64,000 nucleotides of DNA, from positions 40,600,141 to 40,664,140 of the forward strand of contig CM055095.1 of the NCBI GenBank assembly GCA_029204225.1. The letters run 5' to 3'. The notes under the pieces are model-generated. The model worked only from the letters and a program-made list of their open reading frames with translations. It was not told where the DNA came from and ran no database searches. This DNA comes from Diphasiastrum complanatum (taxonomy: Eukaryota; Streptophyta; Lycopodiopsida; Lycopodiales; Lycopodiaceae). Shown piece by piece: positions 1 to 64,000 of the stretch (positions are counted from its first letter, which is position 1; the number at the start of each line of letters is the position of its first letter). The position numbers and the translations under genes are program-made.

Positions 1-110
1 TAAATTCAAACTGCAAATTAAAAACTCATCCTAAATTCTAATTTCTAAAACGGTAAACCTATGCTCTAAGTTCTAACCTCAATCTGTCTCTATCCTCTCT
101 CTCTCTAGAC

Positions 111-356
111 TCTCTCTCTCTCAATCTCACACACACACGTCACGACTCACACACACACACCACACAGTGCACACACACAAACACACAAACACAAACACTC
201 CCTCTCTTTCACACACACACACACAAACACACAAACACTCCCTCTCTTTCACACACACACACAAACACAATGCACACAAACACTCCCTCTCTTTCACACA
301 CACACACACAAACACACAAACACTCCCTCTCTTTCACACACACACACACACACACT

Positions 357-393
<37 letters not shown>
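111..393. repeat. Compound CT/CA microsatellite with minisatellite structure
   Basis: Runs of CT and CA are interleaved with a recurring block (AACACTCCCTCTCTTTCA followed by CA repeats) that appears about four times between 193 and 340, ending in a pure CT tract at about 358-393. The short ORFs here are low-complexity artefacts. Confidence 0.9.
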
Positions 394-396
<3 letters not shown>

Positions 397-1105
397 AAGT
401 TAGAACCTTCAGGCTTCAACTTTCAACTTTCAACGTTTACATTTCAAATTTGCTATTTTTTTTAAATCGTTTACTAGTACTTACTATTGAGAATCGAAAT
501 CTTGGTTTAATTTCAATTTTCGTAGGTTAATCCCGATGAGATCGATGTGGCAAAGGTTCTGGACTTGCCACCAAGGTCACAAGAGGAGGAGGATGATGAG
601 AAACGAAATGGTGATGGGTTGTCGCGAATCTTTTGCGAAACTGTCGCGAAAACGAAGCAGACGCGATTCTCTTGCGACTCAGATGGAGTTCAGATGTGGT
701 CACTAGACACTACCAGCTTCATCACTCCTACAGTCCTCCAGAATGTAGTCAGACACTGCTGATCTACGTTTATAAATTAATGCAGCATTCAACAAATTCA
801 ACCAATGTGCGGATTTTGAAATGAATGGGAGAATCAGACACACAAATAACAGCAGAAACATTTGCATTCGAGATCATACAACATAAAAGAAGACATGTGC
901 ACGATGGCTACAAGATCATCTATTGTTTTTCTTTGATTCTTCAAGCACTGCATGGAGATCCACGCAGTGCGTTGGCGTGAGAGAAATACAGTTCTCTCAC
1001 GAGTGGATGTCTCGCTTACTAGCGGACTTGTAAATTATAAGTTAAAACTTAAAAGTAATATGACATGTCGAGACTCGAGCCTAAGTCCTGATTCCAATTT
1101 CCTTG
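394..1105. other. Unassigned sequence, no supported gene
   Basis: A short open stretch at 547-762 (+) follows an acceptor-like TTTCGTAG and encodes an acidic peptide with EEEDDE. No family is recognisable and no matching donor is evident. It could be an orphan exon or chance. Nothing else is supported here. Confidence 0.4.
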
Positions 1106-1106
1106 T

Positions 1107-1364
1107 GTGCATTGCGCAGGGCCTACCACTCGAGCTATAGCACGCAGGACCAGGAGCGCAGGAGAGGGCCCGAGCCATGCAACAGTCTCAGACACCTCTG
1201 AGAGTCCCTCTAGCTCTGACTCAGATGAGGAATCCGCCACCGAGGGTGAGGGATCGGATGAGGAGGATGAGGGTGACTCTGATGATGGGGAAGATGACAT
1301 TGAGCCTGAGGACATGCCAGTGCCTCCACGACGACAGCGTCCGAGGCGGGCAGCTAGAGGCTAG
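1107..1364 (+). CDS. Possible terminal exon encoding an acidic Ser/Asp/Glu-rich tail
   Basis: An open frame follows an acceptor-like TTGCGCAG at about 1113-1120. It encodes a basic start (TRAIARRTRSAG), then about 45 residues dominated by S, D, E and G, then a proline/arginine end (PPRRQRPRRAARG) before a stop at 1362-1364. This composition is typical of disordered tails of nuclear or transposon-encoded proteins. No upstream exon was identified and no family is recognised. A strongly biased chance ORF is a real alternative. Confidence 0.22.
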   Translation: MHCAGPTTRAIARRTRSAGEGPSHATVSDTSESPSSSDSDEESATEGEGSDEEDEGDSDDGEDDIEPEDMPVPPRRQRPRRAARG

Positions 1365-1380
1365 AGCCTGGATGGGCATT

Positions 1381-1397
1381 GGGGGGGGGGGGGGGGG
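1381..1397. repeat. Poly-G tract (17 G)
   Basis: An uninterrupted G run just after the acidic ORF, followed by a duplicated ACTCACTGCTCA motif. The tract could form a quadruplex and is prone to length error in assembly. Confidence 0.9.
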
Positions 1398-2190
1398 CAC
1401 TCACTGCTCAGTACTCACTGCTCAACATAGATGATAGTTATTAGTGGCATACTCTAGGCTTTGGCATAGTAGTTATACATATTACTGTTTACATATTACA
1501 GTTGACTTCAGACTCATGGGGCCTCAGGCTTGAGCCTTGAGGGCCGAGGCCACGCTTGACACTCTTGTTATTTATGCAGCATGATAGCATCATTGCTTTT
1601 ACTTTAAACTTTAAAGTTTAAACTTTTGACTCTTGAATTGTAATTTGTGATTCACTGATTTGTAAATTGTTACTAGTTAGAACTTACTACTTACTACTTA
1701 GAAGTTAGAACTTAGTGCCAACTTGAAGTTACTTCCAAGTTAGTGGTCAGTGCATTGTAATTTGTAATTTGTAAGTTGTAACTTGTAACTTGTAAGTACT
1801 AAGTACTAAGTAGTAAGTTGAAAGTTCTATTATTAGTTTGTAACTTTACTGTTTACAATTTTTGGAAGTTCTTGGATGTTTGAAAATTGAGACTGTATGA
1901 TGAATGATGACAATATCAATAATTGACTGAGGAAAGTGTCAAGTGACCGTAGTCATGACTCATCAGTCATGAGTTACGACTCACCATACTACAGCTTCTC
2001 CTCTTGAATTGCATTCTCTAGAGCATTCTCATGAAATTGGATGTATCTACTTGTTACCGAACTGTCTACGACATGTGTAAACCCTCAAAAACACATTCAA
2101 AAACAAAAAAAAAACCTAAAAATAAAATCCCGTTTCGAACCAAAACCAGTCGTTTCAAACGCGTTTCGAAACGACGTATGAAACGAGCCC
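1398..2190. other. AT-rich spacer with cryptic repetition
   Basis: No coding signal. At 1675-1830 short words such as ACTTACTACTTA, TTGTAACTTGTAACTTGTAAG and TACTAAGTACTAAGTAGTAAG recur, which looks like slippage-generated cryptic repetition. Confidence 0.5.
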
Positions 2191-2219
2191 CTGAAACATT
2201 GATCGAATATGGTACATTG

Positions 2220-2655
2220 CTTTGAATTGAACAAAGCTCTACAGCCCTGATCTATGATCTTGCTAATAGAAAATAAATTCTTTGTCAGTTTGGATACGTA
2301 AAGTACATCATTAAGCAATGTCGAGTTACCATTTGGAAGATGAAGGCGTAGAGAACCTTGGCCTTCAATCTGATGTGTACTTGAGTCACTGAAGTAAATG
2401 TACTTCGAATCTTCTAGTGTGAGTTCTTCGAATAGGAATTTACATGGAGTCATGTGCTGAGAAGCACCAGAATCTCTACTTTTTTCATCTTGTACCATCA
2501 GCAGTGTCAGGCCTTCATGAGAGGTTTTGGCAGAATCAGATCCTCCATCCTGCTGCTGCATCTTCTTCTTTGCTTTGTTGTGCTTCAGAACTCGACAGTC
2601 CTTGATGTCGTGGTTGGTTCTTTTGCAGTACTTGCAAAAGAGTTTGGTTTTCAGC
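2220..2655 (-). pseudogene. Ty1/copia gag zinc knuckle plus protease fragment
   Basis: Read on the minus strand, a knuckle CKYCKRTNHDIKDC (CX2CX4HX4C, about 2595-2640) is followed by the aspartic protease segment with the DSGASQHMT active-site motif and the LPNG...LLNDVLYV block. This order (nucleocapsid then protease) is copia-type. Integrase, RT and RNase H are absent and no LTRs were found, so this is an isolated remnant. It is clearly different in sequence from copia elements A, B and C. Confidence 0.75.
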
Positions 2656-2758
2656 TATCAATTGCACAATTCACAAAACATAGAACACAACCCACTAACC
2701 TAAACCCTCTCCCAATGAAACCATGGCAAATTTTTTTACACCAATGGCAAATGCACAT

Positions 2759-2784
2759 TCTCTCTCTCTCTCTCTCTCTCTCTC
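2759..2784. repeat. CT microsatellite
   Basis: A pure CT dinucleotide run of about 13 units. Confidence 0.9.
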
Positions 2785-2785
2785 A

Positions 2786-4250
2786 TGAATGATACTCAAC
2801 TACATTTCGTTCGTCTATTTGTGCTATGTTGGGTATTATCTAAGTCATCTAAACCATGAGTCTTGTACTCCAAAATGTTTTTGAATTAAAAAACTTCCCA
2901 ACAAACTCTACCTCCATTTTCGACGGTCATGATTTCCCCTATTACATCCTACGGATGAGAGTGGTCACCTCCTCCACAAGGAAGGTGAGGAGCTACGCTA
3001 TATAAGAATGAGTTATGTCCACATCTTCTCCACTCCTCCTCCTCCTCCTCTCTTTCATGCTTTCTTATGATCTTTGATCAGTGGCGCCCATCTACGATCA
3101 AATTTCCAGCACAATCACACATTCCGGTATGTGAAGCTTCATCATACATTTACGTTTACTTTGCTGTTTGCTAGTATACATGATATAAGCTTGATTAATA
3201 GTAGGTTTCTTCACTATTTATGGTTGAAGGAGGGCGCTGGATCGCGATCCACAAACTATCATTTTAGTTTTGAATATGTATCCTTTGGTTAGTAAAGGAA
3301 TGCACACCTTTGCAAATGATTGATGGCTGTCAAAATGCTTTTCCACAGCTTATATGAATGCACTTTTGCTTGTTTTAATAGCAGTTGGTGGGTGTATGTG
3401 AAGAAAAGCAAATTTTTTTTGATGTATCAGCGCGCTGGGGTAGCGCTGGCAGCACGCTCCTCTTGGCTGTTTCTGGTCTGAAAAGTAGCTTAAGCAGTCA
3501 TATATATGCTTGAATGTTGATATGTACACGCTGTTGGACAGCGATGCACTGGTTTACATATTGTTGGATCAATACGATATCCTCTCATACATATGTGAAC
3601 TTCAAACAAAGACCTCCATCGCTGGTTGGACAGCGATGGGCTGTTGCGGAATGATGATGCTCAGAATAACTTAAAACAATGAGCCCAGGACCCTAGTAAT
3701 GTTGATTTCACGGACTACTTGAGCCTAACACAACTAGGAATGAAACATGCAATATGAAATCTTGACATGGACATGCATGTAGAAATAAAAAAACAGCAAG
3801 TAACGGATCCCAAATTTTGATCCTAGGCAGTGCCCAATCAACAATGATTAGTGGGCTGTTCTGGCTCCAAACATGCAATCAATGATAGTAGTAGTATGGC
3901 TGGTAGCGCCCTCCTCCTACAAGCAATTTGCACTTGATTTTACCAAAATTGGATGAGTAATGATGGAGATCCACCAGAAATTAGATATGTCCCTACAGCG
4001 AGTTCCTACACAAGGAAAAATGAAGAATGGAGCAAGAAGACACAAAACACAATGAAGATGGAAGTAAGTTTCAGATCCCTCTCTCTCCATCTCGTGGTAG
4101 TAGAGTGATTTCCTCTATTAAATAGACTTTGTGAATGTACAATGGTTGGCATGCAAATGCCAAGTGTCTAATTCCTATGCATGCATTTGCATGCCACTTG
4201 CATGTCACATGCATGCCACATCTAATGTTAATAAGTGAATCTAACTAGTA
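2786..4250. other. Spacer without supported gene
   Basis: A 30-residue stretch near 2900-2990 (+) reads like the start of a copia gag (IFDGHDFPYYILRMR) but ends quickly. A TATATAAG lies at about 2998. The motif TTGGACAGCGATG recurs at 3535 and 3627. At 4140-4225 GCATGC-type words cluster. No gene can be supported. Confidence 0.4.
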
Positions 4251-4253
4251 CTC

Positions 4254-4277
4254 CCCCATGTACATGTGCATGGGGGT
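4254..4277. other. Inverted repeat (hairpin)
   Basis: CCCCCATG and CATGGGGG form a perfect 8-bp stem around an 8-nt spacer. Its function is unknown. It could be the edge of a decayed element. Confidence 0.6.
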
Positions 4278-4569
4278 CTACCAAACTCAAGTGGAGTCAT
4301 AGGCATCATCATGCAAGAATTTCGAACCATCGAACCGTGGTCCGATGCACAACTATGATACTATAATCTATCTAGACTATCAAACAACACTTGGTTTGCC
4401 TTTAACAAAAGGTTAGGAATAAACCAAGCCAAAAAAAAAAAAAACCTTAAAAATGTTTCGCCGTTCTTTCTATTAGGAATTAATGGTTAATTAATTGATT
4501 GTAGAGGCCAGCCTACGTGCTAGAAGACCTCTATTTTTAGTATAGCTACTATCTATTTTTAGTGTAGGT

Positions 4570-5165
4570 ACCTAAGTTGGTAAGCTGAGGAAAGTACTTC
4601 TGAGGGCGGCAGTACTTGTTGCAGGTGACTTCTGAGGGCAGACATGTTTTGTTGCAGGTTTACTTGAGGCAGTTTCTAGGACAGAGGTATTACTTGAGGG
4701 TGGTAGTATCTAAAAAGGCAGATCTGTTGCAGGCAGTTTTCAAGACAAAAGTATTACCTGAGGGCGACAATATTTGAGAAGGCAGCATCTGGCGCAGGTA
4801 GGCAGCAACTGGTGCAGGTCATATCTGCAGCAAAGGTGGCAACAACTGAGATCAGTGTTATCTGGGACAGGCAACAATCAGATAGGTTTTATTTGAGGGC
4901 GGCAAAATCTGGACAGGTCAGATCAGAATCAGACAGGTTCTATCTGAGACAGTTAGCAATCAGATAGGTGTTATCTGAGGGCAGTAGAACCTGGACAGGT
5001 CAGAACCAGACAGGTTCTATCTGGTACAGGCATAGATAAGATAGGTGTTATCTGAGGGAGGTCAAATCAAATTCAGGTCAGAACCAGACAGGTTCTATTT
5101 GGGACAACAGACATGCAAATATGAGGCAGGTAGTATCTGGACAGGTGCTATCCAAAGAAGGCGAC
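4570..5165. repeat. Degenerate tandem array upstream of copia C
   Basis: Words such as GACAGGTTCTATCTG, CAGATAGGTGTTATCTGAGGG and GGACAGGTCAGA recur many times with insertions and substitutions. Period is irregular, roughly 40-80 bp. The array ends about 70 bp before the gag start of element C, so it occupies the position of a retrotransposon untranslated leader. Confidence 0.7.
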
Positions 5166-5232
5166 AATTAATTGTTTGTTGCATGCAATCATATTCCTAG
5201 TAGAAATCCTATCATTTTTTTGTACGACAAAG

Positions 5233-6060
5233 ATGGAGAGTCTGCATGAGTCTGTTTTACCGGAGTCTAAGCAAGTTAGATGGATCTAACTACAGCTTGT
5301 GGAAGTTCAAACTTCAAAATATACTTCAGGACAAAGATTATTGGGAAATTGTCATGGGACAAGAGGTGATGGCTCACGGTCTCAATGATCAAGATAGAAG
5401 GACATTTGAGAAGCAGGTTCAACGTGTGCATCATATCATCAACTTATCCGTGAAGGATAAGGTTATTCCTCTGATCAGGAATGCAGTCGGGCCTAAGGAT
5501 GCATGGGATATTCTTAGGAATACATATGAAACGATGAGTAAATCTCGAGCTTTGTCCTTGAATAATAAACTTCATACCTTGAAAATGGAATCAGAAGAAT
5601 CTATTACGGATTTTATTACCAGGGTGAAGGATCCTAAGAGATCAGTTGTCTTCTATAGGGGAAATTGTACTTGACAATACTCTTGTACAAATTGTTTTGA
5701 ATAGCTTACCATTTCGATATCAAAACTTTGTTATGACACTGAGTTTCAGGGAGAGATCGTCGACATTCGATGACCTGAATGGTTTGCTACTTCAAGAAGA
5801 GTTACGAAGACAAAACTTGATGTCTGGGGAAAATTTCAAGGAGCTGGGTTTCTTTACCAAGAATCAAGGTAAGAAGGGCAAGAAGAAAGGAGGTAAAAAG
5901 GCAGGAAGGCAAGGACAATACGAAAAAAGGAGATAGTTCCAAATCCAATCCAAAGAGAAATGGGAATTGTAACTTTTGTGGTAAATATGGTCATTTTGCG
6001 TTTGAGTGCAAGAAAAAGAAGGCAATCCAGGACAAGAAGCAGCAGTCAGGCAACTTCATT
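5233..6060 (+). pseudogene. gag: Copia C gag (capsid and nucleocapsid), frameshifted
   Basis: Capsid-type sequence starts with a KLDGSNYSLWKFK motif typical of plant copia Gag and runs through the LSVKD...AWDILRNTYE block. The likely ATG is at 5233 with a frame change near 5265. The ATG at 5246 is in the main frame. Further frame changes occur near 5640 and 5935. The nucleocapsid knuckle CNFCGKYGHFAFEC (CX2CX4HX4C) is at about 5970-6012 after a lysine-rich stretch. The protein would form virus-like particles in a functional element. This copy cannot encode one polypeptide. Confidence 0.85.
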
Positions 6061-6533
6061 GAAGACGAAGACAAAAGTGAAGCTGTGGGATGCTATGAGT
6101 TATTCTCAGCTTCAACATTAGAGAACTCTAATGATTGTTGGTACATTGATTCTGGAGCAACGCAACATATGACACCACATCGTGAGTGGTTTACACAGTT
6201 TGATGACACTGGTATAAATGCACATGTCAAGCTTGGAGACAATTCTTCTTACAACATCAAAGGTCGAGGTACAGTGAGAGTACATTTACCTTCAGGGAGT
6301 ATAGGAGAAATTAAGAATGTTCTCAATGTTCCAGGTTTAAAGAAGAGTTTACTTTCAGTTTCTGCTATTGCTAAACATCATATGAAAGTTGAGTTTGATG
6401 ATCAAAAGTGTCTTATCAAAGACAAAAGTAAAGGTTACAAAGTTGTGGTCAAAGGATCTTTGGAAGGTCGACTTTACAAACTTGATGCGTCTACATTGGA
6501 TCATCAGGTTTGTGCAGCTTCTGATAGCATGGA
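6061..6533 (+). pseudogene. Copia C protease domain
   Basis: An open segment with the aspartic protease motif WYIDSGATQHMT (about 6139-6174), followed by the LPSG...IKNVLNVPGLKKSLLSV and CLIKD blocks. The frame is ended by insertion of the TRIM at 6534. The same polyprotein resumes at 6939, in the GAG-pre-integrase region. Confidence 0.88.
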
Positions 6534-6678
6534 TGTTAGAAATCCATAAATCATAATATGGATGGACAGACTAGGATTCGAACCCAGGACCTCCCTCATA
6601 CCGGATGGGATGCTCTAACCACTGAGCTATCCGCCCTGTTTGATAGTTCTCTCTAGAGTGTGGATTGATATTCCAACA
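6534..6678 (-). repeat. TRIM 3' LTR
   Basis: 145-bp terminal repeat. It differs from the other copy by one 1-nt indel and one substitution that I can see, both within the tRNA-like D-arm, so the insertion is fairly recent. Confidence 0.95.
6564..6636 (-). other. tRNA-like sequence in TRIM 3' LTR
   Basis: On the minus strand: acceptor GGGCGGA pairs with TCTGTCC (7 bp, two G-U), D-stem GCTC/GAGC, A box TAGCTCAGTGG (6619-6629), an anticodon arm with one mismatch and a possible CGG triplet in the loop, T-stem CTGGG/CCTAG with loop TTCGAAT, and B box GGTTCGAATCC (6574-6584), a perfect consensus. No TTTT terminator follows inside the LTR. It may be a Pol III promoter or a tRNA relic rather than a functional tRNA. 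Confidence 0.8.
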
Positions 6679-6687
6679 CCCCCCCTC
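6679..6687 (-). other. TRIM polypurine tract
   Basis: Minus-strand GAGGGGGGG lies immediately before the TGTTGG start of the 3' LTR, as expected for priming of plus-strand DNA. Confidence 0.85.
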
Positions 6688-6781
6688 AAGCCACACTTTG
6701 TTGGGGTCCTAGCTGTCACCTGCCCCACAACTTGGGCCACCTAACCATGGCTTTGACACCATGAACTGTTAGGTCTAACTT

Positions 6782-6794
6782 GGCTCTGATACCA
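6782..6794 (-). other. TRIM primer binding site (tRNA-iMet)
   Basis: Minus-strand TGGTATCAGAGCC, complementary to the 3' end of initiator tRNA-Met, abuts the end of the 5' LTR. Confidence 0.93.
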
Positions 6795-6938
6795 TGTTAG
6801 AAATCCATAAATCATAATATGGATGGACAGACTAGGATTCGAACCCAGGACCTCCCTCATACCGGATGGGATGCTCTACCACTGAGCCATCCGCCCTGTT
6901 TGATAGTTCTCTCTAGAGTGTGGATTGATATTCCAACA
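6795..6938 (-). repeat. TRIM 5' LTR
   Basis: 144-bp terminal repeat with the same TGTT...AACA ends. It contains the second tRNA-like copy. Confidence 0.95.
6825..6896 (-). other. tRNA-like sequence in TRIM 5' LTR
   Basis: Second copy of the cloverleaf-like sequence. Here the D-arm reads TGGCTCAGTGGTAGAGC, closer to a canonical A box and one base shorter than the other copy. Acceptor, T-arm and B box are the same. If transcribed by Pol III from this LTR, the transcript would start inside the LTR and run towards the internal region. Confidence 0.8.
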
Positions 6939-7823
6939 ATGGAGAGTAGGATGTGGCATGAAAGGTTTGGACATCTGAACTATAAAAGCTTACAGGTTCT
7001 AAAAGACAACAATATGGTAATAGGATTACTTAATATTGCATCTTCGGAAAAAATCTGTGAAGGATGTGTTATGGGCCAGCATCATCGTATGCAGTTTCCT
7101 AAGGATGGAGCATATAGAGCCAAGGAGATCTTGGAGCTTGTTCATACAGACTTATGTGGTCCCATGCAGACTGAGTCTATAGGGGGAGCATCCTACTTCA
7201 TGGTATCTGTGGATGATTTTTCCATGAAGGTATGGATATACTTGCTTAAGTATAAGAGTCAAGCTTTTAAGTTCTTTACTCGATTCAAATTACTTGTTGA
7301 AAAGCAGACAAGAAAGCAAATCAAGGTTCTATGTTCAGATAAGAGAGGTGAGTTCATATCTACAGAGTTCTTGGAATTTTGCAAAGAACACGAAATCAAG
7401 AGACAATTTGCTTCGACTGATACACCACAACATAATGGAGTAGCCGAGAGAAAGAACAGGTCTATTGTGGAGAGTGCTCGAAGCATGCTACGAGGTAAGA
7501 ACCTCAAGAATCATTTGTGGGGTGAAGCAGTTAGTACATCAGTTTACTTACTTAACAGAAGTCCTACAAAAGCTGTTCTAAATCGAACTCCAGAAGAAGC
7601 TTTCACAGGTATAAAACCTAAAGTTGATCATCTACGAGTTTTTGGTTGTATTGCATATGCTCATATTCCTAAAGATAATCGTCAAAAACTTGATTCAAAG
7701 GCAATGAAGTGTTTATTCCTTGGTTATGATGAGCAAGAGAAGACATATCGCCTTTATAATCTTACCAGTAAGAAGGTGATTATGAGCAGGGAGGTTGTGT
7801 GCGAAGAAAGTCTTCTTACCTAG
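6939..7823 (+). pseudogene. Copia C GAG-pre-integrase and integrase
   Basis: The polyprotein resumes with the HERFGHLNYKSL zinc-binding segment and CEGCVMGQHH (an HHCC finger), then the integrase core: HTDLCGPM and VSVDD for the first Asp, CSDKRGEF for the second, and GVAERKNRS for the catalytic Glu. The C-terminal block KCLFLGYDEQEKTYRLYN follows. The segment is open for nearly 290 codons, then stops at 7821-7823 before any RT. It resembles element B closely enough to be of the same broad copia group. Confidence 0.92.
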
Positions 7824-7892
7824 AAGATCATGAGGAGGATGTATTTTCTCCTTCATAAAATACTCCTGTTATAGATGATGTTCTGGAAGATA

Positions 7893-8299
7893 TGTAGGAA
7901 AACAAGAGTCAAGGCACCAAGATCTAGCTATCAATCAATCTCCACAAGACACAAGAGAGAAGAGGCTGGGCGCCCTCCTCTAGAGAGAGAGAGAAAACAA
8001 CAACACAAGTAATGGAGAGCAATGCTTAGCCAAAACTGAAAAATGTGACACAATAAGCCAATATGTAATCTACCTACTTACTGAATGTAGGGCACCCCCA
8101 AAAGTCAAGATAGGGCCCCTAAACCAAATTAGACCTCTAAGGACCCACGAGTCAGTACATGACCAAAATTGGGTCCATCACAAATTAAGACAAATTTAAC
8201 ATGGCCTAAATAACTAAATACTTATGGTTACACAGATCTCAACCTTTTGGGTCAAAGTAACCTATGGATTAACTTTAGCGTAGTCATTTATTTCTAACA
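7893..8299 (-). repeat. 3' LTR of copia A
   Basis: Bounded by TGTAGG at 7893 and TAACA at 8299. On the minus strand it begins TGTTAG after a purine-rich AAGGAGGG, which fits PPT followed by a 3' LTR. About 407 bp. The matching 5' LTR was not found at the other end of A, so the left boundary rests on the TG/CA ends and on abutment with element C. Confidence 0.7.
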
Positions 8300-8337
8300 C
8301 CCTCCTTAAATGACAATGCAAAAAACTGAAATCTTCA

Positions 8338-9031
8338 CTATGTAATAAAGCCACCACGTGGTATTAAATTTAAAGCTTTGCATAAAGCTTCAAATCTGAC
8401 TCTAGGCAACGCCTTAGTGAAAAAAATGTTGCCATCATGAAGCTCCCGAACAAAGTGATAATGGATCTCGATGTGCTTCGTCCTCACATAAAAAACAGGA
8501 TTCCGTGCAATGGCAGTAGCACTCTGACTATCACTCAAGATAAGAGTAGTTGAGGGCTCGCCAAACTTCATGTCAAGAAGTAGTCTTCTCAACCATAAAC
8601 ACTCCGTTGTGGCTGAAAATATTGCTCTATATTTTGCCTCACTAGAAGAAGTAGCAACAGTGGGCTGCTTTTTACTTGACCAAGAATTGCAGAATTTCCA
8701 TAAAAAAGCAATGTCCACTTGTAGAGCGTCTAGTGTCTTGATCTCCACCCCAATCCGAGTCACTAAAACCAACCAAACATGCATCATCACAAGCAAGAAA
8801 AATCAGTCCATGACTTCTTGTTCCTTGAAGATATCGAAAGATCCTCTTTAACGCTTTCCAATGTGATGTCATCAGGGCATGCATGAATTGACTCATGAGT
8901 GAGACACTATAAGAAATGTCTGGTTTTGAATCACATAGTAAATGAGACAGCCAATAGCTTGACAATATAAAGTAGTATCAAATGGTTCTCCATCACCTTG
9001 ACTACTTAATTTCAGGCTTGTCTCCATAGGT
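8338..9031 (-). pseudogene. Copia A RT end and RNase H
   Basis: Minus-strand reading begins with TPMETSLKLS and passes through GCLIYY, DISYSVS, HWKALKRIFRYLQGT, the RNase H motifs SDSDWGGD and SSEAKYRA, SDSQSA, and RTKHIEIHYHFVRE. At least two frame changes occur near 8680 and 8900. A few codons are missing before FTKALPR, compared with usual copia RNase H ends. It stops at 8338, about 40 bp before the PPT and 3' LTR. Confidence 0.88.
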
Positions 9032-9036
9032 GTAGC
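9032..9036. other. Target site duplication of B (left)
   Basis: GTAGC, matching GTAAC at 15012-15016 with one mismatch. The position is confirmed by the interrupted RT frame of element A. Confidence 0.85.
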
Positions 9037-9285
9037 AGTTAAAATAGCAATGATCGACTTATACAGTTCTTTCTTATTTCGACGGCACCACGTGTGCTTA
9101 GTTCTAGAGTTATCGGGCCATCTTTCTTTTACGAGTCCTTTGAGTGTTTTTAAGGAACTCATCTTTGTACTTACGAAGTAGTTGAATATACAGTTTGAAG
9201 AGAGCAATTCTGGGTTCTTGTTGCACTTGGCGTTGTGCTGTGGTGATTGATTCGGTCGGGTGTTTTCAATTGTGTTTTCTTAACT
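9037..9285 (+). repeat. 5' LTR of copia B
   Basis: 249 bp, identical in length to the 3' copy. It begins AGTTAAAATAGC and ends TTTTCTTAACT immediately before the PBS. Confidence 0.94.
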
Positions 9286-9297
9286 TGGTATCAGAGC
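9286..9297 (+). other. Primer binding site of B (tRNA-iMet)
   Basis: TGGTATCAGAGC directly abuts the 5' LTR. It is the standard initiator-tRNA site of plant copia elements. Confidence 0.94.
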
Positions 9298-10556
9298 TCT
9301 TGGTGGCTGGAATCACCGGACAAGAACAAAGAGCTGCGAATTCACGACGGTTTGTTGGCTAGGAAGCACAAAACCGAGTCTGTGGAGATTCGTGGAATGG
9401 CTCAAAACTGTAAAAAGGATTAAGAGACAGGGAATTGTTGGTTGAATCAGAAAGCAAGCAAAGTTTGAAGCTGAAAAATTCTTTTGGAGGGTTGCTTGGC
9501 GTTTGTGACTGGTTTGAATCCAATCGAATACCGTTTGAAGAGCGGTTTGGAGCAGAAGATAGCCTACAGTAGGGCGACCTTAGCCAGTTAGGAGCTGCAA
9601 AGGAAAGCTCAGGGAAAGCCCGAGTAAAGCCCAATATATTCTTCTCTTCAAAATTGCTAGGGTTCAAGGGAGAAAATCTGAGATATCTCCTTGTAGGAGG
9701 TCGTTTTCAAAGCTGTGAGAGGCTGTGAATGGGCGCCCTGGTAGCGCGATTCAGCGGTAGGGCGGCCGCGACTGGCCGTGGAGAAGGAAGGCAGCCAGTT
9801 CGATCCATTTGGAGCTGCCATAGCCTGTGAAGGAGAGAGAAGAAATCCATCGCAGAGAAAGAAGAGGAGGAGAGGTCGCGAGAACTCTCGCGCGCTCAGT
9901 CTAAATTGTCAGCTAGCGGCCCGAAGTGCTCAGTGCTTCGAAGGCCTTTGATCAACGCACAAAAGCGTTGACAGCCATCCGATCTCGATTCATACAGATC
10001 GACGATGGTTATTTCGCGACAGGTGGGTCGTTGGATCTAAAGGATCCGTTGGATTGAAGTGAAAAAGTCTGAAGGGGTCTGAAGTGCAAAGTGCATTGCA
10101 ACTTCATTAAAAATCTTCAAACTGAAAAAATTGCTGGGTCCCAAGTTTTTTTGAAGGGTGAAGTTTCTTCACACTGAAGAAACAGTTCAAAAACCCAAAT
10201 TGCCCTTATTTTCACCTCCTTTAGCCTATTTTGGCCAAACGAAAGGCTATAGCCTCCAAACGAAGGGCACCCTGACTGTACTTGCAAGTACGGTACACCA
10301 AAACAGAGTGATTGCCGTGGAGAAAGTGTTCAAAGTGTGCCAGAAGCGATTTCACCATTCCACTGGGCAGGAAGCTGGGAGTTGGTGACGTGAAGCATTT
10401 TGGAAAACGACGCCAGTTTGGCTTTCAATTTGGCGAAAGAGCGGCGGGTGGCCTGGTAAGCTAAAAATTACAGGTCATTATTATCGATTTCTGACATCAC
10501 GGTTGGCTCCAGCATACGCTTTATAGCCTACAGGTGAAGTTTTAAGCAGTTTGGAG
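9298..10556 (+). other. Untranslated leader of copia B
   Basis: About 1.26 kb between PBS and gag with no convincing ORF. Long leaders of this type carry packaging and dimerisation signals in retroelements, but none can be located by eye here. Confidence 0.6.
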
Positions 10557-11411
10557 ATGACAAACATCAATGAGGCAATTTTGGGCGATGCAAGCAAACT
10601 TGATGGGGCTTCTAACTACAACATCTGGAAATTCAAAATGAAGAGCATTTTGATAGAGAAAGAGTTGTGGGAAATCGTGGCAGGTATTGAAGTCCGGCCA
10701 AATACCACTCCAGGTGACATAAGGGCCTTTGATAAAAAGGCGCAGAGAGCATTATCCTTGATCAATCTTTCAGTGAAAGACCATGTGATCACTCACATAA
10801 GTGATGCCACGACGGCTAGGGGAGCTTGGGAAGCTCTTAGAATGCAATTTCAAACTTGCAATCCAGTTTGAGCCATGTTCTTGAAGTCGAGATTGAACAC
10901 AATAAGGATGGAAGAAAGTGAATCAGTGGGATCCTTCTTCACTAGGATATAGGAGCTGAGAGATCAACTTGTGGTGATTGGAGAACCAATCAGAGATATT
11001 GAATTGGTACATACCACAATGAGCGGTGTCTCAGAAGGGCTGCAGATGTTTGTGAGCGGCATTGCTTCGAGGGAGAGGTTGCCTACTTTTGAAGACTTCC
11101 ACGGAATCATGTTGCAAGAAGAGCAGCGTCGTGAAGTGGTGAAGTCAAGACAAACCCCACAAGAGGATCAAGCCTTGCTTGCTAAAGGCAAGCATAAAGG
11201 ATGGAAAAGGATTCCTAAGGAATCCAAGGATGATGATGACGAAGGAGAGTCGTCATCAAAAGGGAAAAAGAAGAATAAAGGAAAATGTTACTATTGCCAC
11301 AAACCGGGTCATTGGGCACGCGAGTGTTATAAGAAGAAAGCAGACATAAAGGCGGGAAAAGTGACTCAACAAGGAAACATTGTCGAAGATGACGAGACAA
11401 GTGTTTTCTAA
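10557..11411 (+). pseudogene. gag: Copia B gag with two internal stops
   Basis: Starts at ATG 10557. Motifs are KLDGASNYNIWKFKMKS, then LSVKDHV...ARGAWEALR, then QEEQRRE, a lysine-rich tract and the nucleocapsid knuckle CYYCHKPGHWAREC (about 11287-11328). The frame is constant throughout but interrupted by TGA at 10869 and TAG at 10950, and ends with TAA at 11409 just before the protease in the same frame. The first two stops are one C-to-T change from sense codons. Capsid and nucleocapsid are otherwise complete. Confidence 0.92.
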
Positions 11412-12836
11412 TCGGCATTGGCATCCCAAGTTGATGATGGTGCCAGATGGTTCATAGACTCAGGCGCCACAAGGCATATGACCGGGAAACGTGATTGGTT
11501 TGAAAAATTCTCACCAATCCATGATGGGGATAAGGTCACTCAAGCCAATGGAGAGGAATGCCAGATACAGGGTGTGGGCAATGTACCTGTGCAGTTTCCT
11601 GATGGCAAAATTAAAAACATCCCTAATGTACTTTATGTTCCTGGACTTAAAAAGAGTTTGCTTTCTGTTGGTGTAATGGCAAATCAACATCTTAAAGTTG
11701 AATTTGTCAAGGATGGATGCCTTATGAAGGATACGAACCACAACCACAAAGTGGTGGCGAAGGGTTATAGAGATAGTAACTGTGGCCTTTATAAATTGGA
11801 TGCTGCAAAACCAGGTGAATATGGTTTGGCTATCTCAACAGCATCTCAATCCGAGTTGTGGCACATAAGACTTGGTCATTTGAACTATGGGAGCTTGAGA
11901 TTGATGGCGAAGCTGAAGATGGTAAGAGGGTTACCGGCATTGCAGGATGATCATCATGCAATATGTGAAGGATGCATCATGGGAAAGCATCACAGAGAGA
12001 CATTCAAGAAAGGTGGAGCTGCAAGAGCTAAGAAACCGCTGGAACTAATTCACAGCGACCTGTGCGGCCCAATGAAAACCGTGTCGTTGGGGAAAGCATA
12101 TTATTTTATGACTTTCATAGATGATTACTCTAGGAGGACATGGATTTATTTCTTGAAGAAGAAATCTGACGCTTTTGCTCGCTTCAAGGAGTTCAAAACT
12201 TTGGTAGAGAACCAACTAGATGCACACATCAAAGTGCTAAGATCTGATAGAGGGGGTGAATACAAATCTGATGATTTTGAAGACTTTTGCAAAGAACACG
12301 GCATTAAAAGACAATTCACACAGTCACACACGCCGCATAGTAATGGTGTAGCTGAAAGGAAAAACAGAACTATTATGGAGAGTGCACGCTCCATGATGAA
12401 GCAAATGGGCTTGACCGATTCACTTTGGTCGGAAGCGTGCAGTGCAGCAACGTTCTTGCAAAACAGGAGCCCTACAGTTGCGGTTCCAAATGTGACTCCT
12501 GAAGAAGCATATGCTGGAATAAAGCCAAAAATCGACAAGTTTCGTGTCATTGGATGTAAGGCCTATGTACATGTGCCAAAGGAGGAGCGAAAGAAACTTG
12601 ATGCGAAAGCAATCAAGTGTATCTTCGTCGGTTATGATGAAAGAACGAAAGCTTACAGGTGTTTTAATCCTGTAATGAACAAGATTCACATTAGCAAAGA
12701 TGTGATCTTTGATGAAACGCATAGGTATGAAGATGAAGACCATGCAAGCGGTGAAAGCATCAAGAGGCTTCCCACAATTCTGGAGGAAGAAAATGAAGAA
12801 GATGCTCCACAAGATGATGCACGTGAAGACGAAAGT
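11412..12836 (+). pseudogene. pol: Copia B protease and integrase
   Basis: In the same frame as gag. The protease motif WFIDSGATRHMTG is near the start, followed by the LYVPGLKKSLLSV block. The GAG-pre-integrase HIRLGHLNYGSL and CEGCIMGKHH finger follow. The integrase core shows HSDLCGPM, FIDDYSRR, RSDRGGEY and GVAERKNRT, so all DDE residues are present. The C-terminal block KCIFVGYDERTKAYRCFNP is intact. The segment is open for 473 codons until TGA at 12837, one C-to-T step from CGA. Confidence 0.95.
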
Positions 12837-12839
12837 TGA

Positions 12840-14671
12840 GAGGGCGAGTATGAAAGAACACCAGCTATTCAAGAGCCTAGGGGGAGGTACTTGCCAATAG
12901 GAGCAATAAAGGAGAAACCGGTTGGAAGTAAGAGACATTACTTGGACACTCCTTGGGATACGTACTCTCCACGTAGTGTATCACCTGAATCTAAGATACC
13001 AAAATGGTATGAAAAGATCATGAAGGACGCAAAGCTAAATCAAACAGGATCTAGCACACAAAGTGAAGTGAGAAGATCAACACGGGAAAGGAAGTCTCCC
13101 GATCATTATCATGTGAACTATGCCCTAATGACTGACATTTTGAAGTGTCGAGAGCCATCAACCTTTGATGAGGCAAAAGATCACAAAGAGTGGCAAAGGG
13201 TAATGGAAGAAGAGATAGAATCCATCCAAAGACATGATACATGGGAGTTGGTTGATCTACCACTTGGAAAGAAACCCATTGACAACAAATGGGTGTTTAG
13301 AACAAAGTTTCATGCGGATGGCACAATAGCAAAGTATAAGGCACGCCTAGTAGTGAAGGGTTATGAGCAAAGCAAAGGAATTGACTATGAAGAGACATTT
13401 GCTCCAGTGGCTAAGTGGACTACGCTACGCCTTATCATTGCCTTAGCATCTCATTTTGGGTGGAAGATCCATCAAATGGATGTGAAGTCTGCATTTTTGA
13501 ATGGTGACTTAGAGGAAGAAGTTTACATGGTCTAACCGCAGGGCTTCATGGCAAAAGGGCAAGAACAGAAGGTATGTAAACTACACAAAGCACTTTATGG
13601 CCTTAAGCATGGTATGGACGCATTGACAGTTACTTTCTTTCACATGGATTTGTAAGAACAAATTCAGATCCAAATCTTTATGTTCTTATAAATGATGACA
13701 ACATTGCCTTGATTGTACTTTACGTTGATGATATCATTATCACTGGCAATGATGAGAACCTCACTCGTTCTATCAAAGCCAACTTGTGCAAGCAATTTGA
13801 GATGACAGATTTAGATCTTATGCACTATTGCTTGGGTGTTGAAGTATGGCAAACTAGCAGTGATATCAGGTTATGTCAAAACAAGTATGTAGGCGAGATA
13901 TTGGAGAGATTTCACATGACAGAGTGCAAACCTTCCATCACCCCTTGCGAAGCTGATAAGAAATTATCTCGTATTAATGATAGTGCACATGTTGATGCTA
14001 CACTATTTCGTCAGCTAGTTGGAAGTTTAATATATCTTACGACTACACGTCCTGATATCTGCTATGCTGTAAGTTTGATTAGCCAATTCATGTCATCACC
14101 CACTATGGACCATTGGAAAGCTGCAAAAAGGATTTTGAGGTATGTGAAAGGTACACCGAACCTTGGTCTAATCTACAAAAGACAAAGTGTTTTACCTAAG
14201 TTGCAAGGTTACGTTGACGCTGATTGGGCTGGAAGTATAGATGATAGAAAGTCAACAACAGGTTATACCTTCAATTTTGGTAGCGGCTGTTTTTCATGGT
14301 CTAGCAAGAAGCAAGATACTATTTCTCTTTCTTCCACAGAAGCCGAATATAAAGCGTTGAGTTCTGCTACCCAGAAAGCTATTTGGCTACGTAAGTTGTT
14401 ATGTGAGATTGGCATGAAGCAAGTAAATCCCACTGTTATTTTTTGTGACAGTCAAAGCGGAATACAATTGGCTAAAAATCCAATCTTTCACGCAAGGACA
14501 AAACATATTGAAGTAAAATATCACTTTGTGCGTGAAAAATTACAATCTGAAGACATAAGTATTGTACATTGTTCTACGTTGTTACAAGTTGCTGATATAT
14601 TTACAAAAGCTTTAAGTAAAGAAAAGTTTGAAACTTTTAGAGCCAAACTTGGCTTAGACCAGGTCATGTAA
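12840..14671 (+). pseudogene. pol: Copia B reverse transcriptase and RNase H
   Basis: RT reads through KWVFRTKFHADG, RLVVKGYEQSKGIDYEETF and QMDVKSAFLNGDLEEEVYM, then a TAA at 13533 in place of a Gln codon. Near 13610, directly after ALYGLK, about 13 nt are missing from the usual copia block, which shifts the frame. The catalytic YVDDIIITG follows at about 13721 in the new frame. RNase H is complete, with YVDADWAG, SSTEAEYKA, CDSQSG and ARTKHIEVKYHFVRE, ending at 14671. Inactive because of the stop and the deletion. Confidence 0.94.
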
Positions 14672-14753
14672 AAAGCCTTTACTTGTAATGCTATCATGGA
14701 GGTATGTTCCATGAATAGAGTATGCTCTAAAATAAGAAGTGACGTTGATCATT

Positions 14754-14762
14754 GAGGGAGAG
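14754..14762 (+). other. Polypurine tract of B
   Basis: GAGGGAGAG lies immediately upstream of the AGTTAA start of the 3' LTR. This supports the LTR boundary despite the non-TG start. Confidence 0.85.
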
Positions 14763-15011
14763 AGTTAAAATAGCAATGATCGACTTATACAATGCTTTCT
14801 TATTTCGACGGCAGCACGTGTGCTTAGTTCTAGAGTTATCGGGCCATCTTTCTTTTACGAGCCCTTTGAGTGTTTTTAAGGAACTCATCTTTGTACTTAC
14901 GAAGTAGTTGAATATACAGTTTGAAGAGAGCAATTCTGGGTTCTTGTTGCACTTGACGTTGTGCTGTGGTGATTGATCCGGTCGGGTGTTTTCAATTGTG
15001 TTTTCTTAACT
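14763..15011 (+). repeat. 3' LTR of copia B
   Basis: 249 bp. It differs from the 5' LTR at about six positions and ends CTTAACT before the GTAAC duplication at 15012-15016. Confidence 0.94.
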
Positions 15012-15016
15012 GTAAC

Positions 15017-16904
15017 AACCGGCTTGCAATCTTCCATCTTGAACCGCTTCAAAATCTGCCCAATGTAGCGTTCTTGAGAGATCAAAATTCCAGCCCCTTC
15101 TTGTACAAATTCAAGATGAAGATAAAAGTGCAATAGGCCTAAATCTGAGGTTTCAAAAACCATACCAAGATCAAGTATTACGACATCAATCTGCTGCTCA
15201 TTACTTCTCGTAATAATAATATCATTAACATATAATGATGATATAATCTGACATATGCTTGACATAAAGAGTAGATTCGCTAGGACTATTAGTAAATCCA
15301 CGATCACAAAAGTAGGCATGTATCTTTTGATACCACATCCTTGGGGCTTGCTTCAGTCCATAAAGTGACTTCTTGAGAAGACAAACTTTATCTTCTTGGC
15401 CTTCAATCAAAAAACCAGTAGGTTGTTGAAGGTACACTTTCTCATTGAGATTACCATTGAGGAATGTTGTCTTTATGTCAAGTTGCTGCAAATGCCAACC
15501 AAAATGGGCAGCCAAAGAGGTTACTACCCTCACGGTAGTCATCTGAGCAGTAGGAGAAAAAGTCTCCTCATAATCAATCCCCTTTTGCTGAGCATAGCCT
15601 TTGGCAACAAGCCTTGCCTTGTACCTTTCAATGGTACCATCTACCTTATACTTGATTTTGTATACCCATTTAGAACCAATTGCCTTCTTTCCATGAGGAA
15701 GATCAACAAGAACCCAAATCTGGTTCTTCATGAGTGAGTCATACTCATCTTGCATCGCATCCTCCCAACATTTTACTCCCTTGGCCTGCTCATAAAAAAC
15801 AGGTTCTTCCGCAATATCTCCATGAGATGTAAGAGCAAAATCCGAAAAATCAGCATAGTCCACTGATTTTGTAGAGGCACGTGTCTTTCCATGATAAAAT
15901 GAACTTACTTTGTTGTCCCGCAAAGTCGACAACAGCCACCGTGGGACTGTTTTAGGCTGTCCAACAGCCATGTCTCTTCTTGCAATTTGTTGTCCAAGGT
16001 CTTCCGACAATGCACTTGGCTGTCCAAGATCTTCTAAAACTGGTCCTTGCTGTCCAACAGTTCCTGCAGGCTGATTTTGAACAACAATGGTCGGTTCTTG
16101 ATGAACATTAGGCTCTAAACTTGATGAGGTGTTGGGCAGTTCGAAACTGGTTGATTGCTGCCCCTTATCTCCAGAAATAGAAGATGGTACCAAATCTGGA
16201 AAAATTTCAACATTCACACTATGTGGGCTGTTCGCCTTCAAGATATGAGTTGGGGCCACATCTAATGAATTCTTTTCATCAAAATGCACATCACGACTAA
16301 CAATAATCTTGTTAGTGCTCAAATTGAATAGCCTATAGCCTTTGCTTTCACTACTATAGCCAACAAAAATGCATTTAACTCCTTTATCCTCAAGCTTTGT
16401 ACGAAGTTTATCCGGAACAAAAGCATAAGCCGTACAACCAAAAATGCGAAAGTGAGAGATTGAAGGCTTCTTCCCATACCAAACTTCATAAGGAGTTAAT
16501 ACTTTCAATGCTTTAGTAGGACAACGATTGCTTATATATGCTGCCGTTATAACCGCTTCAGCCCAAAACTTTTGAGGCAGCCCCTTTGCTTTGAGCATGC
16601 AATAGGCCATCTCCATAAGTGTGCGATTCTTTCGCTCGGCAACACCATCTTGTTGAGACGTATAGGGAGTTGTCATTTGATGTAGAATTCCCTTCTCTCG
16701 AAGAAATGCACCGAACGTACTCTTGATGTATTTCCCTCCTTGATCGGTGCGTAGGGTCTTCAAAGAATGCCCAAACTGATTTTCCACCATTGCTAGAAAA
16801 TCTTTGAAATGTTGAAAAACTTTCAATTTAGCCTTCATAGGATAGATCCATGTAAATGGGGAAAAGTCATCAATAAAAGTCACAAAAATAGATGCACTTT
16901 CCAA
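15017..16904 (-). pseudogene. pol: Copia A integrase and reverse transcriptase
   Basis: Minus-strand frame from 16904 to 15225 encodes integrase (FIDDFSPFTWIY, RTDQGGKY, GVAERKNRT, then RIFGCTAYAFVPDKLR and KCIFVGYSSESKGYRLFN), a glutamine/proline/serine-rich spacer, and RT with KWVYKIKYKVDG, RLVAKGYAQQKGIDYEETFSP, QLDIKTTFLNGNLNEKVY and ALYGLKQ-type sequence (SLYGLKQAPRMWYQK). After a frame change near 15240 the RT continues with a degenerate catalytic motif YVNDIIITR, where the first Asp of YVDD is Asn. It ends at KRFKMEDCKP, next to the insertion of B. Confidence 0.93.
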
Positions 16905-17275
16905 TGGATTTGGTCCTCATTGGACCACAAACATCACTATGAACCAAATCAAATTTATCAAGAACCCTTATAGTTCCATCAATTGGAAAAGGTTTCTTTT
17001 GAAACTTTCCAAGTATGCACCCCTTGCATACATGCCCTTCCGGCTTCTCAATAGTAGGAATATCTTCTACCATATTAAATGTCTTCAGCTTCTTCAAACT
17101 ATCCCTTTCTTGCATCTTCAACAAAGAAAGTTGATTTTTGAGATACACCACTCTTGCTGGATTTTTGACTCTATACATAGTATAAAGTGTATCCCACGCA
17201 CTTTTAGATGTCTTACAAGACCTAATATGAGGTAAGATAGATCTTTTCACAGCAAGAGCAAAAAAAGGTCTGTGG
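16905..17275 (-). pseudogene. Copia A gag fragment fused to GAG-pre-integrase
   Basis: Reads ALAVKRSILPHIRSCKTSKSA and KNQLSLLKMQERDSLKKLKTF, a gag core, then passes without a break to EGHVCKGCILGKFQKKPF and FDLVHSDVCGPMRTKSIG, the finger and integrase start. The rest of gag, the zinc knuckle and the protease are deleted. The segment stops at about 17275 without leader or LTR. Confidence 0.85.
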
Positions 17276-17289
17276 AATTTTTACACTTT

Positions 17290-17907
17290 TGGCTTAATAC
17301 TTGTAAAAGCCTCATCGGGATTCACATAAGGGACGGCAACAATGTTGCAAGCCTCCAACCATCAGAAGTTTGCAAAATCCATTTGTTTCATCATTGATTG
17401 AGTACACACAACTATTGTTCAAATTTTCCTTTCCACAATTCCATTGCTATGTGAATGTGTGCTTGAGTAAACTGCCTCTTTATTCCATGCTCTTTGCGAA
17501 ACTCTTCAAATTTCGCCCTCTCTGTTTGATCTCAACACCTTGATGCATGTGTCCATTTGATTCTTCACTGTTGTTTTGAATTCCCTGAAACAAGTGAATG
17601 CATTTGATTTCTTTTTCAAGAAGTAAATCCATGTCTTCTTGGAGCAATCATTAATGAATGTGCCATAATAGGAGGCTCCACTAAGTGACATGGTCTTCAT
17701 TGGATTGACAAGTCACTATGGATGAGTTCGAGTATTTTTTTAGCTCGAGTTTCTCCATCCTTGAATTTCTCTCTATGATGTTTGGCCATTACGCAACCTT
17801 CACAAATTGAATACTGCATATCCTGTAAATCTGGCAAACCATTTACCATAGCTGATTTGCTCATCAACTGCAGATTGCCATCAGCTTTTAGGTAACATGC
17901 ATGCATT
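17290..17907 (-). pseudogene. Copia integrase fragment D
   Basis: Minus-strand remnant with the ICEGCVMAKHHREKF finger, ILELIHSDL, MKTMSLSGASYYGTFINDCSKKTWIYFLKKK, KVLRSNREGE, and a degenerate end including VNPDEAFTSIKPK near 17295-17340. Frames change and stops occur. It is most like element B rather than A, and its right edge at about 17907 lies 195 bp upstream of an RFC2 exon. Confidence 0.82.
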
Positions 17908-18102
17908 CTTTTACTTTGACTTCAAAAAAGGATCTGGATTTTTACAATTATGCATAAAAATCTCATACCTTGTTATGTCCTTCAAAAGCTTCATGCTCTC
18001 TTTCAAATTGTCAAAGCAGTAAAATGGGGTCTTTGATGCGATTGTTTGTATGTTAGCCATTTCAGCTGGTAAATTTCTCAGTTCTATATTAACATTTTGC
18101 AG

Positions 18103-19854
18103 GGGTATAGATGTAGTGCGAAACAAGATTAAAATGTTTGCTCAGAAGAAGGTGACTTTGCCTCCAGGTCGTCACAAGGTCATAATTCTTGATGAGGCTG
18201 ACAGGTGATTGCAAATCAATGATTTCTCACTGGTTGGCGCTGAAGCTCTATTCTTTTCACTCTTTGCTATTCTTAGTCTAGCATTATTCTTCCACAACAT
18301 TTTGCTAAAAGCTGGAAGGGTTTTCACATTACAGCATGACTTCTGGAGCTCAACAAGCTTTACGTAGAACCATGGAAATCTACTCCAACACAACGCGATT
18401 TGCCCTTGCATGCAATATTTCATCAAAGATCATTGAACCTATTCAAAGTAGATGTGCTATTGTGCGATTCAGTAGGCTATCTGAACAAGAGATCTTGAAT
18501 CGCCTGCTTCGAGTTGTTGAAGCAGAAAAGGTTAGTGGTCCTACTTTGAAAAGAAAGTTCAGCTAGTACAAAAATGACAGGTCATTGCTTGCGACCATGA
18601 ATATCCAAACAGAACGCTAGCAAATGATAATCATAAAGTAATCTCCAAGTAAGAATGCTGAATGAACAGCATTCATAGCCAAGAAGAGTAGCCTCCTAAA
18701 GAAAGTTTTTGTTGAGCCTCCTAGAAAGGACTCATCGCATAATCCCTGTGAGTTTCCGTTTGTAAGACTCTGGCAACTCTTGGAGAATCTTGTAGAAAGA
18801 AGTAAAAAGGTTGACATCAGTCAGAATTGTGAAACTTGGAATGGAGAGTTTCCTCTGTGAGTCCTGTAGAAGGTACCAGAAGCACATACATCCAGATAAT
18901 GACTAGGAGCTTGACAATAACAAATGGGCCCAAATATCAGGACTCTCTCGGATTCTGAAATAGGCGAAGCATCATAATAGAAGAATATTTCCTTAAGTTA
19001 TGTAAAATAAAAATTGCTTTTATGGCTTATGATTTGGAATTAGCTGCTTTGTTGCAAATCACAGTGGATGTATTTGCCAATGTTGAGGTGGAAATTTCAT
19101 TTGAAGAATGAGATCGTGTTTAAGTTATAACGATTAAGTGCTTGTTGGGATCTTTTCTCACTGTTTTCATGTTATTTTGTGACACTACGTGAGTAACACA
19201 GGTACCATATGTGCCTGAAGGGTTGGAGGCAGTGGTTTTTACCGCTGATGGTGATATGCGGCAAGCCCTAAATAATTTGCAAGCTACCTTCAGTGGGTTC
19301 CAGTTTGTTAATCAGGAAAATGTCTTCAAGGTGAGCCTTTTTGAGTCCTCTACAAAAATAAATCTTATTGGTGTTGTGAAACGTTGGACGCCCCAACTAG
19401 CTATGTGTTATATTTGAGATGTTCATGCATGGCAGGTTTGTGACCAACCACATCCACTTCTGATATCTAATATCATACGACACACTTTGGGAGGAAAACT
19501 GGATGAAGCATATGTGCATTTGAAACAGCTATATGATCTTGGATATTCTGCTTCTGACATAGTCACAACATTATTTCGAGTGGTCAAGAATTATGAAATG
19601 CCGGAGTACCTTAAGCTGGAGTACATACGGGTAAAAACCCTCTTCAGCTTTTGATAGAAAAGTTTAAAGCTCTCTGTGAATGAGCAAACTCTCTTTTCTG
19701 TTGGAAATCATTTTGTTGATCCTCAATTTAGAATATTTTTCAGGAGGTGGGCTTTGCACACATGCGGGTATCTGATGGAGTTGGAACCCTGCTGCAGTTA
19801 ACTGGTCTTTTAGCCAAAATGTGCTCAGTCAGTGACAAAGCAAAAGCTGCATAA
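18103..19854 (+). CDS. RFC2: Replication factor C subunit 2 (partial, last five exons)
   Basis: Clamp-loader small subunit (plant RFC2, 40-kDa class), an AAA+ ATPase acting in the RFC complex that loads PCNA during DNA replication and repair. Five exons join in consistent phases: 18103-18204, 18335-18530, 19202-19330, 19436-19630 and 19744-19854, all with GT/AG borders, giving 243 codons and a TAA. Exon 1 holds [16 protein letters not shown] and the Walker B ILDEADS. Exon 2 holds the sensor and SRC motifs ([17 protein letters not shown]). Exons 3-5 cover [15 protein letters not shown], the collar domain ([13 protein letters not shown]) and the end [15 protein letters not shown]. The Walker A exon(s) were not found. 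The upstream sequence is retrotransposon DNA, so they lie beyond it or outside the window, or are lost. All visible exons are open and look functional. Confidence 0.93.
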
Positions 19855-20084
19855 ATTTTCTTAAACAAGTCATTGGCTGCATATTTGTTTATGAGATGCA
19901 TTTTGCACTATTGAGTTAAGCTGCAGTGGCTAGATGGTAGACAATATTGACATCCGGATGTCAACCGATGCAGCAGCATATTTTGTTGCTCATAGCTTTC
20001 TGGCCTTGTTTTGAAGAGCTTTAGGTTTTGCAACTCTCTTACAAGCAGATTAGAAAGTTCATTCAATAGCTGGTATAGCAATTG

Positions 20085-20390
20085 TCCAAATCTGTATAGC
20101 AAAGGAGTTGATTTTCTGGCTCAATCTATTGAAGGACATTGTAGCTTAGCAAGTAGAAAAGCTGACGCTGTACCACAGCTTTTTCCTGTTGGATATCTTA
20201 ACCCGATTTATGCTAATGGGGAGAGGTGACAAATCTTGTTAAGATTTTGTATGGTACATCAGCCTAATAAAACTGGCAAAGCAAACACTTTAGCATTCAT
20301 TTCCAAGTCTGCACAGCAAAGGAGTTGATTTTCTGGCTCAATCTAACGAAGAATATTGTAACTAGGCAGGTAGAAAAGCTGATGTCAAAC
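20085..20390. repeat. Direct repeat pair
   Basis: About 85 bp at 20085-20170 recurs at 20303-20388 with substitutions. The shared core is AGCAAAGGAGTTGATTTTCT, continuing into GGCTCAATCT and GTAGAAAAGCTGA. Origin unknown. Confidence 0.75.
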
Positions 20391-20959
20391 ACTTCTGCAA
20401 TTTCACCTTATGTTGAGAAAATATTGCTGTTTAGCTTGCATTGACAATCAGATTCTTGGAAAAAAGCTGAAGAGAAAAATGAAGTTCTAGTTAAGCTCAA
20501 ATATTTGAGGTAAATATTTGCAATACAGCAACTAATTATCAGTTCCACATGAATCACAAACTTGTTCTTGCCTCTTCCAAAGAGGAATCTGTTAAATAAC
20601 TCTACCATTATTGCACTGTAGCACACTTCTAAAAGCAACTATAAGCAAGCACAGTTCATTCCACTAAATTAAGCCTGTTGAACAAGACAGTTACCTAATT
20701 AGAGGCTTAAGAATGCAGGCTGAGGTGATAAAAGTTGAAATTATGATATTTTTTGGAGCTGAATTGAACAGGTGGCTAGATGGTACAAATAATTGTTATT
20801 ATTAATAGATGAGTCTGTACTGACAAAGTGGAGAGTTTGCGGGCATGTGATATTTTGCTAAAGCATCTCAAGAACTTGCCTCCATGGGAGGTAATTTTGA
20901 TTATTTAAATATAGTTTTGTTTATTGGTACTAACGTCTCATTGTGCACGCACCATATAG

Positions 20960-20966
<7 letters not shown>

Positions 20967-20998
<32 letters not shown>
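20967..20998. repeat. AT microsatellite
   Basis: A (TA)n run of about 15 units. Confidence 0.9.
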
Positions 20999-21003
<5 letters not shown>

Positions 21004-21225
21004 GGAGAGAAGAAAGAAAGAAAGAAACCTTTATTAAAGTCTTTTTCATGCCAAAAGGTGTATAAGACGAACGAGTACATCAGATAAAGTTGGACACAAG
21101 ATGGATCAGTGTCGTCAAATCAAAATAACAAAACTGGCTAAGAAGAGATTCATATAGTCAGGATTATATGGTGCGTAGACCATTTACATGTTCAACTGGA
21201 CATCTCTTCATTTCTCTCACCCAAG

Positions 21226-21296
21226 GGAGTTGGCTCAATTGGTTAACGCTTGACATCCAAAGTTTCTTTGGTCTCAAGTTCGAGCCTTCCATTGGA
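21226..21296 (+). repeat. tRNA-related SINE-like relic
   Basis: Contains an A-box-like TGGCTCAATTGG and, about 35 nt later, AAGTTCGAGCCTT, which resembles a B box. No full cloverleaf, tail or target duplication is visible. It overlaps the end of the minus-strand LINE-like reading. Confidence 0.35.
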
Positions 21297-22278
21297 AACC
21301 AAGAAGCATTTCTCTATCTCAGGCTCTATCTCAGAATTCTTCTCATTAACTATAGGCTTTCGATCGACAAGTTTGATAATACCATCACGATAGATAAGCC
21401 GCTTGCCAGTTGATAGAGCTTCTTGTCTTGCCTTCTTACGTTCTTGAACTTGGATGAAGGTAAGATTTTCGTCCAGGTAGATTTTGGTATCTCGCAATTT
21501 GAATCTCTTCTCTAAAACTTCACGCCGGTGAGACACTCATGTGAAGCGGATGGCAAGAGTATCCAAGTCCTTAGGTCGCCAAGCAGTTTCCATACCTTTG
21601 CCATGGTGTTGAAGATTTCCTTCCAAAAACTTTTCAGCTTGAGTCAACAACATTTTGAGAGTTCAGAATACCTCTAACACGAACATTGAGAGCTTTATGT
21701 TCTCGCAGACAGCTCTCAGTGAGCGTGGCTGAGATAAACGAAGGTGAAGGCGAAGGTGGAGAGATAATTGTAGACGAACCTTTAAGCACATCTGCCCATG
21801 ACTGGACAATCGTATGATGCTGTTCCACCCGATTTTTGAGCTGTTGGATTTTAGCTGAAGTAGCAATTTGAGAAGAAGCCTCACTTTTTATAACTGCAAC
21901 TTCGTTCTTGAGTTTTTGAATGGAAGTATTCAACTTCTAAAGATGCGATTGCACCACTAGAAACAGAGAATCATGAGAATCCAGTTGCTCTTTGTGATTG
22001 TTAAGGTATTCAAATAGACAGAGTTGATCATCCCGAAGAAGTTTGACCAAGGCATATGGAGGGAAAGAAACAGGTGCTTTTGGAGTGTCTGGAGTCAAGG
22101 GAATAGCTAAAGTAGTTTCACTATTGTCAAGAATAGGGTTTGATGGGGAGATAGGAATTGCAACAAGCATAGAAGGAGAAGTAGTAGGCGGATCTGGTTG
22201 TAAGGAAGATGTTGAAGCCATGCTGGAAACGGAAGATGGTTCAGGAGTAGAGGCAACGGCTCCTTTGCGATTTGGCAT
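21243..22278 (-). pseudogene. LINE ORF1-like pseudogene
   Basis: Minus-strand readings from 22278 run through a Ser/Pro-rich N-terminus, a segment of coiled-coil character (LVKLLRDDQLCLFEYLNNHK and LNTSIQKLKNEVAVIKSEAS), an ALNVRVRGIL strand resembling the RRM of LINE ORF1p, and after frame changes LRDTKIYLDENLTFIQVQER and KGKR-like LSTGKRLIYRDG, which resembles the ORF1p C-terminal domain. One stop (21939) and shifts near 21640 and 21540 disable it. No ORF2 follows. The assignment rests on motif order only. Confidence 0.45.
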
Positions 22279-22445
22279 ATCTTATTGCGATGGAGAAGGG
22301 CGCTCAAACCTACAGAGGTATAGATAAGCAATAGCGATGGCACACTTGCATCGGCAGGGCACCAGCAGTGGACAACGATGGAGCAGTCGCAATGGGCAAC
22401 GATGGAGCAAATCCGCAGGTTGCACAGGTTGGTGCCACACTGGAT

Positions 22446-22567
<122 letters not shown>

Positions 22568-22579
22568 TAACCCCCATGA

Positions 22580-23532
22580 GGAACTCAGTACATGCTTGAG
22601 AAAGTATGAATTGTTACCATGAGCTTGATCTACTTGGCCATGGGTCCACTTGCACTAAACAAAGTTGAGTTACAAAGGGTGGTACAAATTATTTTTGATA
22701 GATTAATATGTCAAGTATGGAATTGGGCTATGCAAATTGAAGGTGATAATCTATAGTGAGTGAGATGTTATTTTGATCAAAGGCAAAGTCATCATTCTCC
22801 ACCATTCTCCTCATCTTCACACTACAAACTTTGATGCTATCCATTTTTTCCGTCCCTTGAGAGAGATCACTGATATGGTATCTCCAAAGGCAAAACTTGT
22901 CTATCGTAAGTATGTAGTGTAGTAAAGGATTGATCCTAATATCACAACACACACATATCCAGATTAGACACAAATAGTAGGTGTTGTTGATATTTTACAC
23001 TGATGCTTGTCATAAGAGCATTTGCTCAATGTGGAGCACGAACAACACAAGTGATTACAGCCTAAATGCGGCGTAACTTCAGATGCTCAGTCTTCCGCCT
23101 CTCACAGTGAGTGCGAATTGGATGTCTATATACATAGCATATTTGTGATTACAAGAATTTCTTAGGTAATCTATAATTACAAGACTAGTTTAATCTGACC
23201 AGATGTTGGTCGTGAATGTACTTTATAGATTTGTACTAAACATGTATGTGCAAACCAATACATCTGTAGACAATAGACAAGTGTACAATTTACTTTGTGT
23301 AGTGTGTTGCAAATCGTCGATGTTTAGTCGATTGTCAAATCATTCGGACACTTCGGATAATTCGGTCGATCGTCAAAGTAGTCGGATGAATCGATCGTCG
23401 AAGTATGGCCAGGACTTCGAGCTTCTTCAAATAGTTTAAAATGACATTCGAATGTAGATATTAACGGGAATGGATACCCTTTACTCCGTAGATGAAGATA
23501 GTCTATAAGCTTCAATGAATGCTAAATCAGAT
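22580..23532. other. Spacer, nothing recognised
   Basis: No gene or element. A cluster of TCGATCGTC-like words at 23330-23410 is the only local structure. Confidence 0.5.
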
Positions 23533-23537
23533 ACTAC
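23533..23537. other. Target site duplication of H (left)
   Basis: ACTAC, matched exactly at 37015-37019. Confidence 0.93.
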
Positions 23538-26500
23538 TGTTAGCCGATATTTTCGCACAAAAAATCGGGCTAATATTGAAGTTTAAGTTTGCAATAATTG
23601 AAAAAACCGGCATGTAAAACCCGGTTATTAGCGATTAATCGGCACAAATTTGCCTTAGAGTTGGGTCCTAGCCCGCCCAAAATGAGGCTAGAGCAAATTT
23701 TGCGGCCTTATAAATGGCCGATAAATATTTTATGGCTTTTCAAAAAAATGGCCAGTTGTAAAAAAATAGCCGGTATGACCATGCTAAATCTCACCATGTA
23801 CTAACTCCATTTTTATTAGCATATGATCACTCAGTGTATTTTCAGGGAAACCGTGTTGTCGTGGGAGCCCTAATCATGAATGCCGAAAAATTCAACCACA
23901 GAAGAAAAAACCGAGAAAGAAAAGTTTCGGGTAAAAACAGGTATGGATTCAGTGTCAAGGAGTCACAGAAACCCTAACGGCAAAGTTTGGGCAATTTACG
24001 GACAGTTAACGAAATGTGTGGGCCAAGTGCTTAACCAACAGGCACAAAACCCAGACAAATGAGTAGTAGGCGCACGACTTTTGAAAAAAACAAAGAAAGG
24101 CCAAAAACGAAGGTACCTAAAGAAAAATGAGGGCCGCCTACAAAAAATAGGGGTTGAAAAAGGACCTCACCCAAAATTTGGATATTAAATGCCAAAACAC
24201 CTTGGAGGCTATAAAAATTGGGAGGTACACCCACTAGCCATTGACATTTTGGGATTCTAGGGTGTACAAAAGGGGAAACTTGAATGGCCTCCCTAGCCTT
24301 TGACAAAAATGGCATCTTGGCTAGTTTTGGAAGAGGGCCTTGAATGCACCATTCCCCCACTCTCTTATGGAGGCCACTAGATGTACTATCAAATGGGTTG
24401 AGGACAAATGGCTTGAAGGACATGAAGAATGGCAAGATGGCACTGTGAAGGGGATGCATTGGATTTTCCTATAAGGAGCCAACTCCTTGTATTTCAAATG
24501 TTAGTGCTTTTGGAAGTTAGTGCTTTTGTGAGTTAGTGCCTTTGTGAGTTGATAATTTGACCGTTGGATGGTGGAAAGTTTTTGAGAGTTAGAGAAAGTT
24601 TTTGAGAGTTAGATGTTCAATGCTTGCTTGTCTTGCGTTGGTGGTTTTCTGGTTACTTTCCTTATGATGTTATGAATGCTAGCATGCAATTATGGTTGTT
24701 GTGTATGATAAGAGTTGAGAGGCCAATGTAGTTTGATGTTGAGTGTTACAATAGAGTGAGGTTATGTTGATAGTTGGATATTGAGAGAGTTCCATGTTGA
24801 GAGTGAGTTGGAAGTCATTTAAGTTGGAAAGCATTTGGGGTGAGTCATTTGGAGTTGATGATTTTTGAGATTGAGAGTCATGTAGCTTTGTTGGTTACGT
24901 TCCATGTTGTTGTGAATGAGAGTTCCTAAATGCTTACTTGCTTGAGAATGCTTGAATGTTAGTGGGTTGAGTGTTAGTTCTCCTTTGTTGTTTTTAGTTC
25001 CATGTTAGTTGTTTAACATGTGGAATGTTTGTTTATTGGTGGAGATTGAGTAAATCATGGTAGATTGATGGTTGGAAGTGGGTTGTAGAGTAAGAGAATG
25101 AGAAAGCTGCTAGGATGAGCAGAAGGAAATCAAGTAAGTGATGTGTGGAGAGGCATTGGTGAGACTCCTATAGAGTTGTTGATGGATCCAAAAAAGAGGA
25201 ATGAAAGAGTTTTTGCAAAGGGGAAGGACCAACAAGATCAACATGCAGGTGCAGAGAGGTAGTCTGTTGGCCACATTAGTCTCATTTTGAATAGACGGTT
25301 GTAGGTCCTGCTGTGGATCTGCCCTGTGTCTACGACCTCCCACAGGCCTTCGTTGCGTCACTGGCTACCAATGCCTGTGTACTAGTTCTGGTTGCCTATA
25401 GTTCCTCCTACTATCGATTCACACCTGCCTACTGGATCTACGGCCATCTACGGACCTGCTGCGGCCTGTTCCAGGCCTCTGCGACCCACCCATCATTTTT
25501 TTGAGACTGTCTACACATGTAATCATTGTCAACAGGCGCATATCAGTTGTTTGTGGCCTATCAGATCTGCCTGCGAGCTGTCTTAGACAATTGGTGGCAT
25601 GTACCACCTGTCTGCACTTTGATTTTTGACTTTTGCAGCTGTCTACGACCACCACAACCTACGCACTGTCTGCCTGGGCAGCCTGTGACCTATTGGCTTG
25701 AGTATCTGCGATCTACTGTGAGGAAAATATGCGGCCTGGGAATCATCAAAAAATCAGAGATTTGAAAATTCTGACCGTTGCCCACATCTGAAACCTACTG
25801 GCCCTGCGATCTGCCTGCTGCCTCTGCCTTCAATATACTCGTTGGAGGTCTTTTTGCCTGCCTGCGGCCAGTGGCTACCTGCCACGTGACCTAAAACACC
25901 TGTAGTGCCAGCCCATCTTTGATAAATACCTCGCTGCATGTCTGCGGCCCACTAGCAGTCAAAATTCGGAAGAAAAATGACCTACAGCCTACCATGTCGT
26001 CGTCTTGCCTCACTGGACCTGCCTGAGATCCTTGCCTTGGTAGGGAGCAACAAATCACAAAGTTTTGATTCCACTGGAATGCGACAAACGAGGAAGACAA
26101 TATGGAACTCAAACCAGAAGCGCTACGGACAAATGGTTTTCGGAAAGCGAGGAACGAGAAAGAAATTGTAATTGAAGATTTAAAAGCGGCATTCATGACT
26201 AGTGCCTCTACGATTTTCAGCTTCTCTCTCACACTGAGGTATGGGTTTACCTCACATCGATTTTTATTCTCGTGTTTACTTGCTTTCAATTGGAATGTGG
26301 GTGTTTGATGTCTGTACTTGCTTTCGCTCATTGAATGAATGATAGGATACTGAGAATTCATTGTGTAACTGTATGAGGACCTAATCACTTCAATATTTCC
26401 GCATTTGCCATGTCCCTATCAGGACCTAAATGATTGTGATCCTTTTCTTGAACAAGTAGACATTGAAGTACCAGGTCTATGCGTATTTGTGGGTTTACCG

Positions 26501-27445
26501 GTAGTATGAACTCAGAATCACTTGCTTGCAATGGGAATGTTGTTTGCTTGAGTTCAGTAATTGCAATTATCTAACTAGTGAATGGATTGTCGTAGAGTAT
26601 GGTCGATTGTGCATTATAGTGAATCGTTTTTAGCACAAATTCGAATTCAGTCCGGAATCGTAATATTTTATAAACAAGTGCGACATGGCTACTTAGAACA
26701 ATGAGTGCCTATTTCCAACTCGTTTAGTGAAAGTGTTAAGTAAATAACTTTGTTTCGCACTGATTTAGAATGTGTTGTATGGAGAGAACCGTAGGCTGGG
26801 CAGTTAACATCTTGCTGAGTTAGATTTATTTAACGGCTATATGGAATCGTCAAGTTTTTAAAGTGTTTCTTACGATTTTTCCATTATGAAGCGTATTAAT
26901 TGGACCCGACCTCTGTGAAACACCAGAGCGGGCCGTCCATCATCCGCGGTTGAAATAAACCGCCTTGGTTAAGCGTAACACTAGTCACACCCGCCGTCGG
27001 TACTGTCTAGAAATACCTAGATCCGATGGTCGGCAAAAATACCGTCACTTAGCAAACAAAGCGCTGCGTATAACTTGCACCCCACGAGCATATCATAGAC
27101 AGTAAATCGGTTTCCAGTCCATGTAAGATTTTTACTAACTGTAAGGCAAATTCAATGGGGAAAGAGACATTAGCAAGATCCTAACGCAGTGATCAGAAGT
27201 TTTACGGAACCATAACCCTAGAAAGCTAGTGAATCATTGCACCAAAAGTGACAGTACCCCCTCCTTGCAACCGTATATCTAAGAACCCGGTTGGGGAGCA
27301 CGGGGCAATAGAGAAGGCCATCAGGGTTGGAAGTGGCAAATCCTCTATTGCTCACGTAGGGCCGAACCACCATTAGAGGTGGGGCCCCTTGACCCTTTTA
27401 GGACGTTTTGGCTGGACCAACTCCCCATCAAAATTGGACCTAACA
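23538..27445 (+). repeat. 5' LTR of H (3.9 kb)
   Basis: 3,908 bp, colinear over its whole length with 33091-37014. Contains a conserved TATA box and a CTGC/CCTG-rich tract (about 25300-26050). A minus-strand ORF occurs in both copies but does not look like a protein family. Very long for a plant LTR. Confidence 0.95.
24210..24217 (+). promoter_or_regulatory. Candidate TATA box in H LTR
   Basis: TATAAAAA preceded by CTTGGAGGC is conserved in the other LTR at 33755 (TATAAAAC). If used, it places the U3/R border near 24240 and leaves an R-U5 of about 3.2 kb. Confidence 0.45.
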
Positions 27446-27455
27446 TTGGATTAGC

Positions 27456-27656
27456 CATTTGCGGGTTGCTTATGTTGTTTGACACGCCAGATGCTTAACA
27501 TTGGTGCATCTGCCGGGAGCTAGAACCTTATAATGGGCTATTGTTTGAAGGGCGATTATCTCTACATAGGGTTGTGAACTATATGGATTTGTCATTTGCG
27601 GGTTGCTTATGTTGTTTGACCCGCCAGACGCTTAACATTGGTGCGTCTGCCGGGAG
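27456..27656 (+). repeat. Duplicated block carrying two PBS-like sites
   Basis: CATTTGCGGGTTGCTTATG and the following 45 bp occur twice, 137 bp apart (27456-27519 and 27593-27656). Each copy ends in TTAACA followed by TTGGTGC(A/G)TCTGCCGGGAG, which has the form of an LTR end plus a tRNA-complementary PBS, most like a diverged tRNA-Asp type. The real LTR end as defined by the 3' LTR is at 27445, so neither site is adjacent to it. Confidence 0.65.
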
Positions 27657-28200
27657 TGACTTGATAAGAGAATATTGCTTGGAGAGTAGTCATGCTAGCA
27701 ATGATCTACATGTATGTGTTGAGAACGATTCTACTGTTTAGACTGTCAACCGCACACTACCACCTCAGTGCGAGCTACTTTAGTAGTGTCGAATGTTGTT
27801 TTGAAAGACAATTATTAGGTCAAAGTGGTTAGCATCGCACAGAGATGTGTGCTGATCCTGCAAAGAGAGTGACAAGGGTTGTGGATCAACCTGCCAAAAG
27901 ATTATTCATAGGATGAAATCTGAGGTTGTCTGGATTTGAGATATCATATGCATTCTTATTGGATCTAATGAGGGCCTCGTACCTCAACATGATAAAACTT
28001 TTGGTTGGATTGTGGAAGCTCTTGCGATAGCCATTGCTAGAAAAGAGTGTGGTCCAATGGTTAGGATAGTGTCATCCAAGCAATAGAGCTGGATTCCCTC
28101 GATAGGAGAGCATAAACCATCGTTACAAAGATGTTAGTTATGAGACCAATCTAGCGTGATTGTGTCATTCTTGGCCTTCAACCGACCCAACATTGCTATC

Positions 28201-29922
28201 ATGGGGGGCTTTCACTCATTAGTTGGGTGGTTTCTCTCTTGGATGTGGGAGTTACTGGTGGACCCACCCAATGAAGAAGTACACTTTGTTGATCTAGGGT
28301 CATCCCAAACTAGAGACAACAAAGGATTCTGTACTGGTTGGTATTGGGCCACAAGCGATGATGAAATGCCCCCTCTAGACCAAGAACATCTCTATGAGCT
28401 AAATAGACCGACGAATATATCTGAGATGATGACAGAAGAAGAACTAGTTAAAACCATAGACACATTTCTAGGGACCTTTGATTTAAATGAGGCTAAAAGA
28501 GAAGATCTTACGTTAATAACACTAGATACGATAGATCTTGAAGAAAAACATGTTATACTAGAAGACCACTTGATCGAACCACAATGCACGGAGGAATCCC
28601 AACTGAATCTAGATGGATTTTCATATGCAGAGCTAGATTTGGCTATTGAAATTTCATCGCATGAGACTAGTCTACTGCCTAGAGAACCAAGTCCAACCAT
28701 AGATGGTGGAAGGAGGGCGGCCAGAGACCCACCTCTCTTCCCCTCAAAAGTTGTAGAGACTCGAGAACAATTACCACAAGACCTCACAAGGCCAATTCTT
28801 CTTGAGGATCGAGACGATATTACAACCGATCTGGAAATAGCAATAGCACTCTCATTGCAAGAGTGGGAAGCCTCATACACAGATGACATCCGACAAGAAG
28901 CAGAGATAGGAGAATTCCCAACACAAAATGAAAGTGAGGACGAGATTCTTAAACCAGTGAAGAGCTATAGTGATGAATCTGAGTGGGAGACTATATCTGA
29001 GGATGAAGAGCCAGAGCCCAATGAGGTGGCAGGTGATAAAGCAGTAAGTGAGGAAGAGACGGTAGGTGATGACATAGAGTCAGAATCGAAAAAAATGAAT
29101 GAAAGCGAGGTTGAGTCAAATCTGGATCTCGATCAAGCAGATCATAATGATCATAACATAAACGAAGAAGTCTTAGCTGAAGTTGACGATCGAGCTCAAG
29201 CACCAACTATGCAAACACCTGACTCTATACCTATTACACCGGTGACAAGGAGAGTCACTCAGCCAATAGTTGTGCCTGATGACACCGAGAGGGTACCTAG
29301 TATAGTAGGCTCTCTACCACAATTCCATGGAAACAATGATGAAGATGCCCACGAGCATCTCGAAGATTTTGAGACACTAATGGTTGTTAATGCAATTATG
29401 AATCCAGCGCATAGGATGATGTTATTTTCCACAACTCTGGTAGGAGAAGCTAGGCGCCGATACTATAATTTGCTCAAAGCTTCCATTACAGCCTGGGAAA
29501 AATGGTTTGAACTATTTTTATTAGAGTTTGGACTCAAATACAATATCGATAGCTTGATATTAGCTCTGACCACGATACAACAAGAACCAAACGAATCAGT
29601 ACGCCTATATGTTAAACGACTCAAGGAGCTCGTTCGCCAATTGAACATAGGGCTAGCGACAGAAGTATCATCTCAATTAGTACTCACCTTTTTCTTGAGG
29701 GGCCTACAACCAGCTATCCAGCTAGAAGTATGCCAATTTGGGGCTACATCATTTGAAGAAGCAATGTCTAGAGCCAGAACCACAAAAGAGGCCTTTCTTG
29801 CTACAAATGAATGCCAAACCATTTTAGCCATAATGAAAACTGTGAACCCTATGGTACCATTGAAAGAGAACACCAAACCAGTAGAACGTGATAAATCACC
29901 ACTTGATAGTCCCATTTTGTAG
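28201..29922 (+). CDS. gag: Gag-like protein of H
   Basis: Open from the ATG at 28201 to TAG at 29922, 573 codons, without internal stops. The N-terminal half is acidic and looks disordered. The C-terminal part (about 29300-29800) matches the Retrotrans_gag pattern: LPQFHGNNDEDAHEHLEDFE, then ARRRYYNLL, a W-rich helix (WEKWFELFLLEFG), the ESVRLYVKRLKELVRQL helix, and FLRGLQPAIQLEV. This is the capsid region of Ty3/gypsy elements. Two ubiquitin-interacting-motif-like helices occur at 28633-28665 and 28831-28863. A shortened Cys/His knuckle lies just past the stop, in another frame. An intact gag in an element lacking pol suggests selection on Gag or recent origin. Confidence 0.85.
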   Translation: MGGFHSLVGWFLSWMWELLVDPPNEEVHFVDLGSSQTRDNKGFCTGWYWATSDDEMPPLDQEHLYELNRPTNISEMMTEEELVKTIDTFLGTFDLNEAKREDLTLITLDTIDLEEKHVILEDHLIEPQCTEESQLNLDGFSYAELDLAIEISSHETSLLPREPSPTIDGGRRAARDPPLFPSKVVETREQLPQDLTRPILLEDRDDITTDLEIAIALSLQEWEASYTDDIRQEAEIGEFPTQNESEDEILKPVKSYSDESEWETISEDEEPEPNEVAGDKAVSEEETVGDDIESESKKMNESEVESNLDLDQADHNDHNINEEVLAEVDDRAQAPTMQTPDSIPITPVTRRVTQPIVVPDDTERVPSIVGSLPQFHGNNDEDAHEHLEDFETLMVVNAIMNPAHRMMLFSTTLVGEARRRYYNLLKASITAWEKWFELFLLEFGLKYNIDSLILALTTIQQEPNESVRLYVKRLKELVRQLNIGLATEVSSQLVLTFFLRGLQPAIQLEVCQFGATSFEEAMSRARTTKEAFLATNECQTILAIMKTVNPMVPLKENTKPVERDKSPLDSPIL

Positions 29923-30356
29923 GAGGTGTTGCACTTACACATTCCAAGACCTTTTGCTATTGTAGGGAGTGTGGCCATTCAGAGGATGGATGTTGGTCAC
30001 AAGAGAATGGTTTGAATACTAGAAATCAAAGGCAAGAACCGATAGGCCATGATGTCATGGATGACGAACTACTTAGAACCTACCAAACTTGGAATCAATC
30101 GCAGATAGATTATAGAGTGACCTCTCAGGGTGAGGTGACTAGAACGGAAGGAGAGAAGCCCCCGATAAACTTGTCAAAAACACTCATAGAAAAGAAACGG
30201 CTGAGGGTAACCCAAGATAGGGTACAGATAGACATCTCTAATGAAGAGTGTGAGGGAGCAAGTAAGCAGCTGGTAGACTCCAAAGACATTGAACCTAGAG
30301 ACGGATCACCCTCAATAGCTACTGTTGGAATAGAAGAACTATACCCTTGATTGGAA
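29923..30356 (+). pseudogene. H nucleocapsid remnant and following ORF
   Basis: In frame 0, immediately after the gag stop, the sequence reads FCYCRECGHSEDGCW, a knuckle-like cluster with shortened spacing (CX2CX1HX4C). The frame then stays open to 30350 as a hydrophilic protein rich in charged residues. It is best explained as a gag tail separated by a frameshift. No protease motif is present. Confidence 0.5.
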
Positions 30357-31338
30357 GCCGTATAGATGAAGAAACAACTCCCTCAGAAGTTAGTATGAGG
30401 CCATTCCCCTTGGAATTGAGACAAACCAAAGGGATTATACTTCGAAGAAAACCAGTCAAAACTCGATTATTCCTTAGGGCTATACAAGCTAGGATTCGAG
30501 AATGCAATCTTGTGAAGAAAGTAGTTTTGGGTGAGAAGCCTGGATCTACAAGCATACAAAGACATGGACATCAGATACAGTGGGTTGGGTTAGATCTACA
30601 GTGTTATGGGCTAGTCACTCACGAAATTTTAAATAGAAAGACTGAAGATTCACAGATCGAAAAGCTTAAACGACCTCCTCAGAATAGACAAGACAAGACC
30701 AATGACAAGAGACCCCCGCACGACTCAATAAGAACACTCATCCCCGAGGGGACTAGGGCGAGAGTACTGACGCTAACCTAGAGTAGGTTACAGACAGACC
30801 CACCTAGCAAAGAGTGGATGGAAGAGTGTGATCGGCAGGTGAGACTTGGAAGTCCACTAAGTCTAAGGAGCTTATATCATTCACATCTGTTGTTAATAAA
30901 CAAGCCACCGATGACCAAGCTGTACCTCCTGACGAGGACAGTGAAGGCGACTTAGACTAAGCAAAAGTACAGGACATAGTATGGATAGCCCCTGTAGATT
31001 ACTCCCCTAAATCTAGATCCATAGGCAGCTGTGTAGTGAAGCAAGAAAATGACAAGAATCATGAACTCCCACCTGATTCATTTGATCCGGAATCATTTGA
31101 TATCCAACGCTTATTCGAATATAAAAAAGCAACAATAGATGGCCACATGGTGGTAAACTTTGATAATTTTATCCAGGATAGTACTGGAACACCATATGAT
31201 CCATTCCTTTGGGACAAAGACCTACCCAACTACATCAGCAATGAAGAATCCGATCATGAAGAAAACATGGTGCTAAGATATTTCCTTGAACCAAATGATG
31301 ACCTAGAACTTTGGTCCACCTATCATATACATGAATGA
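30347..31338 (+). pseudogene. Further open segments of H, function unknown
   Basis: Two open segments, 30347-30781 and 31036-31338, in different frames and separated by stops. Both are hydrophilic. The second is acidic (ESFDIQRLFEYKKATIDGH, then NYISNEESDHEENM). They may be one decayed ORF downstream of gag. No family recognised; they are not RT, integrase or RNase H. Confidence 0.35.
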
Positions 31339-33090
31339 CCGAATATGCAAAACACTGAAGTGCAAGTTAGGGTTAAAGCGCATGATGAATATCCAGACAA
31401 CAAGGTGGATGTTGGATAGATGTGGTAAGGTGACAACAATACACCCTTATTCCTGATTTCACATGGGGGAGTTGAGGGGTGGTAAGTTTGACTTTACTTT
31501 GTCGATCTAGTTTTGTTATATTTTTTTTAATTTTTTGGTCAACATTGTATCTTGTTTTAAAATACCACTAAAAAATAAATAAATTTGTTTCAGTATGGGA
31601 TTCGTTATTACTACATGTGAGATTCATAGACACTATAAACGGTGATCTACAGATATCTCAGTTGACTTGACTCCATTCACTCACGCTGCATTGCATCATG
31701 TAGGCATAATGTGCTTGGTCATTTGATTGCAAGACCGTTGTCTCATGAATCCATACCCCTGCATTCTGCATATACTCTGAGCTGCATAGGGCATTACATA
31801 TTTTCTCCTATGGGCATGAGTGTTTGATCAGAAGCATAAAAGGGAGGGTAAGAGAGGAAAAAGTGGGAACAGAAACAATGCAGTGGGGTGGGGAGTGACT
31901 CCATCGCCCAAGATAAGGCATGATTGACTGGACAGTTGGAGAATTTCAGGACGTGACGGATAAAAAAAAAATCGAGAGTCTCCACATGATGGTTACATAC
32001 AGTGAGATAACAAGCTTGAAGCATCACTACTTCTTTGAGTAGTGAACCATTTGAGACAGTTGCTGAAGGAAATTTATGCTTTGTACATAAAGTCGGATCA
32101 GATGGAAGAGATGATCTGCAACGAATGTCTACATTTGAATCAGTTTGTCCACCTACTGATATCAGACAACTGAGAAGATTCTTCTTCATCTCCACTGACC
32201 GGAAACCATCTTTCATAAGGTCCCTACTAAAACAGAAAAAGAGAGAGAAAGAAAGACTGAAAGAAAAGTAAAAGAAAAAAGAGAAAAAAGAAAAAGACTC
32301 CAACCATCAGATCTCGAACCAATTTGTGAGGACGAGTGACGCCTTGCACATCCATAAGAGGTGAGGAAGATTTTCCTAATTGATTCCATAGACTAGTGGG
32401 AAACCAGTGTTTTCTACTATCTGGTGTATTGGATCTTAGGACAGTAAGTTGTCCTACATGGACCACTGTCACAATATAGGGCTTGAGAGAAGATTCAGTA
32501 CATAGAGGATAGATGGTTATTCCCCATTGAATTGGTTCTTAGAGACTATAAGTTGAATGTCTAAACAAGAGAAAAAAAGAAAAGGAAAAGAGTTGGTAAT
32601 CACCAGTTTGGACCGGTTTCAGAGTTGGGGCACTAAAGCCTCATCGTGCATACATTCACACACACATCAATGACACGATATTAGACACAATACTGTTGAC
32701 TTGCATCCATTTCATCATATCTCCAATCCTGAGATTTGCATTTGCATATCCCTCTATGCATGGGTCCGAAAGTGGGCATTGCCTTACATCTGATGGAACT
32801 GGGAGCATTTGCCGCTTAGGTCACAGGTGGGTTTTTGCAGGTATGAAGACACCAAATTGTTCAAAGATGCTGTGGTTAAATTCAATCCGGTTGCAGATGG
32901 ATCCTAAGGGCTAAATCGATGGCCTTTGGGTAGGAAGCTGTTGAAGACATCCTACCAACTCATGTGGTTAGCATCATCTAGTAAGGGTGCTGAGCCCACT
33001 AAAATTGATCCACCACCAGGAGTTGGTCTGCGAAACCAGAAACTCTGGGTCCGCCGTATGGGGACCATACTACCCAGTGGTAGTCACCAA
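31339..33090. other. Noncoding 3' internal region of H
   Basis: No ORF. A purine-rich CACATGGGGGAGTTGAGGGGTGG at about 31460-31485 resembles a gypsy PPT, but it lies 1.6 kb from the 3' LTR. The sequence directly before the LTR at 33091 is not purine-rich. Lysine-codon-like A/G-rich sequence occurs at 32230-32300. Confidence 0.5.
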
Positions 33091-36000
33091 TGTTAGCCGA
33101 TATTTCCACACGAAAAATCGGACTAATATTGATGTTTAACTTTGCAATAATTGAAAAAATCGGCATGTAAAACCCGGTTATTAGAGAAAAATCAGCACAA
33201 ATTTGCCTTAGAGTTGGGTCCTAGCCCCTCCTAAATGAGGCTAGAGCAAATTTTGCGCCCTTAGAAATGGCCGGTAAATATTTTACGGCTTTTCAAAAAA
33301 ATGGCCAGTTGTAAAAAAATAGCCGGTATGACCGTGCTAAATCTCACCATGTACTAAGTCAATTTTTACTAATATATGATCACTCAATGTATTTTTCAGG
33401 GAAACCGTGTTGTCGTGGGAGCCCTAGTCATGAATGCCGAAAAGTCAATCACAGAAGAAAAAATCGAGAAAGAAAAGTTTCGGGTAAAAACGGGATTGGG
33501 AAATATGGATTCAGTGTCAAGGAGTCACAGAAACTCTAACGGCAAAGTTTGGGCAATTTACGGTCAGTTAACGAAATGTGTGGGCCAAGTGCTTACCCAA
33601 CAGGCCAAAAACCCAGACAAATGAGTAGTAGGCGCACGACCCTTAAAAAAAATGAAAGTACGTAAAGAAAAATGAGGGCCACCTACAAAAAATAGGGGTT
33701 GAAAAAGGGCCTCACCCAAAATTTGGATATTAAATGCCAAAACACCTTGGAGGCTATAAAACTTGGGAGGTACACCCACTAGCCATTGACATTTTGGGCT
33801 TCTAGGGTGTACAAAAGGGGAAACTTGAATGGCCTCCCTAGCCTTTGACAAAAATGGCATCTTGGCTAGTTTTGGAAGAGGGCCTTGAATGCACCACTCC
33901 CCCACTCTCTTATGGAGGCAACTAGATGTACTATCAAATGGGTTGAGGACAAATGGCAAAGAGGGCTTGAAGGATATGAAGAATGGCAAGATGGCATTGT
34001 GAAGGGGATGCATTGGATTTTTCCATAAGAAGGAGCCAACTCCTTGTATTTCAAATGTTAGTGCTTTTGGAAGTTAGTGCTTTTGTGAGTTAGTGCTTTT
34101 GTGAGTTGATAATTTGATAGTTGGATGGTGGAAAGTTTTTGAGAGTTAAAGAAAGTTTTTGAGAGTTAGATGTTCAATGCTTGCTTGTCTTGCGTTGGTG
34201 GTTTTCTGGTTAGTTTCCTTATGATGTTATGAATGCTAGCATGCAATTATGGTTGTTGTGTATGATAAGAGTTGAGAGGCCAATGTAGTTTGATGTTGAG
34301 TGTTACAATAGAGTGAGGTTATGTTGATAGTTAGATATTGAGAGAGTTCCATGTTGAGAGTGAGTTGGAAGTCATTTAAGTTGGAAAGCATTTGGGGTGA
34401 GTCATTTGGAGTTGATGATTTTTGAGATTGAGAGTCATGTAGCTTTGTTGGTTACGTTCCATGTTGTTGTGAATGAGAGTTCCTAAATGCTTACTTGCTT
34501 GAGAATGCTTGAATGTTAGTGGGTTGAGTGTTAGTTCTCCTTTGTTGTTTTTAGTTCCATGTTAGTTGTTTAACATGTGGAATGTTTGTTTATTGGTGGA
34601 TATTGAGTAAATCATGGTAGATTGATGGTTGGAAGTGGGTTATAGAGTAAGAGAATGAGAAAGCTGCTAGGATGAGCAAAAGGAAAGCAAGTAAGTGATG
34701 TGTGGAGAGGCATTGGTGAGACTCCTACAGAGTTGCCGATGGATCCAAAGAAGAGGAATGAAAGAGTGTTTGCAAAGGGGAAGGCAACATGCAGGTACAG
34801 AGAGGTAGTCTGTCGGCCACATTAGTCTCATTTCGAATAGACAGTTGCAGGTCCTGCTGTGGATCTGCCCTCTGTCTACGACCTCCCACAGGCCCTCGTT
34901 GCCTCACTAGCTACCAACACTTGTCTACTAGTTCTGGTTGCCTACAGTTCCTCCTACTATCGATTCACACCTGCCTACTGGATCTGCGACCATCTACAGA
35001 CCTACCGCAGCCTGTTCTAGGCCTCTGCGACCTACCCATCATTTTTTTGAGACTGTCTACACATGTAGTCATTGTCAACAGGCGCATATCAGTTGTTTGT
35101 GGCCTATCAGATCTACTTGTGAGCTGTCTCAGACAATTGGTGGCATGTACCACCTGTCTGCAGTTTGATTTTTGACTTTTGCAGCTATCTACGACCACCA
35201 CAACCTGTGCACTGTCTGCCTGGGAAGCCTGTGACCTGTTGGCTTGAGTATCTGTGATCTACTGTGAGGAAAACCTGTGGCCTAGGAATCATCAAAAAAT
35301 CAGAGATTTGAAAATTCTGACCGCTGCCCACATCTGAAACCTACTAGCCCTGCGATCTGCCTGCTGCCTCTGCCTTCAGTATACTCGTTGGAGGTCTTTT
35401 TGCCTACCTGCGGTCAGTACCTACTTGCCACGTGACCTAAAGCACCTATAGTGCCAGCCCATCTCTGATAAATATCTTGCTTCCTGTCTGCGGCCCACTA
35501 GCAGTCAAAAATCGAAAGAAAAATGACCTACAGCCTACCATGTGGCCGTCTTGCCTCACTGGACCTGCCTGAGATCCTTGCCTTGGTAGGGAGCAACACA
35601 ACACAAAGTTTTGATTCCATTGGAAAGCGACAAACGAGGAAGACAATCCGGAACTCAAACTAGAAGCGCTACGGACAAACGGTTTTCGGAAAGCAAGTGA
35701 GGAATGAGAAAGAAATTGTGATTGAAGTTGTAAAAGCGGCATTCATGACTAGTGCCTCTACAATTTTCTGCTTCTCTCTCACTCCGAGGTATGGATTTAC
35801 CTCACATCGATTCTTATTCTCGTGTTTACTTGCTTTCAATTGGAATGTGGGTGTTTGACGTCCGTACTTGCTTTCGCTCATTGAATGAATGATAGAATAC
35901 TGAGGATTCATTGTGTAACTGTATGAGGACCTAATCATTTCAATAATTCCGCATTTGCCATGTCCCTATCGGGACCTAAATGATTGTGATCCTTTTCTTG

Positions 36001-37014
36001 AACAAGTAGACATTGAAGTATCAGGTCTATGCGTATTTGTGGGTTTACCGATAGTATGAACTTAGAATCACTTGCTTGCAATGGGAATGTTGTTTGCTTG
36101 AGTTCAGTAATTGCAACTACCTAACTAGTGAATGGATTGTCGTAGAGTATGGGTCGATTGTGCATTATAGTGAATTGTTTGTAGCACAAATTCGAATTCA
36201 GTCCGGAATCGTGATATTTTATAAACAAATGCGGCATGGCTACTTAGACCAATGAGTGCCTATTTCCAACTCGTTTGTGAAAGTGTTAAGTAGATAGCTT
36301 TGTTTCGTACTGATTTAGAATGTGTTGTACGGAGAGAACCGTAGGCTGGGTAGTTAACATCTTGTTGAGTTAGATTTATTAAACGGCTATATGGAATCGT
36401 CAAGTTTTTGAAGTGTTTCTTATGGTTTTTCCATTATGAAGCATATTAATTGGACCCAACCTCTGTGAAACACCAAAGCTGGCCGTCCGCCATCCGCAGT
36501 TGAAATACACCGCCTTGGTTAAGCGTCACACTAGTCACACCCGTCGCCGGTACTATCTAGCGAAATACCTAGACCCGACGGTCAGCAAAAATACCGCCTT
36601 AGCAAACAAAGCGGTGCGTATAACTTGCACCCCACAAGCACATCATAGACAGTAAATCGGTTTCTAGTCCATGTAAGATTTTTACTAACTGTAAGCCAAA
36701 TTCAATGGGAAAAGAGACATTAGCAAGATCCTAACGCAAATTAGTGATCAGAAGTTTTACGGAACCATAACCCTAGAAAGCTACTGAATCATTGCACCAA
36801 AAGTGACAGTACCCCCTCCTTGCAACCGTGTCTCAGAGAACCTGGAAAACTCTCATCGGTTGGGGAGCACGGGGCAATAGAGAAGGCCATCAGAGTTGGA
36901 AGTGGCAAATCCTCTATTGCTCACGTAGGGCCGAACCGCCATTAGAGGTGGGCCCCCTTGACCCTTTTAGGACGTTTTGGCTGGACCAACCCCCCGTCAA
37001 AATTGGACCTAACA
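33091..37014 (+). repeat. 3' LTR of H (3.9 kb)
   Basis: 3,924 bp, starting TGTTAGCCGATATTT and ending GGACCTAACA, followed by the ACTAC duplication at 37015-37019. Confidence 0.95.
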
Positions 37015-37107
37015 ACTACATAGGACTAGCACAAGGCATGATACAAGTATAGTAGAGAAGCAAACAACACAATGAAAAATGCAAACAAGATCATCATGTA
37101 CATACCT

Positions 37108-38094
<987 letters not shown>

Positions 38095-38441
38095 GTGTAT
38101 GATCAATTTTGCAACTTGGGACTTCCAATCAAACAAGCTATCTAATAGCGGAATTACAAGAACTGAAAGAAATAGTACACCACACTCCAACGACACTCTG
38201 AGAACTATGTATTTAAACTGAAAGAAAAATAGTAAAAATAGTTAGTTATAATTTTTAGGAGGTACCGCTGCATGGCAATCCGGTCCCTATTATGGGACAA
38301 CTGTCTTCACTCGCTGATTTGAGTACTGTCAACGTGGCACTCTTATCATTGTAGCATGTACCGAATATCAAAAAACTGCTATAGTAAAATAGTGTATTAA
38401 ATAGAAATGATTGGAAATAAACTGGGCTTATTATTTCAACA
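38095..38441 (-). repeat. Probable 3' LTR of copia E
   Basis: On the minus strand it begins TGTTGAAATAATAAGCCC directly after purine-rich AAGAGAGAG, downstream of the RNase H end. The far end (TGTGTATGATC at 38095) is only a guess from the TG start. No second copy was found. Confidence 0.45.
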
Positions 38442-38527
38442 CTCTCTCTTAGCCCTAGTTTATCTTACACACATTGAGTTTTTTACACTCTCTCTTAGCC
38501 CTAGTTTATCTTACACACATTGAGTTT
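38437..38527. repeat. 45-bp tandem duplication at LTR/PPT junction of E
   Basis: ACACTCTCTCTTAGCCCTAG and the following 25 bp occur twice in tandem, so the PPT and first LTR bases of E are duplicated. Confidence 0.85.
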
Positions 38528-38678
38528 TTCTCTAAAAAACTCAAACAATTGCTTATCAACACTTCAAGCTTTCATAGAAATATTAGCCAATTGGTGTTTA
38601 GTCTTGCAATGTATGACATCAATCTCTATAGATAAAAGCTTTTTTTTAATGAAGTAATATTTATTTCTATATGCTTAG
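38500..38678 (-). pseudogene. Copia E RNase H C-terminal tail
   Basis: Minus-strand reading starts with TKHIEIN at the insertion point of F and, with frame changes, shows IDVIHCK-type and FREKLNVCKIN motifs of the copia RNase H end. It joins the RNase H part at 40613 across element F. Confidence 0.75.
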
Positions 38679-39177
38679 TGTCGCGGGAGCGCGTGCGTGG
38701 GACTGATTCGTGTTCGTCCTCACTTCATCTTCTTTATCGCGAACAATTTTCTGTCTTTTGATTTTCTTTTGTGCGGAAGCCCTTACAGGATCCCAGACAC
38801 TCGACTACGCATCACAGAACATATTCTATTTTAGCAATCATGATCCACAGCACAAGACGAGATGCACGAAAATAGAGTGATTGAATTATCAGTTTTAGTT
38901 TAGAGTGAATTCGTCAGTGTCTCGCTCGTTGGCGGAATGACATTCTACTCTTTCGCTGTGTTTTGCTCGTTGGCAGACTTTCATGCATAACTATGGTGTC
39001 TTTTCTTTCTTACTCTATTTGCTATGTCTCTCTCTGTCTCTTATAGATCTCTGTATTCACTACTTGTATTCACTTCTTACTTTATGATCCATAGAGGATC
39101 GTTTATACCTCCACTATGTGGAGTTTACACGATAGCTGAACATAGAATCACATCACTAGTTAACGCTAGTCAACTAG
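38679..39177 (-). repeat. Truncated 3' LTR of F
   Basis: 499 bp similar to 39772-40257, with an extra 13-bp tandem duplication (CACTACTTGTATT-like). Similarity ends at CAACTAG, which marks the deletion junction. Confidence 0.9.
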
Positions 39178-39706
39178 TTGTCGATGTCATATCTGGTAGA
39201 CTCAGTATGAGCATTCTCAGCGGTTGATAGGACGTCGGTAGAGATTTCATGAAGTACATCAGCTGCTGTGGTGCTGGGACCTGGTGCTCTTGTCCTGATG
39301 CAATGAGTTGAGCGAAGATCGTTATGATCTTCTCAACGTGCTGATCCAACTGGTTGCCATCCCACCGTATTGATTGCAGCTGATTGTGAAGGTACATGAT
39401 TGAAGCTGCAGTCCTCACTTCATACTTCTGCTTTAATCTTTTCCATGCTACATGGCTGCTTTCGCAGTCTTCAATCTGCATGAGTAAATCTTCATTTATG
39501 GATGAAACGATGATCGTCATTGCGTGCTCATCCTTTCTGATCCATTTAGCTCTCCGCGGGTCTCCCTCTGGAGGCTGCATTTCTGAGAGCTCGGTCACCG
39601 ACCAGATGCCTTCGCCCTTCAGGAGTGTTTTGATTTTGAATTTCCAGATTCTGTAATTTGTGCCATCGAGACTGATTGCTACTCTGGTCTGGATTGTCAT
39701 AGCCAT
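39170..39706 (-). CDS. gag: Gag N-terminal ORF of copia F
   Basis: A 178-codon open frame from ATG at 39704-39706. Motifs typical of copia Gag (UBN2 type): VAISLDGTNYRIWKFKIKTL, then WIRKDEHAMTIIVSSINEDL, AWKRLKQKYEVRTAASIMYL and FMKSLPTSYQPLRML. The frame is intact up to the deletion junction. Its TGA is supplied by sequence of the truncated LTR. The nucleocapsid knuckle is missing, so only a capsid-like product could be made. Confidence 0.85.
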   Translation of the reverse strand: MAMTIQTRVAISLDGTNYRIWKFKIKTLLKGEGIWSVTELSEMQPPEGDPRRAKWIRKDEHAMTIIVSSINEDLLMQIEDCESSHVAWKRLKQKYEVRTAASIMYLHNQLQSIRWDGNQLDQHVEKIITIFAQLIASGQEHQVPAPQQLMYFMKSLPTSYQPLRMLILSLPDMTSTTS

Positions 39707-39757
39707 ATTATATTGTCTGGAAGAATCACTGTTGGGATATCAGTAGTGACAACCTGT

Positions 39758-39771
39758 TGGCTCTGATACCA
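39758..39771 (-). other. Primer binding site of F (tRNA-iMet)
   Basis: Minus-strand TGGTATCAGAGCCA abuts the 5' LTR. Confidence 0.92.
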
Positions 39772-40607
39772 TATCATAGGAGTGCGTGCGTGGGACTGAT
39801 TCGTGTTCGTCCTCACTTCGTCTTCTTTATCACAAACAATTTTCTGTCTTTTGATTTTCTTTTGTGTGGAAGCCCTTATAGGATCCCAGACACTCGACTA
39901 CGCATCACAGAACATATTCTATTCTAGCAATCATGATCCACAACACAAGACAAGATGCATGAAAATAGAGTGACTGAATTATCAGTTTTAGTTTAGAGTG
40001 AATTCGTCAGTGTCTCGCTAGTTGGCGAAATGACATTCTACTCTTTCGCTATGTTCTGCTCGTTGGCAGACTTTCATGCACAGCTATGGTGTCTTTTCTT
40101 TCTTACTCTATTCACTACGTCTCTCTCTGTCTCTTACAGATCTCTGTATTCACTTCTTACTTTATGATCCAAAGAAGATCGTTTATACCTCCACTATGTG
40201 GAGTTTACAAGATAGCTAAACATAGTATCACATCACTAGTTAATGCTAGTCAACTAGGTAGTTAGTCTGTGTCATTGCTACTCGTTTTAGCTAGGCGTGA
40301 AGCCCATTGAGCTGCCAGTTGGCAGCTCAAAAGAATTTCCTTCGTCTGTTTCGTAATCTCCCATTTGCTTTCATTTTTTTCGTAGTTTTCATTTCGCGTC
40401 CCTTTTTTGGCTTTACGATCCTGGAGAGGTGTTTGCGATTTGCGATTGATTCGCGAATCGTTCGTGCTTTGAGTCAAAGACACGTTGACTGTCGCGAATT
40501 GTTCTCGTTTGTGCTTCGAGTCAAAGTCAGGTTGACGGTCACGAATTGTTCGACCTTCGTGTCTTGTTCGTGTACCACAAAGTTGCAGGAGTTCACCATT
40601 TCTGACA
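39772..40607 (-). repeat. 5' LTR of F
   Basis: 836 bp, from TATCATAGG at the PBS side to TTTCTGACA at the outer end, next to the CTTAG duplication. Only its inner 486 bp are shared with the truncated 3' LTR. Confidence 0.85.
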
Positions 40608-40612
40608 CTTAG

Positions 40613-41700
40613 TATGTGCACAAAAAATTAGATTCCTAGCTAGTATAGGACTATGGCTATCACTCTCAATGATGGTAGGCTCAATCTGCAAGATACCATT
40701 GTCTTCCAGCATTCGTTGCAGCCATATTGCCTCTTGTATTGTAAAACATAGGGCTTTATACTTTGCTTTCGTAGAGAACAGAGCAATCATTTCTTGCTTT
40801 TTTATTGGACCCAGAGAAAGCACCATTGCCAGAATGAAAAAGATAATCTGTAGCAGATCAATTATCAATACTACCTACTCAATCAACATCTACAAAACCC
40901 TACAACTTGGGTAAACCAGATCACTTTATATACCAAGCCATAAGTAGTTGTGCCCTTAATATAGCAAAGAATTCTTTTTGTAGCTTTCCAATGCGTTTCT
41001 CTAGGTATTGCCATAAGTTGACTCATTAGATTGACAACATAGCAAATTTTAGTACGTGTAGTAGTGAGGTAAGTCAAACACCCAACTACATGAGGACACA
41101 ATCTTGCATCGATGAGTTCACCCTTATCCTCACTTGACAACGTCTTACCAACTTCAATAAGGGTAGAGATTGGTTTGCTATCACTCATTCTAAAGCATTT
41201 AAGCATCTCAGTCACATACTTAGTTTGAGTGATTGCAATACCTCCCTCCCTTTTTCAAATCTCTACTCCAAGGCAATAATCCATACGCCCTAAATTTGTC
41301 ATATCAAAGTTATTTCTCAAAATTTTCTTGATCGCTTTGATAAGCTCTTCATTGTTGCTTGTGATCACGAGATCATCCACATACAATACTACTCGAGTGA
41401 TGCTAGAGTTATGAAAAGATTAGAATCAGAGGAAGTGCATATCAAACCTCTAGACATGAGATATCTATAAAGTGGTGGCTATACCAAGCATGTGCTGCTT
41501 GTTCTAGTCCATATAGTGATTAATTTGATTTGCATACTTTGTTCTCTATATTGTACAATGAATCCAAGCAGTTGTTGCATGTAGACTTCCCGGGTCCTCA
41601 AGCTCTCTATTAAAGAATGCTGATTTCACATCCATTTGGTGTAGATTCCATCCAAACATAGCTGCTAATGCGATGATCATGCGAAGCGTATTCAACTTGG
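40613..41700 (-). pseudogene. Copia E RT and RNase H
   Basis: Minus-strand readings with stops and shifts show LHQMDVKSAFFN, a catalytic VVLYVDDLVIT near 41380, DYCLGVEI, KYVTEMLKCFRM, GCLTYLTTTRTKICYVVNLMSQ and HWKATKRILCYIKGT, then RNase H pieces (KAKYKALCF, ESDSHSPILARNLIF) up to the F insertion. The RNase H DADWAG-type region is degraded. Confidence 0.85.
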
Positions 41701-41704
41701 CTTA

Positions 41705-41965
41705 TAGAAGCTATGCCAAACACTAATTCAGATAAGTGGAGAGAATCCATAGAATCTAAAAATCTCTCTTATTAAAAATGAGACTCAAAGTCTTGCTGAC
41801 CTTCTTAAAGACAAAAGAGTCATTGATTATAAATGGATCTTTGAGAAAGTTTTCATTATGATGGAATTGCTTCCAAATGGAAAGCTAGATTAGTGGCCAG
41901 ATGATTTTCTCACATTCTAGGAGTGGACTATACTGAGATAATTAGCACGACAGTCAAAATCACTT
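41705..41965 (+). pseudogene. Copia E RT N-terminal part in inverted orientation
   Basis: On the plus strand, with frame changes and stops, motifs read DKWRESIES, YDGIASKWKARLVA and ILGVDYTEI, which is the RT segment that should precede the minus-strand RT. It points the other way, so the element contains an inversion with a breakpoint at about 41700. The other side abuts LTR G at 41969. Confidence 0.75.
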
Positions 41966-42322
41966 TAATGTTGGGGGTATTCCCAACAAAGTGTAAATAA
42001 ATAAAATCGTCCAATAAAATGGGTTGCGAGGGCATGGCATCCTGCGCGTATAAGCCCATGGCCCAATGAGCACGCAAGCCAAAGTGTAAATAAAATAAAA
42101 TAGACTTGGGCCTTTGTAATTAAAATTAAATTTGAGGCCCAAAGTCAATTTAAACTTAGAGTTTACTTTTTAGAGTTGGGTCCAATTTTGGACTCACATG
42201 AATCTTGTGATTTCCAATGTACTTTTTGTGGACCCTTGGATCAAGTTGGGTCCAAGATGAATGGATAGGATCAATGTGAATATTAGCCAATAGGATTGAG
42301 GGGCAAGGGCCTTCCCCATTTC

Positions 42323-42330
42323 TATAAAAA
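42323..42330 (+). promoter_or_regulatory. Candidate TATA box in LTR G
   Basis: TATAAAAA in a CCATTTCTATAAAAAGGCATC context, about 350 bp into the LTR. Confidence 0.5.
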
Positions 42331-42536
42331 GGCATCATTTGTACACTATTTGCATGCTCAATAGAGAGGAGGAGACTCTACTATTTTGAGAGCTCAAGCA
42401 TCCTCATTTGCTAATCAATCTTGCTTATGCTATTGTTGTGTTGCTTGTTATTTCCATTTCTTCCATGCTTCTTGTTTGTGATTAGTTAAGGTTTCTCCAT
42501 AAGCAATGACATTGAGCATTTGAGCTAACCTCTATC

Positions 42537-42649
<113 letters not shown>

Positions 42650-42870
42650 TCCTCTTCTTGTCTATCCTTTCCCTTCACCCAAAAGCATGATGAATGTTAG
42701 TGTAGAGGAGTAGAGCTAAAGGATGGTAGTGTTAGTTATGAATAGAGTTAAGGGAGAAGGTAGGAAACTAACTAAAAATAGCATCTATGCATAGTTAGGT
42801 ACCTATCCAGTGATATAACCCTTGTTGACAGGCGGGAGGGCTATACTATGCAAGATCTTCGACCCTACAG

Positions 42871-42887
42871 TGGCGCCGTTGCTGGGG
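42871..42887 (+). other. Primer binding site of G (tRNA-Asp)
   Basis: TGGCGCCGTTGCTGGGG, the common tRNA-Asp-type site of plant Ty3/gypsy elements, one base after the LTR. Confidence 0.85.
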
Positions 42888-45800
42888 ATAGGTTTCCACT
42901 AACTAGTTTAGTTGCATTTTAGATATTTTTCTTGCCTTTTAGAGTAGTTTTAGGTAGATTTTTGGGTGTTCAGAGTTAGTTTTTTGTATTTTTTTTGTGT
43001 TTGGACTGTTCACAGCTAGCGGAGGAGGTGTGAGAGGGTAGAGGAGGCCCTAAGGGCTTGAAACCCAAACCAACCAACCCAAAAACCCAAAAAAAACACA
43101 CCAATCTGCATTTTTGGAGGGAATAAGAGCCTAAAATCTCATCAGATTTTTATATCTCTAGACCAGTGTGAATTAACCCTTGCATGACTGGCAGCAGCTC
43201 CAGGGTACTATCCCATACCTGCATAGAAGCCTGCAAGAGTTAGTTCCAAGCAAATGGTAAAAATCAGAGAAAAATGCATGCTAGGTCTCATGTGCCTAAT
43301 CCACATTAATGACCATGGTACCCTTTTCCTTTGACTAACAATGCTAATGATTGCCTACTAATTGTGTTGGTTTTGCTTCTATCATACAATCAACAAGAGT
43401 CTTTGTGTTTTATTGTATTTCTCAATAATATTGCTTGTATTTTGTGATGGTTTTTAAGATAGGCACATGAAAAATTGATCCCAACAATGAAACCAAACAA
43501 ATTTTAGGCCTATCATGTCCAAGGAATTAGTTAAATCTAGGTAGTATGAATCCAACTACCCACCATGAGGGATTTAAAATTGGTGGCATTAGAAATAGGC
43601 CTCTACAATATTAAGAAGAAATCAAAACAATGAAGAAATGGGTGGCAAGTGTTCGATCGGATGATGCACGAATGACGATGACCATAGTACAATCCTCAAG
43701 TAGTCACGTGTAATTAAAACTAAAAAGGTCAAAGCAAACAATTTTGAATAGAATGGAGGAGGTAACAATACTTTATTAATTCATCCGCCTTGGATTTTGC
43801 AAATCAAGAATGTGTAGAACATGCTTGGAATCTTGAACATATGGTTTTACCATGACAATTAGGATAGCCACTGAGGATTGGGCACAAGGGCACAAATCAC
43901 TTGGACTACCAAGGACACATACCAATTGTGGAACTAAATGACATACTATCATAGATTAATCTTGGCACAAGTGATTGTATAAGGCAAAGTCAAGGTGCTG
44001 CAATGGTGTGCCATTAAATATTTGATTGGAAGGATATTAGTGATTTTGGAATACACTAGTTATTGAGGAACTATTGCGAGCGAATTTTTTCACATATATC
44101 GTAAGGAGCAAATTTTCTAGTCAAGCCCAAAGCCAAACATGAAGCAAAATCTACTAGGGACTTTGAGCCATGTAGATACAACATACATAGAGGAGGAAAA
44201 GAGGAGCATGAGAGTGTATCCATGTGAATGTCATAACTTTTTATTTGGAGAAATTCTACCTATTTAGCATTATTTTGGAACATGGCTTGGAAAGTCAATT
44301 GCTGATAACTAACATAGCAATACAAGTAGTTTCATAGTACCTTATTCTAAGTCTGACCATTTGACTAATATTGATAACATCAATTAAAAGGTAAGAGTTA
44401 AAACTGCAGGTGAAGCATGGTTAGCATATCTTTCTATGGTGAATACATAATGTCAACTCAGATGGCACGATTTCAGCTATAGTTAACGGTTTGGTCATTG
44501 GGAACTACCAAGAATATATTAAGGTCTCTATAATAGATAAATCTCAGTCCATATTCTGTGACCTGATTACAAATATGAGAAGTGATTGAAGACAAGAAAA
44601 TCAGCTTGCCAATTCTTACTTATAGTACCATAATGTATCTTGTTATTTGATTTCAAATGTGTTACACGTTCTTTTAGTACGTTTTGTAATGCTTTGCTTG
44701 TTTCTGTGCTGTTTTGATCTTCCCTTGGAGCCCAGTAGATGTAAATCTGATGTTTTCTGTGTGTACTAGACTCTTCTGCTGACCTATTTTCAACAACACA
44801 GGTGTGTCTTACGTCCATAAATGTATGCCCATCTAGTGCTCCCACTTATCGAATAAACAGCTCTCGAAAGGACAAGACACGCAAGTTTGATGAAAGCTAG
44901 GAGTATAGAGCACCGAAGGTGCAATTACTCTACTTCCTCCCTATAGCAGAAAAAATCTAGAAAACAACCTACTGCAGCTTGCTAGTATAAATCTCCGCAG
45001 TTTACTTTTTGATAGGTTGTTTGCTGGCAACATGCAACATCAAATAAATTCAAAACCAATGAACGAAGACAAGATAGCAAAATACCTAGAGGAAGATTCA
45101 GACAAAGAACTACATGTCAGCTTATAAAGCAGGAGAAGTTTATGTCATAAGATGATACTGTATTGCAACAAAATGACTGTGCAATTGTAACTTCAGAAAA
45201 CATAATTTTATGAGATGTTTTCCCGGTAAGAAACATAAACGCCCCCAAGGAAATGAAAAACAAGAATTGAAAAAAAAAATTCCAAACCGCATTTCCTGAA
45301 AGTGTGACCCACAAACTTCAAACCTGAAGTATTTTATAGATAACATGGACGACATGCTCAAACATCCCTATAATTATCATTGAATGGCTAGAACTAAAAT
45401 GACAACTCAGACGTGATGTGCTATTTTTCGCTTTCAAGTATGAACTTGTGATGGACCCTGCATTGCAAATATCTTGGTCACACACCACCCCCACTCTTAT
45501 TGGAGCTATGATAGAGAAGCTCTTTATCATAATATCTTAATGGCATAAGTACACGATCATTATAATCATCTACAAATTCATAATTGGATGTCTGAAACTC
45601 TCATTATGCTGTCTGGCCATAAAACAACAATGAAGAGCCTAACAAACAAATTTGAATATAGGGCCTTTAGTTGAACCAGATATTTCAGAATATAGGGCCC
45701 TTTGTTGAAAAAGATATAGGGCCTTTTGTTGAACCAGATATTTCAGAAAATAAAGCATTCGACAACAGGAATAAGTCAATATTCAACTCAAGCAATGAAG

Positions 45801-46377
45801 AACACTTCACACGCATAACATAGCAATTATAGCTGAAGAACTTCAAAATTAAAGTGGGCAAGATACATTTGTAAAACAGGTGGACATAAAGCTAAGAGCA
45901 TAATTTGAAATAAGTTGTGTGATAAAATAATGGATGCTTTGTAAAATAAGTTTCTTCACACAGTCACATGATAGAGAATAGTCACAAGAAATATGACCAA
46001 AGACACTTTCACCCAAAAAAAATAGCACTTTGAATTACACTTAAATTTTTTGAAGTTACAATATTTTGAACAGATGAAGTATAAATTGGTTTTATACAAC
46101 TTTGGCTGTAATAACTGATGGGTGCCCAATTACCAACAAAAGTTGATGAGGCATCCTAAATCAGCAAAATGAACAACCATATGGTGCTTGTATGGCTCTT
46201 TAATCATGTAAAAAGTAGCTCATCTGTGGCTATGCAATAAAAGCTTAGCTAATTTCACACTTTGTAGTACATGCTTCCATTTAATAAATGTGCACAGCAT
46301 GAAGTCTGCCCGACATGGCCGTCTTTCATGTACCGTGATCAATAAAAGATGAGGAAGACAATGACCACAACCCCAAC
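42888..46377. other. AT-rich region without recognised gene
   Basis: No ORF of note and no conserved domain in any frame. Could include the decayed interior of element G. A short tandem repetition of TATAGGGCC(T)TTTGTTGAA and CCAGATATTTCAGAA occurs at 45655-45750. Confidence 0.5.
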
Positions 46378-46413
46378 TTACCGTCGCCGCTTCTTGCCAA
46401 TATTCTTCAAATC
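46378..46413 (-). CDS. Candidate short terminal exon (basic C-terminus)
   Basis: Minus strand: a pyrimidine-rich stretch and TGCATAG acceptor are followed by codons for DLKNIGKKRRR and TAA. The phase (0) fits a donor after the last ATG codon of the myosin-binder ORF at about 51868, so it could be that gene's last exon after a 5.4-kb intron. Against this, the GGTAAGT overlapping the stop is itself a perfect donor, and the exon is tiny. Confidence 0.28.
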   Translation of the reverse strand, partial: DLKNIGKKRRR

Positions 46414-46879
46414 CTATGCACCAGAAGGAGCACAAATGTTAGAATCAACACAATGGTAAAAAAAGAATTTTAAAATGTTGTAAGAGGGTGCTCAAGGAGA
46501 AAGCCCAACATTAAAAACCAGAGACGTGTAAATTGACTGGGAGTAACTATTTAAAAAGTATCAAGTTCATTACTAAAAGTAATGCTCAGGGGAAGTTTTT
46601 TTAAAGTCAGCAAAAATAAATGAACCTTTCGCACAAAGTCAAATACTAGACATTCTTATAAAACAAGAGCTCATGTGTAGCTCATATTCACATGCCAACA
46701 CAAATACCTTCATGCACTTTAGAATTTTTTTCCACATGACAGTCATGGGGAGATATACAAACAAGGCGCAGATCTCCATAATGTGTAGCATTGGCTTGGA
46801 TTGCAGTAATTAGCAGTAAGAAGGTCTTAAAGTGCAAGTCTATCTAGTGTTCATGCTCCTTTGTGCCTCAAGTAGTGGT

Positions 46880-46985
46880 AGAATGAAGTTGAAACCACAA
46901 TCTGTTATCAACCCGTGGGATCATAGGGAATTGAACCTAGGTGGCCGAGCAACCTCAAACACAATAAGCAACTCACCACTTGTGG
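46880..46985 (-). repeat. Possible tRNA-derived SINE relic
   Basis: Minus-strand GGTTCAATTCCC fits a B box. Upstream GTGGTGAGTTGC resembles an A-box region, at a spacing of about 40 nt. No tail or target duplication recognised. Confidence 0.38.
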
Positions 46986-46989
46986 GAAG

Positions 46990-49900
46990 CTCACAATCTG
47001 AACATGAAGAAGAATATCCATAGAGTTTTTTCTAGAACTATTACCACACTGGGGCGTATTCCTATTTACTCTTCCTAGACCAAAAGATTCTTGAAATTAA
47101 AGTCCCATAAGTCTCTTAATCTGATCAGCAAATAGGGCAGCGTCCCACTGGTGCCACTTCTATTGCATTATTCCCTCCACCGTGTTGTGGACGATTTCTT
47201 TCTTGCATGTATGTGCATTCAATGTCTTTACACATTCCTGTTATTTATATTCCGCAGTTCATGCAATCGACTTAATGTCTAGCCAGTGTTTGTATTTAAT
47301 CCTAAGTATTCGTGAATTCCGATTCAGGGAATCACGATTTCCTGAAGTGAAAGATCTCGATTTTCCATCATCTTCTATGACAAAATCTCATAGATATATA
47401 TACAGGTCCATCTCGGGTTTAGGTTTAGGGTAACCTTTCAACCATGTATGACCTAACCCTAAAATCAATACCCTAAAATAGGCCATCGGCCCTAGGATTG
47501 ACCTCGAGATCTTGAGATCCTCAACAATGTAAAACATACTAAAAATAGTCCTACATTCTCTCTACAAAGCTAATGTACAATTTGTACTCACTTGCAAAGA
47601 TGCCAAAAGACCTGGTGTGAGGAATTTACAAATAATAGGCATGGGGCTAAGCATCTAGACATGTGGCATGAGCCACATCATCACTTACAAGTGGAATTTT
47701 GCATAGCTAGTATTGTGAAAATTCAATACCGGCTACGTCTTTATGCAGCTACGACTTGGCATTCTATCGAACTCAATCTGATTTCCAGTTTAATGCAGCG
47801 ACCCTCAAGCGACTTGTAATGAATATCAGATTGTGTATCCAGCTTTGCAAACAATTTGCCAAGAACAGCAGTGGACCATAACTTGCATTTGTGTTGCAAG
47901 TTCACAAACACCTCCTAATGAGATACTGTCTTACAGAATGCAAATTGTGCTCCGATGCAGGTACCGCAATGATTGAATAAATCCGGCATAATCTACCCTC
48001 AATTCTAAACAACAATAAGTTAAGCCTGCCCATATCGATAGAGTTCACTCTGATTTATGTGATCCTAAATCACCAAAATCAAAAAAAAGAAAAAAAAACG
48101 ATTCTCCAAACTTTAGGCAGAACTGCGCGGTTCTATACTACAGCTCTGACTGGAGAATTCTTTCTCCAAAAGTGGGATATGTTATAAATTATACCCTGAA
48201 TGTTAAAAAGAGGCACTGAAGTATTTTTATCCTCAATCACAGGAAAAAATTGAAACATAATACATATTATAGTGGAACACCTACCATTGTTGAAAGATCC
48301 AAGAAAGGAAGAACCATCAAAGGTCAATGATGTTGTTGAAATTCTCTTAGAGAGAATAATAATCATGACTCAGTCCTAAACGATATTGTATCCCCCTTGG
48401 AACGAATTTCCTCAAGTACAAAATGTTCTTTATTATGAGCTTTTGTATGTTTGATACAGCTATTATTCAAATATACTGTGTCACAAGGAGCATGGATGCA
48501 GACTAATTCATCAGTGTTGTCTTTAGTCTTGCTATTGCTTCATATGTTATATATGTGCTACAAGATCACTGTGATGGAGTACATTCATATCCAGAGCTTT
48601 TGAGACTAGTCATACATGGGGTGCAAACACAGGATCAATATCAGGAGGCACATACATATCTGGAGGAAATGTAGCAACAAGTTTATTTAGACCCTCTTTC
48701 GGTTTCTGCCATCCAAGCAGAGGTACATGTTCTTTCACTTTATGGTATGTATGCAATTAAATACTCAGAATAGCCCCTAGCTAGTATACCTTTAGGTACT
48801 GGGCCAATTACCATTAAGGGCATGTCCTCATGGGACCTAGCCACGCTAAGTTTCCTTAATCTCTAGAAGCTTCAACTAACGGCTCCTAGATAGTACATAC
48901 AGGGCTGTCATTTAGTCATTAGATAGCTTATGAATTGGTGATGGTAGAATCCTTTGCTATTGTTTGTAAGACTTTAGCCATTGATCATAATAGATGCTCT
49001 TGGCCATTCTTTGTCGGAGATCGCTTAATTGAGCCTATTATAGTCAATTATGCTTCATTGGTACATTATCCACAGATTTGAGTCTATGACTTGGTACTAG
49101 AGCACTTTCCTGCCTTGGTGGGATTGCTATTTTTTCTCCAGGAGGGTGCATTTCCAATAGTTTATTAGTAGCCTATTGCTCTCCACCCTTGACATATCTA
49201 TTGTTTTCTACAGGGGCTTTTTTGGCTTATCTATGTGCATTTTTCAGCGACTCTTTACCTCTAAACCTCCATCTTTCTTTTGGCAGTCAATTTGAGCAAT
49301 AGCAAATAGTGCGCTTCTATTTTTTGCTAAATCCTATCAATGTTATCACTTTCAAATTTTTGTGTACAAATTTGTGAAGATCTTTATGCTGCTTTATTTC
49401 CTACAATTTTACACATTTATTCCCTTTACATATCTTTTGGATGGATAGAAATGGAGTCCTTGATATATTCAATTTCTAACGAGTTTTGATATTTCATCTC
49501 TTTTGTACTATTTTGTGCCTTTTCTAAAACGTTTTGGATAATTGTTCTTCCTATGGTTAGAATAGCACTTAACGATTTGTTAAATCTGATTCTTGGAGTG
49601 AACATATTGTAAAGCACTTCATAGGTCATTTTGCCACTTTAACATTTTTTTTGTAAATTTTGGATCTTTTGTAGAATTGTTCTATACTTTATAATTTTGT
49701 GATGTGAATTGGTCCTGTTACAAGTTAGAGATTTGGATTTAGAAATGTAGGGGTTTAGTTTCTAGATTTCCAATTTATTAAGTTTTTAGCACTTAATCCT
49801 TTTCTGCTTCATGTTGGGTGTTTCATATTTTGATTGGATCAATCATTGATTTTCCAAAGGTAGTATGCTTCTACTCTACTATACACTTCCTAATTGTCAC

Positions 49901-51840
49901 TTGTCGAAGTTCAATCTAGGATACCACTTCTCCCTAGTTTTTAAGGCGACATCAGTTTTTGTACCTTTCGAGTCTTTGTTTTAAAACATTGGTTTTCCAA
50001 ACGTAGTGTGCTTTACTCTACTATACACTTCTTGATTGCTACTTGTCGAAGTTCATTTCAGGATACCACTTCTCTCTAGTTTTAAGGGCCTCATTACTTT
50101 TTGTAGCTAATGTGTCTTTGTTTTGAAACATTTTGCATCAAAACATTTCCTATGGTAGAGAACGTTATTGCACTTTACAACTTGTCAATTTAATATCTAA
50201 AGACCAAGGAAAGTTAGATTCGATTTTTTATGATGCGCCAATGCTGCATCTCTTTCATCCACACAAACATTGTTCTTTCAATGCCGTTTACTTCAATATC
50301 TTCCCTATGGTAGATCGTTCTAATGTTATCTGACAAGTAGTTTATAATATCTACAATTTGACGTATTGCAGTTCTCATTTTTTGTTAAACCATCATTGTG
50401 CCCTTATCTTCAAAGAAAAAATTTATCTCCTTACGAAGCACGATGAGTTGGATAGCTAATTTGGACATTTTATCTAAATTTGTGACACCAATATCTCCAA
50501 GCAACATTCCAACTCATGTATCTACAGACGAGGCATTACTATGAGTGGCTGTGGAGGACCTTTGCCAACTTGTCTGCAGCCTCAAGCTCTTATAGTAAAG
50601 GATGAGCATAAAAGTAGCCAATACAACTGATAGTGGGATTCCAAACTCATGGCTCATAGCAAGGAACTTAAGATTCACTTCATCCATGACAAATGTATGT
50701 TAGAGGTAGAATTGTGCTAAGGATGGATGAAAACTTGTGGAAAAAATCTTAAATCCATGAATTATGGCCATGAACTATGGCAAGAATAACAAAAGTACCA
50801 AGGCACAAAAGTGGCTGAATGAGGTGGATGCAGTCCTTTCGTATTTTGTAATGGGGTACCTACCTTCATTAAGATGGATATGATATCATTTTGGATTTAA
50901 ACTGCCCTTGTCTGGTCCATTGGGTCTCATGTGCAATAGTATAACCCTCCTAGCTCTAGCAATTAAAGGAATCCCTACCAATCTAGATGCTTGTACCTCA
51001 TCTAGCAGATGACAAGCCTAAAATTACCTTTAGCAATGATTGTGGATTGCAAATAAACATGCTACTCTTTCGCAAAGCAATGCATGGTTAGCTACATCAA
51101 CTACAAATGTCTAGAAGAGAAAGAGTCTTGCTCAAGATGGATGTAACGCCTATGGAGCAGAGCTTTGATTCATAACCTATGAAAGAGAGAAAGCAGTACA
51201 AAAGAATAAGTAGCTGAACCATCTGTGTATGCATTGACTCTCCAATTATCCAAGGGGCACCTCCCCTTTGCAACATGGCTATGGTAGAATTTGACCAAGA
51301 GTTGGATCTAGATAATCCTGATTCCTCGTTTAGGCCGTTGTTTCAGAATTGGAGAAAGCGATAACATATCATAGCTACTTTCTTAAATTTAGGCAGGTGA
51401 TCTGTGAGTGGCACTTAAGAGAAGAAAGTACAAAGTATAAAGGCATTGCATCGTTGCAACCACAAGCAAATACTTGACTCTTGCTCTCTAATAATGTTCG
51501 TACGTATTTGATATGAAATGAAAATGTAAAGAGAGTGGCTGCAGTTCCTGTCTGAATGCCATGTCCACTACAATTGTTAGGTATGCTTAACAATGTTTAA
51601 AGACACAAAAGTTTTTGAAGCTATTGCAACATGAAACTAAACATGGGGAAAGCGGCCAGAATGCACAACCTGAACGTGGAGAAGAAAGAGCACGAATAAC
51701 AGAATTAGCAATGAATGAAACAAGAAAGCCTTTGACACTTCATTCTCAAAAATTACAAATGTTTCAATTAGCAATGCATGAAACAAGAAAGCAACCACAA
51801 GAGAAACTTTGGCACTTCATTTTTGAAAATTACAAATATT
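46990..51840. other. AT-rich region, no recognised gene
   Basis: No conserved coding sequence. May be intronic or 3' flank of the myosin-binder gene. Contains the 143-bp tandem duplication listed separately. Confidence 0.5.
49851..50136. repeat. 143-bp tandem duplication
   Basis: TTTCCAAA(G/C)GTAGT...GAAACATT-type unit at 49851-49993 repeats at 49994-50136 with about 15-20% differences. Shared blocks include ACTCTACTATACACTTC and GGATACCACTTCT. Confidence 0.8.
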
Positions 51841-54800
51841 TCAACATAGGTATTGTTCAAGCATTACCATAGAAAGTACAGTTGGCTCCCCAGGCTCCAA
51901 GATCATTTTTAAATTGTCTAGCTTTTCCTCAAATCCATGTAACTGTTGTAGCTGCCGCTCCACGTCATGAAGCAACCGCGTTTCACCATTTTCTGATCTC
52001 AAGGATTCCATTATGTGCTTCATGCTTTGCCTGTCATCCTCAAGAACCTGCAACCTCGAAGTTAGTTGGTTTACCTCCTCTTGAACAGCCATTCTTTGAT
52101 AATCTCTCCTGACCATGGAAGCAGTTCGAAGATCGTAGTCAGAAGTTCCTAGAATGTATTCATCAGCTGAACCAAGAGAGTCTAGATCTAAAGTATCATC
52201 ACTTGTCTGTTCATCAAATCCAGCTAATCTGTCACTTTGTTCAAGAAAACTTTTATCCTGCCCTCTTTCCCTGTTTGTTCCATACTGCCATCCGTTTTCT
52301 AGCTCTTGGAAGACCTCACTTTGTGGGTTTTGATCTGATACTTTTATTGGAGTATCATGAAAAGTATATCGTTCCTTGGGATAATGAAGCAACGGCGGAG
52401 AGTTTTCAAAAAACTTTGTATCGTTACTTTCTCTCTCACTTGTTTGCTTGTCATCTAAGGCCAATGATAACTTACAGGAACTGATTGTAGTATTGTGAGC
52501 TGAATCTGAGTTGTGTCTTTCAAAAAGCTGCGACTCCGGAAAATCTTTTTGAAATTCCTCTGAAAAATTCAAATCAGAAGGTAGTTCATAAAGCTCGTTA
52601 TCAATCTCATACCTAACAAATGACAACGGTGTCGCCCTGACATCTACAACTTGCTGGCATTTCATCATCTCAGTACTTCCTTCACTCGACTTACCAATCA
52701 TATTCATGGAATCAACCTGAATTGATAAGCTGTCATCTAGGAGTTCACTGGTATAACTATTGCAAGGTTCCAACTGAAATTCATCTTCATTGTGAAAGAT
52801 GCTTCTGCCGTTTGACGGATGCTCTTCACCTTCTTTTTGAGAATAAGTACCACGCATTGTGTAATCGTCCTCCAGAGTCGAGGCCTTCCAGCCATTTTCA
52901 ACGTTGTTCACAATTGAAGAATTTCGTGACAATGTTTCTGTTGTATCCATACAAAGATTTTGCCAATTTCCTGCTGCAATTTGCCCCAAATGCTGCATTT
53001 CTGTGGAAAGTGCAGGCTCCCATGGATCAAAAACATTATGTTCTACCTTGGCTGCTGCTGCTTTAGATCTACCGTCATTATCCACCGCACAGGATTGCTC
53101 ACCTGATAAAGCCGCTACATGTGCAATATCCGGTGATACTGTAAGCTTCTGTTCACAAATATCATTGTCAAGTGCCAATGAAGCCTCTTGAAGAATTACC
53201 TCAGAGTACACAATCTCATCTTTGCTTTCCTGTGTGGCACGAATTAACAAGGAATCTCCTCCCCTATATTTAGTTCCCACAGACTCAGTTGCAACCAGCA
53301 AATTTTTTCCACTACCAGAAGGCAGCAGCTCATCATGTCTTTTCTTGAACTGCGATCCTATCTCCTTTGTAGATTCCCATGTCTTTGAATCTTTCAAGCG
53401 CTTCGACTTGCTTCCTCTTTCAATCAAACTACTAGTTCCAGTAAGGTCAAAATCAAAACCGGCAGAAGATCTGTCGTCCTTAAAAGGTACTTGCAGTTCT
53501 TGACTTTCCTTGACAATCTCCTTGTCCTTCCTTCCCTCAAGTAGCAGAACGGGTTTTCTATTCCATTCTGCTAATTTCAGTTTTTCCTTGTCACAGTGTT
53601 TCTCAAACTCTTCTCTCTTCAATCTCTGTCGTCGCCACTTTCCGATTCTGTTATCCAAGAGCCGGGACCTATAAAGCTCGACCTCATTTTCCAGAGCAAA
53701 CTTTTCTTCTTCTCGCTTACAAAGAATTTCTTTCAGCAAAGCAATAGCTTCTTGATCAAAGACTGCTTTCTCTTCCACCATCCTTTTGAATTGTCGAGCT
53801 TCCATCTGTATAGCTGCTTTCTCCTCTTGAAGTCGAGAGATCATGGCCATAGTCTCATTGGCAGCTATTGCAGAAGCATTCCTCTCCTCTTCAAGTTCCG
53901 TGTATATGGCACTGTAAGCTTCTCTCTCTGCTTCAAGAGCATCCTTCAGTTCTTTTATTACATCCACCTCATCTTGCTGCGCATCAATCTGGGGTTCCAC
54001 ATCCACCAAGGGAAGAGCCGCCACCTCTGTGTGATCCTCTTCTGCAATTGCCTCAGGTTCCACATCTTCTTCACTTATATAGTGAAGTAACTCGCCACCC
54101 ATCACCTCTCCTTCAGAAAGGTGGTAACTCTGCGGCTGCACTTCGCTGTCATAACCCGTTTTATCAATGCACTGATAATCGTCTAAGGTTGCATTGTTAT
54201 CCAGCATAGGGTCATCTCTTGACCTACTGGTTTCCTTATACTTGTCCTCCTCTTTGGGATGATTTTTGAAAGAACCTGATCCTAAAGCCTCACTCTCCTC
54301 TGTCACACAAAAAGGGACAGGTACTGTCTCGGGCAACACCGCATTGTATGATGGTTCGCAAAATTGCTCTTCAAAATCCTCTACAAAAACCTTTGCAAAT
54401 TTCTCTTTAACAAACTCATTTCTGGGTACCTTTTCTGTGATTAGCTGTTTACAACACGAACACTGCGAATGCACATATGTCATAAGCTGTCGTCCAGATC
54501 TGTCTTTGGTGGAACAATCAGAGCTTCCAGAATCGCTTCCCACTTCACCCTGCAAGCCTTTTTCGCCTCGGCCTTCGCCCACACTTTCTTCAATGCAAGC
54601 AGAAGGCAAACAACATCTCTGCTTTTTGAACAAACATATCTGGCAGCTATTTACATGTACAGAATCGTCTGATGAGAAACACTTATTTGGGTTGCTATTG
54701 ACAGCAGTAATCGTCTCAGTTGAAGAGCAATTTAAAAGCATGCAATCTTCGCAGAGACTATGTACAGGGGCAATTCCTCTGTTCAAGATCAATTTTTGCA

Positions 54801-55074
54801 AAAGAGAAAGCTTATTTGAATGGTAATTGCAAAGCAATCTTTCAGAATTTTCTTGCTTTCTGGGGGGGTTTGAACTTTCTTTACCAGAATATAGCTTGGT
54901 ACAAAAGCAAGGTGGCCGGAGGCGAAAGAGCCTGATAATGGTTGATGCAGTTATAGAAATACAAACACTAAGAAGAAATAGAAAAGCAAGCACCACTTCC
55001 AAAAGGGCAGAAAACACCGAAGACATCCTCAATGGGTCATTACTTGAGCCAAGTAACACTGATTTCAAAGCCAT
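51841..55074 (-). CDS. Myosin-XI-binding protein, GTD-binding (DUF593) family
   Basis: Plant-specific membrane-anchored myosin receptor. Family members bind the globular tail of myosin XI and mark transport vesicles or endomembranes. Start chosen at ATG 55074, since the frame above it has no ATG; 1,077 codons to the stop. Residues about 18-48 form one hydrophobic anchor (VFSALLEVVLAFLFLLSV). Cys-rich clusters follow (CEDCMLLNC, CQICLFKKQRCC, CSCCKQL). The acidic middle leads to the GTD-binding coiled coil at residues about 371-470 (ELKDALEAEREAYSAIYTEL to ENEVELYRSRL). A long variable region and a C-terminal coiled coil (EEVNQLTSRLQVLEDDRQSM) complete it. After codon ATG at 51868-51870 a GTAAT donor-like site suggests that the last five or so codons before the in-frame stop may be intronic. 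The large single exon is open and looks functional. Larger than many family members. Confidence 0.92.
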   Translation of the reverse strand: MALKSVLLGSSNDPLRMSSVFSALLEVVLAFLFLLSVCISITASTIIRLFRLRPPCFCTKLYSGKESSNPPRKQENSERLLCNYHSNKLSLLQKLILNRGIAPVHSLCEDCMLLNCSSTETITAVNSNPNKCFSSDDSVHVNSCQICLFKKQRCCLPSACIEESVGEGRGEKGLQGEVGSDSGSSDCSTKDRSGRQLMTYVHSQCSCCKQLITEKVPRNEFVKEKFAKVFVEDFEEQFCEPSYNAVLPETVPVPFCVTEESEALGSGSFKNHPKEEDKYKETSRSRDDPMLDNNATLDDYQCIDKTGYDSEVQPQSYHLSEGEVMGGELLHYISEEDVEPEAIAEEDHTEVAALPLVDVEPQIDAQQDEVDVIKELKDALEAEREAYSAIYTELEEERNASAIAANETMAMISRLQEEKAAIQMEARQFKRMVEEKAVFDQEAIALLKEILCKREEEKFALENEVELYRSRLLDNRIGKWRRQRLKREEFEKHCDKEKLKLAEWNRKPVLLLEGRKDKEIVKESQELQVPFKDDRSSAGFDFDLTGTSSLIERGSKSKRLKDSKTWESTKEIGSQFKKRHDELLPSGSGKNLLVATESVGTKYRGGDSLLIRATQESKDEIVYSEVILQEASLALDNDICEQKLTVSPDIAHVAALSGEQSCAVDNDGRSKAAAAKVEHNVFDPWEPALSTEMQHLGQIAAGNWQNLCMDTTETLSRNSSIVNNVENGWKASTLEDDYTMRGTYSQKEGEEHPSNGRSIFHNEDEFQLEPCNSYTSELLDDSLSIQVDSMNMIGKSSEGSTEMMKCQQVVDVRATPLSFVRYEIDNELYELPSDLNFSEEFQKDFPESQLFERHNSDSAHNTTISSCKLSLALDDKQTSERESNDTKFFENSPPLLHYPKERYTFHDTPIKVSDQNPQSEVFQELENGWQYGTNRERGQDKSFLEQSDRLAGFDEQTSDDTLDLDSLGSADEYILGTSDYDLRTASMVRRDYQRMAVQEEVNQLTSRLQVLEDDRQSMKHIMESLRSENGETRLLHDVERQLQQLHGFEEKLDNLKMILEPGEPTVLSMVMLEQYLC

Positions 55075-57120
55075 TGCGAATCTTATTAGATCAATCAGAA
55101 AACTAGGGAAGGTCCGGTATGAGACCACCAGATGATAGTAAGACCACTTGGATCTTAACCACGCGGTGAGAATTGCCACTCAGAAAATTTTCAATGGTAG
55201 ACAATGCCAACGTTGCAAGATCGGGAAAGTCCAACGGTTTCTGGTGAAGGGCGGAGGAATGCTTCAGCTTGATCTACACAGTAAGTGTTTGGATCGGACT
55301 CGTTCTTGCAGAGTAGAATAGTATATACTAGCTCTCATTCGACTCGTTCTTGAAGGGTAAAGATCGCTCTACCTCTCATTCGACTCGTTCTTGGAAGGTA
55401 GACAATTGTCTACTTCTCATTCGAAGGTATAATACTCGTCAAAATCGATCTGGGATCTCCAACCAAACAAGCAATATGGTTATCTTTGATCGTAGATGCT
55501 TCTTAGTAAGGGTCAAGGAAGGGTAGAATGTTTTCACACATATCGATCCTGCTACAGAGAGAAATTGGAAGAATTAACACAATTCAAACCCTCAGCCAAT
55601 CATCCAAGGGCCAGCTGATGTGATCTTTGTATTTTGAATGCTTGTTATTCATCGCATGCCTACCCGCTGAGAAAGGAAACGAAAAATGGAACGCCGCTGA
55701 TAATTATGATGAGATTGTTTCACAAACTGGAACAAAAATGGCTTGAGAACAGATAATGAAGCAGAATTTCCATCAATTGAGAAAGAAATACCGTATATTA
55801 GCTGTTTTTCATCCGAAAATAAGCGTAAAAGCTCAGCAAAAAATATTTCATCCTGCAAGGCGGAACGAGACCCGCCGGGGGCTGCAGCCGCAAGGCTCAA
55901 TGAACAACCACTGGAGTGCATCAAAGCGGCCAACGTGACATGAAACCCCGACGGATGCAGAACAATTTAGCAAATGATGGCACAGGCATCGCCAAGATGA
56001 TCCAATCAACGAAGGCCGGGGAAGAACTCAAAGAATCTTGCGGATTGGCAGAGCGCTCTGCATACAACCCTCGAAGGCAGGCACACAGATAGACAGACGC
56101 AGATGAATATGGCACACAAGGATGTCTATACAATAATGGCGGAGATAACAAAAGTCGATTACAGCTCGGACTAGTCAGAAATGTAAAGCAAAGGAAGGAA
56201 CGGAAAAAAGGGGAAAAGGACCTCCGGGAAGAGGACGAATCAATCCACGGCAGGTCGATGGGTCCACTGGCAGCAGGTACGTCAGTGGCAGCGGCAGCAG
56301 GAGGAGGAGCAGCGCTGGAGAGCAAAAAAGACAGTGGAAAACACGGCTGCTTGGAAAAAGCAGGTAAATAGCAGGCATGGATCGAAAGGCGGAACAGGAC
56401 ATCACATTGAAAATTCCTTTGCCCTTCAAACGCCTCCCTGCCTTTCAATGACGGGCCAAAAGTTCCACCTAACTGTCCCCTTAACGTCAATTTTAAAACT
56501 GGCGCTCCATGTGGACTCCATTGAAGGGGTTGATCGTCATCTGAAAGCCAATGAAAGTCGTGAAACTTCATTTGAAAGGGTAAGGTAAATTTTCTGATGG
56601 ACACGTTCTTGAAGGTTTGCGCATGCCATCTGAACGTCACAGCTTGAACAAGGTGTGTACTTGAGAGGTTATTAGAAGACAACACCCGTCATCCTGAAAG
56701 GCTGTATGCCTTTCAAATCGCAAGCCTGAACCCGTAAACACGATTTTTAGTCCCTTCAAACTTCACTTGGATGTCACCCACGAGTTAAAGTACAGCTTAC
56801 GGAAAATCGACGATTTCGGCTACAACACGTGGCACAATCTGAACGGGCTTTTGAATATCTAACGTCGCGGGGTGAAACCGTGGCGGTGGTAGTAAGAGGC
56901 GTGTAGGGCATGTAAAAGAGAAAAGCAGAAGGAATTTCGTCGAATCTTCTTCCAGCTGAGGATGTGCATCCTGTCGGCAGCCGCAGACAGTCGGTCGATT
57001 AGTAGGTATTAACGTATTAACCCCAAGAATCAGGCCAGCTGAAAATTTTCTGAAAAGAAATTTAAAACACAAAAAAATTGGGGCCAAGTTTAGAGGGCAT
57101 ATTTTTGTTTGCATAGGGCT
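55075..57120 (-). promoter_or_regulatory. Upstream region of the myosin-binder gene
   Basis: The stretch 55850-57000 is visibly richer in G+C than its surroundings, as expected for a 5' UTR or promoter, possibly with a 5' UTR intron. Open frames here (for example 55921-56685 minus) have no recognisable domain. No TATA box can be assigned with confidence. Confidence 0.4.
55297..55427. repeat. Three-unit tandem repeat upstream of myosin-binder ORF
   Basis: Units of 44, 41 and about 45 bp start at 55297, 55341 and 55382, each beginning GACTCGTTCTTG and ending CTCATTC. It lies 220-350 bp upstream of the start codon, so probably in the 5' UTR or its intron. Confidence 0.8.
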
Positions 57121-59040
57121 CGATTGCTTACACTCTAAAAAGCATTATGGACTACACAATGGATGATTGGAGGCTCATTATAAGCGTATAATGGTAAATT
57201 ATCTTGTTGAATCTTGAGTTATTATATGACTACAATGTGCTGACAAACACTCGTTAGCATAACATGAGTCATGAAAATTTGAACAAAAAATGTATGGACA
57301 CAAAGTTCAAGATTTTGTCAATGATTCCATTTGGGAGGGCTACATATTTTCAAGAGTCCATCCAGAGTGTTCAAGATTCCATCCATGAGGACTCCATATT
57401 TTGAGAAATAAACTACATTGGAGCGTATTTTTGAACCACCACCGTAGCGACAATGTTGGGAGCGTTGGGCTCCCAAGGATCTAACGCTAGGAGATATGAG
57501 TCCAAGATGGAAGTATGATCCACCCTGCACCATTAGTTGGTGGTTGTGCCATCATTGACTTTTTATCCATGGTGCAAGATAAGCTCATCCAAAAATCATA
57601 TCAAATTAAATTTTTATTAAAAAAATTGAGGTGCCATTTTTATGCCCCGAAGTAATGGTAGTATCCAAACTCAATGTATTCGTTGATGTATATTTGAGTT
57701 AAACAGTGTATGGCCAAAAATCTCATTGTCTTTGGAGCTCAATAGCCAATGTTCTCAACACCAAACCAGTCCATACATGATAGGAATCCAAAAAAAAAAA
57801 ACTCGGAAGTGTTGCTTGTAAATTTTCACATCACATCAATTTATGAGTGTGGGGCTTTACACATTTTTGAGCCCCTATCATGGGGTGACACCCCTATAGC
57901 AAAGAGTAAATCCCTCCACAAATGCTTTAACTTCTCCTTTTAATCTTATGCGTAGCTAATACCAACCATTATGCACCAAAAAATCAGTAATAGAATGCAT
58001 ATTCCAAACCAAGCATCTAAATGGTTGCAGTATTCATATCACCCAATTAGTTAAAAATAAGAATTTTTACATATCCAAGTCCATTGGGTATGTTAAATCC
58101 TACAAACACTAGTCAATACTCTCTAAGAGTCTCATGGGTATTGTTTACATCATCTAATTTCTAATGACCAAAAAATGATTGTCATGATTGAAACTCCTTT
58201 GAGCTTGGTGAAAAACTTTAATAGATAACTATTTTTAGATTGCAATGGTGGGCAAGGTCACCTCTTTTTTATGGTTAGACTATTCTTTTATGAGCTATGA
58301 AATTTGACTTTTTAGTGAATGTAATGTGGTTTGAAATTTTCGTCATGACTCTAATTTGCTTATGACATTATTGTTCTTTGAATTTTTCGTCATGACTCTA
58401 ATTTGCTTCTGACATTATTGTTCTTTGAAATTTTCTTCATGGCTCTAATTTGTTTCCAACATTAGTCTTACTGTTACTCTTCATTTGTTGATATGCCCCA
58501 TGATAATTTTTAATGTCCGCAAACTTATAAAAGTTGAAATCAAGACATGAATCTAGATAGAGTCAAACACCATAGTTGCAATAGTCTCCTTGTAAATTCC
58601 CTATAGATGTCATTCTGAATTTTTGCAAAATACAAATCTTTTTATTATGTACCGCACCTCAGGAATGAACATCCAAGACACCAACCAGCTAGATTTTATT
58701 TTGTTACACTCTCGAAAGTACTAAATAAAGCTTGCAACCAAAAGTTTTTAAAATATGGTCTATCTTTTGCTCATGAAATCTCATTTCAAACATGCTTGAA
58801 GGACAAGAAAATCTACAAAAGTAGCAAAAACTTTGTGATGGGTGTCATTGTGAATGACACATGGAAAAGTGCATGTCTACAATGTGAATAGTAGAGTATA
58901 TATTGTATCAAGAATAAATATTATGAATCTTGAGGAATCAAATTAAAGCAATGACACTTAGACTGAATAATTAAAAGAATGCAAACTTTTTATATATGGT
59001 TGAATTTTTAAGTCTATGCTTTATTATTTCAACATCAATG
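57121..59040. other. AT-rich spacer
   Basis: No gene or element recognised apart from the 47-bp repeat. Confidence 0.5.
58330..58465. repeat. 47-bp tandem repeat, three units
   Basis: Units beginning TTTGAA(A/T)TTTTC at 58330, 58377 and 58424, with shared CATGACTCTAATTTGCTT. The third unit is the most diverged. Confidence 0.85.
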
Positions 59041-59420
59041 GAAGGCAAGGGGCCAAAATCCTTCTCCTTTTTATGATGTTTCATAGAAAAAAAATTTGCG
59101 GGGGGTGAGGGGGATTCCCTCCAAGAGCGTTCCGTCTTGGAAAGGGCATCGGGTCATCCTTTCTCCTTTTTATGATGTTTTCGAGAAATATCTTTTTTTT
59201 TTTTTTTTTTTGGTGGGGGGGGGGATGCCCTCTAAAGGTGTTCTGGCCAAGAAGGGCGTCCGCTTGATGGCGGGAGCCCGACGACGAAAGCCCTTCCCCA
59301 AGGGAAAAGCCCGAGGAGGAGTCCTTCCTCAACGTGAAATCCAGTTTTACATTTTTTTTGATATAATTTTTGTTTGCCTGCACCTTTTGGGGGAGGTGCG
59401 TGTTAAAAAAGGGTCACGAA
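59041..59420. other. Homopolymer-rich segment with a short duplication
   Basis: TCTCCTTTTTATGATGTTT occurs at about 59062 and 59161. A run of about 20 T (59192-59211) is followed by GGTGGGGGGGGGG. The local composition is unlike its flanks. It may be the end of a decayed element; no ORF of known type. Confidence 0.4.
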
Positions 59421-61400
59421 ATTTACATGCAAATTTTTACAGGCTCCTTCTTGGCGTAGAATACAAATTTGTTTGCCTCACATATTATGTTTTGTGATGC
59501 TCTTCAATTTCCTTAGAAAAAATTTTAAAATTGATTTTACTCATCCTAACAAGAAATGAAAGGTGGCAGCAACTTCAATACATAAGTCATTTCAAAATTG
59601 CATGACCCTTCTTGCCTTTCAATAAATTTTCAGAGAAACATGTTACAAAGAAATATGCTAAAAAGTAAACTTCACAACGGGAGGACACATGAAATGGAAA
59701 TGCATCCTAAACCTCAAAAGTTAATTCGAAATTGCAGGCAACCCCAATCTGAAGTTTTAGCACTCCTCTGCATTAACCTGTGACACAAGAAACGCACTTC
59801 AATAAACAAGTCAATTCGAAATTGCATGACGGGCAACGTCAATCTGACGTTTAGGAGTAATATCGATTTACGTCCAGTCTGATGCTTCAGAAAGGGCTGG
59901 TGATGGCAGCCGACTTCAGAGACAAATATCAGTTCTAAAGCCACATGAAGTTATGGCTTTGCTTCCGGTTGCGGATGCCTGGCTCCGAAGGGTGTACTTG
60001 ACAATCGGAGGGCGAGGCAGTGGGCAGGCAAATCATATGTCAAAGGTTAATGAGAGATGACGTCCAGTTCCAAAGGAAGATTTGCTGCAGCACTCAAAAG
60101 TTATTACGTATTCCAGAGTCGTTGTAGTATTGAAGACGCCACCAGAGAATGACTTAGTATTGGGACGGTGGCCCTCTTTGCCTTTTCAAAGTAATTAATA
60201 TGTGGACCTGCTGAAATCTTTTGAATCTGATTTTTTCATGTTCAGACTCCATAGTTTGAACGAAAAGATGTTCGCTAACAGTCTAATAAGGAGCGTCTAG
60301 ATAGTTGTATATGTCTACTGCTTTCATTATTGAAAGATGGGAAAATAGTCAATGTACAAATAGATGAAAGTAGATACAAAGATAATGCCCATTGGCAAAG
60401 AGTAGTTAAGCTAAAAAGCTTAGTAAAACATAAAAGATTAAACTAACTACTGAAAACATACTGCTTGATGTAAGTCACTAACTATAATAGTTGCAGTAAT
60501 AGGTAATGCAGGAAGCTTTGAACTCAGTGCTCTTGCAAATTGAGCTCATCGAAGAATTGATAGTAGAGTCTTCATGATATGCAGTGTGTCCTTAGTTTCT
60601 TTGTTTTTTCCCAAGAGAAGATTTCACAGGTGTTATAAATAAAATGTACCAAGTTGAAAAAGGGCTATCATTATTATAAAAAGAAAAGTTTGGGTGGGAG
60701 ATTCTATTAAGAAGACACTTTTTAAATCTCCAACCATCATGGATAAGATAGATAAGAGTGTTATTGGTGGCAATAAGTGCTCGCAAAAAATCTACAAAGC
60801 CTCAAGGGCTCATTTTTAAAATTATATATTCACCTACTAATCTGAAGGGCTAGTACTTTTTTGACCTGTTGTAAAAAAAAATGTAGTTTTTAATTTGATG
60901 AAAAAGGACATTAGTCCTACAAGCTACAACTAAGCAGGGGCCTCAATGCAGCCTTCATCCTTCAGTAGCCTACAACCTTCAGCATCCTCTCTCCTCTCTC
61001 TCTCCCCCATGGCCGCTGAAACATTGTTATTTAACTGTTAAAACTAGGACCAATAGATTTTTTTAGCCCAACTTTGAAAACAAACCTACAAAATTTAAAG
61101 TAGTAAGTTTTTTAGTAGGTTAAAAAATGATTTTTTGTGAGCACAAGTGGCAAAAGATATTGTAGATCAGGTCTCGATGGAACAATGATATCTTGATAGG
61201 GCATAACTTGGATTGTCTTGGTAAGAATAATGATATAAATCCTAAATTATATGGTTAAGAATAAAAAGGCAAATCTCTAGACTTAATTTTGTGTATACTG
61301 CAACACGTGTGTGGTTGTGAATGCAACGTGTGGCGACACTTGTGTGATTACCATGAGTTGGACACACGAATGAATAGATGCCATGTGGCAATTTTGCATT
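59421..61400. other. Spacer with a diverged direct repeat
   Basis: AAGTTAATTCGAAATTGCA...CAATCTGAAGTTTTA at 59716-59758 recurs as AAGTCAATTCGAAATTGCA...CAATCTGACGTTTA at 59809-59854. No gene recognised. Confidence 0.5.
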
Positions 61401-61410
61401 CAATGCTTAC

Positions 61411-61418
61411 TATATAAG
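61411..61418 (+). promoter_or_regulatory. Candidate TATA box upstream of H3-like ORF
   Basis: TATATAAG in a CTTACTATATAAGCAGGG context, 250 bp upstream of the H3-like start. It suggests that the ORF came with a promoter rather than being a bare processed copy. Confidence 0.4.
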
Positions 61419-61663
61419 CAGGGAACACAAAAAAAAAAAAACGTTAAATGATGTCACTATCTTATGCGTTGTCAAAATACATGCTACTAATCCCCATATC
61501 ACAGACACATGACATTCTAATCCGTTTCTATGTACTTAGCCCTCCCGTCGTGTCCCTACAATATCAAAACTAGTCACAATATCATAGCCGCACGTTGATT
61601 CACCCTTACAGACTTGTTCATTCTCTCGCTCGTGTTTCTGCAATATCTCACTGCTTATCTATT

Positions 61664-62655
61664 GTGGCTAGGACGAAACACACTGCTCGTCGACTTACTA
61701 CTCCTCTTGGAGTCACCCATAATCTTGTTGCATCTGCTCCTCGTGCCAGGGGGATCCACAGAGAGGAAGCATAGACCGTGGCTAAGAGATATCAACATAT
61801 TGCAAAATTCTACCAACCTTTTGTACCCAGAGCTCACTTTAGTAGGATTGTAAGGGACGTGGCCATTTCTTTGTCTAGGGATGTGAGATGGGTTGTCACT
61901 ACAATTGAGGTGTTACATACAGCTTCTAAGGACTATCAAGTGAGATTTTTTGAAGACATTGTGCTTGCTGCTATCCATGCAAAACGGGTGACTATCATGC
62001 CCATAGATAGGGAGCTTGTACTTAGATTGAGAAATTAGTATGAGTAGGTGTTCAACCTAGCTTTGGCTCCCCGACCTGCTCCTAGAGTTAGAGGTCCAAT
62101 ACAAAAGAGAAGGAAGCAGGTTAGGCTAGTCAAGTCAGGAACCAAGGCCAGCCAACAGAAGATGAAGTTGGGCCATCTAGGCCACAAGAAAAAACATCCC
62201 CCTCTCCTCCTCCTCCTCCTAAAAAGAGAATAAGACTCTCAAATGTTCTTGATGGCTAGGCCCAATTAATACTTGATACACTACAAGTTCAAGGAGACAT
62301 TCTTGTCACCCTTGCACTTAGTATGTTTCAAGGCTCCTCTTTAGAGAGTGAGAAATCTTTGGATGTCCATGTTAATAGTACAGAGGATATAGTTGTTAAA
62401 AATCCGATTGATTCCAAGTAGACATTTTTTAATTCTAAACAATATATAGCCTTTGATGAATATATAGCTAAGAAAATTGATAGATTAGGTGATCATTTTG
62501 TATTTAATATATATTCGGCCTCATATATGAATTATTTCAATCCCAATTTTTGTAATAAACTTAAGAATAAATCCTCAAATCTTATAGATCTAGCTAGTTG
62601 TGGAAGGTGGACTCAATTATTGGATTATGAAAATCAACCAATCAATACTTCTTAA
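61664..62655 (+). pseudogene. Histone-H3-like domain fused to an unknown C-terminal region
   Basis: Begins GTG (ATG position) then ARTKHTARRLTT, the H3 N-terminus with the ARTKH variant seen in CENH3. After a TAG at 61772 the frame continues through TVAKRYQH, HFSRIVRDVA, SRDVRW, YQVRFFEDIVLAAIHAKRVT and IMPIDRELVLRLRN, which aligns with the H3 fold from alpha-N to the C-terminal helix. In place of a normal H3 end the frame runs on past TAGs at 62036 and 62045 into a basic tract (PIQKRRKQVRLVKSG). One frameshift near 62140 leads to SPSPPPPPKKRIRLSNVL and then about 130 codons of unknown type to TAA at 62653. Stops inside are all TAG (also 62257, 62419). Intronless. The tail shows no known domain. 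Could be a decayed CENH3-like retrocopy, or an ORF carried by a mobile element. Confidence 0.7.
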
Positions 62656-63694
62656 AAATGAAAAATTCTCGGAATCAAAATCAGACTATATCAGATTTGA
62701 CCCAAAATTTGACAGGGACTTGATCTGGAAAATCAGAATCTAAAAATAGAATTGGCGAAGGTTTCCTAGGCAAAGATTCACTCGACGAAGGTCCAACAGT
62801 GCTATTTTTGAAAAAAAAAAACTCTCTAATCAGGCTTTTTTGACAAATTCTATGGAAATAACCTTCGCCAAACTCTCAAACTCAAAATCTGACACAAATA
62901 AAACTAGAGTAGAACTGGCGAAGGTTTCTGGCACACAAAAACACAGTTTCTGTAGTTTGGCGAGGGTAAAAATAGAGATTTTCTATTATTTGGATAGGAT
63001 GAATGTTTTTCGAATTCAAAAATAGTAGATTACTATACATAGAATAATCTAGAATCTCGGCAAAGGTTCTGGCGAAGAATCAAGAGTAATACTGGTATTT
63101 TTGCAAAAAAGAGACTTTTTTGACAAAAATATGACAATATGAAAACTGGTCCTATGAGAAACCTTCTATTTTTGATATAATTCTCCGTCGACCTGGCAGT
63201 GGATAGATCTGAATCACACCTATGCACAGTGAATCGAACGAAGGGTTTTTTTCTGTATTTTTAGAGTTTTGGTGATTTATTGGTATTTTTTGATGGTTTT
63301 TTTGATGTTTCTGGAAATTTGCTAGGAAGGATTGTTCGCCCTTCAAACTGAAGATCATGTGATCAAAACCGAAGGTGCCTGCAACTCGGCTCCTGAAAGA
63401 GGGCAAAAAGCTATCAGTTCAGATGACAATTTTTGCCTCCTTTTGACCAAAATCTGGCAGATTTGACCGATTTTTGTTGTTTTTTCTAATATCTCTGATC
63501 CAAAAGGATCTTAAAATAGGTGATCTGAGTAGCTTTTCCTATTCCACAACAAACAAGCAAATCCACTCAAATCAAGCAAAATCACTCCCGAACTAATCCT
63601 AAATGCAGATTTAACACTATTCATGCCACGACAAGATGCATGATGCAAGCTAACCATCCAACAAACATGCTGCAAACTGAAAAATTGGTGTAGC
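62656..63694. other. Probable leader region of gypsy-type element at right edge
   Basis: Noncoding. The word GGCGAAGGTT or its complement recurs at least five times (for example 62752, 62863, 62921, 63060). It lies just inside the minus-strand PBS, as a 5' leader would. Confidence 0.4.
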
Positions 63695-63712
63695 TCCCCG
63701 ACAACGGCGCCA
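63695..63712 (-). other. Primer binding site (tRNA-Asp) of edge element
   Basis: Minus-strand TGGCGCCGTTGTCGGGGA, differing from the PBS of G at only two adjacent positions. Confidence 0.88.
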
Positions 63713-63716
63713 AAAT

Positions 63717-64000
63717 TGTAGTGGGTTTCTTTCCTTGCCTATCCTCAACCCAAGATCTAATCAATCTAGCATCGAGGAGATGAAGCTAGTTATCACGCGT
63801 AGATTCGTTCCCATGAGAGGGATAACATAGTTTAGATTTCAGCATGAATGGAAGATTCACATCTAACTCTACCATCCACTAACCCTAAGCATTAACACTA
63901 GATCCATTAACACTAGATCCACATTGAAGATAGCTTACTCTTTCTCTCTCTCCCTTTCTCTCTCATAAAAAGTATAAAAACATGCAATCCCAATAACAAT
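63717..64000 (-). repeat. Gypsy-type 5' LTR, cut by the window edge
   Basis: Starts TGTAGTGGG four bases from the PBS. On the minus strand it is the end of a 5' LTR. It contains a CT-rich tract at 63935-63965 and a local duplication of AACACTAGATCCA near 63895-63922. The outer end is outside the window. Confidence 0.7.

Follow-up and report, generated by a model that had tools for sequence, protein, structure and literature searches.

The window analysed here (64,000 nucleotides of Diphasiastrum complanatum DNA) contains, on the plus strand at 61664-62640, a coding remnant in which an H3-like histone fold is followed by a long tail, with stop codons and frame breaks interrupting both. The N-terminal tail of the H3-like protein (ARTKHTARR..., 61664-61771) opens with GTG, compared with ATG in the relatives. 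A tblastn search with the protein of a related copy, L042, identifies the alpha-N helix of the H3 fold in a separate frame at 61758-61832 (RPWLRDINILQNSTNLL, RPWLRDI; 68% over 25 residues). The fold itself lies at 61775-62035 (Pfam Histone, residues 18-86 of the frame), directly followed by a TAG codon at 62036, and another TAG, at 62045, precedes a basic linker in the H3 frame (62048-62122). Downstream are a Pro/Lys-rich linker with the motif PPPPPKKRIR in a second frame (62125-62256, ending at TAG 62257) and a conserved linker (AQLILDTLQVQ..., 62260-62418, ending at TAG 62419), both of them, like the basic linker, recognized with the L042 protein; the last part, at 62422-62652 (DEYIAKKIDRLGDHFVFNIYSASYMNYFN), is a remnant of the lead-in to a C48 (Ulp1-like) domain. 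Homology stops at about 62640, upstream of the exons for the protease His and Cys, which are absent.

A preliminary description of this stretch had noted the ARTKHTARR start, the H3 fold and the motif IHAKRVTIMP, all of which are indeed found here, and had read fold and tail as one continuing frame, which they are not: aligning the L042 protein by tblastn assigns 61664-62167 (N-terminal tail, first linker and the bulk of the fold) to one frame, 61758-61832 (alpha-N helix) to another and 62092-62640 (tail) to a third. The in-frame TAG codons of this copy are at 62036, 62045, 62257 and 62419; the relatives carry Gln at the first three, that is, at three of five TAGs when 61772 is included, and the TAG at 61772 is a frame artefact because the alpha-N helix sits in another frame. 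The suspected similarity to H3 is significant, with a Pfam Histone match to the frame 61775-62035 at 54.6 bits (E = 1.6e-14), whereas CENP-T_C remains below the Pfam cut-off for the same frame. A PDB sequence search started with the fold retrieves H3 chains (best E = 4.7e-14); 59 of the 60 listed entries are named H3, and the remaining one is a histone domain-containing protein. The downstream part aligns with residues 155-366 of the L042 protein (44% identity, E = 3e-36) and recurs at all 20 loci fetched from the genome; a chance reading frame, considered for the tail, is ruled out by this homology across many copies. A second, 100% identical occurrence of the stretch is present on contig C3945, which is probably a duplicate contig. 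Four protein queries for the other genes of the element described below yield no match within the window at E values up to 0.01. Stops, frame breaks and the GTG start mark this copy as decayed, as had been supposed, and intact copies are found elsewhere in the genome. The copy in the window is a degraded part of a gene that belongs to a DNA element with four genes and many copies.

One intact gene is that of locus L043, which consists of four exons (4985-5967, 6075-6261, 6373-6477 and 6577-6714) separated by GT-AG introns and encodes 470 amino acids without a stop. The spliced protein matches Pfam Histone at residues 27-123 (E = 1e-27, above the Pfam cut-off) and Peptidase_C48 (PF02902) at residues 316-442 (E = 1.1e-10; 42.2 bits against a cut-off of 20.7); the C-terminal part alone matches Peptidase_C48 with E = 3.1e-11. 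A PDB search with this C-terminal part identifies the Ulp1-like SUMO protease 6dg4 (E = 0.001), yeast Ulp1 (1euv, 0.0015) and SENP2 (1tgz, 0.01), and SPQQNDSFNCGWY of L043 aligns to the Gln/Cys stretch of Ulp1-type chains. The catalytic residues of C48 (Ulp1) peptidases are His, Asp, Gln and Cys. In families A and C, the His (NDHW) and the Gln and Cys (SPQQNDSFNCGWY) are present, and Asn occupies the Asp position. Three of the five family C genes L043-L047 are intact, with four exons and GT-AG introns (L043, L044 and L047), one is frame-shifted and in one exons 2-4 do not align; all five were chosen for an open exon 1, so that this proportion gives no estimate of the share of intact copies. 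Type A copies show the same exon set as L043, and the coding sequence of L042, which is of type A, is interrupted by a TAG where exon 2 ends and by further stops within exon 4. Hence the intact copies encode an H3-like histone fold fused to a Ulp1/C48-type protease domain, and the C-terminal region, previously considered new, contains a member of a known protease family according to the Pfam and PDB matches. H3-like genes and Ulp1 genes on transposons are each known; what appears novel is their fusion in one gene, which was not found in the literature searched, a set thin in subscription papers and preprints.

The gene belongs to a large repeat family in the host assembly (1.74 Gb, 5176 contigs searched). 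A DNA search with the window stretch yields at least 72 matches (best 40 of 1073 first-look candidates scored, the window and the identical contig included). At all 20 fetched loci of 9.9 kb, picked by DNA similarity to the window stretch and hence a non-random sample, the H3 and tail matches occur together, albeit only as short matches in L016, so that the C-terminal part regularly accompanies the H3 part in this set. Protein queries yield at least 118 matches for the H3 and tail of L020 (best 96 of 9829 candidates scored) and at least 189 for L043 (best 90 of 14623); first-look counts are not copy numbers, and some of the matches are near-identical duplicates on small contigs. In a search of the genome with the Histone profile (best 150 of 6325 first-look candidates scored), the canonical H3 loci stand out as 13 entries at about 164 bits, and the others are weaker. 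The suggestion that a histone-fold protein with an added C-terminal module is borne by a mobile element is borne out by intact multi-copy genes in which the tail goes with the H3 part.

In type A, the repeat has defined ends that form inverted repeats: the left end reads CATTAGGGG...GGGCCC, and the right end, as reverse complement, opens with ACATTAGGGG...GGGCCC. Matches to the right end (best 40 of 659 first-look candidates scored) all terminate at query base 294-296, and the main scored matches to the left end start at base 1 in 36 of 40 cases, at base 17 in three and at base 106 in one (250 first-look candidates). Besides the H3-C48 gene, the element has three genes without a significant Pfam match, in the order transposase-like (+), gene without Pfam match (-), H3-C48 (+), gene without Pfam match (-). 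This order is complete in five of the 20 type A loci (L013, L014, L015, L022 and L027) and in L043; the remaining 15 are truncated or rearranged, with the transposase part inverted in L021 and L026 and the last gene on the H3 strand in L009, L018 and L028. A search with the transposase-like protein (best 86 of 21015 first-look candidates scored) places an H3 match on the same strand less than 8 kb downstream of at least 14 of the 86 loci, against a chance expectation of 0.17, and none of the 86 has an H3 match in another arrangement among the matches listed; the test drew on 90 matches from the L043 protein search and 134 from the Histone profile, which makes 14 a lower bound.

The transposase-like proteins of families A and C share the motifs LDESEI, GDLK (SDLK in L013), CxxC, LHAE and SQGMEK, and the gene, having DDE-like motifs, is taken as a putative transposase. 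Pfam scans at E values up to 10, including one with the C-terminal part (L043:2222-2497), detect no match, in particular no MULE transposase domain, hAT dimerisation domain or DUF659, in this protein, which may be incomplete at both ends, and a PDB search yields nothing significant; scanned against Pfam, the remaining genes of the element likewise lack significant matches. In L020, an H3-C48 gene is interrupted by a short element of 2.4 kb (2147-4564) that has a 1 kb fold-back, type-A-like ends and a MARTKQTA remnant; at this one nested insertion there is no target site duplication, and an empty-site search with the joined flanks of L013 retrieved none. The minus-strand gene (e.g., L043:7934-8209) has a relative in L029 (about 3650-3950, +); its WKGRI...VYMRRDI region looks BAH-like by eye, with nothing significant in Pfam.

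By eye and by tree, at least six H3 lineages are distinguished, namely A, B, C, D, E and F. Lineages A, C and D carry the C48-type tail or its first part, and E carries its start. Lineage B (L029:3165-6630; L031-L034, L036, L037 and L040) has a MARTKQTARDPR start (L029), a long Pro-rich stretch ahead of the fold and an H3 fold mostly ending in RRLRRERN, with no protease in the same frame; relatives of the minus-strand element genes adjoin the type B H3 in L029 and L032. In L029, a change of frame separates the ARTKQTAR start from the fold, which points either to a broken copy or to a start encoded by a separate exon. Another diverged H3-like lineage, F, is represented by L035:121-800 (MARTKQTAREPQ... 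LLLLRAPFMRIIKKMM...).

The tail begins with ARTKQTAR in representatives of A, B, D and F (in D with one change in each of two copies); the other starts are DRRKQTRR in family C, ARTESTAR in E and ARTKHTAR in the window. In 24 element tails, two of them from the same gene and all retrieved with a motif constrained only at residues 1-8, residue 9 (K in host H3) reads P, D, N, L, A or E; the window copy has R there. Among the eight alignment rows that have a tail, K4 is kept in seven, and K9, K14 and K27 are absent from all eight. When lineages A, B, D and F are each represented by a single copy, comparison of codons 2-9 gives 14 identical, 31 synonymous and 3 non-synonymous cases, and that of codons 10-15 gives 0, 3 and 33; inclusion of the host, E and C sequences changes these figures to 32/101/35 and 1/9/116. 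Because codons 2-9 differ mostly synonymously and codons 10-15 mostly non-synonymously, the tail is under selection at the protein level that ends at residue 8. In the core, R83, E105, D106, H113, K115, R116, T118, D123 and R129 are identical in all 10 element rows (35 positions printed), whereas these rows depart from H3 at positions 63, 66 and 110, among others; H113, R116, D123, R83 and others belong to the H3-H3' bundle and to the DNA contacts.

A tree of 16 rows and 90 columns places the C48-type element H3s on one side of a branch (92/90), with type B apart (100/99). The window copy groups with type A (98/97), its row being read in one frame with the alpha-N part out of frame. Three plant CENH3s (87/85) group with host H3 (85/84), outside the element rows. 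A CENH3 origin, which the ARTKH start had brought to mind, thus finds no support, for the C48-type element H3s form their own group in this tree, which is weak at 90 columns and lacks the host CENH3, not found in the genome search. Some element H3 sites look CENH3-like, namely LIP.A.F and RW in loop 1. A pseudogene of the host CENH3 was also considered; the grouping speaks against it, with the same weakness of the tree.

Substitution patterns differ between subfamilies and close copies. For exon 1 of family C, dN/dS is 0.32-0.38 when five copies are compared with the subfamily copy L048 (dS 0.22-0.24), 0.64-1.37 among the five closest copies (10 pairs), and 0.46 for a family D pair, all in copies selected for open frames. 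By region, pN/pS over 15 family C pairs is 0.90 in the N-tail, 0.37 in the H3 fold, 0.79 in the linker and 0.53 in the C48 half. The values of 0.64-1.37 among close copies imply that selection does not act on single insertions, and the pattern as a whole fits a model in which active lineages are constrained and inserted copies then drift almost neutrally. Among the 90 family C matches scored in the L043 protein search (best 90 of 14623 candidates), 18 have no stop in the match and 66 have at least one TAG; the stops amount to 101 TAG, 13 TGA and 19 TAA. All four fetched TAG copies (L053-L056, on contigs C23, C19, C7 and C6) share a TAG at codon 97, inside the H3 fold. Family C has an excess of TAG stops, for which decay of CAG to TAG was considered; for codon 97 this explanation is wrong, since the open copies have GAG there. 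Copies with this nonsense codon still multiplied, so that the protein is dispensable in individual copies or even altogether; the shared TAG suggests provision in trans or a truncated product. In nine family C copies, C>T and G>A changes account for 147 of the 228 departures from the majority sequence, at rates of 0.10 per CG, 0.076 per CHG and 0.018 per CHH site. This is the pattern expected for methylated plant DNA and suggests that the copies end up methylated.

Comparable components are known from other mobile elements. In VANDAL elements, according to the available part of PMC13317346, the anti-silencing gene VANC carries a Ulp1 domain (KIU, Kaonashi) whose function is said there not to be established. 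The present element resembles these in that a Ulp1-domain protein comes from a multi-gene plant DNA transposon, but in KIU/VANDAL the domain is part of VANC, as far as that part of the account goes, whereas in the lycopod element its fusion partner is an H3 histone fold; VANDAL elements are also Mutator-like, and Pfam scans detect no MULE transposase here. A hAT element of Pyrenophora tritici-repentis has a full-length H3L open reading frame between inverted repeats, with ESTs aligning to the element and 26 copies, 21 of them identical, with insertions in the H3 tail (PMC3538342, available part). It is similar in having an H3-like frame inside a DNA transposon and different in its hAT transposase, and the available part of that report mentions no protease fusion; the lycopod element has a transposase-like gene without a Pfam match, several deeply diverged lineages and conserved H3 residues 1-8. 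In Pseudocercospora fijiensis, a DNA transposon of the hAT type likewise captured and multiplied an H3 coding sequence, with 784 H3-like copies, 90% of them truncated and all but the original inactivated by RIP (PMC6710886, available part); no protease is mentioned in that part, whereas here intact fused genes show constraint between subfamilies. Histone domains, sometimes fused to other proteins, occur in NCLDV genomes too, but the fusions in the available part of PMC9145170 are with other histones or with regions lacking an assigned function, none with a Ulp1 protease.

That an H3-Ulp1/C48 gene is part of a multi-copy four-gene element with inverted-repeat ends (ends established for type A) is nearly certain. 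The interpretation that we favour, to which, taken together with this anatomy, we assign a probability of roughly 0.45, is that the H3-C48 protein is an element-encoded nuclear chromatin effector through which the element escapes silencing or eases its transposition. The histone part, which retains the nine core contact residues and, with tail residues 1-8, the H3K4 context but lacks lysine 9, would enter or dock on nucleosomes, above all at the element, and the fused protease would remove SUMO, or a modifier resembling it, from nearby factors of silencing or repair; the element might thereby escape H3K9me2/CHG-type silencing or ease its own transposition, in a working mode akin to that of the Ulp1-bearing VANDAL (KIU) elements. 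The anti-silencing role in itself is put at somewhat less than an even chance. This interpretation draws on the intact fused genes, the sharp inverted ends and the gene order, the dN/dS values between subfamilies, the conservation of residues 1-8 and of nine core residues, and the VANDAL precedent. Counting against an effector are the type B H3-like genes without a protease in the same frame, the Asn at the catalytic Asp position, the many nonsense copies, the dN/dS of 0.64-1.37 among the closest copies, the substitution pattern indicative of methylated copies and the H3 positions, such as 63, 66 and 110, at which the element rows differ.

The protein could instead be a transposition cofactor, its histone part tethering the transposition complex to nucleosomes for target choice or nuclear retention and its protease regulating SUMO marks on the transposase or on repair proteins. 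Linkage and order with the transposase-like gene, the joint presence of the histone and protease parts in intact genes and the multiplication of copies with a shared nonsense codon, as expected for a protein acting in trans, are all consistent with such a role; the retention of ARTKQTAR with loss of lysine 9 is more easily seen as a chromatin-mark feature than as a tether, and we regard a cofactor as unlikely. Capture of H3 by transposable elements without retained function is known (PMC6710886, available part), and the H3-C48 gene might similarly be a passive passenger, with host H3 and Ulp1 genes captured and amplified unused like the truncated H3 of the fungal hAT elements. The nonsense codon common to part of family C and the dN/dS of 0.64-1.37 among recent copies would be in line with this, but intact four-exon genes, dN/dS of 0.32-0.46 (family C copies against L048 and the family D pair) and the strong conservation of residues 1-8 and of nine core residues across distant lineages argue otherwise and make a passenger quite improbable.

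A multi-gene unit with genes on both strands, a histone and an adenain-like Cys protease also recalls large DNA viruses, which have histones, some of them fused to other proteins (PMC9145170, available part), and the element could be an endogenous viral relic rather than a transposon. Two single-query scans of viral contigs yielded no relative, Pfam scans of part of the element frames show no capsid or polymerase match, and a transposon is suggested by the short inverted termini, by the large number of copies and by a small derivative whose ends are of the same type, so that a viral origin seems very improbable. Ordinary host histone or CENH3 genes with pseudogenes, spread by tandem or segmental duplication, can practically be dismissed: histone families do expand, ARTKH resembles CENH3 and some listed loci are near-identical (e.g., on C20) and may be duplicated segments or contigs, but the copies are dispersed over chromosomes with common termini and common neighbours, the 13 canonical H3 loci score clearly apart, and the element ends and the fusion to C48 already contradict this explanation.

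Returning to the chromatin effector, a bolder version is proposed because the tail lacks lysine 9 and keeps residues 1-8 while the nucleosome core is retained: chromatin of the element might be unmarkable by H3K9 methylation. The element would then stand for a superfamily of DNA transposons in plants that has not been described before and has at its core a self-encoded H3 variant fused to a deSUMOylase, blocking H3K9 marking as a histone-based form of anti-silencing; we consider this tentative and rather against the odds. A transposon with its own altered H3 fused to a SUMO-type protease would be a natural experiment in evading silencing by altering the nucleosome itself, and the break at residue 9 after the conserved residues 1-8 allows one to test directly what stretch of the tail serves a parasite. 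On the practical side, automatic annotation of the D. complanatum genome may hold many false histone H3 genes.

The window contains several other features. At 23538-37014 lies an LTR retrotransposon with very long LTRs, seen as 3.9 kb direct repeats (93% identity) on either side of a gag-type frame (28144-29919). ARAGORN identifies two closely spaced tRNA-Thr(ggt) genes on the minus strand (6563-6636 and 6824-6896), the second of which lies within a frame that encodes Copia-type integrase domains. On the minus strand at 51847-55179, a 1111-residue open frame matches the Zein-binding family (PF04576, E = 7.3e-32) and is presumably a host gene of the myosin-receptor type.
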